Of a stretch of 64,000 nt of DNA, positions 1 through 64,000 are shown piece by piece. The stretch comes from Embleya scabrispora (GTDB lineage Bacteria > Actinomycetota > Actinomycetes > Streptomycetales > Streptomycetaceae), in assembly GCF_002024165.1 (NCBI RefSeq), contig NZ_MWQN01000003.1, positions 186,001 through 250,000 of the forward strand, read 5' to 3'. The first letter of the stretch is position 1. The number at the start of each line of letters is the position of its first letter. The translations under genes were made by a program, and so were the position numbers. The notes under the pieces were generated by a model that had not been told where the DNA came from, did no database searches, and saw nothing but the letters and a program-made list of their open reading frames with translations.

Positions 1-2
1 CG

Positions 3-1202
3 TTGAGCGTGGGCGCGACGGTATGCGTGCCGGCCGAGGACGTCCGGCTCGACCCGGTCGCCCTGTGCCGGTGGCTGGACCGGGAACGGATCGATCTGAT
101 CCACTGCGTGCCCTCGGTCTTTCGCGCCCTGGCGGGCGCGATCGACACGGTCCGGCCGGGGTTCGAGGCACTGAAGTGCGTGGCCCTGTCCGGTGAGCGC
201 GTGCTGCCCGCCGACGCCGCCGGCTGGTTCGACCGCTTCGGCGAGCGGATCCGGCTGCTGAACCTCTACGGGCCCTCGGAAACCACCATGACGAAGACCT
301 TCCACTTCGTCACCGCCGCCGACGCGCGGAGCAGGTCCGTCCCGATCGGACGCCCGATGCCCGACACCGTCGTCCTGCTGCTCGACGAACGCGGCCGGGA
401 GGTACCACCGGGGCGGGTCGGCGAGGTTCACCTGCGTACGGCCTACCGCAGCCTCGGGTACCACCGCAGGCCGCAGGAGACCGAACGCGCCTTCATCGCC
501 GACCCCACCCGGCCCGGCGGCGGCGAAGTCGTCTACCGGACCGGGGACTTCGCGCGCCTGCTGCCCGACGGCACGCTCGACTTCCTCGGCCGCCGGGACC
601 GACAGGTCAAGGTCGGCGGCGTGCGGGTGGAGCTGGACGGGGTTGAGCAGCTCCTGCGCGAGGACCCGTCGGTCGCCGAGGCGGCCGTCGTGTCGGTCGA
701 GCCGGACGACGCCCCGCCGTACCTGTGCGCGTTCGTCGAGACCGGCACGGGGACGGACTCCGAGGAACTTCGCACTCGACTGGGCGAGCATCTGCGCGCA
801 CACCTGCCGGACGGCGCGATCCCGGCGGTGATCGTGCCGCTGGAGCTCATTCCGCGCACCATCAGCGGCAAGATCGACCGCAAGGCGCTCACCGTGCCCG
901 TGCGGTCCCCCGCCCGACCCGACGCGGACGCCGTCGCACCGCGCACAGCCACCGAACGCACGATCGCCGGGATCTGGGCGCGTACGCTGCCGGCCCCGGT
1001 CGACGACGTGCGCACCCGGTTCTTCGACGTGGGCACCTCGCTGGCCGTGATCTCGGTGCTGGCGCGGCTGACGGAGGAGTTCGGAGTGTCCGTCCCGCTG
1101 GCGGACTTCCTGGCGAACCAGACGATCGAGGGCCTGTCGAACCTGGTCGAGCGCTTGCTGCTCGCCGACGACGACGCCGACGACGACCTCTTCGGGAGCT
1201 GA
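3..1202 (+). CDS. NRPS-like adenylation domain plus peptidyl carrier domain (5' truncated by window)
   Basis: The frame is open at the left edge, so only the C-terminal ~399 residues are seen. They hold the second half of an AMP-forming adenylation domain: A5 motif NLYGPSETT (~87-95), A7 YRTGD (~178-182), A8 RDRQVKVGG (~200-208) and A10 KIDRKAL (~290). A carrier domain follows. Its 4'-phosphopantetheine site reads FFDVGTSLAVIS (Ser ~346), one residue shorter than the usual FFxLGGxSL. An acidic tail (DDDADDD) ends the protein. By family it activates an amino or aryl acid as the AMP ester and loads it on its own carrier. The substrate cannot be read because the A4 region lies outside. The stop codon is followed after 1 nt by the next start, so this is the same operon as the PP-loop, racemase and dehydrogenase genes. 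Confidence 0.9.
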   Translation: MSVGATVCVPAEDVRLDPVALCRWLDRERIDLIHCVPSVFRALAGAIDTVRPGFEALKCVALSGERVLPADAAGWFDRFGERIRLLNLYGPSETTMTKTFHFVTAADARSRSVPIGRPMPDTVVLLLDERGREVPPGRVGEVHLRTAYRSLGYHRRPQETERAFIADPTRPGGGEVVYRTGDFARLLPDGTLDFLGRRDRQVKVGGVRVELDGVEQLLREDPSVAEAAVVSVEPDDAPPYLCAFVETGTGTDSEELRTRLGEHLRAHLPDGAIPAVIVPLELIPRTISGKIDRKALTVPVRSPARPDADAVAPRTATERTIAGIWARTLPAPVDDVRTRFFDVGTSLAVISVLARLTEEFGVSVPLADFLANQTIEGLSNLVERLLLADDDADDDLFGS

Positions 1203-1203
1203 C

Positions 1204-3663
1204 ATGACCGACCAGCCGCTGGACGCCGAGCGGATCGAGTCCGTCGAACGCCGGGTGCGGACGGCCGTGTTGGACCAGGACGGCGTCCTCGACTGCGCCG
1301 TCGTGTTCAACGAGGCCGACCCCGCGGCGGCCGGCGCCCGCGCCTGTGTCCGGTGCGGGATCAGCGCCGCGTACCCGGGACTGCGCTTCGATTCGGACGG
1401 GGTCTGTTCGCTGTGCGCGCGCTACGCCGCCCATCGATCGGCGATGCACGCCTACTTCCGTGACCCGCGGGAACTGGCGCCGCGGCTGCGCGAGGCCGCG
1501 CGAGGGCGCGGATCGCACTACGACTGCCTGCTGCTGTTCAGTGGCGGCAAGGACAGCACGTATGTGCTCTACCAGCTCGTGGAACTGGGTCTGCGCGTAA
1601 TGACCTTCACCTTCGACAACGGGTTCATCTCGCGGACCGCGCTGCGCAACGTCGAGAGCGTCACCGCCGAACTGGGCATCGAACACGTCACCGCCACCCA
1701 CGCCGACCAGAAGCGGATCTTCCTGAACTCGCTCCAGGAGCACAAGAGCGTGTGCAACGGGTGCTTCCGCTCCCTCCTGGACCTGAGCACCGAACTCGCG
1801 CACCGGCGCGACATCCCCACGGTGGTCACCGGGCTCTCCCGCGGCCAGATCATGGACGAGCGGCTGTCCTGGTTCCACGAGCAGGGCATCTTCGACGTGG
1901 CCGAGATCGAGGAGAAGCTGCGGCTGGGCCGGGAGGTGTACCACCGGGCCGCGGGCACGGTCGACGCCGCCGCGGTGAACGCGGTCCAGGTCGTCGACTA
2001 CTTCCGCTACTCGGCGGTGACGAAGGAGGACGTGCGAGCCTTCCTGCGCGAGCGCTCGTCGTTCTGGGCGCAGCCCACCGATACGGGGTTCTGCAGCTCG
2101 AACTGCATGATCAACGATGTGGGCACCTATGTTCACGCCGCGGAGCGCGGTTTCCACAACTACGAGGCGCCGACCCGCTGGGAGGTACGGCTCGGGCACC
2201 TGGACGTCGCCGAGGCGGACGCGGAACTGCGCGCCCCGGTGGAGACCGCGCAGGTGAAGCGGATGCTGGCCAGGATCGGCTATCCGGACCCGGCCGACGC
2301 CGACCGGACGGGCGCCCGGCTGGCGGTCTACTACGTCGCCGACCCCAGCGCGTCGGGCGACCGGCTCGCGGCCGCGGTGGCCGATGCCCTGCCGCCCGCA
2401 CTGGTACCGGCGCAGTGGGTGCGGGTGGCGGAGATCCCCAGGGTCGCGGGCGCCGTGGATCGGTGGGCTCTGCGCGGGATGCACCGCCCGAAGGCCCCGG
2501 GCTCGCGGGGCGGGGGCGTCACCGCGGACGCGGATTCCGATCGCTCGGTCGCGGTCCGTCCGGTACAGCGTCGGATTCTCGATGGGGATCCGGTCCGGGC
2601 GGCGCACCGGGCCCGAGCCCTGTTCCTGACCTCGGAGTCCGGTTTCCCGGTCGCCGACCTGAAGCGGGTGTGGCTGCAACTGCTGCTGCACCACGAGGCG
2701 TTGCGACTGCGATTCGGCCACGGGGATCAGGGCTGGCGGCAGTCCCGGGGCGGCCTCGGCGGGGCGGTCCACGTCTCGCGGGTGGACCTCACCGGCCAGG
2801 ACCCGGACGCGCAGGGGCGGGTGCTGCGCCGGCTCACCGACCGGATGCGGGCCCGGCTGCACGTCGATCGGGGTCCGCTGCTGCGGGCCGCGGTGGTCGA
2901 CCGGGGCGCGCGGCCGGCGGGTCTGTTGATCGTGGTGCACGAACTGGCCGCGGATGTCGAGTCCTGGCGGGTGCTGTTGGCGGACCTGGCCCTGGGGCTG
3001 GGACAGCTCCGGGCGGGCTCGGACGTCCGGTTGCCACCCGCCGCGTCGTTCCTGGACCACCCGGCCGAGCCCGCCGGCGTCGAGGACGAGGCGGGCCCGG
3101 AGGTCGCCGGGGCAGGCTGTGTCCTCCCGGGATCGCCCGCGCCCGAGCCGATCGCCGAGGAGTCGCTCGAAGCGCGCTGCCCGGTGCGCGCGGCGACGGC
3201 CCGCGACGTCGCCGCTGCGATCGCGCACGTGCTGGTCGAGGAGTTCGGCGGCGGGCGACTGGTCGCGGACGTCCTCGATCACACCACGCGCAGGCCCGCG
3301 ACACGGGTGATCGGTCCGCTGGCCGAAGCGGACCGCTGGGTGGTGACCCCGCTCGCGCGGGGAGCGAGCGTCGTACGGGTCGCGAGCGCGGCCGAGCCGG
3401 CCCGGGTGCGCTACGAACACTTCGGCGATCCGGCCGCCGCGCTGCTTCCGTCGGGGGTGGCCTGGACGCTGCGCGACACGGTGTGGCGGGACTTCGCCGG
3501 GCCGGTGCACCCGGGCGACACCGATGTGACGATCACCGGTGTCGTCGACGCCGGCGAGCTCGTGCTCACCTGGTGGTGTCCCGCCTCCGTGGGCACGCGG
3601 CTGGCGGCGGCCCACATCCCCGAGCGCGTCGCGCGGCGGCTGATCGGGGAGCAGGCCGGCTGA
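1204..3663 (+). CDS. PP-loop ATPase (sugar-amidotransferase/AANH-like) fused to a vestigial epimerisation/condensation-like domain
   Basis: 819 residues in two parts. The N-terminal half (to ~400) has a CxxC...CxxC zinc-ribbon-like pair (~48-71), the PP-loop SGGKDST (~112-118), a VCNGC motif (~184) and CSSNC (~297). This matches the N-acetyl-sugar amidotransferase / adenine-nucleotide alpha-hydrolase superfamily, which adenylates a carbonyl or thiolate for nitrogen or sulfur transfer. The C-terminal half (~445-800) resembles an NRPS epimerisation domain: PVQRRIL, LLLHHEALRLRFG and VHELAADVESWRVLLADL (~578-595). In the HHxxxD motif the second (catalytic) His is Glu, and the EGHGRE-like motif is absent. 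I infer a non-catalytic carrier-docking domain that brings the PP-loop enzyme to the loaded carrier of the upstream protein. I recognise no characterised protein with this layout. Confidence 0.75.
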   Translation: MTDQPLDAERIESVERRVRTAVLDQDGVLDCAVVFNEADPAAAGARACVRCGISAAYPGLRFDSDGVCSLCARYAAHRSAMHAYFRDPRELAPRLREAARGRGSHYDCLLLFSGGKDSTYVLYQLVELGLRVMTFTFDNGFISRTALRNVESVTAELGIEHVTATHADQKRIFLNSLQEHKSVCNGCFRSLLDLSTELAHRRDIPTVVTGLSRGQIMDERLSWFHEQGIFDVAEIEEKLRLGREVYHRAAGTVDAAAVNAVQVVDYFRYSAVTKEDVRAFLRERSSFWAQPTDTGFCSSNCMINDVGTYVHAAERGFHNYEAPTRWEVRLGHLDVAEADAELRAPVETAQVKRMLARIGYPDPADADRTGARLAVYYVADPSASGDRLAAAVADALPPALVPAQWVRVAEIPRVAGAVDRWALRGMHRPKAPGSRGGGVTADADSDRSVAVRPVQRRILDGDPVRAAHRARALFLTSESGFPVADLKRVWLQLLLHHEALRLRFGHGDQGWRQSRGGLGGAVHVSRVDLTGQDPDAQGRVLRRLTDRMRARLHVDRGPLLRAAVVDRGARPAGLLIVVHELAADVESWRVLLADLALGLGQLRAGSDVRLPPAASFLDHPAEPAGVEDEAGPEVAGAGCVLPGSPAPEPIAEESLEARCPVRAATARDVAAAIAHVLVEEFGGGRLVADVLDHTTRRPATRVIGPLAEADRWVVTPLARGASVVRVASAAEPARVRYEHFGDPAAALLPSGVAWTLRDTVWRDFAGPVHPGDTDVTITGVVDAGELVLTWWCPASVGTRLAAAHIPERVARRLIGEQAG

Positions 3664-3664
3664 G

Positions 3665-4456
3665 GTGGCGCGCTCACGCACCCTCGGTGTGCTCGGTGGG
3701 ATGGGACCGGCGGCGACGGCGGAGTTCCTGCGGCTGCTTGCCGTGCGCGTGGCGGCCGGCAGCGACCGGGAGCACCCCCGGATCCTGATGCTGTCCGAGC
3801 CGGGCATCCCGGACCGGACCGCCGCGCTGCTCAGGGGCGACGACGCACCGCTTTTGCCGATCCGGCAGGCGCTGTTCACCCTTGCCGACTGGGGCGCGGA
3901 GCTGCTCGCGGTGCCCTGCAACACCGCGCACGTCTACATCGATCGATTCCGCGACCGACTGCCGGTGCCCCTGGTGCACATCGTGGAGGCGAGCGTACGG
4001 GCCGCCGAGGTCGCCAGTCCCGACGGGGCCTGGTTGACGGCGACCGCGGGTACCGTCGCCGACGGCATCTATCAGCGCTATGCGCAGCACCGGGGATACC
4101 GACTCCTGCTCCCCGACGAGGCGCGCCGGCGGCGCATCCACGCCGCCGCCGTGCTGGTGAAGGCGAACCGGCTGCCGGCTGCCGGCGCGACCCTGGGTTC
4201 GGCGGTCCACGAGTTGCTGCGCATTCGATGCCTGCCGGTGATCAGCGCCTGTACCGAACTCCCGCTCGCCTACGCGCACAGCGGGCTGCCGGCGCGATTC
4301 CAGGTGTCCAGTGTCGACGCACTGGCGTCGGCCTGCGCGCACGCCCTGTACCCCGACCGCGGACCCGTACCGGGCCTGCTCTCGTCGACGGCCCCACGGG
4401 CGGTCGCCGGGTCCGGCTCCGGGTCCACGTCCGATCCCCCCGAAGGAGCACGATGA
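3665..4456 (+). CDS. Aspartate/glutamate racemase family protein
   Basis: 263 residues starting at GTG, 1 nt after the preceding stop. The N-terminus LGVLGGMGPAAT is typical of the Asp/Glu racemase superfamily. Both catalytic cysteine motifs are present: PCNTAH (~85) and SACTELPLAY (~195). Members invert the alpha carbon of aspartate or glutamate without a cofactor, using two cysteines as base and acid. Placed between carrier-protein enzymes, it probably supplies a D-amino acid, or racemises an intermediate, for the product of this operon. Its substrate cannot be read from sequence. The C-terminal ~30 residues are Ser/Gly/Pro-rich. The stop overlaps the next start as ATGA. Confidence 0.85.
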   Translation: MARSRTLGVLGGMGPAATAEFLRLLAVRVAAGSDREHPRILMLSEPGIPDRTAALLRGDDAPLLPIRQALFTLADWGAELLAVPCNTAHVYIDRFRDRLPVPLVHIVEASVRAAEVASPDGAWLTATAGTVADGIYQRYAQHRGYRLLLPDEARRRRIHAAAVLVKANRLPAAGATLGSAVHELLRIRCLPVISACTELPLAYAHSGLPARFQVSSVDALASACAHALYPDRGPVPGLLSSTAPRAVAGSGSGSTSDPPEGAR

Positions 4457-5607
4457 CACTCGCACGCCTGTCGAAGGAACGCCGGCTGCTGCGCGAGACG
4501 GTCGCCGACTTCGCCCGCGCCAAGGTGGCTCCGGTGATCTCCGATATCTACCGACGCGAGGAGTTTCCCTACGAACTGGTCGCCGCCATGGGCCGCATGG
4601 GCTTGTTCGGGCTGGCCTTCGAGGAGCGCTACGGCGGCATGGGCGGGGATGTGTTCACCCTGTGTCTGGCCATCGAGGAACTGGCCAGAGTGGACTGCTC
4701 GGTGGCCGTCGCTCTGTCCGCGGGCGTGACGCTCGGCGCGATCCCCATCCATCGGTTCGGCACCCCGGCACAGAAGGAACGCTGGCTCCCCGCCCTGTGC
4801 ACCGGCGAGCGGATCGCCGGCTTCGGGCTCACCGAACCCGGCGGCGGGACCGACACGGCGGCGGCCCGCACCAAGGCGGAACTCGACGGTGACGAATGGG
4901 TGATCAACGGCAGCAAGGCGTTCATCACCAACTCCGGTACCGACATCACCAGCCTGGTCACCGTGACGGCGGTGACCGGCACCCGCGCCGACGGCGCCAA
5001 GGAGATCTCCGCGCTCGTCGTGCCGTCGGGCACCCCGGGCTTCACGGTGGCACCGTCGTACTCCAAGGTGGGCTGGTGCGCCTCGGACACCCACGAACTC
5101 GGTTTCGCCGACTGCCGGGTGCCGGCCGAACACCTGCTCGGCGAACGCGGCCTGGGCATCGCGCAGTTCATGTCGGTGCTGGACGAGAGCAGGATCGCGA
5201 TCTCGGCCGTCGGAGCGGGGATGGCCCAGGGCTGCGTGGACGAGTGTGTGCGCCATGCCAAGGAGCGGACGGCGTTCGGGCAGCGCATCGGCGCGTACCA
5301 GTCGATCCAGTTCAAGATCGCCGACATGGAGACGCGCGCCCACACCGCACGCCTGGCCTACTACTCGGCCGCGGCCTCGATGCTGCGCGGCGAATCCTTC
5401 TCGAAGGAGGCGGCGATGGCCAAGCTGGTCTCCTCCAGGGCGGCGATGGACAACGCCAGGGACGCGACCCAGATCTTCGGTGGCTCCGGCGTGATGAACG
5501 ACAGCCCCGTGGGCCGCTTCTACCGCGACGCCAAGATCCTGGAAATCGGCGAAGGCACCACGGAGGTACAACAGATGATGATCGCCAGGCACCTCGGCTT
5601 GTCCTGA
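4453..5607 (+). CDS. Acyl-CoA dehydrogenase family flavoprotein
   Basis: 384 residues from ATG at 4453, preceded by a good ribosome site (GAAGGAG) and overlapping the racemase stop by 4 nt. The fold signatures are clear: FGLTEPGGGTDT (FAD/substrate loop), KAFITNSG, RIAISAVGAGMAQG, KERTAFGQRIGAYQSIQFKIAD, QIFGGSGV, and the C-terminal GEGTTEVQ with the usual catalytic Glu. Such enzymes make an alpha,beta-double bond in an acyl thioester using FAD. In natural-product operons with an A domain and a carrier, homologues oxidise carrier-bound aminoacyl groups, for example prolyl-PCP to pyrrolyl-PCP. That role is an inference here. A role with free acyl-CoA is the alternative. Confidence 0.9.
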   Translation: MTLARLSKERRLLRETVADFARAKVAPVISDIYRREEFPYELVAAMGRMGLFGLAFEERYGGMGGDVFTLCLAIEELARVDCSVAVALSAGVTLGAIPIHRFGTPAQKERWLPALCTGERIAGFGLTEPGGGTDTAAARTKAELDGDEWVINGSKAFITNSGTDITSLVTVTAVTGTRADGAKEISALVVPSGTPGFTVAPSYSKVGWCASDTHELGFADCRVPAEHLLGERGLGIAQFMSVLDESRIAISAVGAGMAQGCVDECVRHAKERTAFGQRIGAYQSIQFKIADMETRAHTARLAYYSAAASMLRGESFSKEAAMAKLVSSRAAMDNARDATQIFGGSGVMNDSPVGRFYRDAKILEIGEGTTEVQQMMIARHLGLS

Positions 5608-5806
5608 CCCCACCCCCGGGCAGCGCCGCGACACGTCATCTCCGGGTTCACCGACCTCCGAGTGGCACCTCGACGTCGTCGCGAACCGCCGCCTGCGCAC
5701 CGGGCCCGACCGCCACCGACACGGCGCGATGGAATACGAGCCCAGCGGGAACATCGCCGACCGAAGTAGCATCGTCCGCCAGTGATCTCGACGAGGGGAG
5801 CATCGC

Positions 5807-6394
5807 GTGCGGGCGATCGTGGGCGTGACCGTATCGGCCGTCATCGTGTTGGCGGCGTGCAACGACACCGACTCCCCGAAGAAACAGGCCACGGCCCCAC
5901 CTTCGACATCGTCCCCGACGCCGACGACCGCACAGACCGTCGTCGCTCCGGCACCGGCCACATCCGCGCCGCCGGCGCCGACCGGCTCCGGAGCGCCGAA
6001 CCCGTCGGCGACGTCCGGCACGCCGCCGGCTCGGCAGGCCGCATCCACCGAGGCCGCGATCCAGCGCTACGAGCAGTTCCTGCACGCCGTGGGCCGCGAG
6101 GACCTCGCCACGGTCTGCGACATCGCCGGCCCGGCGGCGAAGAAGGCCCAGGACGACGGCTTCGGCCCGTGCACCAGCACGATGCCCATCACGTTCGGCA
6201 TGTTCTCCGCCGCGCAGAAGAAGGCCATGCAAACCGCCACGGTCGACCCGAGCCGAGTCTCGGCACGCCGACCCGACAGGGTGGAGGTCCCCGCCAAGGC
6301 GGTCCGCGCGAGCGTCCCCTTCTCCGAAAGCGACCTCGGCAACCAGACCCTCCAGTACATCGACAACGCGTGGTACATCGTCGACCAGGGATAG
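5807..6394 (+). CDS. Secreted lipoprotein of unknown function
   Basis: 195 residues from GTG, with ribosome site GAGGGGAG just upstream. The N-terminus has a short signal peptide ending in a lipobox (VLAAC, Cys ~19). A Pro/Thr/Ser/Ala-rich linker follows (~25-85). A small folded domain then reads AAIQRYEQFLHAVGREDLATVCDIAGPAAKK and ends DNAWYIVDQG. The domain layout (EQFLxAxxxxDxxTxC...) is like many actinobacterial lipoproteins with a nuclear-transport-factor-2-like domain. No catalytic residues can be named. It stands alone between the NRPS-like operon and the convergent siderophore uptake genes. Confidence 0.8.
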   Translation: MRAIVGVTVSAVIVLAACNDTDSPKKQATAPPSTSSPTPTTAQTVVAPAPATSAPPAPTGSGAPNPSATSGTPPARQAASTEAAIQRYEQFLHAVGREDLATVCDIAGPAAKKAQDDGFGPCTSTMPITFGMFSAAQKKAMQTATVDPSRVSARRPDRVEVPAKAVRASVPFSESDLGNQTLQYIDNAWYIVDQG

Positions 6395-6668
6395 ACCTGT
6401 CCGGCGGACAGTACCCAAAGCACACCCCGTGCCGCGTGCCGCTTCGGCATCCGCCCGCGACAGCGCCGGCCCGGGCCGTGGTGACGTCGTTCCCGGCCGA
6501 CACGAGGGCGAACACCGCGCCGATGACCGATGTACCGGGGCGAGGGCAGCGCCAAGGAGAGCCCGACGTCGGCCAAGTCCGGTTCGTCGTATCGCGGACC
6601 CTGTCCGCCGGCGACGTGGGGGCAGCCCCGACGCGGTGTGGGCATCGAGCGGCAAAGGGTCGTTGCGT

Positions 6669-7535
6669 CTACGGACGTTGCGGGTGGGGTGGCTGTGCCG
6701 GTGGCCGGCGGCGGCCCAGTGGGATGACCAAAGGGGTGCCCGAGACCGGGTCGTCGATGATTTGGCACGGTAGACCGAAGACGTCCTCGACCAGCTCCGG
6801 CGTGACGATGTCGCGGGGTGGCCCGACGGCGAACACCGTGCCGTCGCGCATGGCGATGATGTGGTCGGCGTAGCGGCAGGCGTGGTTGAGGTCGTGCAGG
6901 ACCGCGACGAGGGTGTGGCCATCGCGTTCGTTGAGGTCGCGCAGGAGTTCGAGGAGTTCGATCTGGTGGGCGATGTCGAGGAATGTGGTGGGCTCGTCCA
7001 GGAGCAGCAGTGGGGTCTGCTGGGCCAACACCATGGCCACCCATACGCGTTGGCGCTGGCCCCCCGACAGGGCGTCCACCAGGCGCGGCGACAGGTCGGT
7101 GGTCCCGGTCGCGGCCAGGGCGTTCAGCACGGCCGTCTCGTCCTCGTCGGACCACTGGCGCAGCAGCTTCTGGTGGGGATAGCGGCCTCGGGCGACGAGG
7201 TCGGCCACCGTGATGCCGTCGGGGGCGACCGAGGTCTGCGGGAGCAGGCCCATCCGCCGGGCCACCTCCTTGGCCGGAAAGGACGAGATGGCCTTGCCGT
7301 CCAGGTGCACCGTGCCGGCAACCGGGGTGAGCAGACGGGACAGTGCGCGCAGGAGCGTGGACTTGCCGCACGCGTTGGGGCCGATGATCGCGGTGATCGC
7401 TCCGTCGGGGATGTGCACGGTGAGGTCGCGGGCCACGAGGCGATCGTCGTACCCGAGGGTCAGTCCCTGTGCCCACAGCCGGGGCGCGGAAGTCGGTGTG
7501 GCGGGGTGCGCGCGGGGGTCGACGGCGATGTTCAT
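6669..7535 (-). CDS. Iron-siderophore ABC transporter ATP-binding protein (FecE/FhuC type)
   Basis: 288 residues. Walker A GPNACGKST (~55), signature LSGGQRQR (~150), Walker B LLLLDEPTTFLD and switch His VLHDLNHACRYAD fit the FecE/FhuC family closely. It energises uptake of ferric siderophore through the two FecCD permeases encoded just upstream. It is the last gene of the five-gene minus-strand uptake operon, 112 nt after the second permease, so it may have its own ribosome site but shares the promoter near 12.27 kb. The N-terminal ~15 residues are variable. Confidence 0.93.
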   Translation of the reverse strand: MNIAVDPRAHPATPTSAPRLWAQGLTLGYDDRLVARDLTVHIPDGAITAIIGPNACGKSTLLRALSRLLTPVAGTVHLDGKAISSFPAKEVARRMGLLPQTSVAPDGITVADLVARGRYPHQKLLRQWSDEDETAVLNALAATGTTDLSPRLVDALSGGQRQRVWVAMVLAQQTPLLLLDEPTTFLDIAHQIELLELLRDLNERDGHTLVAVLHDLNHACRYADHIIAMRDGTVFAVGPPRDIVTPELVEDVFGLPCQIIDDPVSGTPLVIPLGRRRPPAQPPHPQRP

Positions 7536-7647
7536 CGTGGCGAAGTCCGTTCTGCGATGGAGGGGTTGGGGGCTCCGTGGGCGCGGGTGCCGGCGTCGCG
7601 AACCGGGGCGGACGCCGGGCGGCCGACCGCTCGCGTCGCGCGGGTCG

Positions 7648-8865
7648 TCACTGCCGCCGTGCCTCGCCGACCAGCAGCCGAATCAGGTAGGCGCCGCCGA
7701 TGCTGACCGTGACCACTCCCACCGGCAATTGGGTCGGTGCGAACAGGGTTTGAGCGAACCAGTCGCTCGTGATCAGCAGCGCCGCCCCCATCGCGGCCGA
7801 CGGCAGTATCGTCACCCCCGCGCTGCGGGCGACGCGGCGGGCCAGTTGCGGCGCGGCGAGCGCGACGAACGAGATCGGTCCGGCCGCGGCGGTGACCATG
7901 GCGGTCAGCGCGACCCCGGTGACCACGAGGGCGATGCGGGTCGGCTCGGTGCGTACCCCCAGGGCGCGGGCGGCGTCGTCGCCCATCTCCAACATCCGCA
8001 TGCGTCGGCCGAGGATCAGGGCGATCGGCAGCAGGATCGCGAACACGACGGAAACCGGGCGTACTTGCTGCCAGCCCAGGCCGTTGAGCGAGCCGGCTCC
8101 CCACACCGCCGCCGCCATCGCGGTCTCCAGGTCGGCCTTGACGATGACCCACGTGTTGACCGACGCGAGCAGCGCGCTGATGCCGATGCCCACGATGATC
8201 AGCCGAAAGCCCTGGATTCCCTGCCGGTAGGCCAGCAGGTAGACCAGCGCGGCGGTTGCGATCCCACCCACGAGGGCTCCGCAGGCGACCTGGTAGTAGC
8301 CGCCGTGGACGAGCATGATCACCATGAGCGCGCCGGTGTTGGCGCCGGTATTGAAGCCGATGATGTCCGGGCTGCCGAGCGGATTGCGGGTCAACGACTG
8401 GAAGATGGCGCCACTGACACCGAGCGCGGCACCGGCGAGCAGGGCCAGCAGGACGCGAGGCAGTCGCCATTCGATCACGACCATGTGCACCTTGGCGGGT
8501 ACGTCCGTGAACAGTGCCTCGGTCACCTGGACGGGCGAGAGCGAGTACTCCCCCGTGCCCAGTGCCAGGACGGCGACGACGGCCGTGACGACGAGCAGCG
8601 CCGCACACGCGACGCCGGTCCGGACGTCCAGGCGCAGCGACACACGTCCGTCGAGGAGCCGGATCACCCGGACCGCGCGCCCGAAGTCGATCGCCGCGTG
8701 CGGTCCGGGGCGTACGCCCGCCCGCTCCGCCTCCTCGTCGCGGGCGTCCGGGCCGGCCGAGCCGCGGCCCGGCGCGGTGGGCGGCGACGCGAGAGTGGAC
8801 GTGGACGACGCGGCGCCCGGCAACGGCGTGCTGGGCGAAGTCGGCGACGGATCCGGCGACTTCAC
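7648..8865 (-). CDS. FecCD family iron-siderophore permease (second)
   Basis: 405 residues from GTG at 8865, overlapping the first permease stop as GTGA, with AAGGTGAG upstream. The frame stays open further upstream, but the coupled start fits best. The first ~100 residues are a Pro/Ser/Thr-rich cytoplasmic extension. About nine hydrophobic segments then follow. Family signatures are RLPRVLLALLAGAALGVSG, QSLTRNPLGSPDIIGFNTGA, GDDAARALGV and AGPISFVALAAPQLAR. It forms the membrane channel as a heterodimer with the first permease. Confidence 0.93.
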   Translation of the reverse strand: MKSPDPSPTSPSTPLPGAASSTSTLASPPTAPGRGSAGPDARDEEAERAGVRPGPHAAIDFGRAVRVIRLLDGRVSLRLDVRTGVACAALLVVTAVVAVLALGTGEYSLSPVQVTEALFTDVPAKVHMVVIEWRLPRVLLALLAGAALGVSGAIFQSLTRNPLGSPDIIGFNTGANTGALMVIMLVHGGYYQVACGALVGGIATAALVYLLAYRQGIQGFRLIIVGIGISALLASVNTWVIVKADLETAMAAAVWGAGSLNGLGWQQVRPVSVVFAILLPIALILGRRMRMLEMGDDAARALGVRTEPTRIALVVTGVALTAMVTAAAGPISFVALAAPQLARRVARSAGVTILPSAAMGAALLITSDWFAQTLFAPTQLPVGVVTVSIGGAYLIRLLVGEARRQ

Positions 8866-10085
8866 AGTCCGCTCACCTTCTGTCGACGCACCAGGGCGAT
8901 GAGCACGGGGACGCCGACGAACGCCGTCACGATGCCGACCTGGAGTTCGCCGGGGCGCACCACCAGGCGGCCCAGGACGTCGGCGACGAGCAACAGAATC
9001 GGCGACAGGACCAGGGTGTAGGCCAGGATCCAGCGCTGATCGGGGCCGGTGATCCAGCGCGCCACGTGCGGCACCATCAGGCCCACGAAGCCGATGGGTC
9101 CGGCGACGGCGGTCGCGCCGCCACACAGCAGGGTGATCGCGATCACCGACGACACGCGGGTACGGGTGATGTTCACCCCGAGCGCGCGGGCGGCGTCGCC
9201 GCCGAGGGCGACCGCGTTGAGCGCACGGGCCACGCTCGCCGCCACCACGAGTCCGATCAGCAGGAAGGGGGCGACCTGTGCGATGGTGTCCCACTGTCGT
9301 CCGGCGATGGAGCCCGCCGACCGGAAGCGCATGCGGTCGAACGTGGTCGGATCCAGCAGCGTGATCCCGGAGCTGATCCCGCCCAGCACCGCGCCCAGCG
9401 CCACGCCCGCCAGGGTCAGCCGCACCGGGGTGGCGCCGCCGCGACCGCGCGAGCCGATGGTGTACACCGCGACGGTGGTCACGATCGCGCCCAGGAACGC
9501 GAACCAGATGTAGCCGCGCAGGTCGGTGATGTCGAACACGGCGATCGCCAGGACCGCGGCGAACCCGGCACCGGCGTTGACCCCGAGGATGCCTGGGTCG
9601 GCGAGCGGATTGCGGCCGACCGCCTGGATCACCGCTCCGGCGACGCCCAGCGCCGTGCCGACGAGCACCCCCAGCAGGGTGCGGGGCAGCCGCAGGTCAC
9701 GGACGATCACGTGGTCGTTGGAGCCGTCGTAGTGGAAGAGCGCGTCCCATACGGTCGGGAGCGGGATGTTCTTCGACCCGATCGCGACGCTCAGCAGGAT
9801 CACGAGTACGAGTGCGGCGGTGGCCACGATCAGCCACAGGCCGCGCCGCACGGGCGAGTCCGCCACGGGCCCGCGCTCCGCTTTCGCGTGCGTGGGAGCG
9901 GCCGGAGCCGCCGAGGCCGCGGCGGTGTCCGTGCCCGCGGAAACCGCCTCGCCCGGGGCCGTGTCCCGGACGGGCCCGACCGGTCCGACGCGTCCGGAAC
10001 GCTCGGCAGGCTCGACAGCGTCGACCCTATCGACCGGCGAGCCGGACCCCGCGGGCGCGATCCGCGCGCCCTGTGGTGCGTTCAC
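8862..10085 (-). CDS. FecCD family iron-siderophore permease (first)
   Basis: 407 residues from GTG at 10085, overlapping the reductase stop as GTGA. An Ala/Pro/Gly-rich leader of ~80 residues precedes the hydrophobic core. Signatures: LRLPRTLLGVLVGTALGVAG, QAVGRNPLADPGILGVNAGA, GGDAARALGVNITRTR and AGPIGFVGLMVPHVARW, the BtuC/FecCD contact region for the ATPase. It pairs with the second permease. The long hydrophilic leaders on both permeases are unusual in length but low in complexity. Confidence 0.93.
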   Translation of the reverse strand: MNAPQGARIAPAGSGSPVDRVDAVEPAERSGRVGPVGPVRDTAPGEAVSAGTDTAAASAAPAAPTHAKAERGPVADSPVRRGLWLIVATAALVLVILLSVAIGSKNIPLPTVWDALFHYDGSNDHVIVRDLRLPRTLLGVLVGTALGVAGAVIQAVGRNPLADPGILGVNAGAGFAAVLAIAVFDITDLRGYIWFAFLGAIVTTVAVYTIGSRGRGGATPVRLTLAGVALGAVLGGISSGITLLDPTTFDRMRFRSAGSIAGRQWDTIAQVAPFLLIGLVVAASVARALNAVALGGDAARALGVNITRTRVSSVIAITLLCGGATAVAGPIGFVGLMVPHVARWITGPDQRWILAYTLVLSPILLLVADVLGRLVVRPGELQVGIVTAFVGVPVLIALVRRQKVSGL

Positions 10086-11005
10086 AACCCGACACCCTCC
10101 AACGTGGCCTCGACCTCGTCGAGGATGTTCTCGATCTCCTCCTCGGGCTGCTCCTCGTGCACGGCGTCGAAGGCCGTCTCCAGGCGCCGCTTCACCTCGG
10201 GGTCGAGGCCGGCGTACCGCTCGTCCCACTCCTCGGCGTTGTGCGTCCAGTAGCCGACCACCTTGTACATCCGGGCGGGCAGCCTCAGTTCGTGCCGCAC
10301 GTGGCGGCGGATCTCGCGCATGGCACGGGTCTCGCCCGCGGCCCACACGTAGCCGGGGCCTTCGGGCAGCGTCAGCGCGCGCAGCGCCTGGGGCAGCCGA
10401 CTGGGCGCGTCGCCGTTGCCGCTGCCGTGCAGCCAGACGTACTCGACGTCGGCGGCACTGTCGAAGACCTGCTCGTGGCCGGTGTCCGCGACCTCGACGA
10501 TCACCCGGGCCCGTGTTCGGGCCGGGAGCTGTTCGACGAGCCGGCCCAGCGCGGGCAGGCCGGTGGCGTCGCAGGCGAGGATCTGCCAGACGGTCTCGGC
10601 CGGTGGGGCGTAGAGGCCGCGCGCTGTACCGATACCCACCCGGTCACCCGGCCGGGCGGCGAGTGCCCACGCACTTGCCAGGCCCCCGTCGTGGACGACG
10701 AAGTCGATGGTGACCTCGCCGCGTTCCGCGTCGAAGCGCCGCACCGTGTAGCGCCGGGTCTGCGCGTAGCGGTCGGCCTCGTCGGCGGCGTTCCCGGCCT
10801 CTCGGGGACTCGCGCCCGGGTTCTCGTCGGACGGTATCGGTTCGCCGGTGTCGGGGAACGGGAAGTGCAGGCGCAGGTATTCGTCGCCGACGCCGGTGCT
10901 CTCGAAGGCGCGCAGTCCCTCGCCGCCGAACACGATCCGGATCATGCCGGTCGTCAGGCGGAAGTGTTCCAGCACCGTTCCCCGGTGCAGCGGGTCGTTC
11001 GTCAC
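10082..11005 (-). CDS. Siderophore-interacting protein (FAD ferric-siderophore reductase, SIP family)
   Basis: 307 residues from GTG. It has the SIP-family FAD-binding region RRYTVRRF (~83), DFVVHDGGLASAWALAARPGD (split by family loops), the NAD(P)H-side motif AAGETRAMREIRRH and the C-terminal YWTHNAEEWDERYAG. Members reduce Fe(III)-siderophore in the cytoplasm so that iron is released. The tail is rich in Glu. It is the second gene of the uptake operon, 4 nt after the binding protein and overlapping the first permease. This supports one iron-acquisition unit rather than heme or cobalamin uptake. Confidence 0.93.
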   Translation of the reverse strand: MTNDPLHRGTVLEHFRLTTGMIRIVFGGEGLRAFESTGVGDEYLRLHFPFPDTGEPIPSDENPGASPREAGNAADEADRYAQTRRYTVRRFDAERGEVTIDFVVHDGGLASAWALAARPGDRVGIGTARGLYAPPAETVWQILACDATGLPALGRLVEQLPARTRARVIVEVADTGHEQVFDSAADVEYVWLHGSGNGDAPSRLPQALRALTLPEGPGYVWAAGETRAMREIRRHVRHELRLPARMYKVVGYWTHNAEEWDERYAGLDPEVKRRLETAFDAVHEEQPEEEIENILDEVEATLEGVGL

Positions 11006-11009
11006 GTGG

Positions 11010-12038
11010 TCACCCCAACACCTTCGCGGCGGATACGAGTTCGTCGAGCAGGGCCGTCGCGGTCAGGACGAGGCCGGCGGTGGTGTCGTAGTTCAGCGGT
11101 ACGACCCGCCCGGCCCGCACGGCGGGCAGCCGCTGCCAGGTCTTGGCTTGCGTCGCCGGCGCGTCGGGGTCCTTCCAGATGATCAGGTCGGCCGGTGCGA
11201 AGACGTCGATCTGTTCGGGACTGTAGAAGTCGTTGAACGGCTTGTTCGGGTCGCGGTCGGGCTGATGGAACATCACGTCCATGCCCAACTCCAGTGCGAC
11301 ACTCAGGTAGAAGCTGCGCCTTTGCACCCAGAAGTCGGTGTCGTCGGACCCGCCGATGAGCACCTTGCGGCCCGCCAACAGGGGACCGACCTCGGCTCGG
11401 GCCCGGGCCAGGCGCGCGTCGTAGTCGGCGAGCAGTCGGCGGGCGAGGTCGCCGCGCCCGAGCAGGGTCAACTGCTCCTGGCTGTAGCGGCGCCAGAACG
11501 GGCTGAAGCCGCCGCTGACCACGAGCACGGGAGCAATGTCCTGGGTCAACAACTTCTTGTCCTGGTAGAACTTCCACCAGTCGGCGCCGACCACCAGCAG
11601 ATCCGGTCGCTGGGCCAGGATCGCCTCGGCGTTGGGCTCGCGGACATTGCCCTGCAACACCTGGAAGTTCGCGGGCAGCCGGTCGGAGAGGTGGTTGCGG
11701 CCCTCGATGCGGTAGCCGCCGATCATCGGATATCCGGCCATGGCGGCGAACTCGACGCCGGTGCGCGGATCCAGCACGATCACGCGCCGGGGATCGGCCG
11801 GGATGCGCGTGCTGCGGCCCTCGTAGGAGAAGTCGAGGGTGGTCGCGGCCGATGGCGCGTCCTTCGTCTTCTCGGCGCCGCCGCACGCGGCGAGCAGTGT
11901 GCCCAGCGACAACATCCCCGCGCCCAGCGCGAAACGACGTCGGGTCAACTCTCCGCCGACGCGGGCCCCTCGCGTGTCCCCCGCCCCGGGGCGGGCGGGC
12001 GTCGGTGGGATGGGGGTCGAGGTGACGGTCGCGCTCAT
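11010..12038 (-). CDS. Iron-siderophore ABC transporter substrate-binding lipoprotein (Tat signal)
   Basis: 342 residues from ATG at 12038, with GGAG 8 nt upstream. The N-terminus has a twin-arginine signal LTRRRFALGAGMLSLG ending in lipobox LLAAC, so it is a Tat-exported lipoprotein. The body follows the FepB/FecB pattern: RIPADPRRVIVLDPRTG, NAEAILAQRPDLLVV and a C-terminal LLDELV. It captures the ferric siderophore outside the membrane. The reading frame is open in phase for ~65 more codons, to an ATG at 12233 that also has a GGAG. The shorter start is preferred because it places the Tat motif normally. First gene of the operon, downstream of an iron box. Confidence 0.92.
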   Translation of the reverse strand: MSATVTSTPIPPTPARPGAGDTRGARVGGELTRRRFALGAGMLSLGTLLAACGGAEKTKDAPSAATTLDFSYEGRSTRIPADPRRVIVLDPRTGVEFAAMAGYPMIGGYRIEGRNHLSDRLPANFQVLQGNVREPNAEAILAQRPDLLVVGADWWKFYQDKKLLTQDIAPVLVVSGGFSPFWRRYSQEQLTLLGRGDLARRLLADYDARLARARAEVGPLLAGRKVLIGGSDDTDFWVQRRSFYLSVALELGMDVMFHQPDRDPNKPFNDFYSPEQIDVFAPADLIIWKDPDAPATQAKTWQRLPAVRAGRVVPLNYDTTAGLVLTATALLDELVSAAKVLG

Positions 12039-12267
12039 ACGTACGGCTCCGCGGCGCGGGTGAGCACGTCGAACACGATCGGCGCGCAGCCCCGCCGGCA
12101 CCGGCACGCCCGCCTCCGAGCCGAACCGAAGCCGGGTCGGTCCATGGCCGACGCGCGCCTGTTGCGGCTCGCCGAGGAGGGCGTCGGGCGGTCGCGGCGG
12201 GGTGCGGCGCGGCGTAGGTGTGGTCGTCGGCATCGGCGTCTCCGGAGACAGGAACACGAGAGCAAGG

Positions 12268-12286
12268 TTAGGTAAGCCTTGCCTAT
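12268..12286. promoter_or_regulatory. IdeR/DmdR-type iron box
   Basis: The 19-bp sequence TTAGGTAAGCCTTGCCTAT is a near-perfect palindrome and fits the actinobacterial iron-box consensus TWAGGTWAGSCTWACCTWA. It lies between the divergent binding-protein gene (ATG 12038) and the ABC exporter (ATG 12443), so an iron-loaded DtxR-family repressor probably controls both directions. Confidence 0.85.
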
Positions 12287-12442
12287 CAATACGCGAGGTG
12301 ATCTCATCCCGCAACACCCGATGTCGGGCACACGCCAGACCTTGTCGCGAATCGGACACCGAACGCCGCGCCGGCCGATTCGAGCCATGGTCCGTCCGTT
12401 TCGCACGCAACCGGCACGGCCTCGTCACTACCGTCGGCTCCC

Positions 12443-14203
12443 ATGCCCGCACCCACCGCCCCGCCGAAACTCCCTGCTCACCCAGTCCCGTCCGGCCTTC
12501 TCGGTACGTCCGTGACCTCGCGCGCCGTGTTGCGGTACGCGCTCACCGGCGATCGACGGGGTCGATATCTGGTCGGCGCCTCCGTGGGCCTGACCGGTCA
12601 TCAGGTGGCCGAGGCGGCCGTCCCGGTCGTCGTCGGTGTGGTGATCGACCAGGCGGTGGCCACCGGCGACGCGGCCGCGCTCGGGCGCTGGCTGACTGTG
12701 CTGGCCGTGGTGTTCGTCGGCCTGCTGTGCTCGTGGCGCTTCGCCGCCCGCGCCGCCGCCCGCGTCACCGAGTACGGCGCCCACGACGTGCGGATGGCCG
12801 TCGCCCGCCGGGCGCTGGACCCGCACGGCACGACGCCGCGACGGATGCCCGGCGAACTGGTCGCGCTCGCCACCTCCGACGCGCAGACGGTGGCCCGGTT
12901 CACGCACACCCTCGGCAGCAAACTCGCGGCAGCCGCGGCCATCGTCACGGCCGCGGTCGCGCTCCTGGTGATCTCCGTCCCGCTGGGCCTGCTGGTCCTG
13001 CTGGGCACGCCACCGGTGCTGATCGCGATGCAGTACCTGAGCCGCCCGCTGGAACGGCGCAGCGAACACGACCACGAACTCGCCGCCCGCGCCGGTGCCG
13101 TCGCCACCGACCTGCTCACCGGACTTCGCGTCCTGGACGGCATCGGCGCCCGCTCCGAGGCCGCCCGCCGCTACCGCCGCGACAGTCGCGCCGCACTCGC
13201 CGCGACGCTGCGCACCGAACGCGCCCAGGCGTGGTACACCGCCGCCAACACCCTGCTCACCGGCGGCCTGTTGGCGCTGATCGCCCTGGTGGGCGCGCAC
13301 CTGGCGGCGCGGGGCCGGATCACCGTGGGCGAGTTGGTGACCGTCGTGGGTCTTGCCCAGTTCCTCCAGGGCCCCCTGGTGGACGTCGCCTACTTCGCCT
13401 CCGGCCTGGGCCGCGCCCGCGCCTCGGCACGCCGTGTCGTGGCCCTGCTCACCTCGGACCCGGCGGTGGGCCCGGGCACCCGCTCACCCGCGAGCGCGGT
13501 CCCGGGGCGGCCGGTCGGGCATGTCCGCGCGGACGGGCTGGGCGTCGGCGGCCTGATCGACGTCGGCTTCGTGGTCGAGCCCGGCGAGTTCGTCGGCATC
13601 GTCACCGACGACGCCGGGCACGCCGAGGCGCTGGTCGACGTCCTCGCCCGGCGCCGTGACCCCGACGCCGGCGCCCTGTACCTGGACGGCGTATCCGTGG
13701 CCGAACTCGATCCCGACGATCTGCGCCGCACGGTGGTCGCCCCACCCCACGACGCCGCCCTGTTCGCGGGCACCATCGCCGACAATGTCGGGCGGGCCGA
13801 ACCACGGGCGGTCCGAGCCGCGCTCGCCGCGGCCTGCGTGGACGAGGACATCGCGGCCCTGCCCGCCGGCCTCGACACCACCGTCACCGAACAGGGTCTG
13901 TCGCTGTCCGGTGGGCAGCGCCAACGCCTGGCCCTGGCGCGCGCGTTGGCCACCCGCGCCGCGGTCCTGGTCCTGCACGACCCCACCACCTCGGTCGACA
14001 CCGTCACCGAGGCCCGGATCGCCGCCGGCCTGCGCGCCGACCGGGTCGGCCGCACCACGATCCTGGTCACCACGAGCCCGACCCTGCTCGCCGTATGCGA
14101 CCGGGTGATGGTGCTCGCGGCCGACGTCACCCGCGGCACCACCGGTACCCACGCCCAACTGGCCGCCGTCTCGCCCGGCTACCGTGAACTGGTGCTCGCA
14201 TGA
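12443..14203 (+). CDS. ABC exporter half-transporter with degenerate nucleotide-binding motifs
   Basis: 586 residues: a six-helix membrane domain (~25-320) and a nucleotide-binding domain (~360-586). The Walker A position (~383-393) reads GIVTDDAGHAEA, with no GKS/T. The Walker B end is VLVLHDPTTS, with no catalytic Glu. The H-loop His is Thr (LVTTSP). In contrast the signature [15 protein letters not shown] (~488) is intact. This subunit can therefore supply only the signature half of an ATP site. The stop overlaps the next start (ATGA), and the partner has the reciprocal pattern. The fold is exporter type; by position next to siderophore genes it may export a siderophore or import it as in mycobacterial IrtAB. 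No clear ribosome site precedes the ATG. Confidence 0.9.
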   Translation: MPAPTAPPKLPAHPVPSGLLGTSVTSRAVLRYALTGDRRGRYLVGASVGLTGHQVAEAAVPVVVGVVIDQAVATGDAAALGRWLTVLAVVFVGLLCSWRFAARAAARVTEYGAHDVRMAVARRALDPHGTTPRRMPGELVALATSDAQTVARFTHTLGSKLAAAAAIVTAAVALLVISVPLGLLVLLGTPPVLIAMQYLSRPLERRSEHDHELAARAGAVATDLLTGLRVLDGIGARSEAARRYRRDSRAALAATLRTERAQAWYTAANTLLTGGLLALIALVGAHLAARGRITVGELVTVVGLAQFLQGPLVDVAYFASGLGRARASARRVVALLTSDPAVGPGTRSPASAVPGRPVGHVRADGLGVGGLIDVGFVVEPGEFVGIVTDDAGHAEALVDVLARRRDPDAGALYLDGVSVAELDPDDLRRTVVAPPHDAALFAGTIADNVGRAEPRAVRAALAAACVDEDIAALPAGLDTTVTEQGLSLSGGQRQRLALARALATRAAVLVLHDPTTSVDTVTEARIAAGLRADRVGRTTILVTTSPTLLAVCDRVMVLAADVTRGTTGTHAQLAAVSPGYRELVLA

Positions 14204-16071
14204 CCCGTCACGCCGACCCGACACCCGAACCACCCCTGCTTCCCGTCGCCGACACCGCGCAGACCCGATACGCCGCCCGACGCCTGCTGCGCCCGCACGG
14301 CCGCCGGGCCCTGGCAGCGGTCGCCCTGCTCATCACGTCCACCGCGATCGGCCTGGCCGGCCCACTCGTCCTGGGCCGCATGGTCGACGCCGTCGACCGG
14401 TACGGGTCCGGCGCCGGATCGCGCGTCACGGTATTGGCCGGCCTGCTCGCGGCCATCGCCCTCGCCCAGGCCGTATTGGGCGCGATCAGCCACTACCTGG
14501 TGGTCGGGGTCGGCGAGAGCATGGTGGCCGACCTGCGCGAGGACGTCCTGGGCCGGGCACTCGACCTACCCCTGGACGACATCGAGCGCACCGGCCGCGG
14601 CGACCTGGTCGCCCGCGCCGGCGGCGACGTACGCGTGGTCGCGGACGCCGCCGCCGAAACCGTCCCGGTGTTCACCACGGCGCTGGCCACCATCGTGCTG
14701 ACCCTGATCGGCATGGGCACCCTCGACTGGCGCTTCGCCCTCGCCGCCCTGGTGGCCGCGCCGATCCAGATCGGCGCGCTGCGCTGGTACCTGCGCCGAT
14801 CCGCACCGGTGTACCGAGCCGAGCGGATCGCCGAGGGACAACGCGCCCAGCGCCTCCTGGACGCCCTCGGCGCGGTGGACACCGTGACCGCGATGCGACT
14901 CGGTCCGGCCCACCTGGACGCCGTCGCCGACCGCTCCCGCGCCTCGATCGACCTGAGCCTGACCGCGACCCGGCTGCGCACCCGCTTCTTCGGCCGACTC
15001 AACGCCGCCGAACTCGTCGGGCTCGCGTCGGTACTCGCCGTCGGATTCCGGTTGGTCCGCTCGGGCACGGTCTCGATCGGCGAGGCGACCGCCGCCGCGC
15101 TGTTCTTCCACCGCCTGTTCAACCCCGTCGGCTCCCTGCTCGCCGTCTTCGACCAGCTCCAGGAAGCCGCCGCCGGCCTGGCCCGACTCGTCGGGGTCAC
15201 CCTGCTCCCGCGCACCGAAGAACCCGCCCACCCGCCGACGCCGCAGGACGCGTCCCTCCACGTGCGGCACGTCTCGTTCGCCTACCCCGACGGTCCCGAC
15301 GTGCTCACCGGGCTCGACCTGTGGATCGCGCCGGGCGAGCGGGTCGCCCTGGTGGGCACGACCGGCGCGGGCAAGTCGACCGCCGCCGGGCTGATCGCCG
15401 GCGTCCGCGCACCCACCGCCGGCACGATCCGCCTCGGCACGGTGGGACTCGCCGATCTGGGCCGCACGGCCACCCGTCGGCAGATCGCGATCGTCACCCA
15501 GGAGGTACACGTCTTCGCCGGCACCCTCGCCGACGACCTGCGGCTGGCCCGACCGGACGCGGACGACGCGACGATCGCACGCGTCCTCGCGACGGTCGGC
15601 GCCGACGGATGGGTCGGCGCACTACCCGAGGGCACCGACACCCGCGTCGGCGCCGGGGGCCACATCCCGACCGCCACTCAGGCGCAACAACTCGCGCTCG
15701 CCCGGGTCCTGCTCCTGGATCCGCCGATCGTGGTCCTGGACGAGGCGACCGCGGACGCGGGCAGTACCGGCGCCCGCACCCTGGAGGCCGCCGCGTCGGC
15801 GCTGCTCGACGGGCGCACCGCGATCGTGGTCGCGCATCGTCTCCGGCAGGCCGCGACCGCGGACCGGGTGATCGTCCTGGATCACGGACGGATCGTCGAA
15901 CAGGGACGGCACGACGAGCTGGTGACGGCGGGCGGGCGCTACGCGAGACTGTGGCGGGCCTGGTCGGCGCCCGCAGAGAGCCGGGTGCCCGCCGCAGGTG
16001 GAGCGCCTGCGGCGGATCGCACGCCGACGGGACGGGGCTCGATGTCGTCGTCGCAGACGAGCCCGGAGTAG
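14200..16071 (+). CDS. ABC exporter half-transporter, catalytic partner
   Basis: 623 residues, translationally coupled to the previous gene. The membrane domain (~30-330) is followed by a nucleotide-binding domain with intact Walker A VGTTGAGKST (~384-392), Walker B PPIVVLDEATAD with its Glu, and H-loop IVVAHRL. The signature position is not LSGGQ but GAGGHIPTATQAQQLALARV. With the neighbour it would form a heterodimer having one complete ATP site (this Walker A/B plus the neighbour's LSGGQ) and one completely dead site. The last ~40 residues are low-complexity and overlap the convergent araC-type gene by 133 bp. Confidence 0.92.
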   Translation: MTRHADPTPEPPLLPVADTAQTRYAARRLLRPHGRRALAAVALLITSTAIGLAGPLVLGRMVDAVDRYGSGAGSRVTVLAGLLAAIALAQAVLGAISHYLVVGVGESMVADLREDVLGRALDLPLDDIERTGRGDLVARAGGDVRVVADAAAETVPVFTTALATIVLTLIGMGTLDWRFALAALVAAPIQIGALRWYLRRSAPVYRAERIAEGQRAQRLLDALGAVDTVTAMRLGPAHLDAVADRSRASIDLSLTATRLRTRFFGRLNAAELVGLASVLAVGFRLVRSGTVSIGEATAAALFFHRLFNPVGSLLAVFDQLQEAAAGLARLVGVTLLPRTEEPAHPPTPQDASLHVRHVSFAYPDGPDVLTGLDLWIAPGERVALVGTTGAGKSTAAGLIAGVRAPTAGTIRLGTVGLADLGRTATRRQIAIVTQEVHVFAGTLADDLRLARPDADDATIARVLATVGADGWVGALPEGTDTRVGAGGHIPTATQAQQLALARVLLLDPPIVVLDEATADAGSTGARTLEAAASALLDGRTAIVVAHRLRQAATADRVIVLDHGRIVEQGRHDELVTAGGRYARLWRAWSAPAESRVPAAGGAPAADRTPTGRGSMSSSQTSPE

Positions 16072-16853
16072 TGGCCGGGTGTGCGACCGGTGACCCGGCG
16101 AAAGACCGCCACGAACGCACTGGGACTGTCGTATCCGACCCGACGGGCGACGACCGAAACCGGCAGGCCGGCGGCCAGATACGTCAACGCCGCGCGCACC
16201 CGCGCCTGGATGCGCCACTGTACGAAGCCCATCCCGGTGTCCGCGGTGAACACCCGGGTCAACGTACGCCCGCTGCACCCCGACCACCGCGCGAACTCGT
16301 CCAGCCCACGCGGATCCGCCGGCCGGGCCACCAATGCTCGAGCCACGGCCAACGCGCGCGGATCGCGGGGCATCGGCACGTCCACCGCGGCCTCCTCCAG
16401 CGGCTGGAGCATGTCGAAAACCACCCGCTCCGCTCGCGAACGCGCGGCGAACGGCATGTCGTAGCGCCGCATGTGCAACAACACCTCGCGCAGCGCCCCG
16501 TACATCGGCACCAGACCGGGCAGGTCGCACGCCCACGCGGGGGCGAAGACCTCGGTCCTGAAGTACGTCGCGTAGAAGTCGGTGCCGGGCCCGGTCGTCA
16601 CCTCGTGCTCCGCGCCGGCGGGCACCCACAGCCCCACGGTGGGCGGCACCATCCATGTCACCCCGTCGACCACCGCGGTGACCGACCCCACGACGCCCCA
16701 CAACAACTCGTGGTCGAGGTGGCGGTGCGACTCCCACGTATGACCGCCCGGCCGCACCTCGCGCCCCAACCGCGACGTGCTGACGGCATACGGCGGCTCC
16801 ACCTCGCGCGTCGGTCCGACGCCCGACCTCGTGACCTGCTGCACGGACCGCAC
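15939..16853 (-). CDS. AraC family transcriptional regulator
   Basis: 304 residues from GTG. The N-terminal half is a cupin-like sensor (HTWESHRHLDHELLWGV, VPAGAEHEV). The C-terminal half is the AraC double helix-turn-helix: LDEFARWSGCSGRTLTRVF and VSVVARRVGYDSPSAFVAVFRRVTGRTPGHY. Around 40 low-complexity residues follow and overlap the exporter gene end. The upstream sequence holds an iron-box-like site and, on the minus strand, a TATAGT hexamer 7 nt before a second GTG (16844), so the true start could be 16844 on a leaderless message. Position suggests it activates siderophore genes when ligand-loaded siderophore is sensed. Confidence 0.88.
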   Translation of the reverse strand: MRSVQQVTRSGVGPTREVEPPYAVSTSRLGREVRPGGHTWESHRHLDHELLWGVVGSVTAVVDGVTWMVPPTVGLWVPAGAEHEVTTGPGTDFYATYFRTEVFAPAWACDLPGLVPMYGALREVLLHMRRYDMPFAARSRAERVVFDMLQPLEEAAVDVPMPRDPRALAVARALVARPADPRGLDEFARWSGCSGRTLTRVFTADTGMGFVQWRIQARVRAALTYLAAGLPVSVVARRVGYDSPSAFVAVFRRVTGRTPGHYSGLVCDDDIEPRPVGVRSAAGAPPAAGTRLSAGADQARHSLA

Positions 16854-16868
16854 TATACCGGCGCCGAT

Positions 16869-16887
16869 TTAGGGTCCCCTAACCTCT
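16869..16887. promoter_or_regulatory. Iron-box-like site upstream of the AraC regulator
   Basis: TTAGGGTCCCCTAACCTCT matches 13 of 19 positions of TTAGGTTAGGCTAACCTAA and contains the perfect inverted repeat TTAGGG-TC-CCCTAA. It ends 16 bp from the AraC start codon, where a DtxR-family repressor would block the promoter. A weaker match than the site at 12.27 kb. Confidence 0.55.
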
Positions 16888-16946
16888 CCCGGTGGACGTC
16901 GACCGGACGTCCAGGTTCGAGCACACGGCCGTCGAACGCGCGCGGG

Positions 16947-17876
16947 TCAGGCGAGGAAGGCGGAGAGTTCGTCGATGACGAACTGCGGTTGTTCCTCGGC
17001 GATGTAGTGCCCGCAGTCCGGAACCTCGACCACGCGTACGTCGACGCCCCTGGCCGGGAGGAAGTCGCGCAGGACGGCGTAGTTACTGGCGTCGCCGCCG
17101 AGGGCAAGGATCGGCGCGGTCAGGATCGGGTGCGCACGTCGGTCGACGATGTCGGCGCCGAAGGTCTGGTACCAGCCGTTGCCGGCGCGGAGAGCGTCGG
17201 CGGTGGAGTACGCGCGGGCGTAGACCTGTCGTGAGTGTTCGTCGATGGTGGCGGGGTCCTTCGCCAGGTATTCGACGAGCCAGTCCACGAGCAGGCGGCT
17301 GCGGCCGTCGAGCAGCTTCTCCGGGAGGCCGCGGACCTGGTTGAACGCGAACCACCACAAGTAGGTGCGGGCGCCCTTCTCGATCTCGGAACCGACGTGC
17401 TGATCGGGCTCGGGCAGCAGTCGCATCTCCCACAGGCCCTCGTCCGGATGCGGGACGTCCAGGAGGACGATCCGCCGTGTGGCCTCCGGGAATTGCGCGG
17501 CATACGCCTGCGCGACCATGGCGCCGATGTCGTGTCCGGCGACGTCGACGGCCTCCGCACCGAGGTGCCGAACGAGTTCGCGGATGTCGTTCGCCATCGT
17601 CTTCTTGTCATAGCCGTCCTCGGGCTTGTCCGACCCACCCATGCCTCGCAGGTCGACGGCGATCACCCGATGTGTACGCGCCAGTGCGGGCATCACCTTG
17701 TGCCACTGCCACCAGGTCTGCGGCCATCCGCCCAGCAGGAGGAGGGGGCGGCCGGTGCCGCCCTCGACGTAGTGCAGACGCACGCCGTTCACGTCGGCGT
17801 GGCGACTGGTGAAGTCGCCGTCGAGCGAGCGGGCGAGTTCGGCGTCGTCGAGGGTGTCGGGCGTGGGGGTGTTCAC
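16947..17876 (-). CDS. Alpha/beta hydrolase, epoxide hydrolase/dehalogenase-like
   Basis: 309 residues from GTG at 17876, chosen for the ribosome site GGAAGGA 7 nt upstream; the frame is open further. The sequence has DVNGVRLHYVEGGTGRPLLL, VIAVDLRGMGGSDKP, nucleophile elbow AGHDIGAMVAQAYA (Asp ~120, as in epoxide hydrolases and haloalkane dehalogenases), and a late His in DCGHYIAEEQP. The oxyanion HGxP motif is replaced by LGGWPQTWWQWH. It probably opens an epoxide or dehalogenates a small xenobiotic or metabolite; substrate unknown. It diverges from an ArsR gene across a region packed with repeats, so it is the likely target of that regulator. Confidence 0.88.
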   Translation of the reverse strand: MNTPTPDTLDDAELARSLDGDFTSRHADVNGVRLHYVEGGTGRPLLLLGGWPQTWWQWHKVMPALARTHRVIAVDLRGMGGSDKPEDGYDKKTMANDIRELVRHLGAEAVDVAGHDIGAMVAQAYAAQFPEATRRIVLLDVPHPDEGLWEMRLLPEPDQHVGSEIEKGARTYLWWFAFNQVRGLPEKLLDGRSRLLVDWLVEYLAKDPATIDEHSRQVYARAYSTADALRAGNGWYQTFGADIVDRRAHPILTAPILALGGDASNYAVLRDFLPARGVDVRVVEVPDCGHYIAEEQPQFVIDELSAFLA

Positions 17877-17910
17877 GGAGGGATCCTTCCGGGCGGCGGG
17901 AGAATTCGAG

Positions 17911-17993
17911 CGTTCGACCATGCGAAGTGCGAACGTTCGACCGTACGAAGTGTTCGTACGATCTGTATGTACGAGATATTCGTACGGTCGAAC
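17911..17993. promoter_or_regulatory. Operator cluster: three copies of TTCGACCRTRCGAA and nested palindromes
   Basis: Direct copies CGTTCGACCATGCGAAGTG (17911-17929) and CGTTCGACCGTACGAAGTG (17934-17952) are 23 bp apart. A third copy is inverted: GTTCGACCGTACGAA (17935-17949) pairs perfectly with TTCGTACGGTCGAAC (17979-17993). A further perfect palindrome CGTACGAA-GTG-TTCGTACG covers 17942-17960. The block sits in the divergent promoter region of the hydrolase (start 17876) and the ArsR regulator (start 18092), and is very likely its operator. Confidence 0.75.
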
Positions 17994-18091
17994 AATGTAT
18001 GTCAAGCACGGGAAGGACGGGGGTCGGCGGGCAGCACGGCGGCAACGGCGCGCGCGGGAGGCTTTGTACGACGATCACGTACTATTGGCGG

Positions 18092-18403
18092 ATGGCCGCT
18101 CTGCACCACCCCGACATCGACGACATCGAACTCGTGTACGTCCTGGCCGCGCTCGGGCACCCCGCCCGACTGCAGATCGCCCGGGCGTTGGCCGACGGCG
18201 TCGAGCGGTACTGCGGCGAGATCATGCCCGACGTCCCCAAATCGAGCATGACCCACCACTGGCGCGCCCTGCGCGAAAGCGGCGTCATCCGCCAACGCCG
18301 CGCGGGCCGCAAGCTCTACCTGACCCTGCGCCGGGACGAACTCGACGCGCTTTTCCCGGGATTGCTCGACATCGTCCTGACCGAGCCGGTCGGTACGCGG
18401 TAG
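18092..18403 (+). CDS. ArsR family winged-helix repressor
   Basis: 103 residues from ATG at 18092. The protein reads YVLAALGHPARLQIARALADG, then CGEIMPDVPKSSMTHHWRALRESGVIRQRRAGRKLYLTLR, the ArsR-type winged helix with its recognition helix (SSMTHHWRAL). No metal-binding CxC motif is present; the single Cys is in RYCGEI. It is more likely a small-molecule or redox regulator than an arsenic sensor. It probably represses itself and the divergent hydrolase through the repeats at 17911-17993. Confidence 0.88.
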   Translation: MAALHHPDIDDIELVYVLAALGHPARLQIARALADGVERYCGEIMPDVPKSSMTHHWRALRESGVIRQRRAGRKLYLTLRRDELDALFPGLLDIVLTEPVGTR

Positions 18404-18611
18404 GCCGCGAGACGCGACCCCGATCACCCATCGGGCGCGGCGCGGCTTCGTCACCGTCGGCCGGATCTCGGGGACCGGGCGGACGTCGGCCCCAGGCTCG
18501 CTGCGACAGCGGCACGTCGCGATGCCCGGACCGGGGCGCATCCGTCGGCGCGTTCGTCACCGGACCGGTCGGCACCTCACGCAACCCGACAGCCGACGGC
18601 GAACGGCGGTG

Positions 18612-18872
18612 TCAGCCGAGGGTGTTCGTGCCATGGGGCGCCGGCGGTCGCGTACGGCTCGTCGGTTCGTACTCCCAGACCCAGCGCACACGGTGGCCTC
18701 GCGAGTCTCGGTGAGTACGGCGAGGAGTTCCGCGCGCGGCCTGCCACGCGGGGTCGTGGCGTTCGAGGGTTTGGTGGGTCTGTTCGACCGCTTGGCGGCG
18801 GACGAGGAGGTCGAGGCGGCGTTCGATCCCGATCTCGCCCACCGGGTTCGCCGGCAGCACTTCCACGCTCAC
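18612..18872 (-). CDS. Small hypothetical protein translationally coupled to a GNAT gene
   Basis: 86 residues from GTG at 18872, which overlaps the upstream acetyltransferase stop as GTGA. This coupling is the main reason to accept it. The product begins SVEVLPANPVGEIGIERRLD and continues with an Arg/His-rich, probably helical segment (VEQTHQTLERHD), ending in a basic aromatic stretch (HRVRWVWEYEP) and a Thr/Pro/Arg tail. I do not recognise the family. Confidence 0.5.
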   Translation of the reverse strand: MSVEVLPANPVGEIGIERRLDLLVRRQAVEQTHQTLERHDPAWQAARGTPRRTHRDSRGHRVRWVWEYEPTSRTRPPAPHGTNTLG

Positions 18873-19384
18873 ATTGCCGGCCAACCGGTCTCGTCCGGCA
18901 GGTCGCGCTGGTACCACGTGCCGGACTTACCGCCGAGGTCGATCGGGTCGGCCGGTCCGACCGGGACGAACCCGGCCTTGATCAGCACCCTCCGGGACGC
19001 GCCGTTGGCGAGGGCGGTGGCCGCCCGCAGCGTGCGCAGCCCGTACCGCACCGCCGCCAAACCGCACAACTCCCGGACGGCCGCCGTCGCCACGCCACGG
19101 CCGGCGACGTGTTCCGCGACCCGGTAACCGAGTTCGGCGGTGCCGCCCTCGATGTCGTACAGGTTGAACCGGCCCAGGACCGAACCGTCCTCGGCGAGGA
19201 GTACATGGAAGGCGCAGACACCGGCCTCTTGCTCGGCGAGCAAGGCGGCGTGCCGATCGGCGAAGCGCTCGTAGTATTCGTCGCCGCGGTCGGAGACGAA
19301 TGCGGCGAAGTAGGCACGGTTGGCCGACTCGAAGGCCAGGACCGCCGGGGCATGGGCGGCATCCAGTTGCTTCAACTCGGGCAC
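18869..19384 (-). CDS. GNAT N-acetyltransferase (RimJ/RimL type)
   Basis: 171 residues from GTG. It has the GNAT core: FHVLLAEDGSVLGRFNLYDI (strands 2-4), AELGYRVAEHVAGRGVATAAVRELC (acetyl-CoA pyrophosphate loop, R/QxxGxA type, ~95) and ATALANGASRRVLIKAGFVPVG. The arrangement fits the RimJ/RimL group that acetylates protein N-termini or small amines. Substrate unknown. First gene of a two-gene unit with the small protein downstream. Confidence 0.9.
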   Translation of the reverse strand: MPELKQLDAAHAPAVLAFESANRAYFAAFVSDRGDEYYERFADRHAALLAEQEAGVCAFHVLLAEDGSVLGRFNLYDIEGGTAELGYRVAEHVAGRGVATAAVRELCGLAAVRYGLRTLRAATALANGASRRVLIKAGFVPVGPADPIDLGGKSGTWYQRDLPDETGWPAM

Positions 19385-19667
19385 CGCGCAATTCTACTCG
19401 GACGGCGTCCCGCGACCATCCGGGTTTCATCGGCGGCGAACGACCCCGGGACGATGGCACATCACGACCCACGGCCTGCTTCGCAGCCCGGCTTGAAGGG
19501 CGTCGATCAGGGCCTGTGGGCGCAGGTCGGCCCAGGTGTGTTCGATGCGGCCGCCGCCGTGCCGGTGCCAGGCCGCGCGGGTGCGGGGGTGCGCGGCTCG
19601 CAGTTCGTCATCTCACCGGAAGCGGACACGAGCGGCGCCGGCCGATTCGCCCGTCTGATGGCCCTTG

Positions 19668-19714
19668 ACTTTCCTGGTGGGAAAGTCGGATGCTTACTTT
19701 CCCACCAGGAAAGT
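19668..19714. promoter_or_regulatory. Perfect 19-bp inverted repeat upstream of a membrane-protein/regulator operon
   Basis: ACTTTCCTGGTGGGAAAGT (19668-19686) and its exact reverse complement ACTTTCCCACCAGGAAAGT (19696-19714) are separated by 9 nt. Each arm is itself a palindrome, ACTTTCC/GGAAAGT. The block ends 11 bp before the ATG at 19726, overlapping the likely promoter and ribosome site. It is a strong candidate operator for the winged-helix protein encoded second in the operon, although it could also fold as an RNA hairpin in the leader. Confidence 0.7.
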
Positions 19715-19725
19715 GAGGTTCCCTC

Positions 19726-20187
19726 ATGACCGACACCGCTCCGGAGCAGGCCCGTGCCGCGCTGGACGCCGTCGACCGTGCCCGGCGCCACGTGGCCGAC
19801 GAAGTCGGCCTGCCCCGCGGCTATTGGTGGGCGATGGCCGCCGCCTGGGTCGTACTGGGCGTGCTCGGCAGCGTATGGCCGTGGCTGGGCGGAACCGCGG
19901 CAGCGGCCTTCGGCACCGGTCACGCGATCGTCGCGACGCGCCTGCTCGGCGGACGCCGACGCACCGGCCGAGTGCAGGTCAGCGCAGCCGTCGCCGGGCG
20001 CCGCACCCCGCTGGTGGTGATCGGCATGCTGGTCGTGCTCGTCGGCGCCACCATCGCCGCCGCGCTTGCGCTGAACGCCGACGGCGCGGAGCACGCCAGT
20101 GTCTGGGCTGCGGTGCTGGTAGCCGCCGTCATCGGCTTCGGCGGACCGGACATCCTGAGCGTTCTGCGCCGGTGGGCACGGGCATGA
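19726..20187 (+). CDS. Small integral membrane protein, partner of winged-helix regulator
   Basis: 153 residues from ATG, with GTGAGG 8 nt upstream. An amphipathic N-terminus (APEQARAALDAVDRARRHVADEV) precedes three hydrophobic segments: YWWAMAAAWVVLGVLGSVW, a second around PLVVIGMLVVLVGATIAAALAL, and HASVWAAVLVAAVIGFGG. Such proteins are often encoded just before a small winged-helix regulator in actinomycetes; the function is not known. The stop overlaps the next start (ATGA), so the two are made together. Confidence 0.8.
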   Translation: MTDTAPEQARAALDAVDRARRHVADEVGLPRGYWWAMAAAWVVLGVLGSVWPWLGGTAAAAFGTGHAIVATRLLGGRRRTGRVQVSAAVAGRRTPLVVIGMLVVLVGATIAAALALNADGAEHASVWAAVLVAAVIGFGGPDILSVLRRWARA

Positions 20188-20507
20188 CGGCGCCGCGGTT
20201 CGACGAACTGATCCACCCCAGCACCCGGTTGACGCTGGTGGCGACGCTGGCCGCCGCCGACTGGGCGGAGTTCGCCTATCTCAAAGACCGACTGGGGCTC
20301 TCCGAATCGGCGCTGTCCAAGCAACTCGCCACCCTCGAAGAGGCCGGTTACGTAACCACCGAGCGCCGCCTCAGCAGCGGTCGCCGCAAGGTGCGGGCCC
20401 GCCTGACCGGTGCCGGCCGGAACGCCTTCGACGGGCACGTCGCGGCGTTGCAGGCCATCGTCACCGGCGCCACAAACCCCACCGAGAGCCCCGCTACCCG
20501 CTCCTGA
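20184..20507 (+). CDS. Winged-helix (MarR/ArsR-like) transcriptional regulator
   Basis: 107 residues, coupled to the membrane protein by ATGA. FDELIHPSTRLTLVATLAAADWAEFAYLKDRLGLSESALSKQLATLEEAGYVTTERR is the winged-helix DNA-binding domain family that resembles both MarR and ArsR, with recognition helix SESALSKQLATL and wing SSGRRKVRARLTGAG. It probably binds the 19-bp inverted repeat at 19668-19714 and autoregulates this pair. Confidence 0.88.
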   Translation: MTAPRFDELIHPSTRLTLVATLAAADWAEFAYLKDRLGLSESALSKQLATLEEAGYVTTERRLSSGRRKVRARLTGAGRNAFDGHVAALQAIVTGATNPTESPATRS

Positions 20508-20690
20508 CGCGCCGTGCACGGGTGACCGCGAACGGGCCCTCGTCACAGTCCCCGGCGTGGTCGATGTCGGCCCAGTTCACCCGCGGGCGCAGCACCACTT
20601 GCCCGGCTGTGCGGCGAATGCGCAAGCGGGTGTTCTCGATCGCGTCGAGTGCGGTGGCGTACCGGGCCGGGGGCGCCTGGATCCGAGACC
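20494..20690 (-). pseudogene. C-terminal gene remnant, unknown family
   Basis: On the minus strand one frame reads PARYATALDAIENTRLRIRR and then PRVNWADIDHAGDCDEGPF before ending at a TAG (20494). The composition is protein-like, but no ATG or GTG start lies between this stretch and the upstream in-frame TGA (~20730), which is inside the neighbouring gene. It also overlaps the convergent regulator end by 14 bp. Most likely the tail of a gene whose front was lost. Confidence 0.3.
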
Positions 20691-20704
20691 GAGGACCGCC
20701 ATGC

Positions 20705-21775
20705 TCAGGCCGGAATCGGTTTCGCGAGATGAATCACACCGTCGTCGGGCGCGACCGCGCAGGGCGAGTACCCCTGCCCCTGGTAGAGCCCGAGGTTGCG
20801 GTGACTGGCGATGCCCGTCGACAGGACCATGCGACGGCACCCGCTTGCGGTTCCGGCGGATTCCGCCGCGTGCAGCAACCATCGCCCCACCCCGCGTCCG
20901 CGCAGATCGGGGACGACGGCGAGCCGACCGATGTGCAGATCGGCGTCCGTTCGACGCGTGCGCACCATACCGAGCAGTCGACCGTCCCGCCACAACCCGG
21001 TCGTCTGCCACCGGGCCAGCCACGCGCGCACCTGGTCCGGCGATTCCCGCAGGGCGGGAATGGCCAGGGTGTCGTTGGCGAGGGCTTCGTCGAGCCAGCA
21101 GCAACGCTGCAACACGGTCACCTCGGCGGCGTCGTCCGGGGTGAGGGGTCTTGCGTACGATCCGGGCAGGGGCCCGGGCACCGCGTTCGGGCGCCCGCGT
21201 TCGCGCAGCGGGGTCAGGGCGTGGGCCACGCGCACCAGTTCCGCGAGCAGCCCATGTGCGGCGTCGGCGAGATGCGCCCCCGGTCGGAAGCGGCCGTCGT
21301 GCGTCGCGTCCCCGATGCGGATCGCGACGGTCGCGCCCAGGGGAACCAGACGCAGCGCGGTGACCACTTCCTTGGCGTGCGAGACCGCCCGGGTGCCGGC
21401 GGAGGTGTTGCCGTAGCTCACGAAGCCGACCGGTTTCCACGCGCACTCGTGGCCCAGGTAGTCGAGTGCGTTCTTCAGGGTCGCCGGCATCCCGTGGTTG
21501 TACTCGGGCGTCACGACGACGAACCCGTCCGCTCGGTCGACGATCGCGCTCCATCGGCGGGTGTGCTCGTGGTGGCGGATGCCGGTCGAAGGGTGCTCCT
21601 CCTCGTCCAGGAAGGGCAGGTCCAGGTCACCGAGGGACAGGGGGACGAGGTCGGCCTCCAACGCGTGGGCGCTCGGCCCGAGCGTGTCGGTCAGCCACCG
21701 GCCGACGGCGGGGCCGAGTGCGCCGGGTCGGGTGCTGCAGACCAGGACCAGAACACGCAGGTTTTTCGTTGACAT
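20705..21775 (-). CDS. NADPH-dependent FMN reductase fused to a GNAT acetyltransferase
   Basis: 356 residues from ATG at 21775. Residues 1-190 are a flavodoxin-like NAD(P)H:FMN oxidoreductase: LVLVCSTRPGALGPAVGRWL and VVVTPEYNHGMPATLKNALDYLG (flavin loop), KPVGFVSYGNTSAGTRAV. After a linker (~GPLPGSYARPLTPDD, 205) a GNAT domain follows: LHIGRLAVVPDLRGRGVGRWLLHAAE with the acetyl-CoA R/QxxGxG/A motif, and NLGLYQGQGYSPC. The usual forms are separate proteins. Reduced flavin formation and acetylation in one chain suggests stress or xenobiotic handling. It diverges from a marR gene with a shared operator containing both start codons. Confidence 0.88.
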   Translation of the reverse strand: MSTKNLRVLVLVCSTRPGALGPAVGRWLTDTLGPSAHALEADLVPLSLGDLDLPFLDEEEHPSTGIRHHEHTRRWSAIVDRADGFVVVTPEYNHGMPATLKNALDYLGHECAWKPVGFVSYGNTSAGTRAVSHAKEVVTALRLVPLGATVAIRIGDATHDGRFRPGAHLADAAHGLLAELVRVAHALTPLRERGRPNAVPGPLPGSYARPLTPDDAAEVTVLQRCCWLDEALANDTLAIPALRESPDQVRAWLARWQTTGLWRDGRLLGMVRTRRTDADLHIGRLAVVPDLRGRGVGRWLLHAAESAGTASGCRRMVLSTGIASHRNLGLYQGQGYSPCAVAPDDGVIHLAKPIPA

Positions 21776-21815
21776 GTAAACGAAGCTAGGCGATAGGTTG
21801 ATTACATGTCAACGA
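21766..21815. promoter_or_regulatory. Perfect 14-bp inverted repeat spanning both divergent start codons (MarR operator)
   Basis: TCGTTGACATGTAA (21766-21779) and TTACATGTCAACGA (21802-21815) are exact reverse complements. Each contains the start codon of one divergent gene (21775 minus, 21806 plus). The inner GTTGACATGTAA half is MarR-operator-like. Only 30 bp separate the two starts, so both messages must be nearly leaderless or start very close, and one bound MarR dimer pair would shut both. Confidence 0.75.
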
Positions 21816-22285
21816 ACATGTCGGGCGGCCACTCCCCCAGGTGGCTCGAACCCGAGGAGGAACGCGCCTGGCGGGCGTACCGCCGGATGGTCACCGCCGT
21901 ACAGGCCCGCACCGCGCAGGATCTGGCCGACGTCGGCCTGTCCGAACCCGACTACGAGGTGCTCAGCACCCTGTCCGAACGCCTCGGACACACCGGCACC
22001 CTGCGCGAGCAGGCCGCCAAGATGCAGTGGTCCCGAAGCCGCCTGTCCCGGCACGCCACCCGCATGGAGGCGCGCGGCCTCATCCGCCGGGAACCGGATC
22101 CCGCGGACGGGCGGGGCTGCCTCCTGGCACTCACCGAACAGGGGTTGGACGTCCTGCGCCGGACCGCTCCCGCCCATCTCGCCTCGGTGCGCCGCCACTT
22201 CGTCGACCTGCTCGACGCCGAGGACCTGGCCGCCCTCGTCCGTATGGCCGCCAAGATCACGGAAGACCCCGGTTCGAGAGCGTGA
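21806..22285 (+). CDS. MarR family transcriptional regulator
   Basis: 159 residues. MarR winged helix with LSEPDYEVLSTLSERLG, LREQAAKMQWSRSRLSRHATRMEARGLIRREPDPADGRGCLLALTEQG. It diverges from the FMN-reductase/GNAT fusion and shares the palindromic operator at 21766-21815. MarR proteins release DNA on binding phenolics or on cysteine oxidation; the only Cys is in GRGCLLAL, on the wing. Likely regulates the fusion gene and itself. Confidence 0.92.
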   Translation: MSTNMSGGHSPRWLEPEEERAWRAYRRMVTAVQARTAQDLADVGLSEPDYEVLSTLSERLGHTGTLREQAAKMQWSRSRLSRHATRMEARGLIRREPDPADGRGCLLALTEQGLDVLRRTAPAHLASVRRHFVDLLDAEDLAALVRMAAKITEDPGSRA

Positions 22286-22305
22286 ACACACCGCGCGGCG
22301 GCGTG

Positions 22306-22689
22306 GCCGATCGCATCGATGGTGAACCCGAATACAGCGGCGAACCGGTCGTAGTAGGCCGTCCACTCGGTGCCGGGGGCGTTGCCCGGCATCCGGATGT
22401 GGTGGCCCGCGAGCTGCGCGGGAGTGACCGGGCGGGCCTTGGCGAAGGGGTGGCCGAGTCCGGTGAACAGGTGTCGCCCGCCAGGGAATGGCTCCACGCG
22501 TCTCCGGCGTCCGCCGCCCGCGTGCTTGCGGAGGTTGGTGACCGGCTCGGGTGCCACCAGTACCGCACGATCGGAGATCGGCGAGTCGAGTCCGGCGGTC
22601 GTGGCCGCGCGCTCGGTGGCCACACGGACCTCGCGGATGCGGGTCGAGTCGTGGACGGGGATGTCCCGCACTCGGGTCACCACGACCAC
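22306..22689 (-). pseudogene. Chimeric pseudogene: SpoIIE/RsbX-type ATP-binding N-terminus joined to a LysR fragment
   Basis: From ATG 22689 the frame reads RVRDIPVHDSTRIREVRVA and ...TNLRKHAGGG (to ~residue 60). This is the start of the HATPase region of the SpoIIE-like protein that normally follows rsbT in streptomycetes. From ~residue 66 it becomes PFPGGRHLFTGLGHPFAKAR and ...GTEWTAYYDRFAAVFGFTIDAIG, the effector domain of a LysR regulator. Both halves are incomplete. The frame runs on antisense through marR to 21952. A deletion has fused two unrelated genes in phase. Confidence 0.6.
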
Positions 22690-23114
22690 ACCGGGGGTGC
22701 CGTCGTCGGGGCGGCCCAGCTCGCGATGGTGACGGTGGTGCCCTGTCCGGGCACGGTGTCGAGGGCGAACTCGTGGACCAGGCGGCGCGATCCGCTCAGG
22801 CCCAGGCCCAGCCCCCCGGCGGTGGTCCAGCCGTCGGTCATGGCGAGTTCCACGTCGGGGATGCCGGGGCCGCTGTCGCTGAAGCGCAGTCGCAGGCCCG
22901 CCGTGGCACCCCGGCTGACGGGCGTGACCTCTACGCTGCCACCCCCGCCGTGGACGAGGGTGTTGCGCGCCAACTCGCTGGCGGCGGTGACCAGTTTCGT
23001 CTGTTCGACGAGGCCCAGACCGGCGAGAGCGGCCGCCTGGCGAACGCGTTGGCGCATCAGCGCCACGTCCGGATCGGATCGCACCTGCAGCAGCATCGTT
23101 CCGGTTCCCTTCAC
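22677..23114 (-). CDS. rsbT: RsbT-like serine kinase / anti-sigma regulatory ATPase
   Basis: 145 residues from GTG at 23114, overlapping the rsbS stop (GTGA). GHKL ATPase motifs: N-box ELARNTLVHGGGG (~50), G1 DSGPGIPD (~90) and G2 GLGLGLSGSRRLVHEF. RsbT phosphorylates RsbS/RsbR STAS domains in the stressosome switch. The C-terminus GTTVTI is followed by a nonstandard tail (ASWAAPTTAPPVWSW). The gene itself looks intact, but its RsbR partner upstream and the SpoIIE-like protein downstream are broken. Confidence 0.85.
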   Translation of the reverse strand: MKGTGTMLLQVRSDPDVALMRQRVRQAAALAGLGLVEQTKLVTAASELARNTLVHGGGGSVEVTPVSRGATAGLRLRFSDSGPGIPDVELAMTDGWTTAGGLGLGLSGSRRLVHEFALDTVPGQGTTVTIASWAAPTTAPPVWSW

Positions 23115-23545
23115 GACGGCGCCTCCGGGAAACCCGCCACCGCGCGCACCGGCCCCACGGGCGCCTCCCCCGCCGGGCCCAGGGAAGCGAAGGCGTCCTC
23201 GACGGTCAGGGCGGTGCGCAGTCCCGGAAGGTTCAGGCCCAGGTCCACCATGGTGATGGCGACCGCCGGACGGATGCCCGCGATCACCGTGTCGGCGGCC
23301 ATGAGCTTCACGCAGGCAGCGGTGTCGGCCAGGACTCGGGCCGAGAGGGAGTCGAGGATCTCGGCGGCGCCGACGTCGATGATCACACCTCCGGCGGCGC
23401 CGCCGGCCACCGCTGCGGCGACATCCTCCGCGAGTGCGGCGGCGCGGTCGTCGTCCAGACCGTCGGGAAGGGTCACCAGGAGCACGCCGCGCACGGTCGC
23501 GACCGGGACCCGGGCCGCGCGCGGGGAGGCGGGGCCGGCAGCCAC
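23111..23545 (-). CDS. rsbS: RsbS-like STAS domain protein
   Basis: 144 residues from GTG at 23545 (the most likely of few choices). VPVATVRGVLLVTLPDGLDDD opens the STAS fold. AAGGVIIDVGAAEILDSLSARVLADTA contains the Ser phosphorylation site region (ILDS). AADTVIAGIRPAVAITMVDLGLNLPGLRTALTVEDAFASL completes it. RsbS is the structural partner of RsbR in stressosomes and substrate of RsbT. It overlaps the end of the rsbR frame by ~70 nt, probably a sign of disturbance at the junction; intact operons overlap by a few bases. Confidence 0.8.
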   Translation of the reverse strand: MAAGPASPRAARVPVATVRGVLLVTLPDGLDDDRAAALAEDVAAAVAGGAAGGVIIDVGAAEILDSLSARVLADTAACVKLMAADTVIAGIRPAVAITMVDLGLNLPGLRTALTVEDAFASLGPAGEAPVGPVRAVAGFPEAPS

Positions 23546-24202
23546 GGGCCGGGGGTTCCCGCGACGGCGACGCTCGACGTACCGGCTCGACCCAGCGCCA
23601 GGGCCGGGGCGTCCGCCGGCGTCGTGCGCGTGGTGATGCCGCCCAGGTCGATGCCCAGGTGGACGATGGCCTGGGCGATCGCGGGGCGGATCCCGGAGAT
23701 GACGCATTCGGCACCCATGAGCCGGGCCGCGGCGACGGTCTTGATCAGGTGTTGGGCCGACGGCGGGTCCACGGTGGGCACGCCCGTGATGTCGAGGATC
23801 GCGGTGGCCGCGCGGTGGGCGACGATCGCTTCGAGGAGGTTCTCCATCACCACCAGGCGCAGTGTGCCGAGAAGGTCGAGCAGGCAGATCACGGCCGCGT
23901 GTCGCAGTTCGACGTCCTCGCCGCGCAGTTCGGCGTCCAGCATCTCCAGGGTGGGGCGCTCGAGGGCGGCCACCTCGCCGGCGACCTGCCCGGGCCCTGG
24001 CCGCGGTCGCGGTGACCGGACGCACGGAGGACGTGGAAGCACCCGGGTTCGACGCCGTCCGCGAACAACTCGGCGGGATGGCGGCCCTGCGAGGGCGCAC
24101 GGGACGAACGTCGGCCCAGCGGTGTGCCAACTGTTCACGGCGTTGTTCCAGGAACACCGTAACGAGCTTGGCCGCCGCTCCGTTGGCCTGCGCGTGCGTC
24201 AT
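23473..24202 (-). pseudogene. rsbR-like pseudogene with an apparent internal inversion and deletions
   Basis: ATG 24202 begins MTHAQANGAAAKLVTVFLEQ...HRWADV, a normal RsbR N-terminus, in one frame. After ~24107 the minus strand stops making sense. Instead the plus strand at ~23994-24104 reads RTEDVEAPGFDAVREQLGG and MAALRGRTG, which is what the next part of an RsbR should be. From ~23980 the minus strand resumes in another frame: VVMENLLEAIVAHRAATAIL, DITGVPTVD, ARLMGAECVISGIRPAIAQA, a clear STAS domain. The ELSTPVVKLWDG segment is eroded and the part before VVMENLL is shortened. So: local inversion, frame change and deletions. Confidence 0.6.
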
Positions 24203-24518
24203 GTCCGACTCCTCGTCGCGTCCGTCGATCGCGGATCGAAGAGCGCGCACCGAGACCCGTGACGCATGTCTAGCGGCAACAGTTGTCAGGAGTCAATAAT
24301 TCGGTACGCTTCGCGTCGGGGTCTCGGAGCGGTCCCGGCCCCTCGTGACGCGGGCACGGGTAACCGCCCCGTCACCCGATCCGCGCGCAGGGCACGGGTG
24401 AGGCCATCGGACGAAGGGAGTCGACATGGGACAACGGCCGACGTCGGGGCGCGCCCTCCTGCCGCGTGGGTCCGGCACACCCGGCACACGAGGCGCGCCG
24501 GAGGCCGGGTCGGACGCC
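24203..24518. other. Intergenic region upstream of the rsb module
   Basis: 316 bp between the start of rsbR and the end of the marR gene at 24519. It should hold the promoter of the minus-strand rsb genes. A short AT-rich patch (AGTTGTCAGGAGTCAATAAT, around 24281-24300) stands out. No gene or strong repeat is seen. Confidence 0.4.
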
Positions 24519-25007
24519 TCAAGCGGTTCGGGCGCGGGAGCCGGGCGGCACTGCCGCCGCCTCGTCCCGGAGAGGGACGGCGGCCTCCCGCAGGGATTCG
24601 AGGCCCTTCAGCAGCATCGCCCGGGATTCGACCGGCATGCGCGCGACGACGACCGCCAGTTCGCGTTCACGGCGGTCCCGCAGGTCGGCCAGGAAGGCGC
24701 GGCCCCGCCCGCTCAGCCGCAGGCGCAGTTCTCGGCGACTGCTGACACTGGGCAGGCGCTCGACGAAGCCCACCGCGTGCAGGCGGTCGCACAGGCGGCT
24801 CGTCGAGGAGGGCGTCGACCCCAGGCCGTCGGCCAACGTACGCAGGTTGATCCCCTCGTGCTGCTCGAGCAAAAACAACGCGCGCAACTGCGAGGCGGAA
24901 ACGGGTGCCGTGGACGCGCGCCCCAGGAGCATCTCGAGCAACTCGGCCGCCGCGGTCGTCACGCGCCCGGTCCCGTCCGAACGGTCGTGCCGGGGGGTGG
25001 TTGCCAT
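24519..25007 (-). CDS. MarR family transcriptional regulator (phosphatase-linked, first)
   Basis: 162 residues from ATG at 25007 with AAGG upstream; the longer open frame is not needed. SASQLRALFLLEQHEGINLRTLADGLGSTPSSTSRLCDRLHAVGFVERLPSVSSRRELRLRLSGRG is the MarR winged helix, with recognition helix STPSSTSRLCDRL. The tail has ARMPVESRAMLLKGLESL. It is 38% or so like the second MarR at 26.5-27.0 kb by eye, sharing the SxSQLRAL...SRLCDRL pattern. It diverges from a SpoIIE-type phosphatase, a common actinomycete pairing. Confidence 0.88.
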   Translation of the reverse strand: MATTPRHDRSDGTGRVTTAAAELLEMLLGRASTAPVSASQLRALFLLEQHEGINLRTLADGLGSTPSSTSRLCDRLHAVGFVERLPSVSSRRELRLRLSGRGRAFLADLRDRRERELAVVVARMPVESRAMLLKGLESLREAAVPLRDEAAAVPPGSRARTA

Positions 25008-25071
25008 GATCACCGCCTTGTTCCGACGCCGAAAGGCCGCCCGATCCGACGGCCGCGCCGGAGCCACGATA

Positions 25072-25100
25072 GACACTATAAAAGCAGACGCTATGAAAGC
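25072..25100. repeat. Tandem direct repeat in the divergent MarR/phosphatase promoter region
   Basis: GACACTATAAAAGC (25072-25085) and GACGCTATGAAAGC (25087-25100) match at 12 of 14 positions with 15-bp period. The spot is AT-rich for this genome and includes TATAGT on the minus strand, a possible -10 for the marR gene. It may be the operator for the MarR protein. Confidence 0.45.
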
Positions 25101-25188
25101 GGTTGATCCGACAGGCGGTCCGGGCCGTTCCGCGAACACGCCCCAGGGTGCCCTCGCGCACCCCACAGAGAACGGCTGAACAAAGACT

Positions 25189-26433
25189 GTGAATGGCCAT
25201 GAAGAGGTCGAGCGCGCGCTGCGCGCCGCACCACCCCACGACCTGCTGGACGCCCTCCGCGGCGTGCTGACCCGGCACTACCGGGCACGAACGGTGGACC
25301 TGCTGATGGCCGACTACGGCCTGACCGTCCTGCAGCCGGTGTCGGTGCTGCCGCACACCACCGAACCCCTTTCGGTCCACAACAGCCCCCAGGGGCGGGC
25401 GTTCGGCGCGCAGGAGCCCCTACGCGAGGAACACGAGGAGGGCACCGTCGTCCACCTGCCGGTGAGCGTGCGCGGAGACCGCCTGGGCGTACTCACCGTC
25501 ACCCTCCCCACCGGCACCTGTGCGCCGGCGATCGTCACCGAACTCGCCGACATCGCCGCCATGCTCGCCCACGCGGTGACCGTCGCCGAACGCGACACCG
25601 ACCTCTACCTCCAGGCCCGGCGCAAGGACCGCCTGACCCTCGCGGCCGAAATGCAGTGGCAACTCCTGCCCGGACGGGCCTGCAGCCGCGCCGAGTACGC
25701 CATCGGCGCCCAGCTCGAACCCGCCTACGCCGTCCGCGGCGACAACTTCGACTGGTCCGCCACCGCCGACCACCTCGTCCTGACGGTGACCAACGGCATG
25801 GGCGAGGGCATCGACGCCGCCCTGCTCAGCAACCTCACGATCAACGCGCTGCGCAACGCCCGGCGCGCCGGCGTCCCCATCGCCGACCAGGCGGCCCTCG
25901 CCGACCAGGCCGTGTTCGCCCAGTATCGCGGCGAGGCCTACCTGTCCGTCCTGCTGCTCGACTTCGAACTGGCCACCGGACGCGTCACCGTGGTCGACGC
26001 CGGCTCCCCGCGCCTGTTGGCCCTGCGCGAGGGAACGGTGACCGCGGTCGACTTCGACGCGCAACTGCCTCTGGGCATGTTCGAGGAGACCGACTACAAG
26101 GCGCAGGAATTCCGGGTCCGGCCCGGCGACCGGCTGGTGTTCGTCAGCGACGGGGTCCACGCGGTCGCCTCACCGGCCGGCGAAGCCTACGGCGACCGCG
26201 CGTTGGCCCGGGCGATCAGCGCCACCCGGCTGCTGCCGCCCGCCGAGATGCCCCGCGCCGTCCTGCGCGAACTCACCGGCCACCGCGGACGCCCCATCCC
26301 CGACGACGACGCCCTGATCGTCTGCCTGGACTGGTACGGCAGGCCCACCACCGACCGCCCGACAACCGAGGACCCCGACCCGCGTCGAAACCGGCCCTCC
26401 TTCCCCGAGACACCGCCTCGCGACCCGCGGTGA
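25189..26433 (+). CDS. SpoIIE-type PP2C serine/threonine phosphatase with GAF-like sensor
   Basis: 414 residues from GTG. Residues 1-150 form a GAF-like domain (LTRHYRARTVDLLMADYG, VHLPVSVRGDRLGVLTVTLP). From ~155 the PP2C domain follows: RRKDRLTLAAEMQWQLLPGRA, AVRGDNFDWSATADHLVLTV, NGMGEGIDAALLSNLTINALR, ATGRVTVVDAGSPRLLAL and DRLVFVSDGVHAVASPAG, DDDALIVCL. The metal-binding GD and DG motifs are altered: GDNFDW fits, but VTNGMGEG has Asn where most have Asp (GDVxGHG). Such phosphatases act on anti-sigma antagonists. Its divergent MarR gene is the likely regulator. Confidence 0.85.
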   Translation: MNGHEEVERALRAAPPHDLLDALRGVLTRHYRARTVDLLMADYGLTVLQPVSVLPHTTEPLSVHNSPQGRAFGAQEPLREEHEEGTVVHLPVSVRGDRLGVLTVTLPTGTCAPAIVTELADIAAMLAHAVTVAERDTDLYLQARRKDRLTLAAEMQWQLLPGRACSRAEYAIGAQLEPAYAVRGDNFDWSATADHLVLTVTNGMGEGIDAALLSNLTINALRNARRAGVPIADQAALADQAVFAQYRGEAYLSVLLLDFELATGRVTVVDAGSPRLLALREGTVTAVDFDAQLPLGMFEETDYKAQEFRVRPGDRLVFVSDGVHAVASPAGEAYGDRALARAISATRLLPPAEMPRAVLRELTGHRGRPIPDDDALIVCLDWYGRPTTDRPTTEDPDPRRNRPSFPETPPRDPR

Positions 26434-26498
26434 ACACTCTTTTCGACGCCCGGGGTCCTGTCGACGGCGCTCCGGGCAGGCGGCCGGCAACACCGCGC

Positions 26499-26993
26499 TC
26501 AGGCCCGGCCGGACGGGCGGACCGCCGAGACGGCCGCGTCGAACGCGCGCAGCCCGCGGACCAGTTCGGCGCGGCTTTCGACGGACATCGTCTCCAACAC
26601 GTCGAGCAGGTCCTCGCAACGCCGCTCGGCGACCTCGTCCAACAAGCGCAGTCCCGCCCCGGTCACCACCAGTCCCACCTCGCGCCGGCTCGCCGGCGCG
26701 GGGATCCGCTCCAACAACCCGGCGGCCGCGAGCCGGTCGCACAACCGACTCGCGGTGGGCAACGCCGCGCCCAGTTCCACCGCCAAGCGGGTCAGGTTGA
26801 CGCCGGGCAGCGCCGCGACCGCCTGTAGGGCCCGCAACTGGGAGGGGGACAGCCGGGGCGACACCGCCTCCGGGGAGCGCGACCACAACAGCACCAGGGC
26901 CCGCGCCGCGTCCGCCACCGTCGCGGCGGCCGCTCGCGCGCCGCCGTCCGATTTGAGCAGGTCGGTGCCTGGACTCACCGCGCGATTCGGCAC
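26499..26993 (-). CDS. MarR family transcriptional regulator (phosphatase-linked, second)
   Basis: 164 residues from GTG at 26993; GTG at 26978 is equally possible since neither has a good ribosome site. SPSQLRALQAVAALPGVNLTRLAVELGAALPTASRLCDRLAAAGLLERIPAPASRREVGLVVTGAG is the MarR winged helix, with recognition helix ALPTASRLCDRL. The tail RCEDLLDVLETMSVESRAELVRGL matches the first MarR, so the two are paralogues. It lies 302 bp downstream of the second SpoIIE-type phosphatase on the same strand. Confidence 0.85.
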   Translation of the reverse strand: MPNRAVSPGTDLLKSDGGARAAAATVADAARALVLLWSRSPEAVSPRLSPSQLRALQAVAALPGVNLTRLAVELGAALPTASRLCDRLAAAGLLERIPAPASRREVGLVVTGAGLRLLDEVAERRCEDLLDVLETMSVESRAELVRGLRAFDAAVSAVRPSGRA

Positions 26994-27295
26994 GCATCCG
27001 ACCCGCCACCGATCACCCTCCCCGGCCTCCTGCCCGGTTCTCCGCCGCGCCCCTCCTCCGTCGGTCGACCCTCCCGTCCCGCTGCTCGAAGGCTCGTCGG
27101 AGGGGGAGGGGATGTCGGTGCGGTGATCCACGAGGGCGCTCTTCCGATCGGGCACTGCGTCGGTCGTACTGGGGCTACCCGGCGCGGCGCGGTACGAACG
27201 GCGGGCGGGCGGACCGTTTCGAATGTCCCACGAGGCCGAATCCTGCCCGTGCGACGCCCACGGACGTCCTCCGCGTCCATGGGCCGCGGCCCACC
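26994..27295. other. Intergenic region between phosphatase and MarR genes
   Basis: 302 bp on the same-strand interval. Nothing gene-like and no strong repeat is seen. It presumably carries the promoter or leader of the marR gene. Confidence 0.35.
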
Positions 27296-28888
27296 TCAGC
27301 CGACGGCGGGCATCACCCGGCCGGGACCCTTGGTGTCCCGAACACCCCAGTCCGGACGCGCGCACGAGGTCCCGGAACCCGCGACCTCGAAGCGCACGGC
27401 CATCAGCGCCCGATCGTCCGGCCACGACCCGTCCCGGGCGTCGACCAGAAGGCGGCACAACATGTCCGGCGCCATGTCGTGCGCATCCGCGACCAGGGCG
27501 GACAAGAACGCGAACCCCTCGTCCAACGACTGTCCGCGACGCTCGATCAACCCATCCGTGTAGAGCAGCAGCGCGGACCCTGTCTCGATCGTCACTTCGC
27601 CGCACGGCTCGGGCGCGACGCCGGGCAGGCCCAGGAGGGGGACCCGCCCCGGCAACAGACGCGGGGAGCCGGTCGGGGGAAGAAGCAGGGGCGGCATGTG
27701 GCCCGCGTTGGTGTAGCGCAGCAGCCCCCGCGCGGGGTCGTAGACCAGGTAGCAGGCGGTGGCGGTGCGCTCGGGCAGGTATGTGCAGACGAAGGCGTTC
27801 ACCTCGGCCATCACCTCCTGCGGGCTGTCCCCCGCCCGCAGCGCGGCGGCTCGCAGGACGCTGCGCAGTTGGGCCATCTCGGTGGCCTCGGTCAACCCGT
27901 GCCCGGCGACGTCCCCGATGGCCATGCCGATCCGCCCCCGCGGCAGCCGGAACAGGTCGTACCAGTCGCCGCCGACCGCCACCTGGTCCGCGCCGGCCGC
28001 GTAGCGCGCGGCGACCGTCAACTCGGGCAGTCGGGGCAGGTCCGGCAACAGACTGTGTTGCAGCCGCTGCGCCAGTCGGTGCTCGTGCTCGTACAGACCG
28101 GCCCGCGAGACCGCCTGGGCGATCTGACCGGCCATCACCTCCACGTGCGCCGCCTCGTCCGCGGGCAACGCCGCCTCGAGTTCCAGCCGGAGGATCCCGA
28201 GCGGTTCGGGACGATGCCCGGTGAGCGTCAGCAGCAGCACGTCGGGGGCGGCCGCCGTTGACGAGGCGTCGGTTCGCGCGTCGGAATCGAGCCCTCGGGG
28301 CGAGCTCGGGAGTTCCGGGCCGCCGGGCTCGTCGAGATCGAACCACGGCTCGTCGGCCGCCGCGGACTCGCCCCCTTCGCGAAGCGGGAACAGGCGGTGC
28401 AGGTGCAGCCCCAGGCTCGCCGATCGCACGCCGATCAGGCTGGGCGCGTCCTCGCGCACCACCTGCGCGACCTCCCGCAGGGAGACTGCGGCGGCGAGCA
28501 CGGCGGACAGCGCGTACAACCGGCGCAACCGCTCGTCCGCGCGTCCCTCGACGGTGGCGGACCCGGAAGCGGCGACCCGCACGACGACCTCTCCCCCGGT
28601 GGACGTGCGATGCCCCAAACAAGTCCGCGGGCCGGCGAGCGGGCCATCGGAACGAAAGGTCAAGGTGGCCGGCGCCGGCTCCGCGGTCGACCGCCAGCGC
28701 CGCAGACACCGCCCCACGTCGGCATCCGGGTCGAGAACCAGGGACGCGAGCGTCCGACCGGCGGCGCCCGCCCCCAGCAGCGTCGTGGCGGCCGCGTTGA
28801 CCGCGCGCACACGCCCCGCCCCGTCGACGAGCAGCAAAGGCTCCCCCACCCACCGCGCGGCCCCCGCGAACGCCCCAAGCGCCTCCAC
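27296..28888 (-). CDS. PAS-linked SpoIIE-type PP2C phosphatase
   Basis: 530 residues from GTG at 28888, chosen for GGAG 8 nt upstream. An N-terminal PAS-like domain (WVGEPLLLVDGAGRVRAVNAAATTLLG) is followed by a GAF-like region (~160-300, LYALSAVLAAAVSLREVAQVV). The PP2C domain reads LAQRLQHSLLPDLPRLPELTVAARYAAGADQVAVGGDWYDLFRLPRGRIGMAIGDVAGHGLTEATEMAQLRSVLR, GLLRYTNAGHMPPLLL, GSALLLYTDGLIERR and DDRALMAVRF. All metal-binding Asp residues (GDWYD, GDVAGHG, TDGL) are present, so it should be active, unlike the altered paralogue at 25.2 kb. Confidence 0.9.
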   Translation of the reverse strand: MEALGAFAGAARWVGEPLLLVDGAGRVRAVNAAATTLLGAGAAGRTLASLVLDPDADVGRCLRRWRSTAEPAPATLTFRSDGPLAGPRTCLGHRTSTGGEVVVRVAASGSATVEGRADERLRRLYALSAVLAAAVSLREVAQVVREDAPSLIGVRSASLGLHLHRLFPLREGGESAAADEPWFDLDEPGGPELPSSPRGLDSDARTDASSTAAAPDVLLLTLTGHRPEPLGILRLELEAALPADEAAHVEVMAGQIAQAVSRAGLYEHEHRLAQRLQHSLLPDLPRLPELTVAARYAAGADQVAVGGDWYDLFRLPRGRIGMAIGDVAGHGLTEATEMAQLRSVLRAAALRAGDSPQEVMAEVNAFVCTYLPERTATACYLVYDPARGLLRYTNAGHMPPLLLPPTGSPRLLPGRVPLLGLPGVAPEPCGEVTIETGSALLLYTDGLIERRGQSLDEGFAFLSALVADAHDMAPDMLCRLLVDARDGSWPDDRALMAVRFEVAGSGTSCARPDWGVRDTKGPGRVMPAVG

Positions 28889-29632
28889 CCCACCCACTCC
28901 CTTCGCCCGGCAAACTATTGCACTCCGACAACAGTAGACGGTCGTGCCACCGCCCGTCGTATGGCCCGGATCACACACCACCGGGCCCGCCCGCGGTCCC
29001 ATCCGCTCCGCCGCGGCCGTGCCCCGCGCGGATCCGGCCGATCGACCGCCGCGGGGCGCGCTTCCTCGGCGCGGCGATGCCCCGTGGCGACGCGCGCGGT
29101 TCCTGCCACAGGCCGGCGCGATGGTCGACGCGGACGGCGCACAGCCGGACCGCCGGGGGCGACGGCGCGCGCGACGGTACGTTCGACGCGGTCCTGAGTG
29201 ACGGAGCGTCGGGCGGGTCGCGCCGGCTCGGCGGCCGAGGGTGCCGTCTCCGTCGGATCAGTCCAGGGTTTCACCGAGCGTGGTCAGCAGTGTGTGCACG
29301 CACGTGCCCGGCCCGTCGACCGGTCGACGAAGCTCGCGAGGGCGCACGCCATCGTCCCGCGCTTCGCTGTCGGGGATCGGCCCGGGTCCGGCCGGTGATC
29401 CACCGCGACCGATCCCCGGGACGCACGCGCGTCCCGGGGATCGATCCACGTCGCCCCGGCGGGGCACAGTCCGCACGCACGCCACGAGGCGAATGCGAGG
29501 ACCCCGCGATCACGGAACGTGGTGCCTCTCGACAGCAAAGTTGGTCGGCCGGGGGTGACCTGACCCAAGCGGACTACTTGCGTGTCGACGAGGCGGACGA
29601 CGTCGAGGCCCGGGCGACTGCCCGGTGCCCGC
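28889..29632. other. Long intergenic region
   Basis: 744 bp without a convincing gene. It holds the phosphatase promoter at its left end and a strong GC hairpin at 29411-29444. Open frames here have shadow-like Arg/Pro/Ser composition and no ribosome sites. Confidence 0.4.
29411..29444. terminator. Perfect 15-bp stem with 4-nt loop
   Basis: CGATCCCCGGGACGC, loop ACGC, then GCGTCCCGGGGATCG, an exact inverted repeat. No T-run follows on either side. It lies ~190 bp beyond the stop of the minus-strand VOC gene and most likely acts as a terminator or mRNA-end barrier. Confidence 0.5.
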
Positions 29633-29986
29633 TCAGCTCTTGCGCTCGCCCAAGACGCAGAATTCGTTGCCCTCCGGGTCGAGGAGGGTCACCCATTGCT
29701 GCCCGTCCTGCGCGCTGTCGACGCGCCGGGCGCCGAGAGAGAGCAGCCGGGCGACCTCGGCCTCCTGATCGTCGGGGCGGAAGTCGGGGTGGAGTCGGTT
29801 CTTCGACGTCTTGCTCTCGGGGACCGGCACGAAGAGCAGGCCCGGCATCCGGTCCGGCTCGGGCCGGATCTCGATGATCTCCTCGGATTCGTCGACCACA
29901 ACCCAACCCAGAGCCTCGGCCCACCAACGTCCGAGAGCGACGGGGTCGGCAGAGTCGACGATGATCTGTTCCCATTCCAGTGCCAT
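29633..29986 (-). CDS. VOC (glyoxalase/bleomycin-resistance fold) family protein
   Basis: 117 residues from ATG at 29986; an in-frame ATG at 29998 is an alternative. WEQIIVDSADPVALGRWWAEALGWVVVDESE is typical of the actinomycete glyoxalase-like VOC group. NRLHPDFRPDDQEAEVARLLSLGARRVD and WVTLLDPEGNEFCVLGER complete the two beta-alpha-beta-beta-beta units. Candidate metal ligands are His in NRLHPDF and Glu in GNEFCV. Substrate unknown. Confidence 0.88.
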   Translation of the reverse strand: MALEWEQIIVDSADPVALGRWWAEALGWVVVDESEEIIEIRPEPDRMPGLLFVPVPESKTSKNRLHPDFRPDDQEAEVARLLSLGARRVDSAQDGQQWVTLLDPEGNEFCVLGERKS

Positions 29987-30242
29987 GGGCCCGAGCATAG
30001 GCAGTCCGGCGACCCACCCCGCAAAGCCGCCTGGACCCTGGAGGGATCGAGCCTGCCGAATGGCCACGCTGATGAGGTTCCCGAAATCGGCCGGGCCTGC
30101 TCCCCGTTCCCCACTCACTTGAATCCCGTCCGGGCGGAGTGTCCGGGTGAGGCAGTCTCCGAGGTGTCGTGCGCTTGTGGTTGCGGGCCCGCGGGCTGCC
30201 CGCTCGACAAGTCGCGGCCGGGGCCCGCCCCTTGGCTGCGTG

Positions 30243-31184
30243 TCACGGGAGGAGGGGTCTTTCCCAGGGTGAGAGGTCCAGGGTCGGGTAGCGCTGGGCC
30301 ATGGCGCGCAGGGTGTCGGGGTTCCAGAACGGGTGCCCGGGGGGTGGGAATCCGAACAGGGCGAGTTGGTTCGCCGTCGCGCGTTCGACGAACCGGTACC
30401 AGGCGCTGTCGTGGCTGCGGTCCGCCCACGGTCCGCGCAGGGCCCAATCGGCGGACGCCGGGCGGTAGTTGACGTGCATGGTGAAGCGGGCCCCGCGGGG
30501 GCGGGCCAGGGCGGTGCCGCGGTGGAAGGTGTCGAGTCCGAAGGCGACGACGGTGCCGGCCGGGCCGGCGGCGGACACCTCCGCGTCGTAGAGCGCGCCG
30601 GTGTCGCCGGCGGCGACGAACGCGCGCAGGTCGTCGTCGGGGACACCCCCGGGATCGGCGCCGGGGCGCAGGTACCAGTTGGGCCGGGCGGGCAGGTGCC
30701 GGGTGTGCTCGCGCGGGACCAGGTGCGGCGGCCCCAGGTCCTGCGGCACGTCGCACAGGTAGAGGAACATCTCCACCTGGCGGTACCCGGCTGCGACGGT
30801 GGGCACCAGGACGGTGTGGTTGAGGTAGTCCCGGTGCAGGTCCTGGTCGTAGTCGGCGGCACCGGTGTACTTCGCCCACACCTCGGCCTGGTACATCCGC
30901 AACTCGTCGTCCCCCGCGAGCGCGGCGGCCAGGTCCGTCAGGCGGGGGTGCACCGCCAACAGGCTCAGTTCGGGGGAGGCGAAGGGGAACGCGTCGATCC
31001 CCGCGAACTCGTCGCCGACGTATCGACGACCGCGCGGATCGAGCCCGTCGTGGAAACCCGCGGCCGTCGGATGGAGCACCTCGAGACCGGCCTGCGCCGA
31101 CGCCAGATCCTCCGCCGGGAGAAAGCCCGGCAACACCACGAAACCGTCCCGCGACCACCGCGCGCGGACCTCGTTCATGTCCAT
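30243..31184 (-). CDS. Phytanoyl-CoA dioxygenase (PhyH) family oxygenase
   Basis: 313 residues from ATG at 31184 (ATG 31178 is also in frame). RARWSRDGFVVLPGFLPAEDL opens the fold. The 2-His-1-Asp iron site is visible as QDLHRDYLNHTVLV (HxD, ~130) and a distal His in RFTMHVNYRPAS. FLYLCDVPQDLGPPHLVPREHT and VVAFGLDTFHRGTALARP match the family core. Members are Fe(II)/2-oxoglutarate dioxygenases that hydroxylate small molecules. It is downstream of the multicopper oxidase on the same strand, but 254 bp separate them. Confidence 0.88.
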   Translation of the reverse strand: MDMNEVRARWSRDGFVVLPGFLPAEDLASAQAGLEVLHPTAAGFHDGLDPRGRRYVGDEFAGIDAFPFASPELSLLAVHPRLTDLAAALAGDDELRMYQAEVWAKYTGAADYDQDLHRDYLNHTVLVPTVAAGYRQVEMFLYLCDVPQDLGPPHLVPREHTRHLPARPNWYLRPGADPGGVPDDDLRAFVAAGDTGALYDAEVSAAGPAGTVVAFGLDTFHRGTALARPRGARFTMHVNYRPASADWALRGPWADRSHDSAWYRFVERATANQLALFGFPPPGHPFWNPDTLRAMAQRYPTLDLSPWERPLLP

Positions 31185-31438
31185 CGACCCAGAATGCGCC
31201 GAACTCCCCACCCGGACAAACGAATTCCCGCAGGGAACACGATCACACGCCGAGTTCCACGCCGGCCCGAGCGGCATGGTCCTGGTCGGGATACCGCTCG
31301 CGACCGGATGTGGGAACGACACACCGTCGAAGGACGCCGTCGAGACACCGGCCGCGGCGACGGCGAGCGCGTCGGGTGAGGACGACACACGCCTCGACGA
31401 CGTCGCGCGTGCCCCGGACTCGATCGTCCGCGACGTCG

Positions 31439-33049
31439 TCACCGCGGGGGTGCGCCGTGCTCGTGGTGGGGGCCACCGCCGCCCTGTCCGATGACCGAGT
31501 CGGGTTTCTCCCCGGGCCGCAGGACGAGGAACTGCCCCATCATGCCGTAGTCCTCGTGATACATCAGGTGACAGTGGTACATGTATGGCCACCTGGCATC
31601 GGTGTAGTCGCTGAAGCGCACGGCCAGCCGGACGGTGCTGAACGGTCGCACATTCACGGTGTCCTTCCATCCCGCGAGTTCCGGCGGTGGGGCCTGGCCG
31701 TCGATGTCGATCACGCGGAACCGGGTGTCGTGCACGTGGAAGTTGTGCACCCCGTTGACGCCGTTGGTGACGGCCCAGATCTCGGGAGTGTCGACGACCG
31801 TCTGCACATCGATGCGCTGCATGTCCATGGTCGCCCCGTTGATGGACACCTGGCCGAAGAGGAAGGTTCGCGTCGCGGCTCCGTTCGTGTCGATCGGCGG
31901 TATGTGGGCGAGTGCGGTGGGCGGCGCGGGCCGCGGCTTCAGGGTGTTCGCGGCCCGGAGCAGCACGATGTCGAAGGTGTCCGCCAGGCCGAAGTTCGCC
32001 GCCGGCTGGGAGCGTTGGATGCCGTTGTCGTCCTCGAAGGGATAGGCGCGCAGGACCCGGGTCAGACCGGGGCGCATGGTCACGATGATCTCGGCCCGTT
32101 CGCCGGGCGTGAGGCGAAGCCGCCGCAGCCGGGCCGGCGCCTCGAGCAGGCCGCCGTCGCAGGCGATCATCTCGAACTCGGAATCGTCGTCGAACCCCAG
32201 GTTGTAGAAGCGGACCGTCGAGCCGTTGAGCACGCGGAGCCTGACGCGTTCGGTGGTCACGTTCAGGTAGGTGTCGGCGATTCCGTTGGTGGTGACGGTG
32301 GAGCCGAGCAGCCCGGCACTGGGATCGTCGCGCTCGTCCAGGTTTCCGTTCGGGGTGAACTTCTTGTCCTGGACGATCAAAGGCACGTCGTCGACCCCGT
32401 AGTCGTGCGGCAGTTCGCGGGAGACCGGATCGTCGTCGTCGATGATGAACAGTCCCGCCAGACCTCGGAACGCGTGGCGTTGAGTGGTGCCGTGGGCGTG
32501 CGGGTGGTACCAAAGCGTCGCCGCCGGTTGCTTCACCGTCCAGGTGGGGGTCCAGGTGCCGCCGGGCATGATCGGCTGATGCGGACCACCGTCGAAGATC
32601 GCCGGCAGGTGCATGCCGTGCCAATGCACGGATGTCACCTCCCCGAGCGAGTTGCGCACGCGTACGGCCACCGTTTCGCCGTGCTTGGCCCGTAGCGTCG
32701 GGCCCAGGATGGCGCCCGAGTAGCCCCAGGTCGGAGTCGTGACACCGGCGACGATCTGGGTGGTGCCGGCGCGGATGTCGAGGTCGAAGCGGCGGGTGCC
32801 GTCGTCGGTGACGGTGGACTTCGCCAGCGGCGGGATCGGCAGCGGTCGCTTTCCCGCCGGGGGCGCCGACGCGAAGCTCGGTCGGTGGTCCGATTCCGTG
32901 GTCGAACAACCCGCGGCCGCCGCCGCCACGGGCACCGCCGCCAGGCCGCGCAGGACGGTCCGGCGCGTCGGATCGCTCACGGCCTGTGCGTTGTCTTCCA
33001 CTCCCGACTCGGAGTGGGGCCACGGCCACGCTGTCGGTGCGAATTTCAT
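31439..33049 (-). CDS. Tat-exported multicopper oxidase (CotA/bilirubin-oxidase-like)
   Basis: 536 residues. DPTRRTVLRGLAAVPVAAAA then AGC is a twin-arginine lipoprotein signal. All four copper motifs are present: TSVHWHGMHLP, LWYHPHAHG, VHNFHVHDTRF and YHCHLMYHEDYGMMG, the last with an axial Met. The order and spacing fit three-domain bacterial laccases of the CotA/bilirubin oxidase type, which oxidise phenols, metals or pigments and reduce O2 to water. The C-terminus is Gly/His-rich (GGGGPHHEHG). The start at ATG 33049 leaves ~28 residues before the RR pair; a later GTG could serve. Confidence 0.93.
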   Translation of the reverse strand: MKFAPTAWPWPHSESGVEDNAQAVSDPTRRTVLRGLAAVPVAAAAAGCSTTESDHRPSFASAPPAGKRPLPIPPLAKSTVTDDGTRRFDLDIRAGTTQIVAGVTTPTWGYSGAILGPTLRAKHGETVAVRVRNSLGEVTSVHWHGMHLPAIFDGGPHQPIMPGGTWTPTWTVKQPAATLWYHPHAHGTTQRHAFRGLAGLFIIDDDDPVSRELPHDYGVDDVPLIVQDKKFTPNGNLDERDDPSAGLLGSTVTTNGIADTYLNVTTERVRLRVLNGSTVRFYNLGFDDDSEFEMIACDGGLLEAPARLRRLRLTPGERAEIIVTMRPGLTRVLRAYPFEDDNGIQRSQPAANFGLADTFDIVLLRAANTLKPRPAPPTALAHIPPIDTNGAATRTFLFGQVSINGATMDMQRIDVQTVVDTPEIWAVTNGVNGVHNFHVHDTRFRVIDIDGQAPPPELAGWKDTVNVRPFSTVRLAVRFSDYTDARWPYMYHCHLMYHEDYGMMGQFLVLRPGEKPDSVIGQGGGGPHHEHGAPPR

Positions 33050-33158
33050 GCACTCGACGGTATGGAGGGCGTCTCATGTCGTCCAAGACCAGTTGTGCCA
33101 TGTGCTGATGACCGCAGGGGCATGAATATCGATGACTACGGCGAGGTTCGCCACTGCG

Positions 33159-34037
33159 TCACGACGGGCTCAACATGGTGCGCGAGAGATCGCGCAGCCT
33201 CCCGGCCGCCGCCGACATGTAGGCATCCGCACGCCACACCGCGCTCAGGACGCGTTCGCAACCCGGGGCATCGACGTGCAGCCAGACGATCGGCGCCGTC
33301 GTCGCCGCCCGCCGGGACATCGCCGGCACGAGCCCGACGCCGAGCCCCGCACCGATCAGTTCCCCCATCACTCCCGGTTCGTCGGTCTCGCACGCGATCA
33401 CCGGCCGCAGGCCCGTGCCGGCGAACAAACGATCCAAAAGGGTGCGCGGCCAGAAGCCGGGCCGCGACGTCACCAACGGCTCTCCCGCCAACTCGGCGAC
33501 GGCCACCCGCTTTTGTCGCGCCAGGCGATGAGTCGCCGGAACCGCGAGCAGCACCTCCTCGCGCAGAAGCTCGACCGAGGCCAGTGCCGGCCCGGCAAGC
33601 GGCTGCGAGGCGAAGCACACGTCGACCTCCCGCTCCCCGAGGTGACGCGCCATCGCGTCCGCGTTCGCCTGGAACAGCCGCACGTCGACACCCGGACGCT
33701 CGGCGCGAAAGCGCGCGAGGACCTCGGTGACCGACAGGAGCGTCTCCGCCGCCACCGTGACGTGACCGTGCTCCAAGCCGGCGATGTCCGCCAACTCACG
33801 GCGTCCGTCGTCCAGTTCGCCGAGCGCTCGATCGACACGGCGCAAAAAGGCCGCGCCGGCCGCGTTGAGCCGTACCTGGCGGCCTCGACGGTCGAAGAGC
33901 GGTACTCCCAGGCCCTTCTCCAGCCGGGCGATCGTCCGACTCACCGAGGGCTGCGCGACTCGCAGGTCTTCGGCCGCCCTGCTGATGTGTTCCCGGCGGG
34001 CGACCGCCTGGAAGTACCGTAGCTGAAGCAAATCCAT
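33159..34037 (-). CDS. LysR family transcriptional regulator
   Basis: 292 residues. MDLLQLRYFQAVARREHISRAAEDLRVAQPSVSRTIARLEKGLGVPLFDRRGRQVRLNAAG is the LysR helix-turn-helix. The effector domain follows (LARFRAERPGVDVRLFQANAD, LVTSRPGFWPRTLLDRL, GLGVGLVPAMS). It lies 109 bp upstream of the multicopper oxidase on the same strand, so it is not in the usual divergent arrangement and its target may be elsewhere. Confidence 0.93.
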   Translation of the reverse strand: MDLLQLRYFQAVARREHISRAAEDLRVAQPSVSRTIARLEKGLGVPLFDRRGRQVRLNAAGAAFLRRVDRALGELDDGRRELADIAGLEHGHVTVAAETLLSVTEVLARFRAERPGVDVRLFQANADAMARHLGEREVDVCFASQPLAGPALASVELLREEVLLAVPATHRLARQKRVAVAELAGEPLVTSRPGFWPRTLLDRLFAGTGLRPVIACETDEPGVMGELIGAGLGVGLVPAMSRRAATTAPIVWLHVDAPGCERVLSAVWRADAYMSAAAGRLRDLSRTMLSPS

Positions 34038-34455
34038 GGGCCGTCTTCCTCGCTTCGCGCACGGTGGGGCAACCCACGAGTGGGCCGATCACGGCAACGT
34101 TACCGAAGCTCCCGAGCGCATCCTCGTGGGGACGAGTCGCCTCGACGGTGCGGAAACGGTGCGCCCCGGTCGGACCTACGCCGACGTGGTGTCGGTGATC
34201 CCGGACAGGTACACCTACCGGCGACCGCGAGCACCCGACGGCTCGCCCGGCGGCGCGAGCCTGCGTCGCAGGCCGTCGACCATGGCCGACAGGGCGCCCT
34301 CGGCCCCGTCGCCGGCCAACGGCAACGACACCGCGACTCGCGGGCCGCACGAGTGCAATGTCTGACAAATGAGTTTATTTACTCATGTTCAAAGATGATT
34401 GTGATCATTATGGGCAACAGTCCGTCATCACTTGACTACTCTCCGGAGTGCCATC
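34038..34455. other. Divergent intergenic region with an AT-rich patch
   Basis: 418 bp between the LysR gene and the secreted glycosidase-like gene. The right part (34358-34440) is strikingly AT-rich for this genome and contains the palindrome at 34369-34386. It probably holds the promoter of the two-gene secreted-protein unit. No gene is seen. Confidence 0.45.
34369..34386. promoter_or_regulatory. AT-rich palindrome ATGAGT-N6-ACTCAT
   Basis: ATGAGTTTATTTACTCAT is a 6-bp-arm inverted repeat in an AT-rich patch ~70 bp before the start at 34456. It looks like a regulator site in the promoter region; the regulator is unknown. Confidence 0.4.
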
Positions 34456-36045
34456 ATGACTGGACTGTCCCCCAGGCTGCGAACAAGACGTACCGTCTAC
34501 TTCGCCGTCGCCACCATCGCCGTCGTCGGCGTCAGTGGTGCCGCCCTCCCTCTCGTCTCGTCCCTGTCCCCCGAACTCGCGGTCCACGGCGTCCCGTCCG
34601 GTGCCGTGCTCGGCACCGCCGTCGGCCGGAACCAGACCTGGCAGGTGGAGGCCGAATCGCTCGACGACGTGCGCATCACCCTCGACGGCCGGCCCCTCGC
34701 CGGCCGCCGCGTGGGCGATCGACTCGTCGTCTCCACCCCCGGGCTCGCCGAGGGCAGGCACCGCTTCACCGCCTCCATCGACGGCGCTCTACCGATGACG
34801 TCCACCTCCGTCGACCGTGAATTCACCGTGGACACCACCCCACCCACGCTGACCGTGGAGCCGGTGAAGGCGCAGAAGATGAACGCGCCCGTGACGGTAC
34901 GCGGACGAGCCCAGGGCGCCACCGGCGTCCAGGTGGCGGGCCGGCGGGCCGAGGTCGGCCCGGACGGCGGGTTCACCGTCGAACTGGGCCAGGCGCCCTC
35001 CGCCTTCGACGTCGTCGCCACCGACAAGGCGGGCAACGCCACGAAGGTCCCCACCATCGTCTCCGTGCCCTACCCGGGCGCCCGCGCCGCGCACATCACC
35101 GCCATCGGTTGGAGCGCGGCATCCCTGCGCGAGCCGCTGCTCGACCTGGCACGGCAGAAGAAGATCGACGCCGTCGAACTGGACATCAAGGACGAGAGCG
35201 GCGAGGTCGGCTACGACTCCCAGGTGCCCCTGGCCCGACAGATCGGAGCGAACAAGCCCTCGTACAACCCGCGCGCGGTGCTGGACCAACTCCACGCCAT
35301 GGGGGTGCGCGTGATCGGCCGCATCGTCGCCTTCCGCGATCCGGTCCTGGGCGCGAAGTCCTGGGCGGCCGGCGCCAAGAACCGACTCGTGCAAACGCCC
35401 TCGGGGGATGCCTACGACGGCGGGCACTACGGCAAGTTCGCGTTCACCAACTTCGCCGATCCCGAGGTGCGCGCCTACAACATCGACCTGGCCGTCGAGG
35501 CGGCGAAGCTCGGCTTCGACGACATCCTGTACGACTACGTGCGTCGCCCGGACGGCCGACTCTCGCAGATGTCGTTCCCGGGACTCGGCAAACGGGCGCC
35601 CGAGCAGTCCATCGCCGATTTCGTCGCCGAGACCCGCACCGCGATCCGCCCGCACGGCGCCTTCCTCGGTGCCTCCGTGTTCGGCATCGCCGCAACCCGG
35701 CCGACCGAGATCGCCCAGGACATCCCGCTGCTCGCCAAGTCCGCCGACTACATCGCACCGATGGTCTACCCGTCGCACTGGGCCGCGGGCGAGTACGGCG
35801 TCGCCTCCCCCAACAGCAGCCCCTACGACATCGTCCAGCGCTCCCTCGCCGACTTCACCAAGCAGACGGCGGGCACGGGCGCGAGCGTCGTGCCCTGGTT
35901 GCAGGACTTCTCGATGGGCGTCACCTACGGACCCGCCGAAGTCGCCGCCCAGATCAAGGCGGCACGCGACAACAACATGCCCTCCTTCCTGCTCTGGAAC
36001 GCGGGCGCCCGCTACCAGGGCGCAGCCCTGGGCGCCACGCCGTGA
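34456..36045 (+). CDS. Secreted glycoside-hydrolase-like protein (DUF4015/GHL type) with Ig-like N-terminal region
   Basis: 529 residues from ATG at 34456 with GGAG 7 nt upstream. A basic N-terminus and one hydrophobic helix (TVYFAVATIAVVGVSGAAL) act as signal or anchor. Residues ~45-210 are beta-rich Ig-like repeats (VRITLDGRPLAGRRVGDRLV, TTPPTLTVEPV). From ~215 comes a TIM-barrel-like domain: DAVELDIKDESGEVGYDSQV, YNPRAVLDQLHAMGVRVIGRIVAFRDPVL, FDDILYDYVRRPDGR, YIAPMVYPSHWAAGEYG. This matches the putative glycosidase family Pfam DUF4015. Encoded 29 nt before a polysaccharide deacetylase, so both may trim one cell-surface polysaccharide. Confidence 0.85.
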   Translation: MTGLSPRLRTRRTVYFAVATIAVVGVSGAALPLVSSLSPELAVHGVPSGAVLGTAVGRNQTWQVEAESLDDVRITLDGRPLAGRRVGDRLVVSTPGLAEGRHRFTASIDGALPMTSTSVDREFTVDTTPPTLTVEPVKAQKMNAPVTVRGRAQGATGVQVAGRRAEVGPDGGFTVELGQAPSAFDVVATDKAGNATKVPTIVSVPYPGARAAHITAIGWSAASLREPLLDLARQKKIDAVELDIKDESGEVGYDSQVPLARQIGANKPSYNPRAVLDQLHAMGVRVIGRIVAFRDPVLGAKSWAAGAKNRLVQTPSGDAYDGGHYGKFAFTNFADPEVRAYNIDLAVEAAKLGFDDILYDYVRRPDGRLSQMSFPGLGKRAPEQSIADFVAETRTAIRPHGAFLGASVFGIAATRPTEIAQDIPLLAKSADYIAPMVYPSHWAAGEYGVASPNSSPYDIVQRSLADFTKQTAGTGASVVPWLQDFSMGVTYGPAEVAAQIKAARDNNMPSFLLWNAGARYQGAALGATP

Positions 36046-36074
36046 CCCCGCCTCGCCACCTTCGGGAGAAGACC

Positions 36075-37124
36075 GTGCAGCATCGACTCGTTCCCACCGT
36101 CGCCGCCCTCGCCGCGCTCCTGCTCGCGGCCACCGCTTGCGGTGACGACGCCCACTCGGACGGCACGCCGTCCGCCGGGGACGCCCGACGACAACCGGCC
36201 GCAGCCGGGCAACCCGCCGCCCCACCCGCCCGTGTCCCCGCCGACCCGGCCGCGGTGGGCGCCGACGAGACCGGCGCCGTGCCGGTGTTGATGTACCACC
36301 AGATCGTCACGTCGCCCAAGAGCGTGTACGACCGTACGCCCGAGGACTTTCGCGCCGAGCTGGAACGCCTGGCGCGCGAGAAGTACGTCCCGGTGACGGC
36401 GGCCGAATACGCGTCCGGGCGCATCGACATCCCCGCCGGCACCCATCCGGTCGTCTTGACGTTCGACGACTCGTCCAAGAGCCAGTTCCGCCTCGACCCG
36501 GGCGGCGGGGCCGCACCCGACACCGCCGTCGGCATCCTCTTGGACGTCGCCCGTACCCACCCGGGGTTCCGCCCGGTGGCCACGATGTTCGTCAACGCCG
36601 ACCCCTTCGGCGACCCCGGGGGCCGCAAAACCCTGCCGTGGCTGCATGATCACGGGTTCGAGGTGGGCAACCACACGCGCGACCACGCCAACCTGCGTTC
36701 GGCGACCCCGGAAGCGGCCACCCGGCAGATCGCCGAGCAACAGGCGATGATCCTGGCCGCCCTCCCCGGCGCCACCGTGGACACCCTCGCATTGCCGTTC
36801 GGCGCCGAACCGAAGCCGGCGTCACTCGCGGCCAAGGGCAACAGCGGCACGGTCGCCTACGAACACCGAGGAGTGTTCCTGGTCGGTGCCAATCCGGCCC
36901 CGTCACCGTTCGCGCCCACCTTCGACCCGGGCGCGGTGGCACGGATCCGCTCCGCGCCGGCCACCGGCGAGGACGCCCGCTACGGGTCGACCGCGTGGCT
37001 GGACCAACTCGCCGACGGCCGCGTCCGCCGCTACACCTCCGACGGCGATCCGACCACGATCGCCTACCCCCGCGGCGGCACCGCGCCGGCCGCGGCCTAC
37101 ACCTCGCGAAGCCGCGCCTACTGA
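36075..37124 (+). CDS. Polysaccharide deacetylase (NodB-like) lipoprotein
   Basis: 349 residues from GTG at 36075 with GGGAG 7 nt upstream. The signal peptide ends in a lipobox (LLAATAC). After a Pro/Ala linker the deacetylase domain has VPVLMYHQIV, the metal-binding VVLTFDDSS (Asp-Asp) and EVGNHTRDHANL (HxxxH), and LPFGAEPKP. It should remove acetyl groups from an exported polysaccharide at the outer membrane face. The pairing with a glycosidase-like protein recalls systems such as PelA, where hydrolase and deacetylase domains are in one chain; that link is an inference. Confidence 0.88.
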   Translation: MQHRLVPTVAALAALLLAATACGDDAHSDGTPSAGDARRQPAAAGQPAAPPARVPADPAAVGADETGAVPVLMYHQIVTSPKSVYDRTPEDFRAELERLAREKYVPVTAAEYASGRIDIPAGTHPVVLTFDDSSKSQFRLDPGGGAAPDTAVGILLDVARTHPGFRPVATMFVNADPFGDPGGRKTLPWLHDHGFEVGNHTRDHANLRSATPEAATRQIAEQQAMILAALPGATVDTLALPFGAEPKPASLAAKGNSGTVAYEHRGVFLVGANPAPSPFAPTFDPGAVARIRSAPATGEDARYGSTAWLDQLADGRVRRYTSDGDPTTIAYPRGGTAPAAAYTSRSRAY

Positions 37125-37512
37125 TCCCCCCTACTTCCCCGAACACGCACGGGCGGCCGGGGCGGCCCTCCGCCTCGGCCCGAGCCCCCGCCGGTCGGCC
37201 ACCGGCTCCGGGCGGGATGCCACGTCGACGCCTATACGCGAAGTCGGTCACTGGGCGTCACGGGGCGACCCGTCGCGCGTGCGGTGAAGTGAGCCACACC
37301 GTGGTGATGCGCACCCAAGTGAGGCCGGTCGAGAACCGGTCGAGAACGAGGACCGGTGGGGCCCGACCCAACCGGTGTGTGTTCCCTGGGCAGCGCATGT
37401 CCACCACGCACATGCGTTCGGTTCCGTCTCACGGCCCTCCCGATCGCGATCGCGAAGGCGACGCCGTGGGCGCGCGGTGCGAACGTGGCGCGTTCGTCCG
37501 TAGGCTTCGGCG
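37125..37512. other. Intergenic region
   Basis: 388 bp before the YdcF-type gene. The only structure noticed is a perfect 11-bp tandem duplication (CCGGTCGAGAA twice, 37325-37346). No gene supported. Confidence 0.4.
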
Positions 37513-38517
37513 GTGTTCGCCTACCTCTTCGCCGCGCTGTTCTTCCTGTTCTTCCTCGTCGGAGTCGTCCGCGACCCACGCCGATTCGGTAACGCCGTCC
37601 TCCTCGGCCTGGCCGTGGTCGCCCTCGTCGTCGGGCTGCTCGGCGAACTGCATCGCATGCCGGAGCGCTTCGCCGACGTGGTGACGCTGCTGCTCCTGTT
37701 CCTGCCGGCTCTGGGCGTGCTCCTGTTGGCCGGCGCGCTGGTGTCCAACGGCGCGACGATGGTGCGGCGGGAGGGAGTTCGTGCCGCGAACCTGCTCTCG
37801 CTGCTCGCCGGGCTGGCCATCGTCGGCGTGATCATCCTGCTGGTCACCGCCCTGTTCATCCGCTCACGCACCCTGATCGTGATCGCCGGCACGGTCGTGC
37901 TGGTGGTCGGCTACGTGTCCTTCCTGCTGGTGTGCTTCCTCGGCTATGCCTTCCTCTACGAGCGTTTGCGGGTGCGCCGATCGGTGGGTTTCGTGGTCGT
38001 ACTGGGCTCCGGCCTCGTCGGCGGTACGACGGTGCCGCCCCTGCTGGCCTCCCGACTCGACCGCGCGCGAAAGCTCTTCGACGCCCAGGTCGCGCGTGGG
38101 AACCGGCCCGTGCTCATCACGTCGGGCGGCCAGGGCCCCGACGAACATCTGCCGGAGTCGCACGCGATGGCCGACTACCTGGTCACCCGCGGGGTACCCG
38201 CGGAGCGGATCGTGCGCGAGGACCTTTCCCGGAACACCGAGGAGAACCTGCGCTTCAGCAAGACGATCATGACGAAGATCGATCCCGACTACCGGTGCGT
38301 GATCGTCACCAACAACTTCCACGTCTTCCGTGCCGCGCTGACCGCCCGACGTACCGGAGTCCGCGGCCAGGTGGTCGGCGCGCCGACGGCGAAGTACTTC
38401 CAACCCAGCGCGACGATCCGCGAGTTCGTCGCGGTGTTCCTGACCTACAAGGTCGTCAACCTCGGCGTGTGCCTGCTCATCGCCGTCTCCGGCGTGGCCG
38501 CCTGGCTGTGGCACTGA
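37513..38517 (+). CDS. YdcF/DUF218 family membrane protein
   Basis: 334 residues from GTG. Five or so hydrophobic segments span ~1-155 (YLFAALFFLFFLVGVV, VLLGLAVVALVVGLLG, LLLLFLPALGVLLLAGALV, LSLLAGLAIVGVIILLVTALF, TLIVIAGTVVLVVGYVSFLLV). The DUF218 domain then follows: VVVLGSGLVGGTTVPPLLASRLDRARKLF, PVLITSGGQGPDEHLPESHAMADYLV, IVREDLSRNTEENLRFSK and CVIVTNNFHVFRAALTARR. A C-terminal helix (GVCLLIAVSGVAAWLW) ends it. The family is linked to envelope polysaccharide metabolism; exact reaction unknown. Confidence 0.9.
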   Translation: MFAYLFAALFFLFFLVGVVRDPRRFGNAVLLGLAVVALVVGLLGELHRMPERFADVVTLLLLFLPALGVLLLAGALVSNGATMVRREGVRAANLLSLLAGLAIVGVIILLVTALFIRSRTLIVIAGTVVLVVGYVSFLLVCFLGYAFLYERLRVRRSVGFVVVLGSGLVGGTTVPPLLASRLDRARKLFDAQVARGNRPVLITSGGQGPDEHLPESHAMADYLVTRGVPAERIVREDLSRNTEENLRFSKTIMTKIDPDYRCVIVTNNFHVFRAALTARRTGVRGQVVGAPTAKYFQPSATIREFVAVFLTYKVVNLGVCLLIAVSGVAAWLWH

Positions 38518-38573
38518 CCGATGGGCCGGCGACGGCCCGACCCTGCGGGGCGCAGTCGGAGTGTTCACGTGGA

Positions 38574-38614
38574 CGCGCCCCCGCCCGCCCACGCGCGGGG
38601 CGAGCGGGGGCGCG
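38574..38614. terminator. Bidirectional terminator between convergent genes
   Basis: CGCGCCCCCGC (38574-38584) pairs exactly with GCGGGGGCGCG (38604-38614), with further GC pairing in the loop. It sits between the ends of the YdcF gene (plus) and the erythromycin-esterase-like gene (minus), so it probably ends both transcripts. Confidence 0.65.
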
Positions 38615-38636
38615 GATTCGGTGCCGGGTCGCGGGC

Positions 38637-40052
38637 TCAGTTCTGGTGGGTGGCGGTAACGCGGTGCAGGTGGATGAGGATGTCGTAGGACTGCTTGAGG
38701 TTGACGTTCTCGTATTCCGGGATCGGCCACTCGGCGCCCAGACTTCGGGTGGGTCGGGCGTTGTTCAGCCACGCGCGAGCCGAGGCCGGCGCGTGGCGGG
38801 TGTCGAGGTAGTAGTCGCGGTCGGACACGGTCTCCAGGGTGTGTTCGTTGCCGGCCGGGGTCCCGGGCCCGAGCGAGACGGGACGTGGCACCTTGTCGGG
38901 GTCTCCCGGCGCCCATGCGTTGAACTCGCCCTGCCCGAAGGTGAAACCGGCGTTGACATAGCGCGTGCCGAGCCGGTCGCGAAGGAACTCGCCCTGGAGC
39001 TTGGGGTAGCTCTCGGGACTGGACGTCACCTTCGCGACGTGGCCGTTGTGCGCGGACAGCAGGATGCGCGAGCCGGTGTGCTCGTGCCACCACACGGTGT
39101 TGGCGGCCATCTGCTCGTCCCGGTAGCGCATCATCGCCGGGACGTCCTTGGTGAAGTCGAACCCCCAGAGCGTGCCGACCTGGGCGATGGACCGCGCGTG
39201 TTGGAGGATCAGGTCGTGCTGCCGGGAGTCGGCCCCCGCAGGCCGTTGTTCCAGGAGCCGCAACACCCGCTGTACGTCCCCGCGCATGCGCTCGCGGTCG
39301 GCGAGCGGTATCCGCTCCCAGCTCGCCATGGCCTCGCCGGCGGTGCCGGTGGGCCGGGACTCGCGATACAGGCGCCGCACTTCGGGAAGCAGGTCCGGGT
39401 ACCACCGGGCCGCGTAGGCGGTGACGGTGTCGAACAGTTCGGGCCCCGCGTAGCCGACGTCGTCGCCCACGACCTGGACGGGACGGTCCGGGTGGGTTCG
39501 ATTCCAGTCGCGCATCCAGCGGAGCTGGTCCTCGGTCTCCCGCGTGTTCCAGATGACGTTCGCGTGCTGGAACTCTTCGGCCATGATCCTCGACAGGTCT
39601 CCCCTGCCGGTCCGGACCCAGTCGTTCAGCCGCAGACCGGTACTCCAGTTCGTCTCCAGGGCGAACGTGGTGAAGCCTTTTCGTTCGACGAGGTGGCGGA
39701 AGAGGCGGTCCTTGAACGCGCGGAACTCGTTCGATCCGTGCGTGGCCTCTCCCACACCGACGACGGAGGCGTTGCCGATCATGCGGTCGAAGGCCCGCAG
39801 ATCGTGGTCGGACCCGCCGGGCCGGGTCGAACCCAACGTCTGCGCCGCCCTCGACAGCGCCCGTACCGGGTCGGCGGAGCCGGCCGCCTGCGCGGGCGCG
39901 GCCCCCACGGTCGTCCCCAGGCACACGGCGAGCGCGGCCGCCGACAACAGGGTGCGCGAACCTCGTCCGGTCCCGCGATGCGCGTGAACTCCCTTTGTGT
40001 GCAGATGGCTTCGGGTGTCGCACTGTTCGTGAGCACGCTCGTGTGATCGCAT
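38637..40052 (-). CDS. Secreted erythromycin-esterase family protein
   Basis: 471 residues from ATG. A signal peptide (SRTLLSAAALAVCLG, cleavage near APAQAAG) precedes the EreA/EreB-type fold: NASVVGVGEATHGSNEFRAFK (Glu and His of the active site), FTTFALETNWSTG, VQVVGDDVGYAG, LLSAHNGHVAKV and YGILIHL-like end (SYDILIHLHRV). Members hydrolyse macrolide lactones in some clades, but many homologues, especially secreted ones, have other unknown substrates. Macrolide resistance should not be assumed. It is a single-gene unit with its own promoter. Confidence 0.88.
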   Translation of the reverse strand: MRSHERAHEQCDTRSHLHTKGVHAHRGTGRGSRTLLSAAALAVCLGTTVGAAPAQAAGSADPVRALSRAAQTLGSTRPGGSDHDLRAFDRMIGNASVVGVGEATHGSNEFRAFKDRLFRHLVERKGFTTFALETNWSTGLRLNDWVRTGRGDLSRIMAEEFQHANVIWNTRETEDQLRWMRDWNRTHPDRPVQVVGDDVGYAGPELFDTVTAYAARWYPDLLPEVRRLYRESRPTGTAGEAMASWERIPLADRERMRGDVQRVLRLLEQRPAGADSRQHDLILQHARSIAQVGTLWGFDFTKDVPAMMRYRDEQMAANTVWWHEHTGSRILLSAHNGHVAKVTSSPESYPKLQGEFLRDRLGTRYVNAGFTFGQGEFNAWAPGDPDKVPRPVSLGPGTPAGNEHTLETVSDRDYYLDTRHAPASARAWLNNARPTRSLGAEWPIPEYENVNLKQSYDILIHLHRVTATHQN

Positions 40053-40249
40053 GTTTCGACACTATGGATCCGGTGCGGCCGAGTACCTCCTTCCCGGGCA
40101 CGAGGACTTGGGTACCGACTTCCCGCCCGCACCCCCGGTACGTTGGTCCGGCCGCTCACAACCGCGCGGAGGACATCGGACACCCGCATCCGTCCCCGGT
40201 CCGAATCCGTGGGGAACCCGGTGACGCTACGGTTCGGTAGAGTCCGAGC

Positions 40250-40549
40250 GTGGCTGTGTTTCTTGTCTTTCTTCGCCGCTCGGGCCCTCACTGGGATGCG
40301 ACACGCCCCATGCAGGAACAGTCCGACTGGGCGGCCCACGCATCCTTCATGGACGAGCTCGTGGCGTCGGGTGTCGTCCTGTTGGGCGGACCACTCGCCG
40401 ACGAGCATCGTGTGGTGCTCGTCGTCGAGGCCGAATCGCCGGACAGCGTCCGTACCGTGCTCGCGCGTGATCCGTGGAGCGAGACCCACCTTCGAGTGGA
40501 CAGCGTCGAGCCGTGGACGATCCGCCTCGACGGCCGGGCCCGTCGATGA
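40250..40549 (+). CDS. YciI-like protein
   Basis: 99 residues. FLVFLRRSGPHWDATRPMQEQSDWAAHASFMDELVASGVVLLGGPLADEHRVVLVVEAESPDSVRTVLARDPW is the YCII-related dimeric alpha-beta barrel. The conserved His (AHASFM) and Asp (RDPW) are present. The role is unknown; relatives are small ligand-binding or dehydrochlorinase-like proteins. Confidence 0.88.
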   Translation: MAVFLVFLRRSGPHWDATRPMQEQSDWAAHASFMDELVASGVVLLGGPLADEHRVVLVVEAESPDSVRTVLARDPWSETHLRVDSVEPWTIRLDGRARR

Positions 40550-40646
40550 TCCGCACCGCTCCGGGCGTTCCGTGAACTCGGGGACCGTGGTCGGACCCGG
40601 CCACGGGTAGCAGCTCGACCCGCCGCGTCTGCGACTTCCGCGACGC

Positions 40647-41876
40647 CTACGGTTTGCCCGAGGAGGTTGTCGGCGTTCCCGCCGGCGCCCCGATGTCCGG
40701 TACGTCTGTGTAGTCGGGCAGTTCGACACCGTTGATCGCGCGCCCGACCAGCTCGGTGAACCATTCGCCGGTGAAATCGGGGCCCGGCTCGGTGTCCGGC
40801 CCGGGGATCGCTCGGCTGCGGGCGTTCAACCGACCGATCTCCTGGTTGGCCTCGACGAACGCACGCATCCGAGCCTCGTAGCCGGCGAACCCGGCCTTCG
40901 GGTCCCATCCGGCGGCGGCCAGTTCACCGGCCAGCAGGTAGGCCCCGACCAGCGCCAGCCCGGTGCCCTGCCCCGACATCGGCGACGAGCTGAACGCCGC
41001 ATCCCCCAGCAGCCCGACCCGTCCGCTCGACCAGTGGTCCATCGTCACCTGGGCGACCTGGTCGAGGTAGAAGTCGGGGGCGTCGTCCAGGTGCGCGAGG
41101 ATGTCCGGGGTCAACCAGCCCAGGCCGGCCATCCGCTCACGCAGCAGGCGCTTTTGGGCCGCGACATCACGGTAGTCGACGTCGAAGTCGGCCGAGGCGA
41201 AGTAGAACATGGCCATCGCCCGGGTGGCGTCCTGGATGGGCCGCAGGAGGGCGGAGCGCCCGGATTCGGCATCCTGGTACTCGAGCAGCCAACGGTCCAG
41301 CCCGAACTCGTTGGGCACACTGTAGAAGGCCAGCACCTGACCGAGGTGGCGGAGGAACCGCTCATGCGGCCCGAAGACCATCGCCCGCAGTGGCGAGTGC
41401 AGTCCGTCCGCCCCGACCACCAGCTCGAAGCGCCGCCGGCTGCCGCCCGCGAACACCACGTCGACGCCGTCCGCGTCCTGGGTGAGCTCGGCGATCCGGT
41501 CGCCGAAGATGTACTCGACGCCGTCGCGGGTGTCGTCGTGGAGCACCCGGGACAGGTCTCCGCGCAGGATCTCGATGTCCGCGATGAACCCGTCACCACC
41601 GTCGTCGTCGGCACTGAAGGTCTCCAGCACTCGCCCGTCCGCGTCGACGGTGTGCGCGCCGGCGGTGTCAGTGCACGCCGCGCGGACCGCCGCATCCAGT
41701 CCCATTCGCCGAATGACCTCCTTGGCCACCCCGCGCGCGTCCACCGCCTGCCCGCCGGGGCGCAGCTCGGGGGCCCGCTCCACCACGGTCACCTCGGCCC
41801 CTCGCCGGCGCAGCCAGTGGGCCAGCGCGGGCCCCGCGATGCTCGCTCCCGCCACCAACACCCTGGTACCGCTCAC
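40647..41876 (-). CDS. FAD-dependent monooxygenase (PHBH/tetracycline-hydroxylase type)
   Basis: 409 residues from GTG at 41876, chosen for GGGAG 6 nt upstream. FAD-binding TRVLVAGASIAGPALAHWLRRRG (Rossmann), VVGADGLHSPLR (DG motif) and VGLLGDAAFSSSPMSGQGTGLAL (GD motif) are all present. The family (class A flavin monooxygenases, near TetX/RebC types) hydroxylates aromatics or modifies polyketides and antibiotics. No linked substrate gene is seen, so the target is unknown. Confidence 0.9.
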   Translation of the reverse strand: MSGTRVLVAGASIAGPALAHWLRRRGAEVTVVERAPELRPGGQAVDARGVAKEVIRRMGLDAAVRAACTDTAGAHTVDADGRVLETFSADDDGGDGFIADIEILRGDLSRVLHDDTRDGVEYIFGDRIAELTQDADGVDVVFAGGSRRRFELVVGADGLHSPLRAMVFGPHERFLRHLGQVLAFYSVPNEFGLDRWLLEYQDAESGRSALLRPIQDATRAMAMFYFASADFDVDYRDVAAQKRLLRERMAGLGWLTPDILAHLDDAPDFYLDQVAQVTMDHWSSGRVGLLGDAAFSSSPMSGQGTGLALVGAYLLAGELAAAGWDPKAGFAGYEARMRAFVEANQEIGRLNARSRAIPGPDTEPGPDFTGEWFTELVGRAINGVELPDYTDVPDIGAPAGTPTTSSGKP

Positions 41877-42225
41877 TGTGTCTCCCGCTCGCCCCGCCGG
41901 ATCATCGTCCGGACCGATTGTTCCCGCTCCGATCCACCGACGTCGGTGCATCCGGAGGTATGGACGACGGATCCGTCCGGAACTCATCGGTGCGGCCGAG
42001 ATCCGTCACGGACGATGGGGCCGGCGCGTCATCGCTACACGATTGCCCGTCGGACCGACATGTCGTTTTCGATCGCCGCCGCCCTGAATTGCACCGGCAG
42101 TACAGCCGGTTGGTGTGCACGTCCGCACTGTGTCGGGCTTCGGCCCCTGTGTGACGGACCTTGACGCGCTCTCGACCGGAGTCGGACCATGAGCGCTCGT
42201 GCTTGATCGACGAACGGGGGAACAC
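41877..42225. other. Divergent intergenic region
   Basis: 349 bp between the monooxygenase and the small secreted protein gene. It should hold both promoters. No repeat or gene is supported; the short open frames have shadow-like composition. Confidence 0.35.
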
Positions 42226-42468
42226 ATGTCGAAGTCGACGCGGAGACTGGCCGGTCTGGCGCTCGCGGCCACGGCAGCGGCGGGACTGGTGACGGCGGGA
42301 GCCGGCTCGGCGCAGGCGGCGAGCGGGAGTTACATCGCCACCTATCGCTACCTGTCCGAGTGCCAGAACACCGGCGCGATGTACGTGCACTACGCCGGTG
42401 CGAGCACGTACCACTGCACCGGCAACGGCGCGGTCGGCTTCTCCCTGTACGTGGAGTACTGGGCCTGA
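42226..42468 (+). CDS. Small secreted protein with one cysteine pair
   Basis: 80 residues from ATG at 42226 with GGGGGA upstream. A signal peptide (STRRLAGLALAATAAAGLVTA, cleavage after AQA) leaves a mature chain of ~50 residues. This chain is rich in Ser, Gly and Tyr, with YLSECQNTGAMYVHY and STYHCTGNGAVGFSLYVEY. Its only two cysteines (in SECQ and YHCT) are likely disulfide-bonded after export. It resembles actinomycete secreted peptides of unknown function; an inhibitor or signal role is possible but not shown. Confidence 0.8.
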   Translation: MSKSTRRLAGLALAATAAAGLVTAGAGSAQAASGSYIATYRYLSECQNTGAMYVHYAGASTYHCTGNGAVGFSLYVEYWA

Positions 42469-42645
42469 TCCGACGCCGCCGGGTACCGCCCCTGGTCCTG
42501 CCGAGGGGCGGCACCCGGCAACACCCGCCGGGCGGCCGCGGGTCGCCGGTCGGGATGATTCCTTCGTGGTGCGCGCCCATCGCCCGCGGGGCCGGCCGCG
42601 GCGTGCGAGGGTGGTGGGCGACCCGGCGCGAAGGAGTGGGCACGA

Positions 42646-43833
42646 ATGGCGTTGCTGATCACGGCGGATCAGGTATTGCAGGGCCCTGCCGGGGCGCGGA
42701 TCAAGGACGGCGCGGTCCTGGTCGACGGGAGCGCGATCGTCGCGGTGGGCCCGCGCGGCGTGGTCGAGGCGCTGGCCGGCCCGGATGTGGAACGCAGCGA
42801 CCACCCGGGCGCGACCGTGCTGCCCGGCCTGATCAACTGCCACGTCCACCTGGCCTTCGACGCCGGGCCCGACCCGGTCGGCACTCTCGGCGACACCGAC
42901 GACGCCGCGCTCGCGCTCGGTATGGCGGATCGCGCCCGGCAGTTGCTCGCCGGCGGCGTCACCACCGCCCGCGACCTCGGCGACCGCGGCGCGCTCGCGG
43001 TGCGGCTGCGCGACACGATCGCCGCGGGCGACCTGCCCGGTCCACGCATCCTCGCCGCGACCGCGCCGCTCACGCCGCCGGGCGGCCACTGCTGGTTCCT
43101 CGGCGGCGAGGTGGACGGCACGGCGGCGATCCGGGACCGGATTCGGCGCAACGTCGCCGCGGGCGCGGATCTGATCAAGGTGATGGCGAGCGGTGGCCAG
43201 ATGACGCCGGGCGGCGCGGCCATGTGGGAGTCGCAATTCGACACGGAGCAACTGCGCGTCGTCGTGGACGAGGCGCATGAGGCGGGCCTGCGGGTGGCCG
43301 CGCACGCGCACGGGACCGCGTCGATCGTGTCCGCGGTGGACGCCGGTGTCGACTCGTTGGAGCACTGCACGTGGCTCACCGACGGCGTCCCGGACGAACG
43401 CGAGGACGTCGCCGCGCGGATCGTCGAACAGGGCATCCACGTGTGCTCGGCGATGTCACCGAACTGGCGCGCCTTCATCGAACGGCTCGGCCCCGAGCGG
43501 GCGGAGCGTTCCTTCGCGAGGCTGCGTTGGATGGACGGACTGGGCGTGCGGCTGGTCACCGGCACCGACGCGGGCCTGCCGTTCTCCGGGTTCGGCGACT
43601 TCGTGGGCGCCCTCGGGCTCTACGAGTATCTGGGCTTCCCGCTGGAGCGCATCGTCGAGATGGCCACCACCCGCTCGGCCGAGGCGCTGGGCCTGACCGA
43701 CGAGACGGGCCGACTGGCTCCGGGCCTGGCCGCGGACCTGCTCGTGGTCGCCGGCGACCCGACCACCGACCTGAACGCCCTGCGCGACCCCGCACTGATC
43801 CTCGCCCGAGGCCGCCGACACCAGAACGGTTAG
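42646..43833 (+). CDS. Metal-dependent amidohydrolase (imidazolonepropionase/Xaa-Pro dipeptidase-like)
   Basis: 395 residues. Zn-binding LPGLINCHVHLAFD (HxH), the bridging Lys in GADLIKVMASGG, His in RVAAHAHGTASI and SLEHCTWL, and the catalytic Asp in RLVTGTDAGLPFSGFGDF are all present. The C-terminal beta-sandwich closes with LAADLLVVAGDPTTDL. The group contains dipeptidases and hydrolases of cyclic amides and organophosphates. It converges on the decarboxylase gene with one base between stop codons, and a second amidohydrolase lies beyond, suggesting a joint catabolic or biosynthetic role around an amino-acid derivative. Confidence 0.9.
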   Translation: MALLITADQVLQGPAGARIKDGAVLVDGSAIVAVGPRGVVEALAGPDVERSDHPGATVLPGLINCHVHLAFDAGPDPVGTLGDTDDAALALGMADRARQLLAGGVTTARDLGDRGALAVRLRDTIAAGDLPGPRILAATAPLTPPGGHCWFLGGEVDGTAAIRDRIRRNVAAGADLIKVMASGGQMTPGGAAMWESQFDTEQLRVVVDEAHEAGLRVAAHAHGTASIVSAVDAGVDSLEHCTWLTDGVPDEREDVAARIVEQGIHVCSAMSPNWRAFIERLGPERAERSFARLRWMDGLGVRLVTGTDAGLPFSGFGDFVGALGLYEYLGFPLERIVEMATTRSAEALGLTDETGRLAPGLAADLLVVAGDPTTDLNALRDPALILARGRRHQNG

Positions 43834-43834
43834 G

Positions 43835-45007
43835 TCATCCGTCCGTGGGCGGGTCGCCGAGTTCGGCGCACAGGCGGTCGATGTGGTCCTCGGTGACGTG
43901 GGGCATCGTCACCAGGTGGGCCCGGCCGTCGACCTGGAACAGGTGCCACCGCTCGCACATCGCCTGCGAGGGGGCGTCGAAGAGCACCGTGTTCGTGCCG
44001 GCCGGGTGCTCGGGGTGCCGACCGCGTCGCTCCAGGCGTTCGGCGGCGTATTCCGCGATGCGCAGGCATTCGTGGACGCGGTCGACCATGCCCTGGCGGC
44101 CGAGCCGGCGCAGCTCGTGCCACAGCAGGACGGGTGAGAGGGCGTCGCGGGAACCGCCGATGGTGTCGTCGTCGGCGCCTACCGCCGCGCCCTGCTCCCT
44201 AATGTTGTCCACGTGCTCCGGGCGGGCCAGGACGATGCCGCACGGGACCGGGCAGCCGAGCATCTTGTGGCCGCTGATGGCGATGCTGTCGGCGCCGTCG
44301 GCGAAACCCCATGGTCGTGGGGACGGTCCCAGCGCGGCCAACGGGCCGCCGAACGCCGCGTCCGCGTGCAGGTGGGTGCGTTCGACGCCGGCGTCGGCCA
44401 ACGCCGCGTGTACGGCGGGGAGATCGTCGACCGCTCCCCTTCCGGTGCTGCCGATGGTGGCGACGACGACCGCGCCGCGGTGCCGGTTGGCTCGGCATGC
44501 CGATTCCAGGGCGCGCGGGTCCATCGCCCCGTGTCGATCGGTGGGAACCGTCGCGAGTTCCATCCGGAGCAGGCGGGCGATCTTGGGAACGGAGTAGTGC
44601 ACGTCGCTCGACGCGTACAGGACGGCGTCGGGATGGCGTTCGCGGCCGACGAACGCGCCGAACAGGTTGCTTTCGGTGCCGCCGTTGGTCACATATCCGA
44701 ACGCGGCGCCGGACGGCGCGCCGGCGAGGATGGCGAAGAAGTCGACGACGGCGCGCTCGAAGTGCTTGGTGTGCAGGCGGTATTCGCTGGTTCCGCAGGG
44801 GCTTCCGGCGTTGTTGCCGTGCACCGCCAGGAACGGCGCGAGGTGCCGGTAGTCGATGTCCAGGTTGACGGGAGCGCCGATGGAGTACGCGCGCTCGTCG
44901 CGCATCCAGGAGGCGATGTCGTCCAGGAGGGCACGATCGGCTGCCAGGCCCTCGGATGTGCGGGGCTCGTCTGCGATGGCCAGGTCCTCTGCCAAGGGGA
45001 CGCGCAT
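43835..45007 (-). CDS. PLP-dependent histidine-type decarboxylase (group II)
   Basis: 390 residues from ATG at 45007 with AGGAG 6 nt upstream. NLDIDYRHLAPFLAVHGNNAG and EYRLHTKHFERAVVDFFA are typical of bacterial PLP histidine decarboxylases. GYVTNGGTESNLFG binds the PLP phosphate, HLHADAAFGGP carries the Asp pairing with the pyridine N, and SISGHKMLGCP (ISGHKM) carries the Schiff-base Lys. Histidine to histamine is the likely reaction, though serine or another amino acid is possible in this subgroup. It follows the amidohydrolase at 45.0-46.4 kb by 35 nt and is probably co-transcribed with it. Confidence 0.82.
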   Translation of the reverse strand: MRVPLAEDLAIADEPRTSEGLAADRALLDDIASWMRDERAYSIGAPVNLDIDYRHLAPFLAVHGNNAGSPCGTSEYRLHTKHFERAVVDFFAILAGAPSGAAFGYVTNGGTESNLFGAFVGRERHPDAVLYASSDVHYSVPKIARLLRMELATVPTDRHGAMDPRALESACRANRHRGAVVVATIGSTGRGAVDDLPAVHAALADAGVERTHLHADAAFGGPLAALGPSPRPWGFADGADSIAISGHKMLGCPVPCGIVLARPEHVDNIREQGAAVGADDDTIGGSRDALSPVLLWHELRRLGRQGMVDRVHECLRIAEYAAERLERRGRHPEHPAGTNTVLFDAPSQAMCERWHLFQVDGRAHLVTMPHVTEDHIDRLCAELGDPPTDG

Positions 45008-45042
45008 GCGATCTCCTGTCGGATGGTCGGAAGGCGACGACG

Positions 45043-46437
45043 TCACGGTGCGCTTCGCAGCGGGCGGGGTTCGAGCCGGTCCGGGATCGGCGGGGTCGCG
45101 TCATCGGCCTGCCCGTCACCTCGCATCGGCTCCGCCGAGTGCTCGCGGCGGGGCGGATCGGTGGGGTCGACGTGCACACGGCCGTCCTGGAGAACGAAGT
45201 CGACCCCACCCATGGTGTCGATGTCGCGCAAGGGGTCTCCCGGCACGGCGATCAGGTCCGCGACGCCTCCCGCGGCGATGCGACCGAGCCGTGGTCTTCG
45301 CAGGAGCTCGGCGGCCGAGACGGTGGCCGAACGCAGGGCTTGCAGGGGAGTCAGGCCCGCCGTCGTCATCGCGGGGAACTCCCGCCAGTTGTCGCGGTGC
45401 GGGAACACCCCGGCATCGGTGCCGTACGCGATGGTCGCCGTGCAGGCGGCCACCCGCCGGCCGTGTCCCCGCAGGGTCGGTGCGTGCCGTGCCAGTTTTG
45501 CGCGCTCGTTGGCGTCCCGGTCGGCCCAGAACGCGTCGTCGTCGAGGTGGGCCAGGAAATGCGACACGGCGTAGAGGGTGGGGACGAGGTAGACGCCGTG
45601 CGGACCGAGCGTGGCGAGGGTTGCCGGTGTGGCCAGGCACGCGTGTTCGACGGAGCGGACACCCGCCCGGACGGCGCGGCGGATGCCCTCGTCGGAGAAC
45701 GCGTGGACCGCGCACGGCAGGTCCAGGTCGCGCGCGGTGCCCACCAGGGTGTTCATCTCGAGCTGTGAATAGGTCACGCGCAGCGGTGAGTCGTCGGGGT
45801 GGGTGACGCCGCCGGTGGCGGCGAACTTGATCCAGTCGGCGCCCGCGCGGGCATCGGCGCGAACCCGACGCTCGATCTCTTCCGCCCCGTCGGCGAGCGG
45901 CCCCACCTCCTGAACCCCGTGCGGAACCGCCGCAGCCGACTTGTCCCCGTGTCCGCCGCGCGCCGAGATCAGATGCGGTGCGACGAACAGGCGGGGCCCG
46001 GGCACGATTCGCCGGGCCACCGCGTCCCGCAGGTGGACGACCAGGGGGTCCTCGAGGGCTCCGCCCATGTCCCTGACCGTGGTGAAGCCGTTGCGCAGCA
46101 GGCGGTCCAGGTGCGGTAGCGCGGCGAGTGTCTGGGCACTGACGGGATCGGCGAGCGACGTGGGGACGGCCTCGGTGAGATGCACATGGCAGTCGATCAA
46201 CCCCGGCAGCAGCGTCCGGTCCCCCAGGTCGATCCCGCGCGCTCCGGCCGGCACGGCCGCCCCGTGCCCGACGTGGCGGATACGACCGTCCCGGATCAGT
46301 ACTCGGGCGTTGTCGCGGGTGGCGTCCTCGGCGGGATCCCACCAGCGGGCCGCGGTGATCACCAGTGGGCGCTCCGCACCGTCGCGGGCCCGGTCTTCGT
46401 GATGCGGGCCCATCCGATCAGTGTGCGGCGTCACCAT
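45043..46437 (-). CDS. Second metal-dependent amidohydrolase
   Basis: 464 residues from ATG at 46437. LLPGLIDCHVHLTEA (HxH), ADWIKFAATGGVTH (Lys), PCAVHAFSDEGI, SVEHACLA (His) and TIAYGTDAGVFPHRDN (Asp) form the same active site as the amidohydrolase at 42.6 kb, but the two are divergent paralogues. The C-terminal ~40 residues are Pro/Arg/Asp-rich. It precedes the decarboxylase in a two-gene minus-strand unit. Substrate unknown; a histamine- or histidine-containing amide would fit the neighbourhood, as inference only. Confidence 0.88.
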   Translation of the reverse strand: MVTPHTDRMGPHHEDRARDGAERPLVITAARWWDPAEDATRDNARVLIRDGRIRHVGHGAAVPAGARGIDLGDRTLLPGLIDCHVHLTEAVPTSLADPVSAQTLAALPHLDRLLRNGFTTVRDMGGALEDPLVVHLRDAVARRIVPGPRLFVAPHLISARGGHGDKSAAAVPHGVQEVGPLADGAEEIERRVRADARAGADWIKFAATGGVTHPDDSPLRVTYSQLEMNTLVGTARDLDLPCAVHAFSDEGIRRAVRAGVRSVEHACLATPATLATLGPHGVYLVPTLYAVSHFLAHLDDDAFWADRDANERAKLARHAPTLRGHGRRVAACTATIAYGTDAGVFPHRDNWREFPAMTTAGLTPLQALRSATVSAAELLRRPRLGRIAAGGVADLIAVPGDPLRDIDTMGGVDFVLQDGRVHVDPTDPPRREHSAEPMRGDGQADDATPPIPDRLEPRPLRSAP

Positions 46438-47345
46438 GCGGGGTCCCTGTCGGCTCGGTCACGCCGATTTCGGCCACGCGAATCCCGGACGGCTTTCGGG
46501 GCCGCGCCGGTGCCGTCCTCGAGCCGGCCGGATGCGGCGCGCCGGACCGACTCCCCTGCCGGCGTGCGGGGTTCGTTCGGGGGCTCACGGGCGACTCCGT
46601 GATCGGCGGCGCGAGAGCCGATATTCGCGTGCGGGCCCGTACGATCACCCCCTTGGAGCCTTGGCGTTCGCCGGGGCCGGGAGCGACGCGGTGCACCCTT
46701 GGTCCCGAGAGATCCCTTCGGCGGCTGAAATCACTGTATTCGCGCCAATTTCGATAACACAAGGTGATTCGAAGATCACTCTCCCGACGCAGGCGGCCGC
46801 GACGTCGTGGAACCGCAAAGGCCACCTCTTCGCCGCATCCACTGCTCAGCATCACCGTCACCGTCTGCCACCCGTGCCGGGCCCACGGACACCCCGGCCC
46901 CGCTGGTATCGGCGCTCAATCCGACGCGCACGGGCAGTTGCGGGCGATCGCGCCCGGGCGTGCAGTGCCGGGCCGTCGACGAGCACGGCATCGGCGTCGC
47001 GGACGGACAGGTGGGCGAGTTGTGGGGCGCCGTCGATTCACCGCGACGCCGGTCGGTCGATACGCCTCGGCCGCCCGCCGAATTCTTCGCCTCAGAGGAC
47101 GCCGGCGCATTCCCCGCCCCCCGGCGGTCGCGATACCGGGTGGTCACGAATGGGGCGCGACCGCCCGGGACTTCGCTCCGGGGCGGCCGATCACGATCCC
47201 GTGCCGCGCACGGAAACGCCCGGTGGCGGGGGCGGCGGCCTGTACCACCGGCCGAGCCGTCCCCGACCACCGGGCGGCTAATGCGGCACCGCCTCGAAGC
47301 GTCGACACCCGCACATCCCGACGCGTCGAATCGGTGTCGACCATC
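46438..47345. other. Gene-poor region with a ligase relic
   Basis: Roughly 900 bp with no intact gene. A short plus-strand relic of an AMP-forming ligase is visible at 46882-47028. The rest shows no ribosome sites and only shadow-like open frames. Confidence 0.4.
46882..47028 (+). pseudogene. Relic of an AMP-dependent acyl-CoA synthetase/ligase
   Basis: One frame reads TDTPAPLVSALNPTRTGSCG then RSRPGVQCRAVDEHGIGV and ADGQVGELWG. This follows the order seen in ligases: TETSPV...NP.RTGSVGRPLPGV...VVDxxGxxVxxGEVGELW. Before and after it the homology is lost, and no start codon or full domain remains. Confidence 0.45.
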
Positions 47346-47440
47346 TCGAACTCGGTTGATTCGGGCTCGAGATGGTCGAGCTCGGTTGAACTCGAACTCG
47401 ATTGGACTCGAACTCGGTCGACTCCCGCTCGGTCAACTCA
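47346..47440. repeat. Degenerate minisatellite of ~15-bp units
   Basis: Units TCGAACTCGGTTGA (47346), TCGAGCTCGGTTGA (47376), TCGAACTCGATTGGA (47392) and TCGAACTCGGTCGA (47408) follow one another, then decay into CGCTCGGTCAACTCAGG. CCATCTCGA (47341-47349) and TCGAGATGG (47367-47375) also pair as a hairpin. The block runs to the stop codon of the secreted protein gene at 47433 and could act at its transcript end. Confidence 0.65.
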
Positions 47441-49043
47441 GGCTCAGTGTCAGCACCCCCGAGTAGGTCCCCGGGCGAACGAACGCCGGGGTCGTCAATG
47501 TCATGGCGGCGTCCGCCGAAACGCTGCCGCCCGTGGCTCGCCCCTCGACCGGGGTCTGCGTGCACAACTGGGCCTGGGTCGCCCCGAGCGGCCCGGGAGT
47601 ACCGGGGGTGACCGTTCCGGGCGCGCCATCGGCCGCCACGCACGCGGGAGTCCAGGTCACGCTCCCGGCAGGGAGCCTGTCGGTGCCGTTCTCGGCCGTC
47701 AGCTCCGACATCGTGCCGGTCAGCGACCACCCGAGGTCGGTCCCTCGGGCGTCGACCACGGTGACCCGGTTGAGCGCGGCGTTCAGGCGCAGCGGTTTGC
47801 CGTCGATCGTCGCGCTGCCGAAGTCGATCCGGTCGCCGGCCTGGGACATCGTCAGGCCGCCGGGCTTGATCTGCCCACTGACCGACTGGGTCGTCCCGGC
47901 CGGGGCCTCGCCCACCGTGTAGGGCGTCCGCTTGCCGATCGCGGGGTTGCCGAACTCGTACGCCGCGACCGCGACGGTGGCCGCGGCGGTCACCGTGAAC
48001 GTCGCGGTGAACGAGCCGTTCGCGTCCGCGGTGGTGGTCACCGCGTCCTCCGTCGGGGCCCCGGGCTCGTCCTGGGGTTGGACGGTGATCTGGGCGTTCG
48101 GCGAGAACGCGGTACCGGTGACGGTCACCCGGGTGCCGATCGGACCGGTGTCCGGGCTCAGTACGAGCCCCCGACCGCCGACCGGTACGGACACGACGGT
48201 CAACGGCGCCTCCAGGGCCACCGATCCCGATGTGACCTTCAGGAGCGCCGCCGTACTGGGAACCGCGCCGGCGACGTGCACCCACCCCGACAGCACACCG
48301 TCGACGACCTTGACGTCGCTCGCGGCGATGGTCGAGTAGCCGTTGTCGCAGAATCCGCCGAACTCGGGGAAGCACATGGTCAACCCCACCGGACCGGCCG
48401 GCCAGTGCGCGCCGGACAGCGTGACCCGGGAGTTCGAGTCGACGGTGCTCGGCGTCGCGGTCAGCGTGGGCGCCTGACTGCCCTGCTCGACCGTGTACGA
48501 CGCGACCACGCCGTTACCGGAGATCGGCACGCACGTCGCCGTCGCGAGCAGGTTTCCGCCGACGATGGTCTGCACCACGATCGACTTCAGGGTGAGGTCC
48601 ACCGTGGATCCGGCCGCCGCGCCGACGATCGTCGTAGGCACGGTGAACGGGGGCGGCACAATGGGCGTGTTCACCTCGATCGGCGTCTCGAACGACGGTG
48701 GCGCCACCGAGAGATCCCCGGTCGCGCCGCCGGATGTGGCGAACGTGTAGACGGACTTGATCGTCGCGAGTGGAATCGGGATCGGGCTGGTCGCCGGACT
48801 TCCACCCGCCACGACGTGCATCGAGGTGGCGCCGTCACCGTGCGTCGGATCCAGGGTCACCTCGAACCGCTGCGACCCCTCGGGGGCGCCGACCGGGGTC
48901 GTGCATCGCATGACCGGGGTCACGGTGCCGGCGCCCACCGACGGCGCGAGGGCGACCAGACCGCTGCCGAGGGCCAGGGCGGCCGCCGCCACCGAGGCGG
49001 CCCGGCGATGGCGGGGCAATCTTCGGGATAGCCGTTTTGGCAC
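47433..49043 (-). CDS. Large secreted beta-rich surface protein, unknown function
   Basis: 536 residues from GTG at 49043 with AAGGAG 5 nt upstream. A signal peptide (HRRAASVAAAALALGSGLVA, cleavage near VGAG) is followed by several beta-sandwich-like units. Residues ~35-170 begin VTPVMRCTTPVGAPEGSQ; ~175-270 contain APTLTATPSTVDSNSRVTLSG; ~275-370 are IPT/TIG-like (LVLSPDTGPIGTRVTVTGTAF). The C-terminal module ends TPAFVRPGTYSGVLTLSLS, like WxL-type surface modules. Six cysteines could form disulfides. It is probably an extracellular adhesin or matrix protein, opposite another small secreted protein. Confidence 0.82.
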   Translation of the reverse strand: MPKRLSRRLPRHRRAASVAAAALALGSGLVALAPSVGAGTVTPVMRCTTPVGAPEGSQRFEVTLDPTHGDGATSMHVVAGGSPATSPIPIPLATIKSVYTFATSGGATGDLSVAPPSFETPIEVNTPIVPPPFTVPTTIVGAAAGSTVDLTLKSIVVQTIVGGNLLATATCVPISGNGVVASYTVEQGSQAPTLTATPSTVDSNSRVTLSGAHWPAGPVGLTMCFPEFGGFCDNGYSTIAASDVKVVDGVLSGWVHVAGAVPSTAALLKVTSGSVALEAPLTVVSVPVGGRGLVLSPDTGPIGTRVTVTGTAFSPNAQITVQPQDEPGAPTEDAVTTTADANGSFTATFTVTAAATVAVAAYEFGNPAIGKRTPYTVGEAPAGTTQSVSGQIKPGGLTMSQAGDRIDFGSATIDGKPLRLNAALNRVTVVDARGTDLGWSLTGTMSELTAENGTDRLPAGSVTWTPACVAADGAPGTVTPGTPGPLGATQAQLCTQTPVEGRATGGSVSADAAMTLTTPAFVRPGTYSGVLTLSLS

Positions 49044-49382
49044 GTTGCTCCTTCGTGTGGACGGCCGGTGCGGACGACCTGTTCGGAGCCCGTCGGAAAC
49101 GAAAGGCGTAGCGAACTATTCGCACATTTGGATCATCCATAGTCAAGAGCGAGATGCGTACCGATTCATTCGACACGTGTCACCATGATCGAGAAATACC
49201 CCGGAAACCGAATATTCTTTGCCGATATGAGTGTTCATGAATTGCGATCATGAATTGCCGATCTTGAATTGTCCCGTCGGAGAATTGTGCCCGATCCTGC
49301 TTGACGGAATCCGAGACTTCGGATTCACTCCAAATGCGCCGACAGGAACTTTCCGCAGTATCTGTCGAAAGGGGCATCCTCC
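49044..49382. other. Divergent promoter region of two secreted-protein genes
   Basis: 339 bp, distinctly AT-richer than its surroundings, between starts at 49043 (minus) and 49383 (plus). It holds the three-copy repeat at 49235-49271. No gene is supported in it. Confidence 0.5.
49235..49271. repeat. Three phased direct repeats TCWTGAATTG
   Basis: TCATGAATTG at 49235 and 49248, and TCTTGAATTG at 49262, spaced 13 and 14 bp. They sit mid-way in the divergent promoter region of the two secreted-protein genes. The spacing is not a full helical turn, so binding by a tandem-site regulator is uncertain but likely. Confidence 0.55.
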
Positions 49383-49886
49383 ATGTCACGATCCAAAGCC
49401 CTAGCGGCCGGCGCCGCCGTCTTCGCCGGTACCTTGGCAGCGACCGTCGCGCTCGGCGGCACCGCCACGGCCGGCGGCCCGTCCACCGCGAAGTACGACT
49501 GTCTGACCTCGGTCGGGGTCAGCTACACCGGCAAGTCCGCGACGTTCACCACCAACGCGTCGCATCAGCTCTCGGCCACCATCGCCCTCGCGCCGCTGAT
49601 CACCATCAACAACGGCGACCTCACGATCACCGCCAACCTCGGGGGTCCGAGCGGCACGGTCACGTTCAGCGGCACCGCCGGCACGTCCGGTCCCTTCGGT
49701 CCGGTCAACCTGGGTCCGCTGAACAAGACGGCGGGCACGATCTCCGCCGGTCAAGCCATGACGGTGATCCAGTCGGCCAGTCCGCCCAGTGCCACGAACT
49801 GGTCGGTCAAGCTGCACCACAATCCCAACAACGTCGACATCTGGTGTGTCGGCAAGAGTGCGTTCAGCCCGGCTTTGACGTACTGA
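49383..49886 (+). CDS. Small secreted protein, unknown function
   Basis: 167 residues from ATG with AAAGGGG upstream. The signal peptide (SKALAAGAAVFAGTLAATVA, cleavage near TATAGG) leaves ~135 residues of beta-rich sequence: VGVSYTGKSATFTTNASHQL, TINNGDLTITANLGGPSGTV, GTISAGQAMTVIQSASPPS and WSVKLHHNPNNVDIWCVGK. Two cysteines (YDCLTS and IWCVGK) could pair. Its opening (STAKYDCLTSVGVS) resembles the start of the mature divergent protein (TPVMRCTTPVG), hinting that they belong to one secreted family. Confidence 0.78.
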   Translation: MSRSKALAAGAAVFAGTLAATVALGGTATAGGPSTAKYDCLTSVGVSYTGKSATFTTNASHQLSATIALAPLITINNGDLTITANLGGPSGTVTFSGTAGTSGPFGPVNLGPLNKTAGTISAGQAMTVIQSASPPSATNWSVKLHHNPNNVDIWCVGKSAFSPALTY

Positions 49887-49893
49887 CCACCGG

Positions 49894-49915
49894 CCCCGCC
49901 CTCGGCGCGGCGGGG
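49894..49915 (+). terminator. GC hairpin just after the secreted-protein stop
   Basis: CCCCGCC and GGCGGGG form a 7-bp stem with an 8-nt loop beginning 7 nt after the TGA. No T-run follows, as usual for actinomycetes. Confidence 0.5.
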
Positions 49916-50181
49916 GATCGACGGCATGGGGTTCGACGCCGCTTCGATCGTCACGTTTGGGCCGGCCAGGCCCGAGGTGCCGTCGAACCCCGATGCGCAC
50001 GATCTCGCGACGTCCCGACTCCCGAGCGCCGGCCGGCTCGCGATCACCCGCCGCCAAGGGCCCGGTTCCCGTCGGCCCGCAGGGTCCACGACGCGTAGGA
50101 GCACGGTTTTCGGTCTTCTTCCGGCACGTTGCCCGAGATTCCCGTCCGGTTCGGCCACCGGGCACCTCCCCGTGGGGGTTG

Positions 50182-50667
50182 GTCAACGAGTACGGGTCGG
50201 GCGCGCGGCGGGTCACGGCGTTGGCCGGGGTGGACGTGGAGCTGACGCGTGGCGGGTTCACCGCCATCATGGGGCCGTCGGGTTCGGGCAAGTCGACGCT
50301 GCTCAGTGTCCGGCCGGGCTGGACACCGCCACCCGGGGCAGCGTGGCCATCGGGGACACCGAGCTCGGGGATCTCGACGACACGGCGCTGACCGAACTGC
50401 GGCGCGAACGTCACGGGTTCGCCTTCCAGGCGTTCAACCTGCTGCCGACCCTGTCCGCTGTCCGTGTCGGAGAACATCACACTGCCGCTCGAGATCGCCG
50501 GACGGCGGGTGGATCGGGCGCATCTGGACCGCATCGCGGAGGCCACCGGGTCGGCCGATCGACTGGACCACCGCCCGGGCGGGCTCTCCGGCGGTCAGCG
50601 ACAACGCGTGGCGGTGGCCCGGGCGTTGGTGGCCCGGCCGGAGTCGCTCTTCGCCGACGAACCGACC
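50182..50667 (+). pseudogene. Broken ABC-transporter ATPase (LolD/MacB type), two frameshifts and 3' truncation
   Basis: VNEYGSGARRVTALAGVDVE and TAIMGPSGSGKSTLLS (Walker A) are in one frame. The match then moves to a second frame near 50310: AGLDTATRGSVAIGDTELGD and [15 protein letters not shown]. It moves to a third near 50465: [40 protein letters not shown] and SLFADEPT (Walker B). Homology ends at DEPT, where the H-loop part is missing and a histidine-kinase fragment begins. Ordinarily these ATPases pair with a FtsX-like permease and are next to two-component genes. Confidence 0.8.
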
Positions 50668-50668
50668 G

Positions 50669-50929
50669 ATCGTCGCGACGGTGGTCTACTTCGTGGTCGC
50701 CGAGGCCGTCACGAACACGGCCGAGCACGCCCACGTCGACGCGGTGACGGTGTCGGTCGTCGACGTGGGCGACCGGATCGACGTGCGCATCGTCGACGCC
50801 GGCGTGCGCGGCGCGGACCCGGCCGGCGGCGGTCTGTCGGACCTGGCCCGGCGGGTCGCCGCGCTCGACGGAATCCTGCGGGTGGACAGCCCTCCCGGAG
50901 GCCTCACCACGATCACGGCGGAGGTACCG
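50669..50929 (+). pseudogene. C-terminal histidine-kinase ATPase fragment
   Basis: The frame reads [20 protein letters not shown] (N-box region), [20 protein letters not shown] and [20 protein letters not shown] (G-box region), ending TTITAEVPC. This is the HATPase_c end of a NarL-system sensor kinase. Sensor, membrane and His-phosphoacceptor parts are all missing; it starts at once after the truncated ABC ATPase, so one deletion joined the two. Confidence 0.75.
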
Positions 50930-51399
50930 TGCGCATGGTGTTGGCCGACGATTCGGCGCTGCTGCGCGAGGGGTTGGCCCGACTGCTCGCCGACGAGGGG
51001 CACGAGGTGGTCGCCGGTGTGGGCGACGGCGAGGCGATGATCGAGGCGGTCGCCGCGCATCGGCCCGACGCGGTGGTGGCCGACGAGGGGCTGCGGGCGG
51101 CCTTGGCGGTGCGCCGCCGGCAGCCGGACGTCGGCGTGCTGGTCCTGTCCCAGTACAGCGAGAAGCGCTACGCGGTGGAGTTGCCGACCCGGGACGACGC
51201 GGCCGTCGGCTATCTGCTCAAGGACCGTGTCGCGCACGTGGACGACTTCCTCGACGCACTGGCCCGGGTGGCCGCCGGCGGCGCCGCCTTCGACCCGGAA
51301 GTCGTTCGCCAACTGCCGTCCCGCACCACCCTGCCGCACGGTCCCGAGACCGGGTACAGCCGCCGAGTCCTGGCCATCCTGCGCTACCTGGGCTCCTGA
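50929..51399 (+). pseudogene. Response regulator lacking the phospho-loop and the LuxR helix-turn-helix
   Basis: From GTG (or ATG 50934) it reads [38 protein letters not shown], then [20 protein letters not shown]. In related regulators about ten residues with the phospho-Asp and the MPP loop lie between the PD and [48 protein letters not shown] follows, then a jump to [12 protein letters not shown], skipping the ~65-residue LuxR DNA-binding domain. The frame stays open across both losses, 156 residues in total. It cannot bind DNA in the usual way. Confidence 0.7.
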
Positions 51400-51498
51400 C
51401 CGCGGGCGCGGCGGGACAGGCCGTGTCGACACTCCGAGTACTGGGCGTGGACGACGGGCGGCTTTGCTCGGCCCGGGACCGGACCGGCAGGGATCGGG

Positions 51499-52353
51499 TC
51501 AGACCCAGAATTCCTGTAGGGCGGCGTTGACGGCGGCGGGCTCCTGGGTGTGCGGGTAGTACCCGGGCACCCGGAGGAGGCGGCCGCCGAGGGATTCCGT
51601 AAGGGACTCGGCCACGGCCATGAGCGGGGCTCCCACGTGCTCGCGGTACGCGACCGGCGCGTCCCGCCAGGTTCCGCAGATCACCAGAACCGGCACGGCG
51701 GCGTCCCGGATCGCCTCCAGCGGGATCTCCGCCTCCCAGATGGGCCGCTCTCGCATCGAGGTGGCGACGGCACGGAGTCGGCGCGTGGTGGGCTCGGGCA
51801 TCGCCATCCCCAACCCCTCGGTGGACGCGCGCAGATACTGCTCCGGCGTGACACCGTCCGGGATGCCCACGGGACCCTCGCGCACCCGGTCGAGCAGGTC
51901 GGCGACGACGCGGCGGTGCGCCGCGGCCGTGAAGACGGAGGGCTGGACGAGGGCGAGAGAGCGGACGAGGTCGGGTCGGCGCGCGGCGGCGATGAGCGCG
52001 GCGACGGCACCGTTGCCGTGTCCCACGAGGTGGGCGCCGCCGCGCCCCGCGGCGAAGGTCTCGTCGCCGAGGACTCCCACGATGTCCTCGGCGTCGACGT
52101 CGAAGTCGCCGCGCGCGGTGTCCGGGCTGTCACCGTATCCCCGGCGATCCATCAGGAGCAGCCGCCTGCCGTCCGCGAGGGGCCGCTGCGCGGCAAACCC
52201 GTACGTGGGGTCGCTGCCCCAGGTGAAGATGTTGTGGACGAAAAGCGCGGGCGCGGCGGCGGTCGTCGGGGAATCCGGGGCCATTCGAGCCGTCGGGCCC
52301 CGGGCCCCCGGGACCCGATCGCGGCCGTCCCAAACGCTCACGTGTACGTCCAT
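51499..52353 (-). CDS. Alpha/beta hydrolase-fold protein without a visible nucleophile
   Basis: 284 residues from ATG. LFVHNIFTWGSDPTYGFAAQ, LLLMDRRGYGDSPDTARGDFDVDAEDIVGVL and the elbow region HLVGHGNGAVAALIAAARRP fit the alpha/beta-hydrolase fold. The usual GxSxG nucleophile position is GHGNG, so the Ser is Gly. The oxyanion HG is HN. The acid/base end is kept (VPVLVICGTWRD, PGYYPHTQEPAAVNAALQEF, His ~269). It may be a non-hydrolytic member, a cofactor-free lyase or oxygenase-like enzyme, or inactive. Confidence 0.82.
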   Translation of the reverse strand: MDVHVSVWDGRDRVPGARGPTARMAPDSPTTAAAPALFVHNIFTWGSDPTYGFAAQRPLADGRRLLLMDRRGYGDSPDTARGDFDVDAEDIVGVLGDETFAAGRGGAHLVGHGNGAVAALIAAARRPDLVRSLALVQPSVFTAAAHRRVVADLLDRVREGPVGIPDGVTPEQYLRASTEGLGMAMPEPTTRRLRAVATSMRERPIWEAEIPLEAIRDAAVPVLVICGTWRDAPVAYREHVGAPLMAVAESLTESLGGRLLRVPGYYPHTQEPAAVNAALQEFWV

Positions 52354-52593
52354 GGATGCACCTTCCCGGAGCCGAGAGACGTCGACTCCTGTGCGGCCTG
52401 CGGGGGTTTACGCGGGTGGCTCGTGTGATCGGGGTCGTCGAGCAGGCCGAACCGTCCACGTTCCCGGGGGCGGCTCGGCCTGGTCGTGGCACGCGGCCGG
52501 GCCCACGCGCGTCGAGGGCCGGCGCGGCCGACTCGCCGACCTTCGTGGGGCTGTTCGCTGGCGTCGAAGCGTTCGTGCCCTCGGGTGGCGATG

Positions 52594-54102
52594 TCACGGG
52601 CGGATCGTCCTCGTTCGGACGAGGTCCAAGGGGGCCGGGTCGTGGCCTTCCCAGATGCGGCGGGAGACGGCTTCCGGGTAGGGGACGGTCGTCGAGTCGA
52701 CGTCCAGGACGCGGGTGAGCCCTCGGTCCGCCTCGTGGCCGGGCCATCCGGGATTCCCGGTCGTGACGAAGCGGGTCCATGCCCGCCGTAGTTCCCGGGA
52801 CACCGTCGAGATCTCCGCCGTCGGCCGGTCGCCGAAGAAGTGCCGGCCAGCGGGGCTGTCGAGCGTGCCGAAGGCGAGGGGGACGTCGAGGCTGTGGCAG
52901 GCGCCCAGGAGTCCGCCGCCCGCCGGGGCCGCGAGTCGCAGTTCGAACAGGAACGAGGTGCCGCCGGCCGCCCGGTTCGCCTGCGCCAGGTGCAGCGAGG
53001 GCATCCGGAAGAGGGCGTCGGAGTACACGAGTTCGAGGAGTTCTTCCGGGGTGGCGGTGGGGTGGGCGCGTCGGTAGGCGTCGGGGCCGTCCGGTGTCGG
53101 GGCGAACAGGTCGAGGGCGGTGCGGGTCTCGTCCTCGGTGTAGGTGCCGAGGCGCCCCGTCATGACGCTGAACAGTCGGAACTCGTCGCGGGTATGGCCG
53201 ACGAGGAGTTCGATTCCGTTCGCTCGGCCGCCGGCCAGGGCCTGCCAGGGCGTTTCGGGAAGCACTTCGCCGTCGAGGACCGGGCATACGGCGACGCCGA
53301 TCCCCGCGAGCCGACCCCATCTGTTCCGGTGGGCGGCGAGATCGGCGCCGAGGGCGGTGAGTTCGCCGGCCAGGCGCGAGGGGGCGATGCCCGAGAGGGC
53401 TTCGACGTCGGGCACCGTCCCGACCCGGGCCGCGAGCGCGGCGGCGACCTCCCGGGCCGGATCGCGGGTGGCCATCAGTCCGGGGACCGAGTGCGCGATG
53501 GCCCTGCGGAACAACCCGCGTGCCCGCTCCATCGTCAGCAGCGCCGCGATCGACCCCGCCCCGGCCGACTGTCCCGCCACCGTGACCCGGTCGGGGTCTC
53601 CGCCGAAGGCCGCGATGTTGCGCTGTACCCATCGCAGGGCCGCGATCTGGTCGAGGAGTCCGCGATTGGCCGGCGCGCCCTCGATGTGGGCGAAACCCTC
53701 GACGGCGACCCGGTAGTTGACGCTCACCACGACCAGTCCGGCCTCGGTCAGGGCGGCGGGATCGTACATCGGGTCGGCGGAGGTCCCCGCGATGTAGGCG
53801 CCGCCGTGGATCCACACCAGCACGGGCAGTCCGGCCGCTCCCACGATCGGGGTGGCGACATTGAGGGTGAGCCAGTCGTCGCCGGTCGAGTCCTCGGCCG
53901 TCGGCCCCGCCTGCGGGACCACGGGGCCGCACTCGGCGGCCTGTCTCGTCCCCTGCCACCCTTCGACCGGAGCGGGTTCCCGGAAGCGCAACCGCCCGAC
54001 CGGCGGCCGGACGTAGGGGATGCCGCGGAACACCGCGTGCCCTTTTCGCCGGCGCCCCTGGACGGCTCCCTCGGCAGTGTGTGCTCTCGGTCGCTCGGAC
54101 AT
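52594..54102 (-). CDS. Type-B carboxylesterase
   Basis: 502 residues from ATG at 54102 with AAGGG upstream. HAVFRGIPYVRPPVGRLRF, oxyanion VLVWIHGGAYIAGTS, nucleophile VTVAGQSAGAGSIAALL (Ser ~185), acid region LLVGHTRDEFRLF (Glu) and catalytic GACHSLDVPLAFG (His ~400) give a complete triad. No signal peptide is seen. It hydrolyses esters of unknown identity. It diverges from the TetR gene at 54185, its likely repressor. Confidence 0.93.
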   Translation of the reverse strand: MSERPRAHTAEGAVQGRRRKGHAVFRGIPYVRPPVGRLRFREPAPVEGWQGTRQAAECGPVVPQAGPTAEDSTGDDWLTLNVATPIVGAAGLPVLVWIHGGAYIAGTSADPMYDPAALTEAGLVVVSVNYRVAVEGFAHIEGAPANRGLLDQIAALRWVQRNIAAFGGDPDRVTVAGQSAGAGSIAALLTMERARGLFRRAIAHSVPGLMATRDPAREVAAALAARVGTVPDVEALSGIAPSRLAGELTALGADLAAHRNRWGRLAGIGVAVCPVLDGEVLPETPWQALAGGRANGIELLVGHTRDEFRLFSVMTGRLGTYTEDETRTALDLFAPTPDGPDAYRRAHPTATPEELLELVYSDALFRMPSLHLAQANRAAGGTSFLFELRLAAPAGGGLLGACHSLDVPLAFGTLDSPAGRHFFGDRPTAEISTVSRELRRAWTRFVTTGNPGWPGHEADRGLTRVLDVDSTTVPYPEAVSRRIWEGHDPAPLDLVRTRTIRP

Positions 54103-54142
54103 GCCGCACCCTTCTTCGACGGCGGGACTCCAGCGTTTATTG

Positions 54143-54167
54143 GTCAGGTGTATTATGTCAAGTGTAT
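54143..54167. promoter_or_regulatory. Direct repeat GTCARGTGTAT in the esterase/TetR promoter region
   Basis: GTCAGGTGTAT (54143-54153) and GTCAAGTGTAT (54157-54167) are 14 bp apart, in the 82-bp gap between the divergent starts. On the minus strand the second copy gives TTGACA, a good -35 sequence. A likely TetR-family operator overlapping the promoters. Confidence 0.5.
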
Positions 54168-54184
54168 GGAAAGGAGGGTCGGCG

Positions 54185-54787
54185 ATGCCCAAGCAGGTGG
54201 ATCACCGTGAGCGCCGCGAGACGATCGCCCGAGCACTGTGGCGCGTGGTGGAACAACGCGGCATCGCGCACGCGAGCGTGCGCGAAGTGGCCCAGGAGGC
54301 CGGCATCTCCCATGGCGCGGTGCAGCACTACTTCGCCACCCGGGAGGAGATGCTGGTCTTCGCGATGGACTTCGCGTCCGAACAGACCTCGCTGCGCGTC
54401 GCGGCAGGCGTGGCGGATCTGGGCGACGCGCCGCATCCGCGCGACGTGCTCCGGGTGATGCTCACGGAGATGCTCCCGCTGCACCCCGGCGCGCGCACGA
54501 CGAGCCGGATGAGCGCCGCCTACGTCCTGGAGGCCCTGCACAACGCGAACATCCACACACGCGCACGCGAGGGCCTGATCCACGGCCGCGACCTCGTCGA
54601 ACAGATCGTCCGCCAGGCGATCACCGACGGCCACATCGACCCCGACCGCGACCCGGCGACGGAGACCAATCTCCTCTTGGCGCTCACCGGCCTGACGCCG
54701 CTCGTCGAACTGGGCGTGATCGGACCCCGGGACGCCACCACGACCATCGCCCGCCACCTCGACCGCCTGTTCACCAACCCGCCCTGA
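54185..54787 (+). CDS. TetR family transcriptional regulator
   Basis: 200 residues from ATG with AAGGAGG upstream. RETIARALWRVVEQRGIAHASVREVAQEAGISHGAVQHYFATREEMLVFAMDF is the TetR helix-turn-helix; recognition helix SHGAVQHYF. The ligand domain ends with PLVELGVIGPRDATTTIARHLDRLF, like the BetI/PfmR-type C-terminal group. Divergent from the carboxylesterase gene, which it probably represses. Confidence 0.92.
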   Translation: MPKQVDHRERRETIARALWRVVEQRGIAHASVREVAQEAGISHGAVQHYFATREEMLVFAMDFASEQTSLRVAAGVADLGDAPHPRDVLRVMLTEMLPLHPGARTTSRMSAAYVLEALHNANIHTRAREGLIHGRDLVEQIVRQAITDGHIDPDRDPATETNLLLALTGLTPLVELGVIGPRDATTTIARHLDRLFTNPP

Positions 54788-55014
54788 CCGCGTCGCGACA
54801 TCGACGGTTCCCCGGCGGGGACGTCGAGGCCATCGCACCCTTCCCGGGCGCGGGCCACCCCGCGCGCGGCGTCGCGTCGCTTGTCGCGGTGCGCCACCGG
54901 CCCCGCGACAGAGGAGACCGGATGCGACCCTCGCGCCAGGCTCAAGTGGGCGGCGACTCGCGGAGGATCAACGTAAGACCTCTGACCTCTGACTCTGACG
55001 GAAATGAGCGATCC

Positions 55015-55431
55015 ATGCCCCTGGTGCGTATCGACCTCTCCTCCACTCGGCCGCCCGCCATGCGCCGTGCCATCGCCGACGGCGTCCACCGGGCGCTTGT
55101 CGACGCCATCGGCATCCCGGCCGAGGACCGTTTCCAGATCGTCACCCCGCACGCCCCGGACGAGTTGATCTTTGACCCGAACCACCTCGACGTGGCGCGC
55201 GAGGACATCGTCTACGTCCAGATCACCCTGGTGACCGGACGCCGTCGGGAACTCAAGCTGGATCTGTATCGACGCATCGCAGCGAATCTGACCGAAGTCG
55301 GCGTACGTGCCGGCGACGTGTTCGTCACACTGACCGAAAACGCTCTCGACGGTTGGTCAGCGGGCGACGGTCAGGCACAACTGGTCGACTTGCAGTCTGT
55401 CGCCGGGACGGAAAACCAACAGGCCACGTGA
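55015..55431 (+). CDS. Tautomerase (4-oxalocrotonate tautomerase superfamily)
   Basis: 138 residues. The chain starts Met-Pro-Leu-Val-Arg-Ile; after Met removal Pro1 is the catalytic base. STRPPAMRRAIADGVHRALVDAIGIPAEDRFQIVTPHAPDELIFDP is characteristic of the long tautomerase_2 group (Pput-type), with GRRRELKLDLYRRIAANLTEVGVRAGDVFVTLTENALDGWSAGDG. It isomerises an enol or keto acid. It stands alone; substrate unknown. Confidence 0.9.
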   Translation: MPLVRIDLSSTRPPAMRRAIADGVHRALVDAIGIPAEDRFQIVTPHAPDELIFDPNHLDVAREDIVYVQITLVTGRRRELKLDLYRRIAANLTEVGVRAGDVFVTLTENALDGWSAGDGQAQLVDLQSVAGTENQQAT

Positions 55432-55560
55432 GCCACAGCCCACGAAATCACCGGCGTGGGCGAACGCGCAGATCCTGCCTCCCCAGGTCTGCGGCCGATA
55501 CCGGACGGGCGATGCCCACGAGGGCGGCGGGCGGGCAGCCGAGACGCGGCGGGTGTCCCG

Positions 55561-56496
55561 TTACGACGCGTCGTTGCGTAGGCCGAGTTCGACGGGCACG
55601 TAAGCGGGGTCGGTGTGGGGGCCGTTGCGGAACGCGCGGACGTTCAGGGCGGTCGGGGAGGGGATGCCCAGGGCGCGGGCGGCGGCGACCGCTTGGGCGG
55701 GGACGATACCGGCGCCCCAATGCACGATCGGTATGCCGAGGGTCCATTCCGCGACCCCGGGGGCGCACTCTTGCGGCCGCCAGCCGATCGCGAACATGCG
55801 CCTGGCCCGTTCGGAGCCCGGGTTCGACGCGTCGGGCAGCTTGGCGGCGTCGAGTTCGGGGTCCATCACGCTGGTGTAGAGGGAACCGCCGTGCGGGCTG
55901 GTCATGAACTGCACGACCTGGCCGTCCGGACCGCTCATCACGACCGCCGAGTCGGCGGCGAGCGTGGTCAGTACCCAATCGAGGCGGCGCTGTAGGTCGT
56001 CCCACTCGGTGCACTCCGGCGCGCTGCCGACGGCACTCGGACGGTCGCCGAAGTCCCGCACGGAGTAGAGCTCGGTCGGACCGTCGTCGTCCGCGCCGCG
56101 GACCACCACGTCCTCCGGAGCCTGGTGGAGAACGTCGCGCAGGGCTTCGACGATCGCGCGACCACGCGCGCCGCGCACCGACGCGTCGCTGTACCAGCGC
56201 CACGAGAGCGCCCAGACGCGTTCCCGGACCGGCACGACCGAACTCGGCCCGTGTCGCCACTCCGCTGCGGCGAGCAGCCTTTCCTGGTCGGCAGTGAGCG
56301 GGACACCGTCGCCGGCCCGGATCTCGGCAACGACGAAGTCGCCGAGCCGCGTGAGGGTGACGGACGAACCCGCCTCGGGGGCGCCGATACGGACCCGCGT
56401 GTTGTCGGGTTCGTCTTCGTCGCCTACGAGCAGGGCGACATACGGGATCCCGGCATGGTTCGGACGCGACAGCGCGTCCCAGAGCGCGTGTTCCAT
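55561..56496 (-). CDS. TY-Chap-like protein of unknown function
   Basis: 311 residues from ATG at 56496. Two parts are seen. The first ~150 residues have PNHAGIPYVALLVGDEDEPDNTRVRIG and RLGDFVVAEIRAGDGVPLT. The second half has WDDLQRRLDWVLTTLAADSAVVM, GQVVQFMTSPHGGSLYTSVM and RMFAIGWRPQECAPG. The YVQF-and-GW pattern resembles the actinobacterial TY-Chap (YbjN/CesT-like chaperone) domains, which often sit in conflict-type loci. The assignment is tentative. Confidence 0.7.
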   Translation of the reverse strand: MEHALWDALSRPNHAGIPYVALLVGDEDEPDNTRVRIGAPEAGSSVTLTRLGDFVVAEIRAGDGVPLTADQERLLAAAEWRHGPSSVVPVRERVWALSWRWYSDASVRGARGRAIVEALRDVLHQAPEDVVVRGADDDGPTELYSVRDFGDRPSAVGSAPECTEWDDLQRRLDWVLTTLAADSAVVMSGPDGQVVQFMTSPHGGSLYTSVMDPELDAAKLPDASNPGSERARRMFAIGWRPQECAPGVAEWTLGIPIVHWGAGIVPAQAVAAARALGIPSPTALNVRAFRNGPHTDPAYVPVELGLRNDAS

Positions 56497-56850
56497 GGCG
56501 GCAGTCTGCCAAAGCAGCCCGACAAACCACACCGCCCGCCCTGGCAACCAACGGCCCACCGAATCGCCAACCGGCACTGCCACGCGGTACAGCTCACAGG
56601 ATCAGCGAGATGCGGCCCGCAGCGGCATGGTCCGGTCGGCACGGTGCCCCGCTCCGCCGAAGGTGGACAGGCAGACGAACAGCGCTTCCCCGCCGTCCCG
56701 TAAAGGACCGGTCCCCGTACCGCTGTGGATGTTCGGCGGCGCGTTCGTGGCGTCGGGTTCCGGATCATGTCGCACAGCGGTGCGGGGTGTTCGGTGCTCA
56801 CTTCCGCGGTAGCGGCTCCTCGACCCGGGTGTCGATGAGTCGTAAACCGC

Positions 56851-57235
56851 CTACTCCGGAGACTGCTCCAGCAGGCCGGGCACCTCTCGCAGCAGAAACC
56901 CGAACAACCGTCGCTCCAACAAGAATTCCATGGAACCTCGCCTTTGGGCGGCCCGGACGTGGCTGGAGTCGATCACCGCCCGAGACCGGTCGAACTGTTC
57001 CGCCGCATACAGTCTTGCAAGCAGGATCGCGTACGGCCGATCCCACACCCCGCCCCCGTTCCAGGCCTCGAGGCGACGCCAACACGTCATCCCTGACCCG
57101 AAACCCAACTCCGACGGCAGGAACTCCCACTGGATCCCGCACAACGCCCGCCGATCCGGGACACGCGGACTCCCGGGCACCGCCTCCGGCGCGGGCTCGG
57201 GAAGCAACGGCTCGAATGGAAACCACAGTTCGTCC
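56851..57235 (-). pseudogene. Truncated IS5-family transposase
   Basis: The minus strand reads SDELWFPFEPLLPEPAPEAV, then RRALCGIQWEFLPSELGFGS, GMTCWRRLEAWNGGGVWDR and FDRSRAVIDSSHVRAAQRRG. These are the N-terminal half and first catalytic Asp (VIDSSH) of an IS5-type transposase. About 8-10 residues are missing between RRALCG and IQWEFLP, and homology stops after AAQRRG, so the catalytic C-terminus is gone. Confidence 0.8.
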
Positions 57236-57249
57236 GAAACGAGGCAGGG

Positions 57250-57663
57250 TCACGTTGTGTCCGGGTCGGTACCGATGGCGCCGACCGAGCGAAGCGAACG
57301 CCCGAGGTCTTCGGTGAGGATGCGCGGGTGTCGCCGCCACCACCACAGGTCGGGGCCGGGCAGCCTGTGGAACCGGTCGAGTGCTTGCCCATCGTCGTCG
57401 ACGGTCGCGGCCTTGTACCGGTCGTCCAGGGCTTTGATCTGCGGGGTCCAGAGCTGGACGATGTGTTCGTCCAGCAGGAGCCACGCCTCGTGCAACCAGT
57501 TTCGGCAGTACAGGTCGTTGGTGTACTCGTGGATGTCGTCGCCGTAGCCGCGCTCGATGAAACCCACCAGGGCGGCCCACGCATTCACCCGCTCGGCGAT
57601 GGTGAAGGCCGTTCGCCATCCGCGCTGGTGCAACAGCTCTGCCACCTCGGTTTCCGTAGCCAC
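57250..57663 (-). CDS. Hypothetical protein
   Basis: 137 residues from GTG at 57663. ATETEVAELLHQRGWRTAFT, AERVNAWAALVGFIERGYGDDI and HEYTNDLYCRNWLHEAWLLL suggest an all-helical protein rich in Trp, His and Asp. It ends VGAIGTDPDTT. I recognise no named domain. It sits directly against the IS5 relic but looks intact and protein-like. Confidence 0.65.
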   Translation of the reverse strand: MATETEVAELLHQRGWRTAFTIAERVNAWAALVGFIERGYGDDIHEYTNDLYCRNWLHEAWLLLDEHIVQLWTPQIKALDDRYKAATVDDDGQALDRFHRLPGPDLWWWRRHPRILTEDLGRSLRSVGAIGTDPDTT

Positions 57664-57705
57664 AGGCGCGAGGCTCTCACGCCGGATCCGTGCGGGCGAA
57701 CGAAT

Positions 57706-57956
57706 ATGTCCCGCCGGAGCCGGCAGGCCCGCAGGGTGATCCCGCGGCAGTTCGGGAAGCTGGTGACGGTTCTGTGGCGTGAGGGCGCGGACCAGGTCCG
57801 CAGGGGCCGGCCGTGGAGCCTGACCCTGGCGGACCGGGAACTGCCGGTCGCGGCCTACTGGCGCGCGAACCTGACCATGCGCCAACTGGCCCCGTTGTTC
57901 GGGGTATCCAAGGCGGCGACGGACCGGAGCATCGATTACCTCGGACCTGGGGTAGT
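57706..57956 (+). pseudogene. N-terminal fragment of a transposase (DDE_Tnp_4-like)
   Basis: FGKLVTVLWREGADQVRRGR, PWSLTLADRELPVAAYWRAN and LTMRQLAPLFGVSKAATDRS are typical of the helix-turn-helix part of a DDE_Tnp_4/HTH_Tnp_4 transposase common in Streptomyces. Homology ends after IDYLGP; the catalytic domain is absent and the open frame that follows is unrelated. Confidence 0.65.
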
Positions 57957-58230
57957 AGGAGTTCGCGATCTTCCGACGCAGACCATCATCGCGATCGGAC
58001 CGACGGCCCACGAGAGCACCGCGCCGTACCGCCCGGCCTGCACCTCGGTAAGGGTCGATCGCCGTCCCGCCCACGGCCGGGAACGGGCCACCGACCCACG
58101 GATCCACAACACAAAGCCTGGCCCGGTCCGCCTTGCAGGCCACTCCCGCCTGCGTCGCCGGCTGCGTCGCTCGAGTCGAGGAACCCAGCGCCTCAGCAGC
58201 CGGTCGCATCGCTGTACGCCCAGACTCCGG

Positions 58231-58455
58231 CACTCGCCGGCTCGTGGAGATCCCCGGTTCGGCGAGCAATCGGTCCACGCGCCTCTGCCCGATGCCGGGG
58301 AGGGACTCGAGCAAGGCTTGGAGTGGGCTTCGGTGCCCGCCGGGTGGTCTCGGGTCGTTCGTTTTCACGGCCGAGGCACACTCCGTCGAAGGCGCCCGTC
58401 CGCGCCGGAGTCGGAAGCGGTCCGCGCTTCGGGAGGACACAAGCGCGGCAATCAT
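58231..58455 (-). pseudogene. Decayed sIHF/H2TH-type DNA-binding protein
   Basis: The frame from ATG 58455 contains RLRRGRAPSTECASAVKT and SPLQALLESLPGIGQRRVDR then LLAEPGISTSRRV. This matches the streptomycete integration host factor pattern LLESLPGVGKxRAxxIMExxGISxSRRV. The usual RGLG step that should follow SRRV reads PESGRTA, and the middle (DPRPPGGH) replaces the DAxxxMKV part. A degraded paralogue is more likely than a working gene. Confidence 0.45.
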
Positions 58456-58613
58456 GGCGATCGTGGGCTGATCCCTCCGGTGGCTGTCGTAGTCCCTCAC
58501 CTCGGTCGTCGGCCGGTGCGATGATCGCGCGCAGCGGATGCCGTCTTCAGTCGATGCGTGCGACCAGGCGCAGGACGGTGGCGATCAGAACCCCGGCGCG
58601 GCGCTCAACTTGG

Positions 58614-59190
58614 TCAGCTCCGCTTCGGCGTGACTCGCATACTGCACGAAAACGCGCAGTCGACCAGAGTCTGGTGGCGGCGGATCGCGGTGTCGGAGCG
58701 GACTTGGAAGTCGGCCCAGCTGAGTTCGTCCTCGCCCTGCTCGCAGCTCTGCTCGATCCCATGACGGATCCCATGGATGCGAACAGTCTCCGTCAAGTCG
58801 GCTGCGGGATGCGGGCTTTCGTCCTCACGAGGCCCGCCCGGGCGGGGCAGGTTGGTGGCGGGATACCAGCCGGCCTCGGCCGGCTGCGTCCCCGGATCGG
58901 CGGTCGCCACCATCAGTCGGGTCGTCCCGTCCGGTCCCCACGATCCCAGGGTCGCGTCGGCGGCCCACCAAATCTCGGTGTGGCCGTCGCGGAAGGTGCG
59001 GGGCACCTCGTGCCCGTCGCCGGGATCGCGCGGGTTGCGCCAGGCCGGGGCGTGGGCCCGGTGGGTCCGCGCCCGGATCCCGTGGCGCGGCCTCAACGCC
59101 ATCACGAACGGCAGCCCCACATCCGCGAGTTCGCAACAGAACCCGTCCTGGTGCCGACCTGCTGTGAACAAACCACCGGTAGCGGGATTG
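58614..59190 (-). pseudogene. C-terminal fragment of an IS701-like DDE transposase
   Basis: The minus strand reads CCELADVGLPFVMALRPRHG, HTEIWWAADATLGSWGPDGT, then VRIHGIRHGIEQSCEQGEDE and LSWADFQVRSDTAIRRHQTL. The last segment is the end of the catalytic core (GIRxxIEQSYKQxKxELGW). The N-terminal two thirds are missing; upstream is the HIT gene. Confidence 0.7.
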
Positions 59191-59258
59191 CCCCCGATTC
59201 GTCTCTCCGAACCTCTCACAGACCCGGCAGTGCGCCCGGCAACGCGCTCCGGGTCTAC

Positions 59259-59678
59259 TCAGCCGTCTCGGCCCGAACCCAGAGCCGTGGCAAGCCGCGC
59301 ACCCAAATCACCGGTGACGTGATGGACGGAGCGGCCGGCCGGCCAGGTCGAGATTCCGTCGTTCATCCACCGCGGAACCACGTGGAAGTGCAGGTGGGGC
59401 ACCGACTGTTCCGAGCCCGGGCCGCTGGCATTGAGGATGTTCACGCCCGAGGCGTTCAAGACGTTCCGTGCGGCTTCGGCCACGCGCTGGACGAGAGTCG
59501 TCACTTCGGTGAGGACCGCGGGCGGGGTGTCGAAGACGTCCGCGTAGTGGAGCGTCGGAACCACCAGAGTGTGACCCGGCGCCAATGGGTCCAGCGGCGA
59601 GAAGGCACAGGCCACCGGGCCACGTGCCACCCAGCTCCCGGTGTCCTCACGGATGAGCCCGCAGAAGATGCAGTCCAT
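59259..59678 (-). CDS. HIT family nucleotide hydrolase/transferase
   Basis: 139 residues from ATG at 59678. DCIFCGLIREDTGSWV opens a typical HIT protein (CxxC zinc half). PLDPLAPGHTLVVPTLHYADVFD and VNILNASGPGSEQSVPHLHFHVVPRW contain the histidine triad HLHFHVV. It hydrolyses nucleoside monophosphate conjugates such as AMP-lysine or AMP-NH2. It is intact amid relics. Confidence 0.9.
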   Translation of the reverse strand: MDCIFCGLIREDTGSWVARGPVACAFSPLDPLAPGHTLVVPTLHYADVFDTPPAVLTEVTTLVQRVAEAARNVLNASGVNILNASGPGSEQSVPHLHFHVVPRWMNDGISTWPAGRSVHHVTGDLGARLATALGSGRDG

Positions 59679-59865
59679 TCGACGAATCCTGCCGGAAGCG
59701 GACGCTGCTCGCCAACCGGGTTCGGGCCCGGGTCGGGCGACAATGACGGCCCACGGCCTCACGGACGTTGTCCCCGAGTCCGGGAAACGGTGGCGGGTTT
59801 CGGAGGAGGGGTGCCGCTGTTCCGGCGGCAGGGCCGTCGAGTCGGTCCCGCCCCCACGATCGTGT

Positions 59866-60361
59866 GCGTGGTTCTTCCGCACCTGGCCTTCGAGGCGGTT
59901 GTCGCCGAGCGTGGGTCCGGCTCCGTGCGGCTCGTCGGCAGCCTCCCCTGCCATGGCTCTCGCTCGCCCGTGATCGTGAATCCGCAGCGTCGGTGGAAGC
60001 GGACCATGCTCTCGTTGTAGTCGGTGCCCCACAGGCACATGGGTTCGCCTCCTGCCCACGTGAGGAGCTCGGTCATCATGCGGCCACCGAGTCCTCGGCC
60101 CGGGACGGATCCAGCAGGTACATCGGCCCGAGGGCGGTGACCACGTCGCCGCGGCGCCCGCAGACAACGCCGACGATCTCGGTTTCGGAACGGGCAACGC
60201 GGCAGAACAGCACGTCCGGTCGCCGGTTCGGCGCGTCGATGAACTGCCGCCATCGGGTGATGGCGCTCCACCGTGGCCGACGAGCCGCGATGCTCGCGGA
60301 TCCAGTCCTCGTCGATCCCCGCCTCCGCGTTGGGGTACGTCTGCAACCAGGCACTCGGCAT
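59866..60361 (-). pseudogene. GNAT acetyltransferase with compensating frameshifts
   Basis: From ATG 60361: WLQTYPNAEAGIDEDWIREH and RGSSATVE in frame A. Homology then moves to frame B near 60265: ITRWRQFIDAPNRRPDVLFC and RVARSETEIVGVVCGRRGDV, LGPMYLLDPSR. It returns to frame A near 60110: GRGLGGRMMTELLTWAGG (acetyl-CoA loop) and MVRFHRRCGFTITGERE. A third shift follows in the tail. Either a pseudogene or base-call errors; the residues stay conserved across the frames. Confidence 0.65.
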
Positions 60362-60716
60362 CAGTGGCCCCCAACCACGTAGAGTCGTCCACACGAGCGG
60401 CTTCGATCGCGTAGGTCGTGCCAACGTTCCTCGTGGATCATCCGCCCTATCGGACCGCCCGATCGGATGTCGACCCGACCGCGCGGGTGGACGGCAACCC
60501 GGTCGTGTTCACAAAGGACCGCATACCGTCGAATGGGCGTACGCGGCGGTCGACTTCGGCACCCACACGCTCCGGCCTGTTCCACGTGACTCTCGGCCGC
60601 CACCTCCGAACCCGCCGCACGGGCACGCCACACGCGCGTCGACCTCGCCGCAATCGACCGCATGTGTTCCGCCCGCCTGCGGGCGGCCACCGCCGGCGGG
60701 CCTAGGCTTGGCCTCC
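60362..60716. other. Intergenic region
   Basis: 355 bp between the GNAT relic and the next small gene. A short GC palindrome (GCCCGCCTGCGGGC, near 60671) is visible. Nothing else gene-like. Confidence 0.3.
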
Positions 60717-61193
60717 ATGGACTGGATAGCCCCCGTCAGCGCGCTCGTGGGCACGGCTCTGGGTGTGGCGGCGACACTCGTCGCGGATCGGCTGCGCTGG
60801 CGGCGCGAAACCACCGAGCGGCAGACGGACTTGCGCAGGCAGCTCTACGCCGAGTACCTCGCGGCCGTATCGCGGATGCGGGGCATCCTCGTGGACGTGG
60901 CACGGGACGTCCCGCCGGGAGCCGCCGACCGCGAACAGCGCATACGCGCGGGATTTCTCAGCCCCGGAGCCTACGAACTGCGCCATCGATTGGCGATCGT
61001 CGCCCCCTCCGACGTGATCGCCGCGGCGAGGGCGACGTTCATCGCCCTCCGCGACATCCGTGACTGCCTCATCGCCGGCGCCGACGCCACCGATCCGACC
61101 TTCCGGGCGCTGGAGGGCGCCGCGCTCGACGACGAATTGCACAACCTCCGGCAGGTGATGCGCCGAGACCTGGGCGCGCCGCCGCTCGTCTGA
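60717..61193 (+). CDS. Hypothetical membrane-anchored protein
   Basis: 158 residues from ATG. One N-terminal hydrophobic segment (WIAPVSALVGTALGVAATLVA) is followed by a basic helix DRLRWRRETTERQTDLRRQLYAEYLAAVSRMRG. A helical cytoplasmic domain (SDVIAAARATFIALRDIRDC) completes it. This layout, one membrane helix plus a helical bundle, is frequent in actinomycete hypothetical proteins. Function unknown. Confidence 0.75.
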   Translation: MDWIAPVSALVGTALGVAATLVADRLRWRRETTERQTDLRRQLYAEYLAAVSRMRGILVDVARDVPPGAADREQRIRAGFLSPGAYELRHRLAIVAPSDVIAAARATFIALRDIRDCLIAGADATDPTFRALEGAALDDELHNLRQVMRRDLGAPPLV

Positions 61194-61305
61194 GGCCACG
61201 ACCTGCCGCCCCATGCCCCACGGGATGTACGGCACAGCCCGCCTGGACTTGCAGGACGCGGTGTAGGCGAACGCGATGGAGGGGTGCGGCGGATGTACGA
61301 CGCTG

Positions 61306-61420
61306 AACGCATGGGTGCCGGCGCATGCGGATCTGAACTGGGCGAACGTGACCGGCCCTCAACGCTGGATCGTCGACTGGGGATTGGCTCCTTGGGGCTT
61401 GGACGCCGCCCTCCGGGTCC
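61306..61420 (+). pseudogene. Fragment of an aminoglycoside-phosphotransferase-like kinase
   Basis: The plus strand reads WVPAHADLNWANVTGPQRWI then VDWGLAPWGLDAALRV. This is the catalytic HxDLxxxN...xxDW segment of APH-fold kinases. No N-lobe or start remains upstream, and a transposase relic follows. Confidence 0.55.
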
Positions 61421-61471
61421 GATTGACGGTGTGTCAAATGTCGGCATACCTGCTGTGTGGGGAGCTCGGGG

Positions 61472-61860
61472 ATGACCCCGGTGGGGCGGGATCGCCGGGG
61501 GAGGTTGCGGTTGCGGGCGGCTGGTTGGTTCGCGGAGGGTGTGGCGCAGGCGAAGGTGGCGCGTCGGTCGGGCGGGTCGCCCAGGCCGTATTGGTGTGGC
61601 ATCGCGCGTGGGTGGGCGGCGGGGGGACGCTCTGTGCTCCGCCGACCCGCCGGGTGCCCATCGGCGCGTATCGGAGGAGGGGTTCGCCGAGGTGGCGGCG
61701 GTGTTCGAGGCAGGCCCGGAGGCGGCCGGCTTCACTGGGTACATCTGGACGCTCGCCCGGGCCGGGCGGGTGATCACGCGGGTCACCGGGGTGGTGTACG
61801 CGTCGCCGTCGAGTGTGTGGCGGCTGTTGCGAGCGCACGGGTGGTCGCGGCAGCGACCGG
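61472..61860 (+). pseudogene. N-terminal remnant of an IS630-like transposase, frameshifted
   Basis: RRGRLRLRAAGWFAEGVAQA and KVARRSGGS begin a helix-turn-helix in one frame. After ~61610 the other frame carries on: AHRRVSEEGFAEVAAVFEAG, PEAAGFTGYIWTLARAGRVI and VYASPSSVWRLLRAHGWSRQ, the winged helix that precedes the DDE domain. Homology ends at a junction with the opposite-strand sirtuin relic. Confidence 0.65.
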
Positions 61861-61865
61861 TCGAC

Positions 61866-62160
61866 GGGGCTGCCCGCCATCCCGTGCAGTCCGTCGACGT
61901 TCTGCGTCGCGACGCGGACCCGGAGCCAGGCGAGCGCTCGGTGCGCCGCGCCGGGACGAGCATCGACGACCCCGGACGCGGCCAAGTCGCGCCACACACG
62001 TGCCCGCACGCCCGAATCGGCCCGCGAACCGCTTGCGATGGGTGCCCTGTTCGCGCGACGGATCACGGATCCACAGGCTATGGGGGCCACGAAAGTCGGG
62101 GATACCGGAGACGGTGGAGATGCCCGCCCCGGTCAGCACCGCGAGTCGGCGCACCCGCGC
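61866..62160 (-). pseudogene. Sirtuin (NAD-dependent deacylase) relic, frameshifted and truncated
   Basis: RRLAVLTGAGISTVSGIPDF then RGPHSLW (the NAD-binding GAGxSxxSGIPDFRG signature) is in one frame. RVWRDLAASGVVDARPGAAH and VATQNVDGLHGMAGSP (the TQNxDxLHxxAG motif) are in another, much closer than in a full gene. The catalytic His and zinc regions that should follow are absent where the IS630-like relic begins. Confidence 0.7.
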
Positions 62161-63007
62161 CGGCCCCGGACGAATCGGCGGCCGGTCGGTCGTCGACACG
62201 CCGCCGGCTCCGGTGCGCCCGGCAGACCCGCCCGAGGAGACGGTCGGTCGCACGATGCCCGCCCCGATTCTGCTCGTCGAGCCGCGCCGACGCACTCGAA
62301 TTCCGGGCGGGCACTGGCCACTTCGAACCGTGTATCGACCGCTGTGCACCAGCTGCCACGATCGGCAGGTGGTCGACCCCCGGCGGTCGAGGGATCACGG
62401 TCGATGCGCTGCGGGTTACACTGTTGTCCGCCGCGATGTCGTGGTGTCACACGCACGGGTAGCGCTGCCGCAGCCGGGAGACACGTGCCCGACGGCGTGA
62501 GGTGAAGCGAACGACCCCGGGCGCGGCGGCCCGTTCGCGTCCGGCCCCACTCGCGATCGCCGCGCCCCGCCGCAACGCCCCACCCCCGTCGGCGGCGGAA
62601 GGCCGCGACAGGCGGACAAGCGGTCCGGTCCCAGCCGGCGGAGAGGGCGGCCGGGCGATGGACGGTGTCGGGGTGGGCGAGGAGTTCGACGGGAGAGCGC
62701 TGCCATGGCTCGTCCGGGGCGAAGTCCATGACGAGAACGCAGCGCTCAGGTGTATCGAGATGCCGTGGACATCGCGAACCGTGCGTCGTTTGAGCTTTCC
62801 GTCCGCTGCCCCGACGGTGCGCCGCAGGTCGCGCCGTGCGCCTGCGGGCAGGCGGCCGAGAGCTTCGCAAGCACCCGCTCGGCGACCGGGGGGCAGAGTC
62901 TCGAGGATGGCCCGGTGACGATCGCCCGGCGTCGGTTGGGCTCGGGGGATGCCGTCGTCGTCGGGTAGGACAGCGCTGACGAAGCGGCCGAGGACGGGGT
63001 CGCGCTC
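62161..63007. other. Gene-poor region
   Basis: Around 850 bp between the sirtuin relic and the tetR gene. Several open frames cross it on both strands, but all have Arg/Pro/Ala-rich shadow composition, no ribosome sites and no recognisable motif. Confidence 0.4.
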
Positions 63008-63574
63008 CTACGCCCCGGCGCGCTGCGCCAGGCCGTCCACGATGAGGGCCAGCCCCGCCTCGAACGCCGACTCGTTGTCGATCGTCGGGACGATCGGGTG
63101 GTCCGCTTCGACGGCGGGGCCGGTGTTCGCCTGCTCTTCCAGGACGCTGCCGACCGTGTAGCGGCCGGCGGCCAGCATCGCCATCTGGGCATCCCGTTCG
63201 GGGAGGCCGGAGGCGAGCAGGAAGCGCATCTTGTGGGCAATCCGATCGAGGTCGACGCCGCCGGGCAGGTGTCCGGAATGGAGTCGTGCGCCGTCGCGGC
63301 GCATCAGCAGGGTGCGGCGGAAGCTGCGGGTGTTCTCCAGGAACCAGTCCCGCCAGGGGTCGCCGGGCTGCGGTAGTGGAGCCGTCCCGTGGGGTGCCAT
63401 GGCGGCCTCGGCCATGGCACCGAGCAGTTCCTCCTTGTTCCGGAAGTGGTAGTAGAGCGACGGCTGTTCAACGCCCAGTCGCTTCGCCAACCGCCGGGTA
63501 CTGACGGCGTCCAGGCCGACCTCGTCCAGCAGGTCGAGGGCCTGGTCGACGACGTTCACACGGTTCACTCTCAC
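63008..63574 (-). CDS. TetR-class repressor (tetracycline-repressor C-terminal type)
   Basis: 188 residues. VNVVDQALDLLDEVGLDAVSTRRLAKRLGVEQPSLYYHFRNKEELLGAMAEAA is very close to the TetR(B/D) DNA-binding domain, including recognition helix QPSLYYHFRNK. The rest (WRDWFLENTRSFRRTLLMRRDGARLHSG and AAGRYTVGSVLEEQ) matches the TetR_C domain. Two palindromes like tet operators lie just upstream. The ligand could be a tetracycline-like or other aromatic polyketide. The usual divergent efflux or modifying gene is not found. Confidence 0.92.
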   Translation of the reverse strand: MRVNRVNVVDQALDLLDEVGLDAVSTRRLAKRLGVEQPSLYYHFRNKEELLGAMAEAAMAPHGTAPLPQPGDPWRDWFLENTRSFRRTLLMRRDGARLHSGHLPGGVDLDRIAHKMRFLLASGLPERDAQMAMLAAGRYTVGSVLEEQANTGPAVEADHPIVPTIDNESAFEAGLALIVDGLAQRAGA

Positions 63575-63583
63575 ATTGACAAT

Positions 63584-63627
63584 CTATCGGTGATAGATGA
63601 CGCTGCAAATCTACCTATCACCGATAG
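63584..63627. promoter_or_regulatory. Pair of tet-operator-like palindromes
   Basis: CTATCGGTGATAG (63584-63596) and its exact reverse complement CTATCACCGATAG (63615-63627) resemble the core of tetO (CTATCAGTGATAG in Tn10). Their centres are 31 bp apart, as with O1/O2 in tetRA regions. The first is 9 bp from the repressor start. Confidence 0.82.
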
Positions 63628-64000
63628 AAATGAGCTGTGTGCCATGAGGTACGGCACGGTCGGGAGCAAACGGGTGGGTAAAGCCGGCGTCGCCCTGGTC
63701 GCCCGCGCGGCAAGACGCGGCAGGACGCGGTACTCGCGGCAGGACGCGGTACTCGGAGTCAAGGTCTGCCGGCCCCGGCCGGAGGTGTTGGCCACGATGG
63801 TTGCCGCGTCCTGCCGCCACACGGGCTGACCGCGGTCGTACGGCGCTGTCCGGGTCGTCCGTAAGGCGCACCTCGCGCCCTGCTCGTACTCCCGTTTCAG
63901 TACGCCGCAGTGTCGGCAGTTGCCGGACGACGGCGACGCCCCCGGTCCCGAACGATGGGTCACGGCTCCGACGCCACGCGCTCGTGCGGAACACGCGGCC
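63628..64000. other. Window end: no supported gene
   Basis: 373 bp where a divergent TetR-controlled gene would be expected. A 61-codon plus-strand frame from ATG 63644 exists but has no ribosome site, runs through a tandem duplication and lacks motifs. A minus-strand frame (GARCALRTTRTAPYDRGQPV) could be the end of a gene entering from the right, but it would overlap the operators. Confidence 0.4.
63716..63753. repeat. Perfect 19-bp tandem duplication
   Basis: CGCGGCAGGACGCGGTACT is repeated exactly, back to back (63716-63734 and 63735-63753). As 19 is not a multiple of three, it would shift any frame crossing it. Confidence 0.75.

Follow-up and report, generated by a model that had tools for sequence, protein, structure and literature searches.

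The window analysed here is a stretch of 64,000 nucleotides from the soil bacterium Embleya scabrispora, and it opens within a tight forward-strand operon whose intergenic spacings are 1, 1 and -4 bases. The operon runs from an A-PCP (adenylation-carrier) didomain, of which the C-terminal two thirds lie in the window (about 1..1202; gene start near -630, outside it), through an 819-amino acid PP-loop protein recognised by profile and structure matches (1204..3663) and an Asp/Glu racemase family protein (3665..4456), to an acyl-CoA dehydrogenase (ACAD) family protein assigned by Pfam (4453..5607), which overlaps the racemase stop by 4 bases. Profiles and gene gaps thus uphold the coupling of these genes described in the first-pass annotation. 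AsnB lies upstream of the window edge (-2516..-657) and scores 458.8 bits against TIGR01536 (asparagine synthase), above the cut-off of 267.1; it matches glutaminase domains, and NRPS genes are found upstream of it, also beyond the edge. The racemase, identified by Pfam and TIGR profiles, exceeds the cut-off of TIGR00035 (aspartate racemase family; 123.9 against 93.1 bits) and stays below that of the cysteate racemase model (169.5 bits, cut-off 190). It carries both PCNTAH and ACTELPL, which we take to be its active-site Cys motifs.

FepBDGC/SIP-like genes are located at 6669-12452 of the window. Membership of the cassette in a siderophore pathway was considered and rejected: alongside the 98% identical cassette of another Embleya scabrispora locus, L010, no SIP or FepB match was found using siderophore references of which some were partial and one contained a stop. 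Only a single ATPase, 30% identical to FepC and to exporter references, stands beside that cassette. The siderophore genes are therefore treated as mere neighbours.

In the middle of the 819-residue protein lies its zinc-ribbon PP-loop domain (residues 46-350; 1339..2253), which has CxxC pairs at residues 48-51 and 68-71. In an alignment of 37 relatives, the SGG of its PP-loop SGGKDS (residues 113-118, 1540..1557; SGGKDST from 113) is kept in all and KDS in 36, the exception being G995. C184 and C187 of the CNGC motif (residues 184-187, 1753..1764), candidate Fe-S ligands together with C301, are invariant, as is C301 itself (37/37 each). At the other end of the CSSNC motif (C297-C301, 2092..2106), C297 is present in 26/26 members of alignment A3 and in 0/10 Asn-coded modules, and is absent from G995. 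The coordinates and motifs first assigned to this protein were right. A structural model (md75f564cfbd0) reached a mean pLDDT of 77.5, with the CSSNC loop below 50. No PP-loop structures were among the matches listed in fold searches, which were E, C and A domains.

The C-terminal half (2524..3663) contains the stretch VHELAADVESW, in which Glu580 occupies the second His of HHxxxDG. Its best PDB sequence matches are chains of TycA, BacC, PvdL and GrsA with epimerisation domains. Residues 444-819 of the model superimpose on the TycA PCP-E structure 9bfg_B with Z 31.1 and rmsd 3.1 over 353 aligned residues, against Z of about 26 for the best condensation domains. The second His is missing from 21/21 split proteins that reach the site, and HH is kept in none of them. 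By sequence and model, this half is an E-type fold predicted to be catalytically dead, as had been proposed; the modelling suggested at the time finds likeness to the condensation superfamily, with E domains above C domains.

Two segments flanking the PP-loop domain resemble the halves of an A-domain C-terminal subdomain. The first (residues 1-45, 1204..1338) is weak, scoring 7.9 bits alone, and the second (residues 351-432, 2254..2499) has lost the A10 Lys (GAVDRWAL). Such relics were detected in 15/21 split proteins, whereas shuffled sequences gave no more than 1 hit in 420 in any test; L021, L025, L028, L029, L030 and L034 are the six without, and the scoring set aside L019, L026, L031, L032 and L033. 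Homologous PP-loop domains are found inserted between a8 and a9 of A domains in the clostridial relatives L031 and L032, and at the same place in 11 Asn-coded modules from Actinomycetota and Proteobacteria (10 modules plus one from a plasmid). According to PMC8949500, auxiliary inserts in A domains mostly lie between a8 and a9. The model of L032 (pLDDT 83.7) matches the A domain 4d4i with Z 51.2 over 470 residues aligned across the insert, and the methyltransferase-interrupted A domain 5wmm with Z 46.5. In the latter, too, an A domain encloses an auxiliary domain, but its insert is a methyltransferase, whereas the insert here is a PP-loop domain that was split off in the window organism. A further interrupted A domain, that of G995, belongs to neither type; it has the code DPWYLGTIN and a degenerate PP-loop (SGGRGA), and AsnB was not found in the stretch examined around it.

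The window protein is encoded by its own gene without an A core and has relic flanks only, so it is not itself an interrupted A domain. Because relic A halves flank its PP-loop domain and homologs sit inside A domains, it is, as far as sequence comparison can tell, a split, trans-acting descendant of an A-domain-inserted PP-loop. The original view of a plain fusion between a free ATPase and an E domain is thus kept for the dead E half but not for the ATPase part, which retains degenerate A-subdomain halves and is homologous to A-domain inserts. The protein might alternatively be a degenerate or structural leftover of a module minus its A core and carrier. The flanking subdomain and the E-type half are plainly decayed, but the PP-loop, zinc-ribbon and CxxC residues are retained in 36-37 of 37 relatives; decay would not give that pattern, which makes a mere leftover very improbable.

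The A-PCP partner has an intact A10 Lys and a PCP Ser in GTSL. Its binding-pocket code, DARHASLMTK, with Arg at 239 and His at 278, varies at no more than 2 of 10 positions in 21/21 actinobacterial A-PCPs, and the predicted pocket suits an acidic substrate. We presume that DARH/DPRH codes resemble those of A domains activating a side-chain carboxylate, of the microcystin D-MeAsp/D-Glu type; literature searches on microcystin A-domain codes found no DARH-type code strings. The acid-suited pocket and this presumed likeness favour D-isoaspartyl-S-PCP as the loaded species. The chemistry first suggested would stand as regards an acidic, probably D-configured, carrier-bound amino acid with an activated carbonyl; amidation also appears likely, but is best assigned to AsnB.

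A single scan, for which the window protein served as seed, yielded 25 related loci, among which close relatives are therefore over-represented. AsnB is the steadiest partner of the PP-loop protein (24/25), the single miss being L013, a locus cut by a contig end. The expectation that racemase and ACAD would always co-occur with the fusion was not borne out: the racemase is present in 18/25 loci and ACAD in only 10/25, and ACAD was dropped as a core member of the cassette. The arrangement recurs in other genera and is far beyond chance. In even genome samples the PP-loop domain is rare. It was detected in 5/200 genomes of the family at 1e-20 (two at only 31%), in 8/296 genomes of the class of G369 (two known before), in 2/291 and 2/369 genomes of the classes of L031 and L034 (the known genome counted each time), in 1/57 genomes of a further sample (the known one), and on 3/72,556 plasmids, two of which were analysed.

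AsnB is distributed according to the substrate code. It accompanies 0/10 Asn-coded interrupted modules, around which stretches of 7.7-31 kb were searched, versus 23/24 acid-coded loci (Fisher p 8e-8, kinship ignored). In this table L013 counts as a miss, L033, whose A protein is of another type, is left out, and the code of L031 is incomplete, its A core being split over two frames. Since AsnB is absent with the Asn code and present with the acid code, the substrate of the PP-loop domain would most simply be a primary carboxamide, either already present in Asn or made by AsnB.

A carboxamide substrate brings to mind the AMDH domain of CysH (cystobactamid) and AlbIV (albicidin), by which carrier-bound Asn is dehydrated to cyanoalanine, as described in PMC7966384. 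The Asn-coded modules appear to fit this AMDH by their architecture, Asn code and SGGKD motif rather than by alignment to CysH or AlbIV. The likeness extends to the window protein, which shares SGGKD and is proposed to act likewise on a carrier-bound carboxamide; AMDH sits in an Asn-specific A domain, as do the inserts of the 11 relatives. In contrast, the window protein is separate, without A core or carrier and with relic flanks and a dead E-type tail, its partner A domain is acid-coded, AsnB and the racemase are added, and it has the extra Cys C297.

Because the Asn-coded relatives fit the published AMDH, a nitrile is the first candidate for the product. We propose that the racemase would make D-Asp and the stand-alone A-PCP would load it. 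AsnB, judging by its co-occurrence, would then turn the free carboxylate into a carboxamide on the carrier. The PP-loop protein may dock in trans and adenylate the carboxamide oxygen, which would be expelled in an AMDH-like manner to give the nitrile, the least certain step. In clusters having ACAD this enzyme may desaturate the thioester, and the finished unit would be handed to the upstream NRPS. This conversion of D-Asp on a carrier to an amide by AsnB and to a nitrile by the PP-loop protein, giving one unusual amino-acid unit, is the reading we prefer, at somewhat less than even chances. The acid-type proteins carry C297, missing in 10/10 Asn-coded ones, so the reaction may differ from that of AMDH.

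A rather doubtful alternative is a thioamide synthetase that exchanges O for S on the carrier-bound carboxamide; C184, C187 and C301 would ligate an Fe-S cluster, and C297 would be an additional Cys that handles sulfur. According to the portion of PMC6772006 drawn on here, CtaC of closthioamide biosynthesis is a PCP-dependent Fe-S PP-loop enzyme acting on PCP-bound amides, with a CxxC...C pattern formed by C154, C157 and C284; the A-domain insertion, AsnB and racemase seen here are not named for it there. The window protein contains a CtaC-type residue set (D117, S118, C184, C187, C301), its three Cys being the ones invariant across the relatives, although this pattern is not unique to CtaC-type enzymes and CtaC was compared by description, not alignment. 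C297 is characteristic of the proteins that co-occur with AsnB, and the domain profile reaches the LarE-like protein 8cnz (6e-7) and ThiI (0.003). However, the Asn-coded, AMDH-like relatives, whose products would be nitrile or isoasparagine, retain the three-Cys pattern just as well, and CysH is also brown (PMC7966384); the pattern was therefore discarded as proof of sulfur transfer. No sulfur-supply gene was seen in the operon.

N-acetyl sugar amidotransferases convert an amide to an amidine on acetamido groups. By analogy, the carboxamide could be activated and attacked by ammonia from AsnB, with its glutaminase-domain matches, to yield an amidine. The sugar amidotransferase model TIGR03573 is the best curated family, matched by 26/26 members, and the window member aligns to profile positions 2-313 of 344; zinc ribbon and PP-loop are shared with this family (PDB 8wex). 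On the other hand, the window domain reaches only 109.4 bits against a cut-off of 203.2, the family acts on sugars, the two sugar amidotransferase-family proteins included in the tree stand apart there, and AsnB was not found within the stretches searched around the Asn-coded relatives. The CxxC and later Cys occur in only two of seven proteins above the cut-off, which speaks for the thioamide, while the five without speak against the amidine. An amidine deduced from plain homology was dropped and is retained only as an unlikely rival. The thio- and amidine products put forward in the first-pass annotation thus survive as alternatives, but the nitrile, unlisted there, now comes first.

The protein could also be an isomerase-type AMDH relative that moves the amide between the two carbonyls in an Asn/isoAsn exchange, for example through an aminosuccinimide, to give D-isoasparagine or D-asparagine without a new group. 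The isoasparagine linker of cystobactamids needs AMDH (PMC7966384), and with side-chain loading AsnB alone would already give isoasparagine. But the PP-loop enzyme would then be redundant, yet its domain is strongly conserved (mean column identity 70%, 26 members), which makes an isomerase improbable.

Among other routes to nitriles, the section of PMC13060819 drawn on here describes ArtA/NitB as converting an amide to a nitrile in an ATP-dependent manner, and the AsnB-like PesC as converting a carboxylate to a nitrile. Both resemble the chemistry proposed here. However, PesC is one AsnB-like enzyme acting on a ribosomal peptide, ArtA is argininosuccinate-synthetase-like, and a carrier-protein step is not described for these enzymes in that section. 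Literature searches found no described pathway with the whole gene set, in line with the first-pass annotation, although a characterised relative of the central PP-loop domain seems to exist.

The nitrile reading would link an unexplained PP-loop/dead-E fusion to AMDH, a domain for which PMC7966384 leaves the mechanism open. According to the same paper, the AMDH domain of CysH lies within a module and crystallisation attempts failed; the window protein would supply a stand-alone, separately expressible relative. Clusters without AsnB and with STNC are predicted to use ready-made Asn, and clusters with AsnB, an acid code and CSSNC to build the amide on the carrier. As a tentative and on balance unlikely generalisation, AsnB, the A-PCP and the trans PP-loop protein, mostly joined by a D-Asp racemase, may form a portable split cassette, common to NRPS and enediyne-like clusters, in which carrier-bound D-isoaspartate is amidated in place and turned into a nitrile or thioamide, a ready D-beta-amino unit. 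If true, an A-domain insert would have been released as a trans enzyme, and the product would bear an unknown functional group. For the enediyne-like clusters, the 2-azatyrosine of kedarcidin was rejected as product, with no supporting paper found and no defensible chemistry. Neighbours of the cassette also include a tyrosine 2,3-aminomutase and a polyketide synthase, and the cassette may therefore mark an unrecognised building block of cytotoxic natural products.

The window lies in a genome of 10.96 Mb; among the genomes of the collection, another Embleya scabrispora is closest to it, 98% identical over the PP-loop region. Since the window start cuts the A-PCP gene, the 40 kb upstream were added (negative coordinates), with genes called by a simple script. 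The cluster upstream opens on the plus strand with an amidinotransferase (-14010..-12904, or 5990-7096 of the upstream stretch L008), whose PDB matches are HsvA (2e-128), SxtG and L-arginine:glycine amidinotransferase. Two NRPS genes on the same strand, one ending at -6434 (C-A-T-C-A-T) and one at -6399..-2518 (C-A-T-TE; both layouts read by eye from the sequence), precede the plus-strand cassette of AsnB (-2516..-657), A-PCP (about -630..1202), PP-loop protein (1204-3663), racemase (3665-4456) and acyl-CoA dehydrogenase (ACAD; 4453-5607). The first-pass annotation had described the PP-loop protein as an ATPase fused to a dead epimerisation-like half, and this PP-loop/dead-E fusion is real. 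All the motifs it named were found, the E-type nature of the C-terminal half was borne out by sequence and by fold (model compared with known structures), and loss of the catalytic His was confirmed, the second His of HHxxxDG being absent from all 21 split proteins reaching that site.

Elsewhere, relatives of the window protein's PP-loop domain are nested in adenylation domains; the window protein itself is split off and trans-acting. At the clostridial locus L032, a single reading frame contains an A core, the PP-loop domain, the remainder of the A C-terminal subdomain, a PCP and an HHxxxDG-bearing C domain. The order is the same in L031 (Ruminiclostridium; L048/L049), where the A core ahead of the inserted PP-loop is divided between two frames by a frameshift or an assembly error. 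By alignment, the PP-loop is located between a8 and a9, and both ends of split actinobacterial proteins map to the two halves of the A C-terminal subdomain. A profile of this subdomain, built solely from A-PCP and generic NRPS modules, matches 15 of 21 split proteins (shuffles at most 1/420 per test) and gives no match in the other six, which are Massilia and a single branch of five Streptomyces. For the window protein, the score is 29.4 bits over the second half of the subdomain but just 7.9 bits over the first. The L032 model (pLDDT 83.7) resembles both the normal A domain 4d4i (Z 51.2, rmsd 1.9, 470 aligned across the insert, model range 2..822) and the methyltransferase-interrupted 5wmm (Z 46.5, 476 aligned). 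Taken together, the nested arrangement, the subdomain halves in split proteins and the L032 model suggest that the dead E-type half is most plausibly the remnant of a broken-up A[PP-loop]-PCP-E module. In the tree the split proteins group together (84/93 with Massilia, 99/99 without), with weak deep order. The insert types listed in the consulted part of a review of nested domains are methyltransferases, monooxygenases, oxidases and reductases, PP-loop domains being absent there (PMC8949500).

One scan of the 84,980-genome collection yielded 25 loci (21 Actinomycetota, two clostridial, one Planctomycetota MAG and one Massilia), which were searched for the cassette partners by tblastn. AsnB is the steadiest partner, at 33-97% identity in the examined DNA of 24 loci. 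Constant co-occurrence of the fusion with A-PCP, racemase and ACAD genes, which the first-pass annotation proposed to test, held for A-PCP in the actinobacterial loci (21/21, at least 47%; 34% in Massilia) and failed for the racemase (at least 56% in 18/25) and the ACAD (at least 65% in 10/25). Massilia has a 29% racemase relative farther out from the cassette. On the plasmid of Streptomyces sp. NBC_01216, an asparagine synthase, an NRPS (A-PCP, code DARHASLMT), the PP-loop protein and an amino acid racemase are consecutive.

Nested PP-loop domains also occur in another actinobacterial class, where a search through 296 genomes located nine in eight genomes. They are in frames of 967-3089 aa, all nine between the two halves of the A-domain subdomain. 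A further module was found among 369 genomes of Massilia's class, and one on a Roseovarius plasmid. All 11 modules carry the code DLTK(I/V/M)GEV(G/A) (read by eye in genome G1302), which we take to be an Asn code. AsnB was not found in the examined stretch of any of the first ten, nor is it listed in the Roseovarius plasmid annotation. These ten and Roseovarius have STNC, without C297, whereas the 26 aligned PP-loop members (A3) have CSSNC. In a 2150-aa frame of genome G995, an interrupted A domain with the unusual code DPWYLGTIN bears a degenerate PP-loop (SGGRGA), despite which the zinc-ribbon, CxxC and C301 are retained. Two marine Rhodobacterales plasmids (L103 and L104) have five consecutive protein accessions in common beside the PP-loop match (YjbH, A domain, methyltransferase, ACAD, carrier protein); no gene is annotated under the match in L104.

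A likely counterpart among known domains is AMDH, found in CysH (cystobactamid) and AlbIV (albicidin). In the sections of Gross et al. 2021 that deal with it, CysH, a stand-alone module, contains an inserted 38-kDa domain with SGGKD, 69% identical to that of AlbIV; homologs are located in A domains of L-Asn specificity, and the domain turns carrier-bound Asn into cyanoalanine or is required for isoasparagine (PMC7966384). Purified CysH was dark brown, and those authors left the mechanism open (PMC7966384). The Asn-coded modules fit the published description of the CysH/AlbIV domain.

PP-loop enzymes adenylate a carbonyl oxygen. If the Asn-coded modules supply a carboxamide from the outset and the acid-coded A-PCPs travel with AsnB, the simplest substrate that the PP-loop step could share between them would be a primary carboxamide on the carrier. 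The split cassette would build this amide from loaded Asp, through amidation on the carrier by AsnB, and the Asp-type racemase points to D-Asp. There are precedents for three products of the adenylated amide. The sugar amidotransferases provide the one for an amidine. For a thioamide the precedent is CtaC (PMC6772006), and for a nitrile it is ArtA/NitB, as cited in PMC13060819, and AMDH, as covered in PMC7966384. Among these candidate functional groups we provisionally rank the nitrile first, since the nearest relatives in architecture are reported to make one and no further nucleophile would be needed.

The cysteines C184, C187 and C301 are present in 37 of 37 relatives and match the Fe-S ligand pattern of CtaC. 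Their equivalents are kept in two of the seven WbuX family proteins (N-acetyl sugar amidotransferases) above the cut-off, but not in the other five. C297, which A3 members possess and Asn-coded ones lack, is the best reason to doubt a plain carry-over of the AMDH reaction.

The cassette adjoins NRPS-like proteins in L018, L020 and L024, and condensation-domain-like ones in L017 and L026; no such protein appeared in L022, in a gene listing that missed several genes. In the genome of L021, a tyrosine 2,3-aminomutase (944 bits, cut-off 501) neighbours the cassette, together with FAD oxidases, a stand-alone C domain and an HpaB-like hydroxylase that scores below its cut-off. Some 30 kb away are a 4HBT thioesterase and a polyketide synthase (KS, AT, KR, DH). 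By annotation, the NBC_01216 plasmid has much the same gene set plus an SgcJ-like protein, and both surroundings look like an enediyne-type cluster.

Upstream of the window cassette, the opposite strand carries a methyltransferase (L008:4695-5747), which matches 2-ketoarginine methyltransferase weakly (67 bits against a cut-off of 425), and beside it a glyoxalase-family gene. Facing the cassette is a minus-strand operon (6669-12452) of FepC-, FepG- and FepD-like transport genes, a siderophore-interacting protein and a FepB-like binding protein, named by eye; it was not seen next to the cassette in the 98% identical Embleya locus (L010). Two overlapping plus-strand genes (12443-16071) resembling paired ABC exporter halves adjoin the FepB-like gene. 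A 57% relative of the amidinotransferase precedes the NRPS genes in the Massilia cluster (L050:655-1785). In two genomes of the window's family (L073 in G017, L074 in G108) the PP-loop domain has a relative at 31% identity, and one of the two also has a 34% amidinotransferase relative close by.
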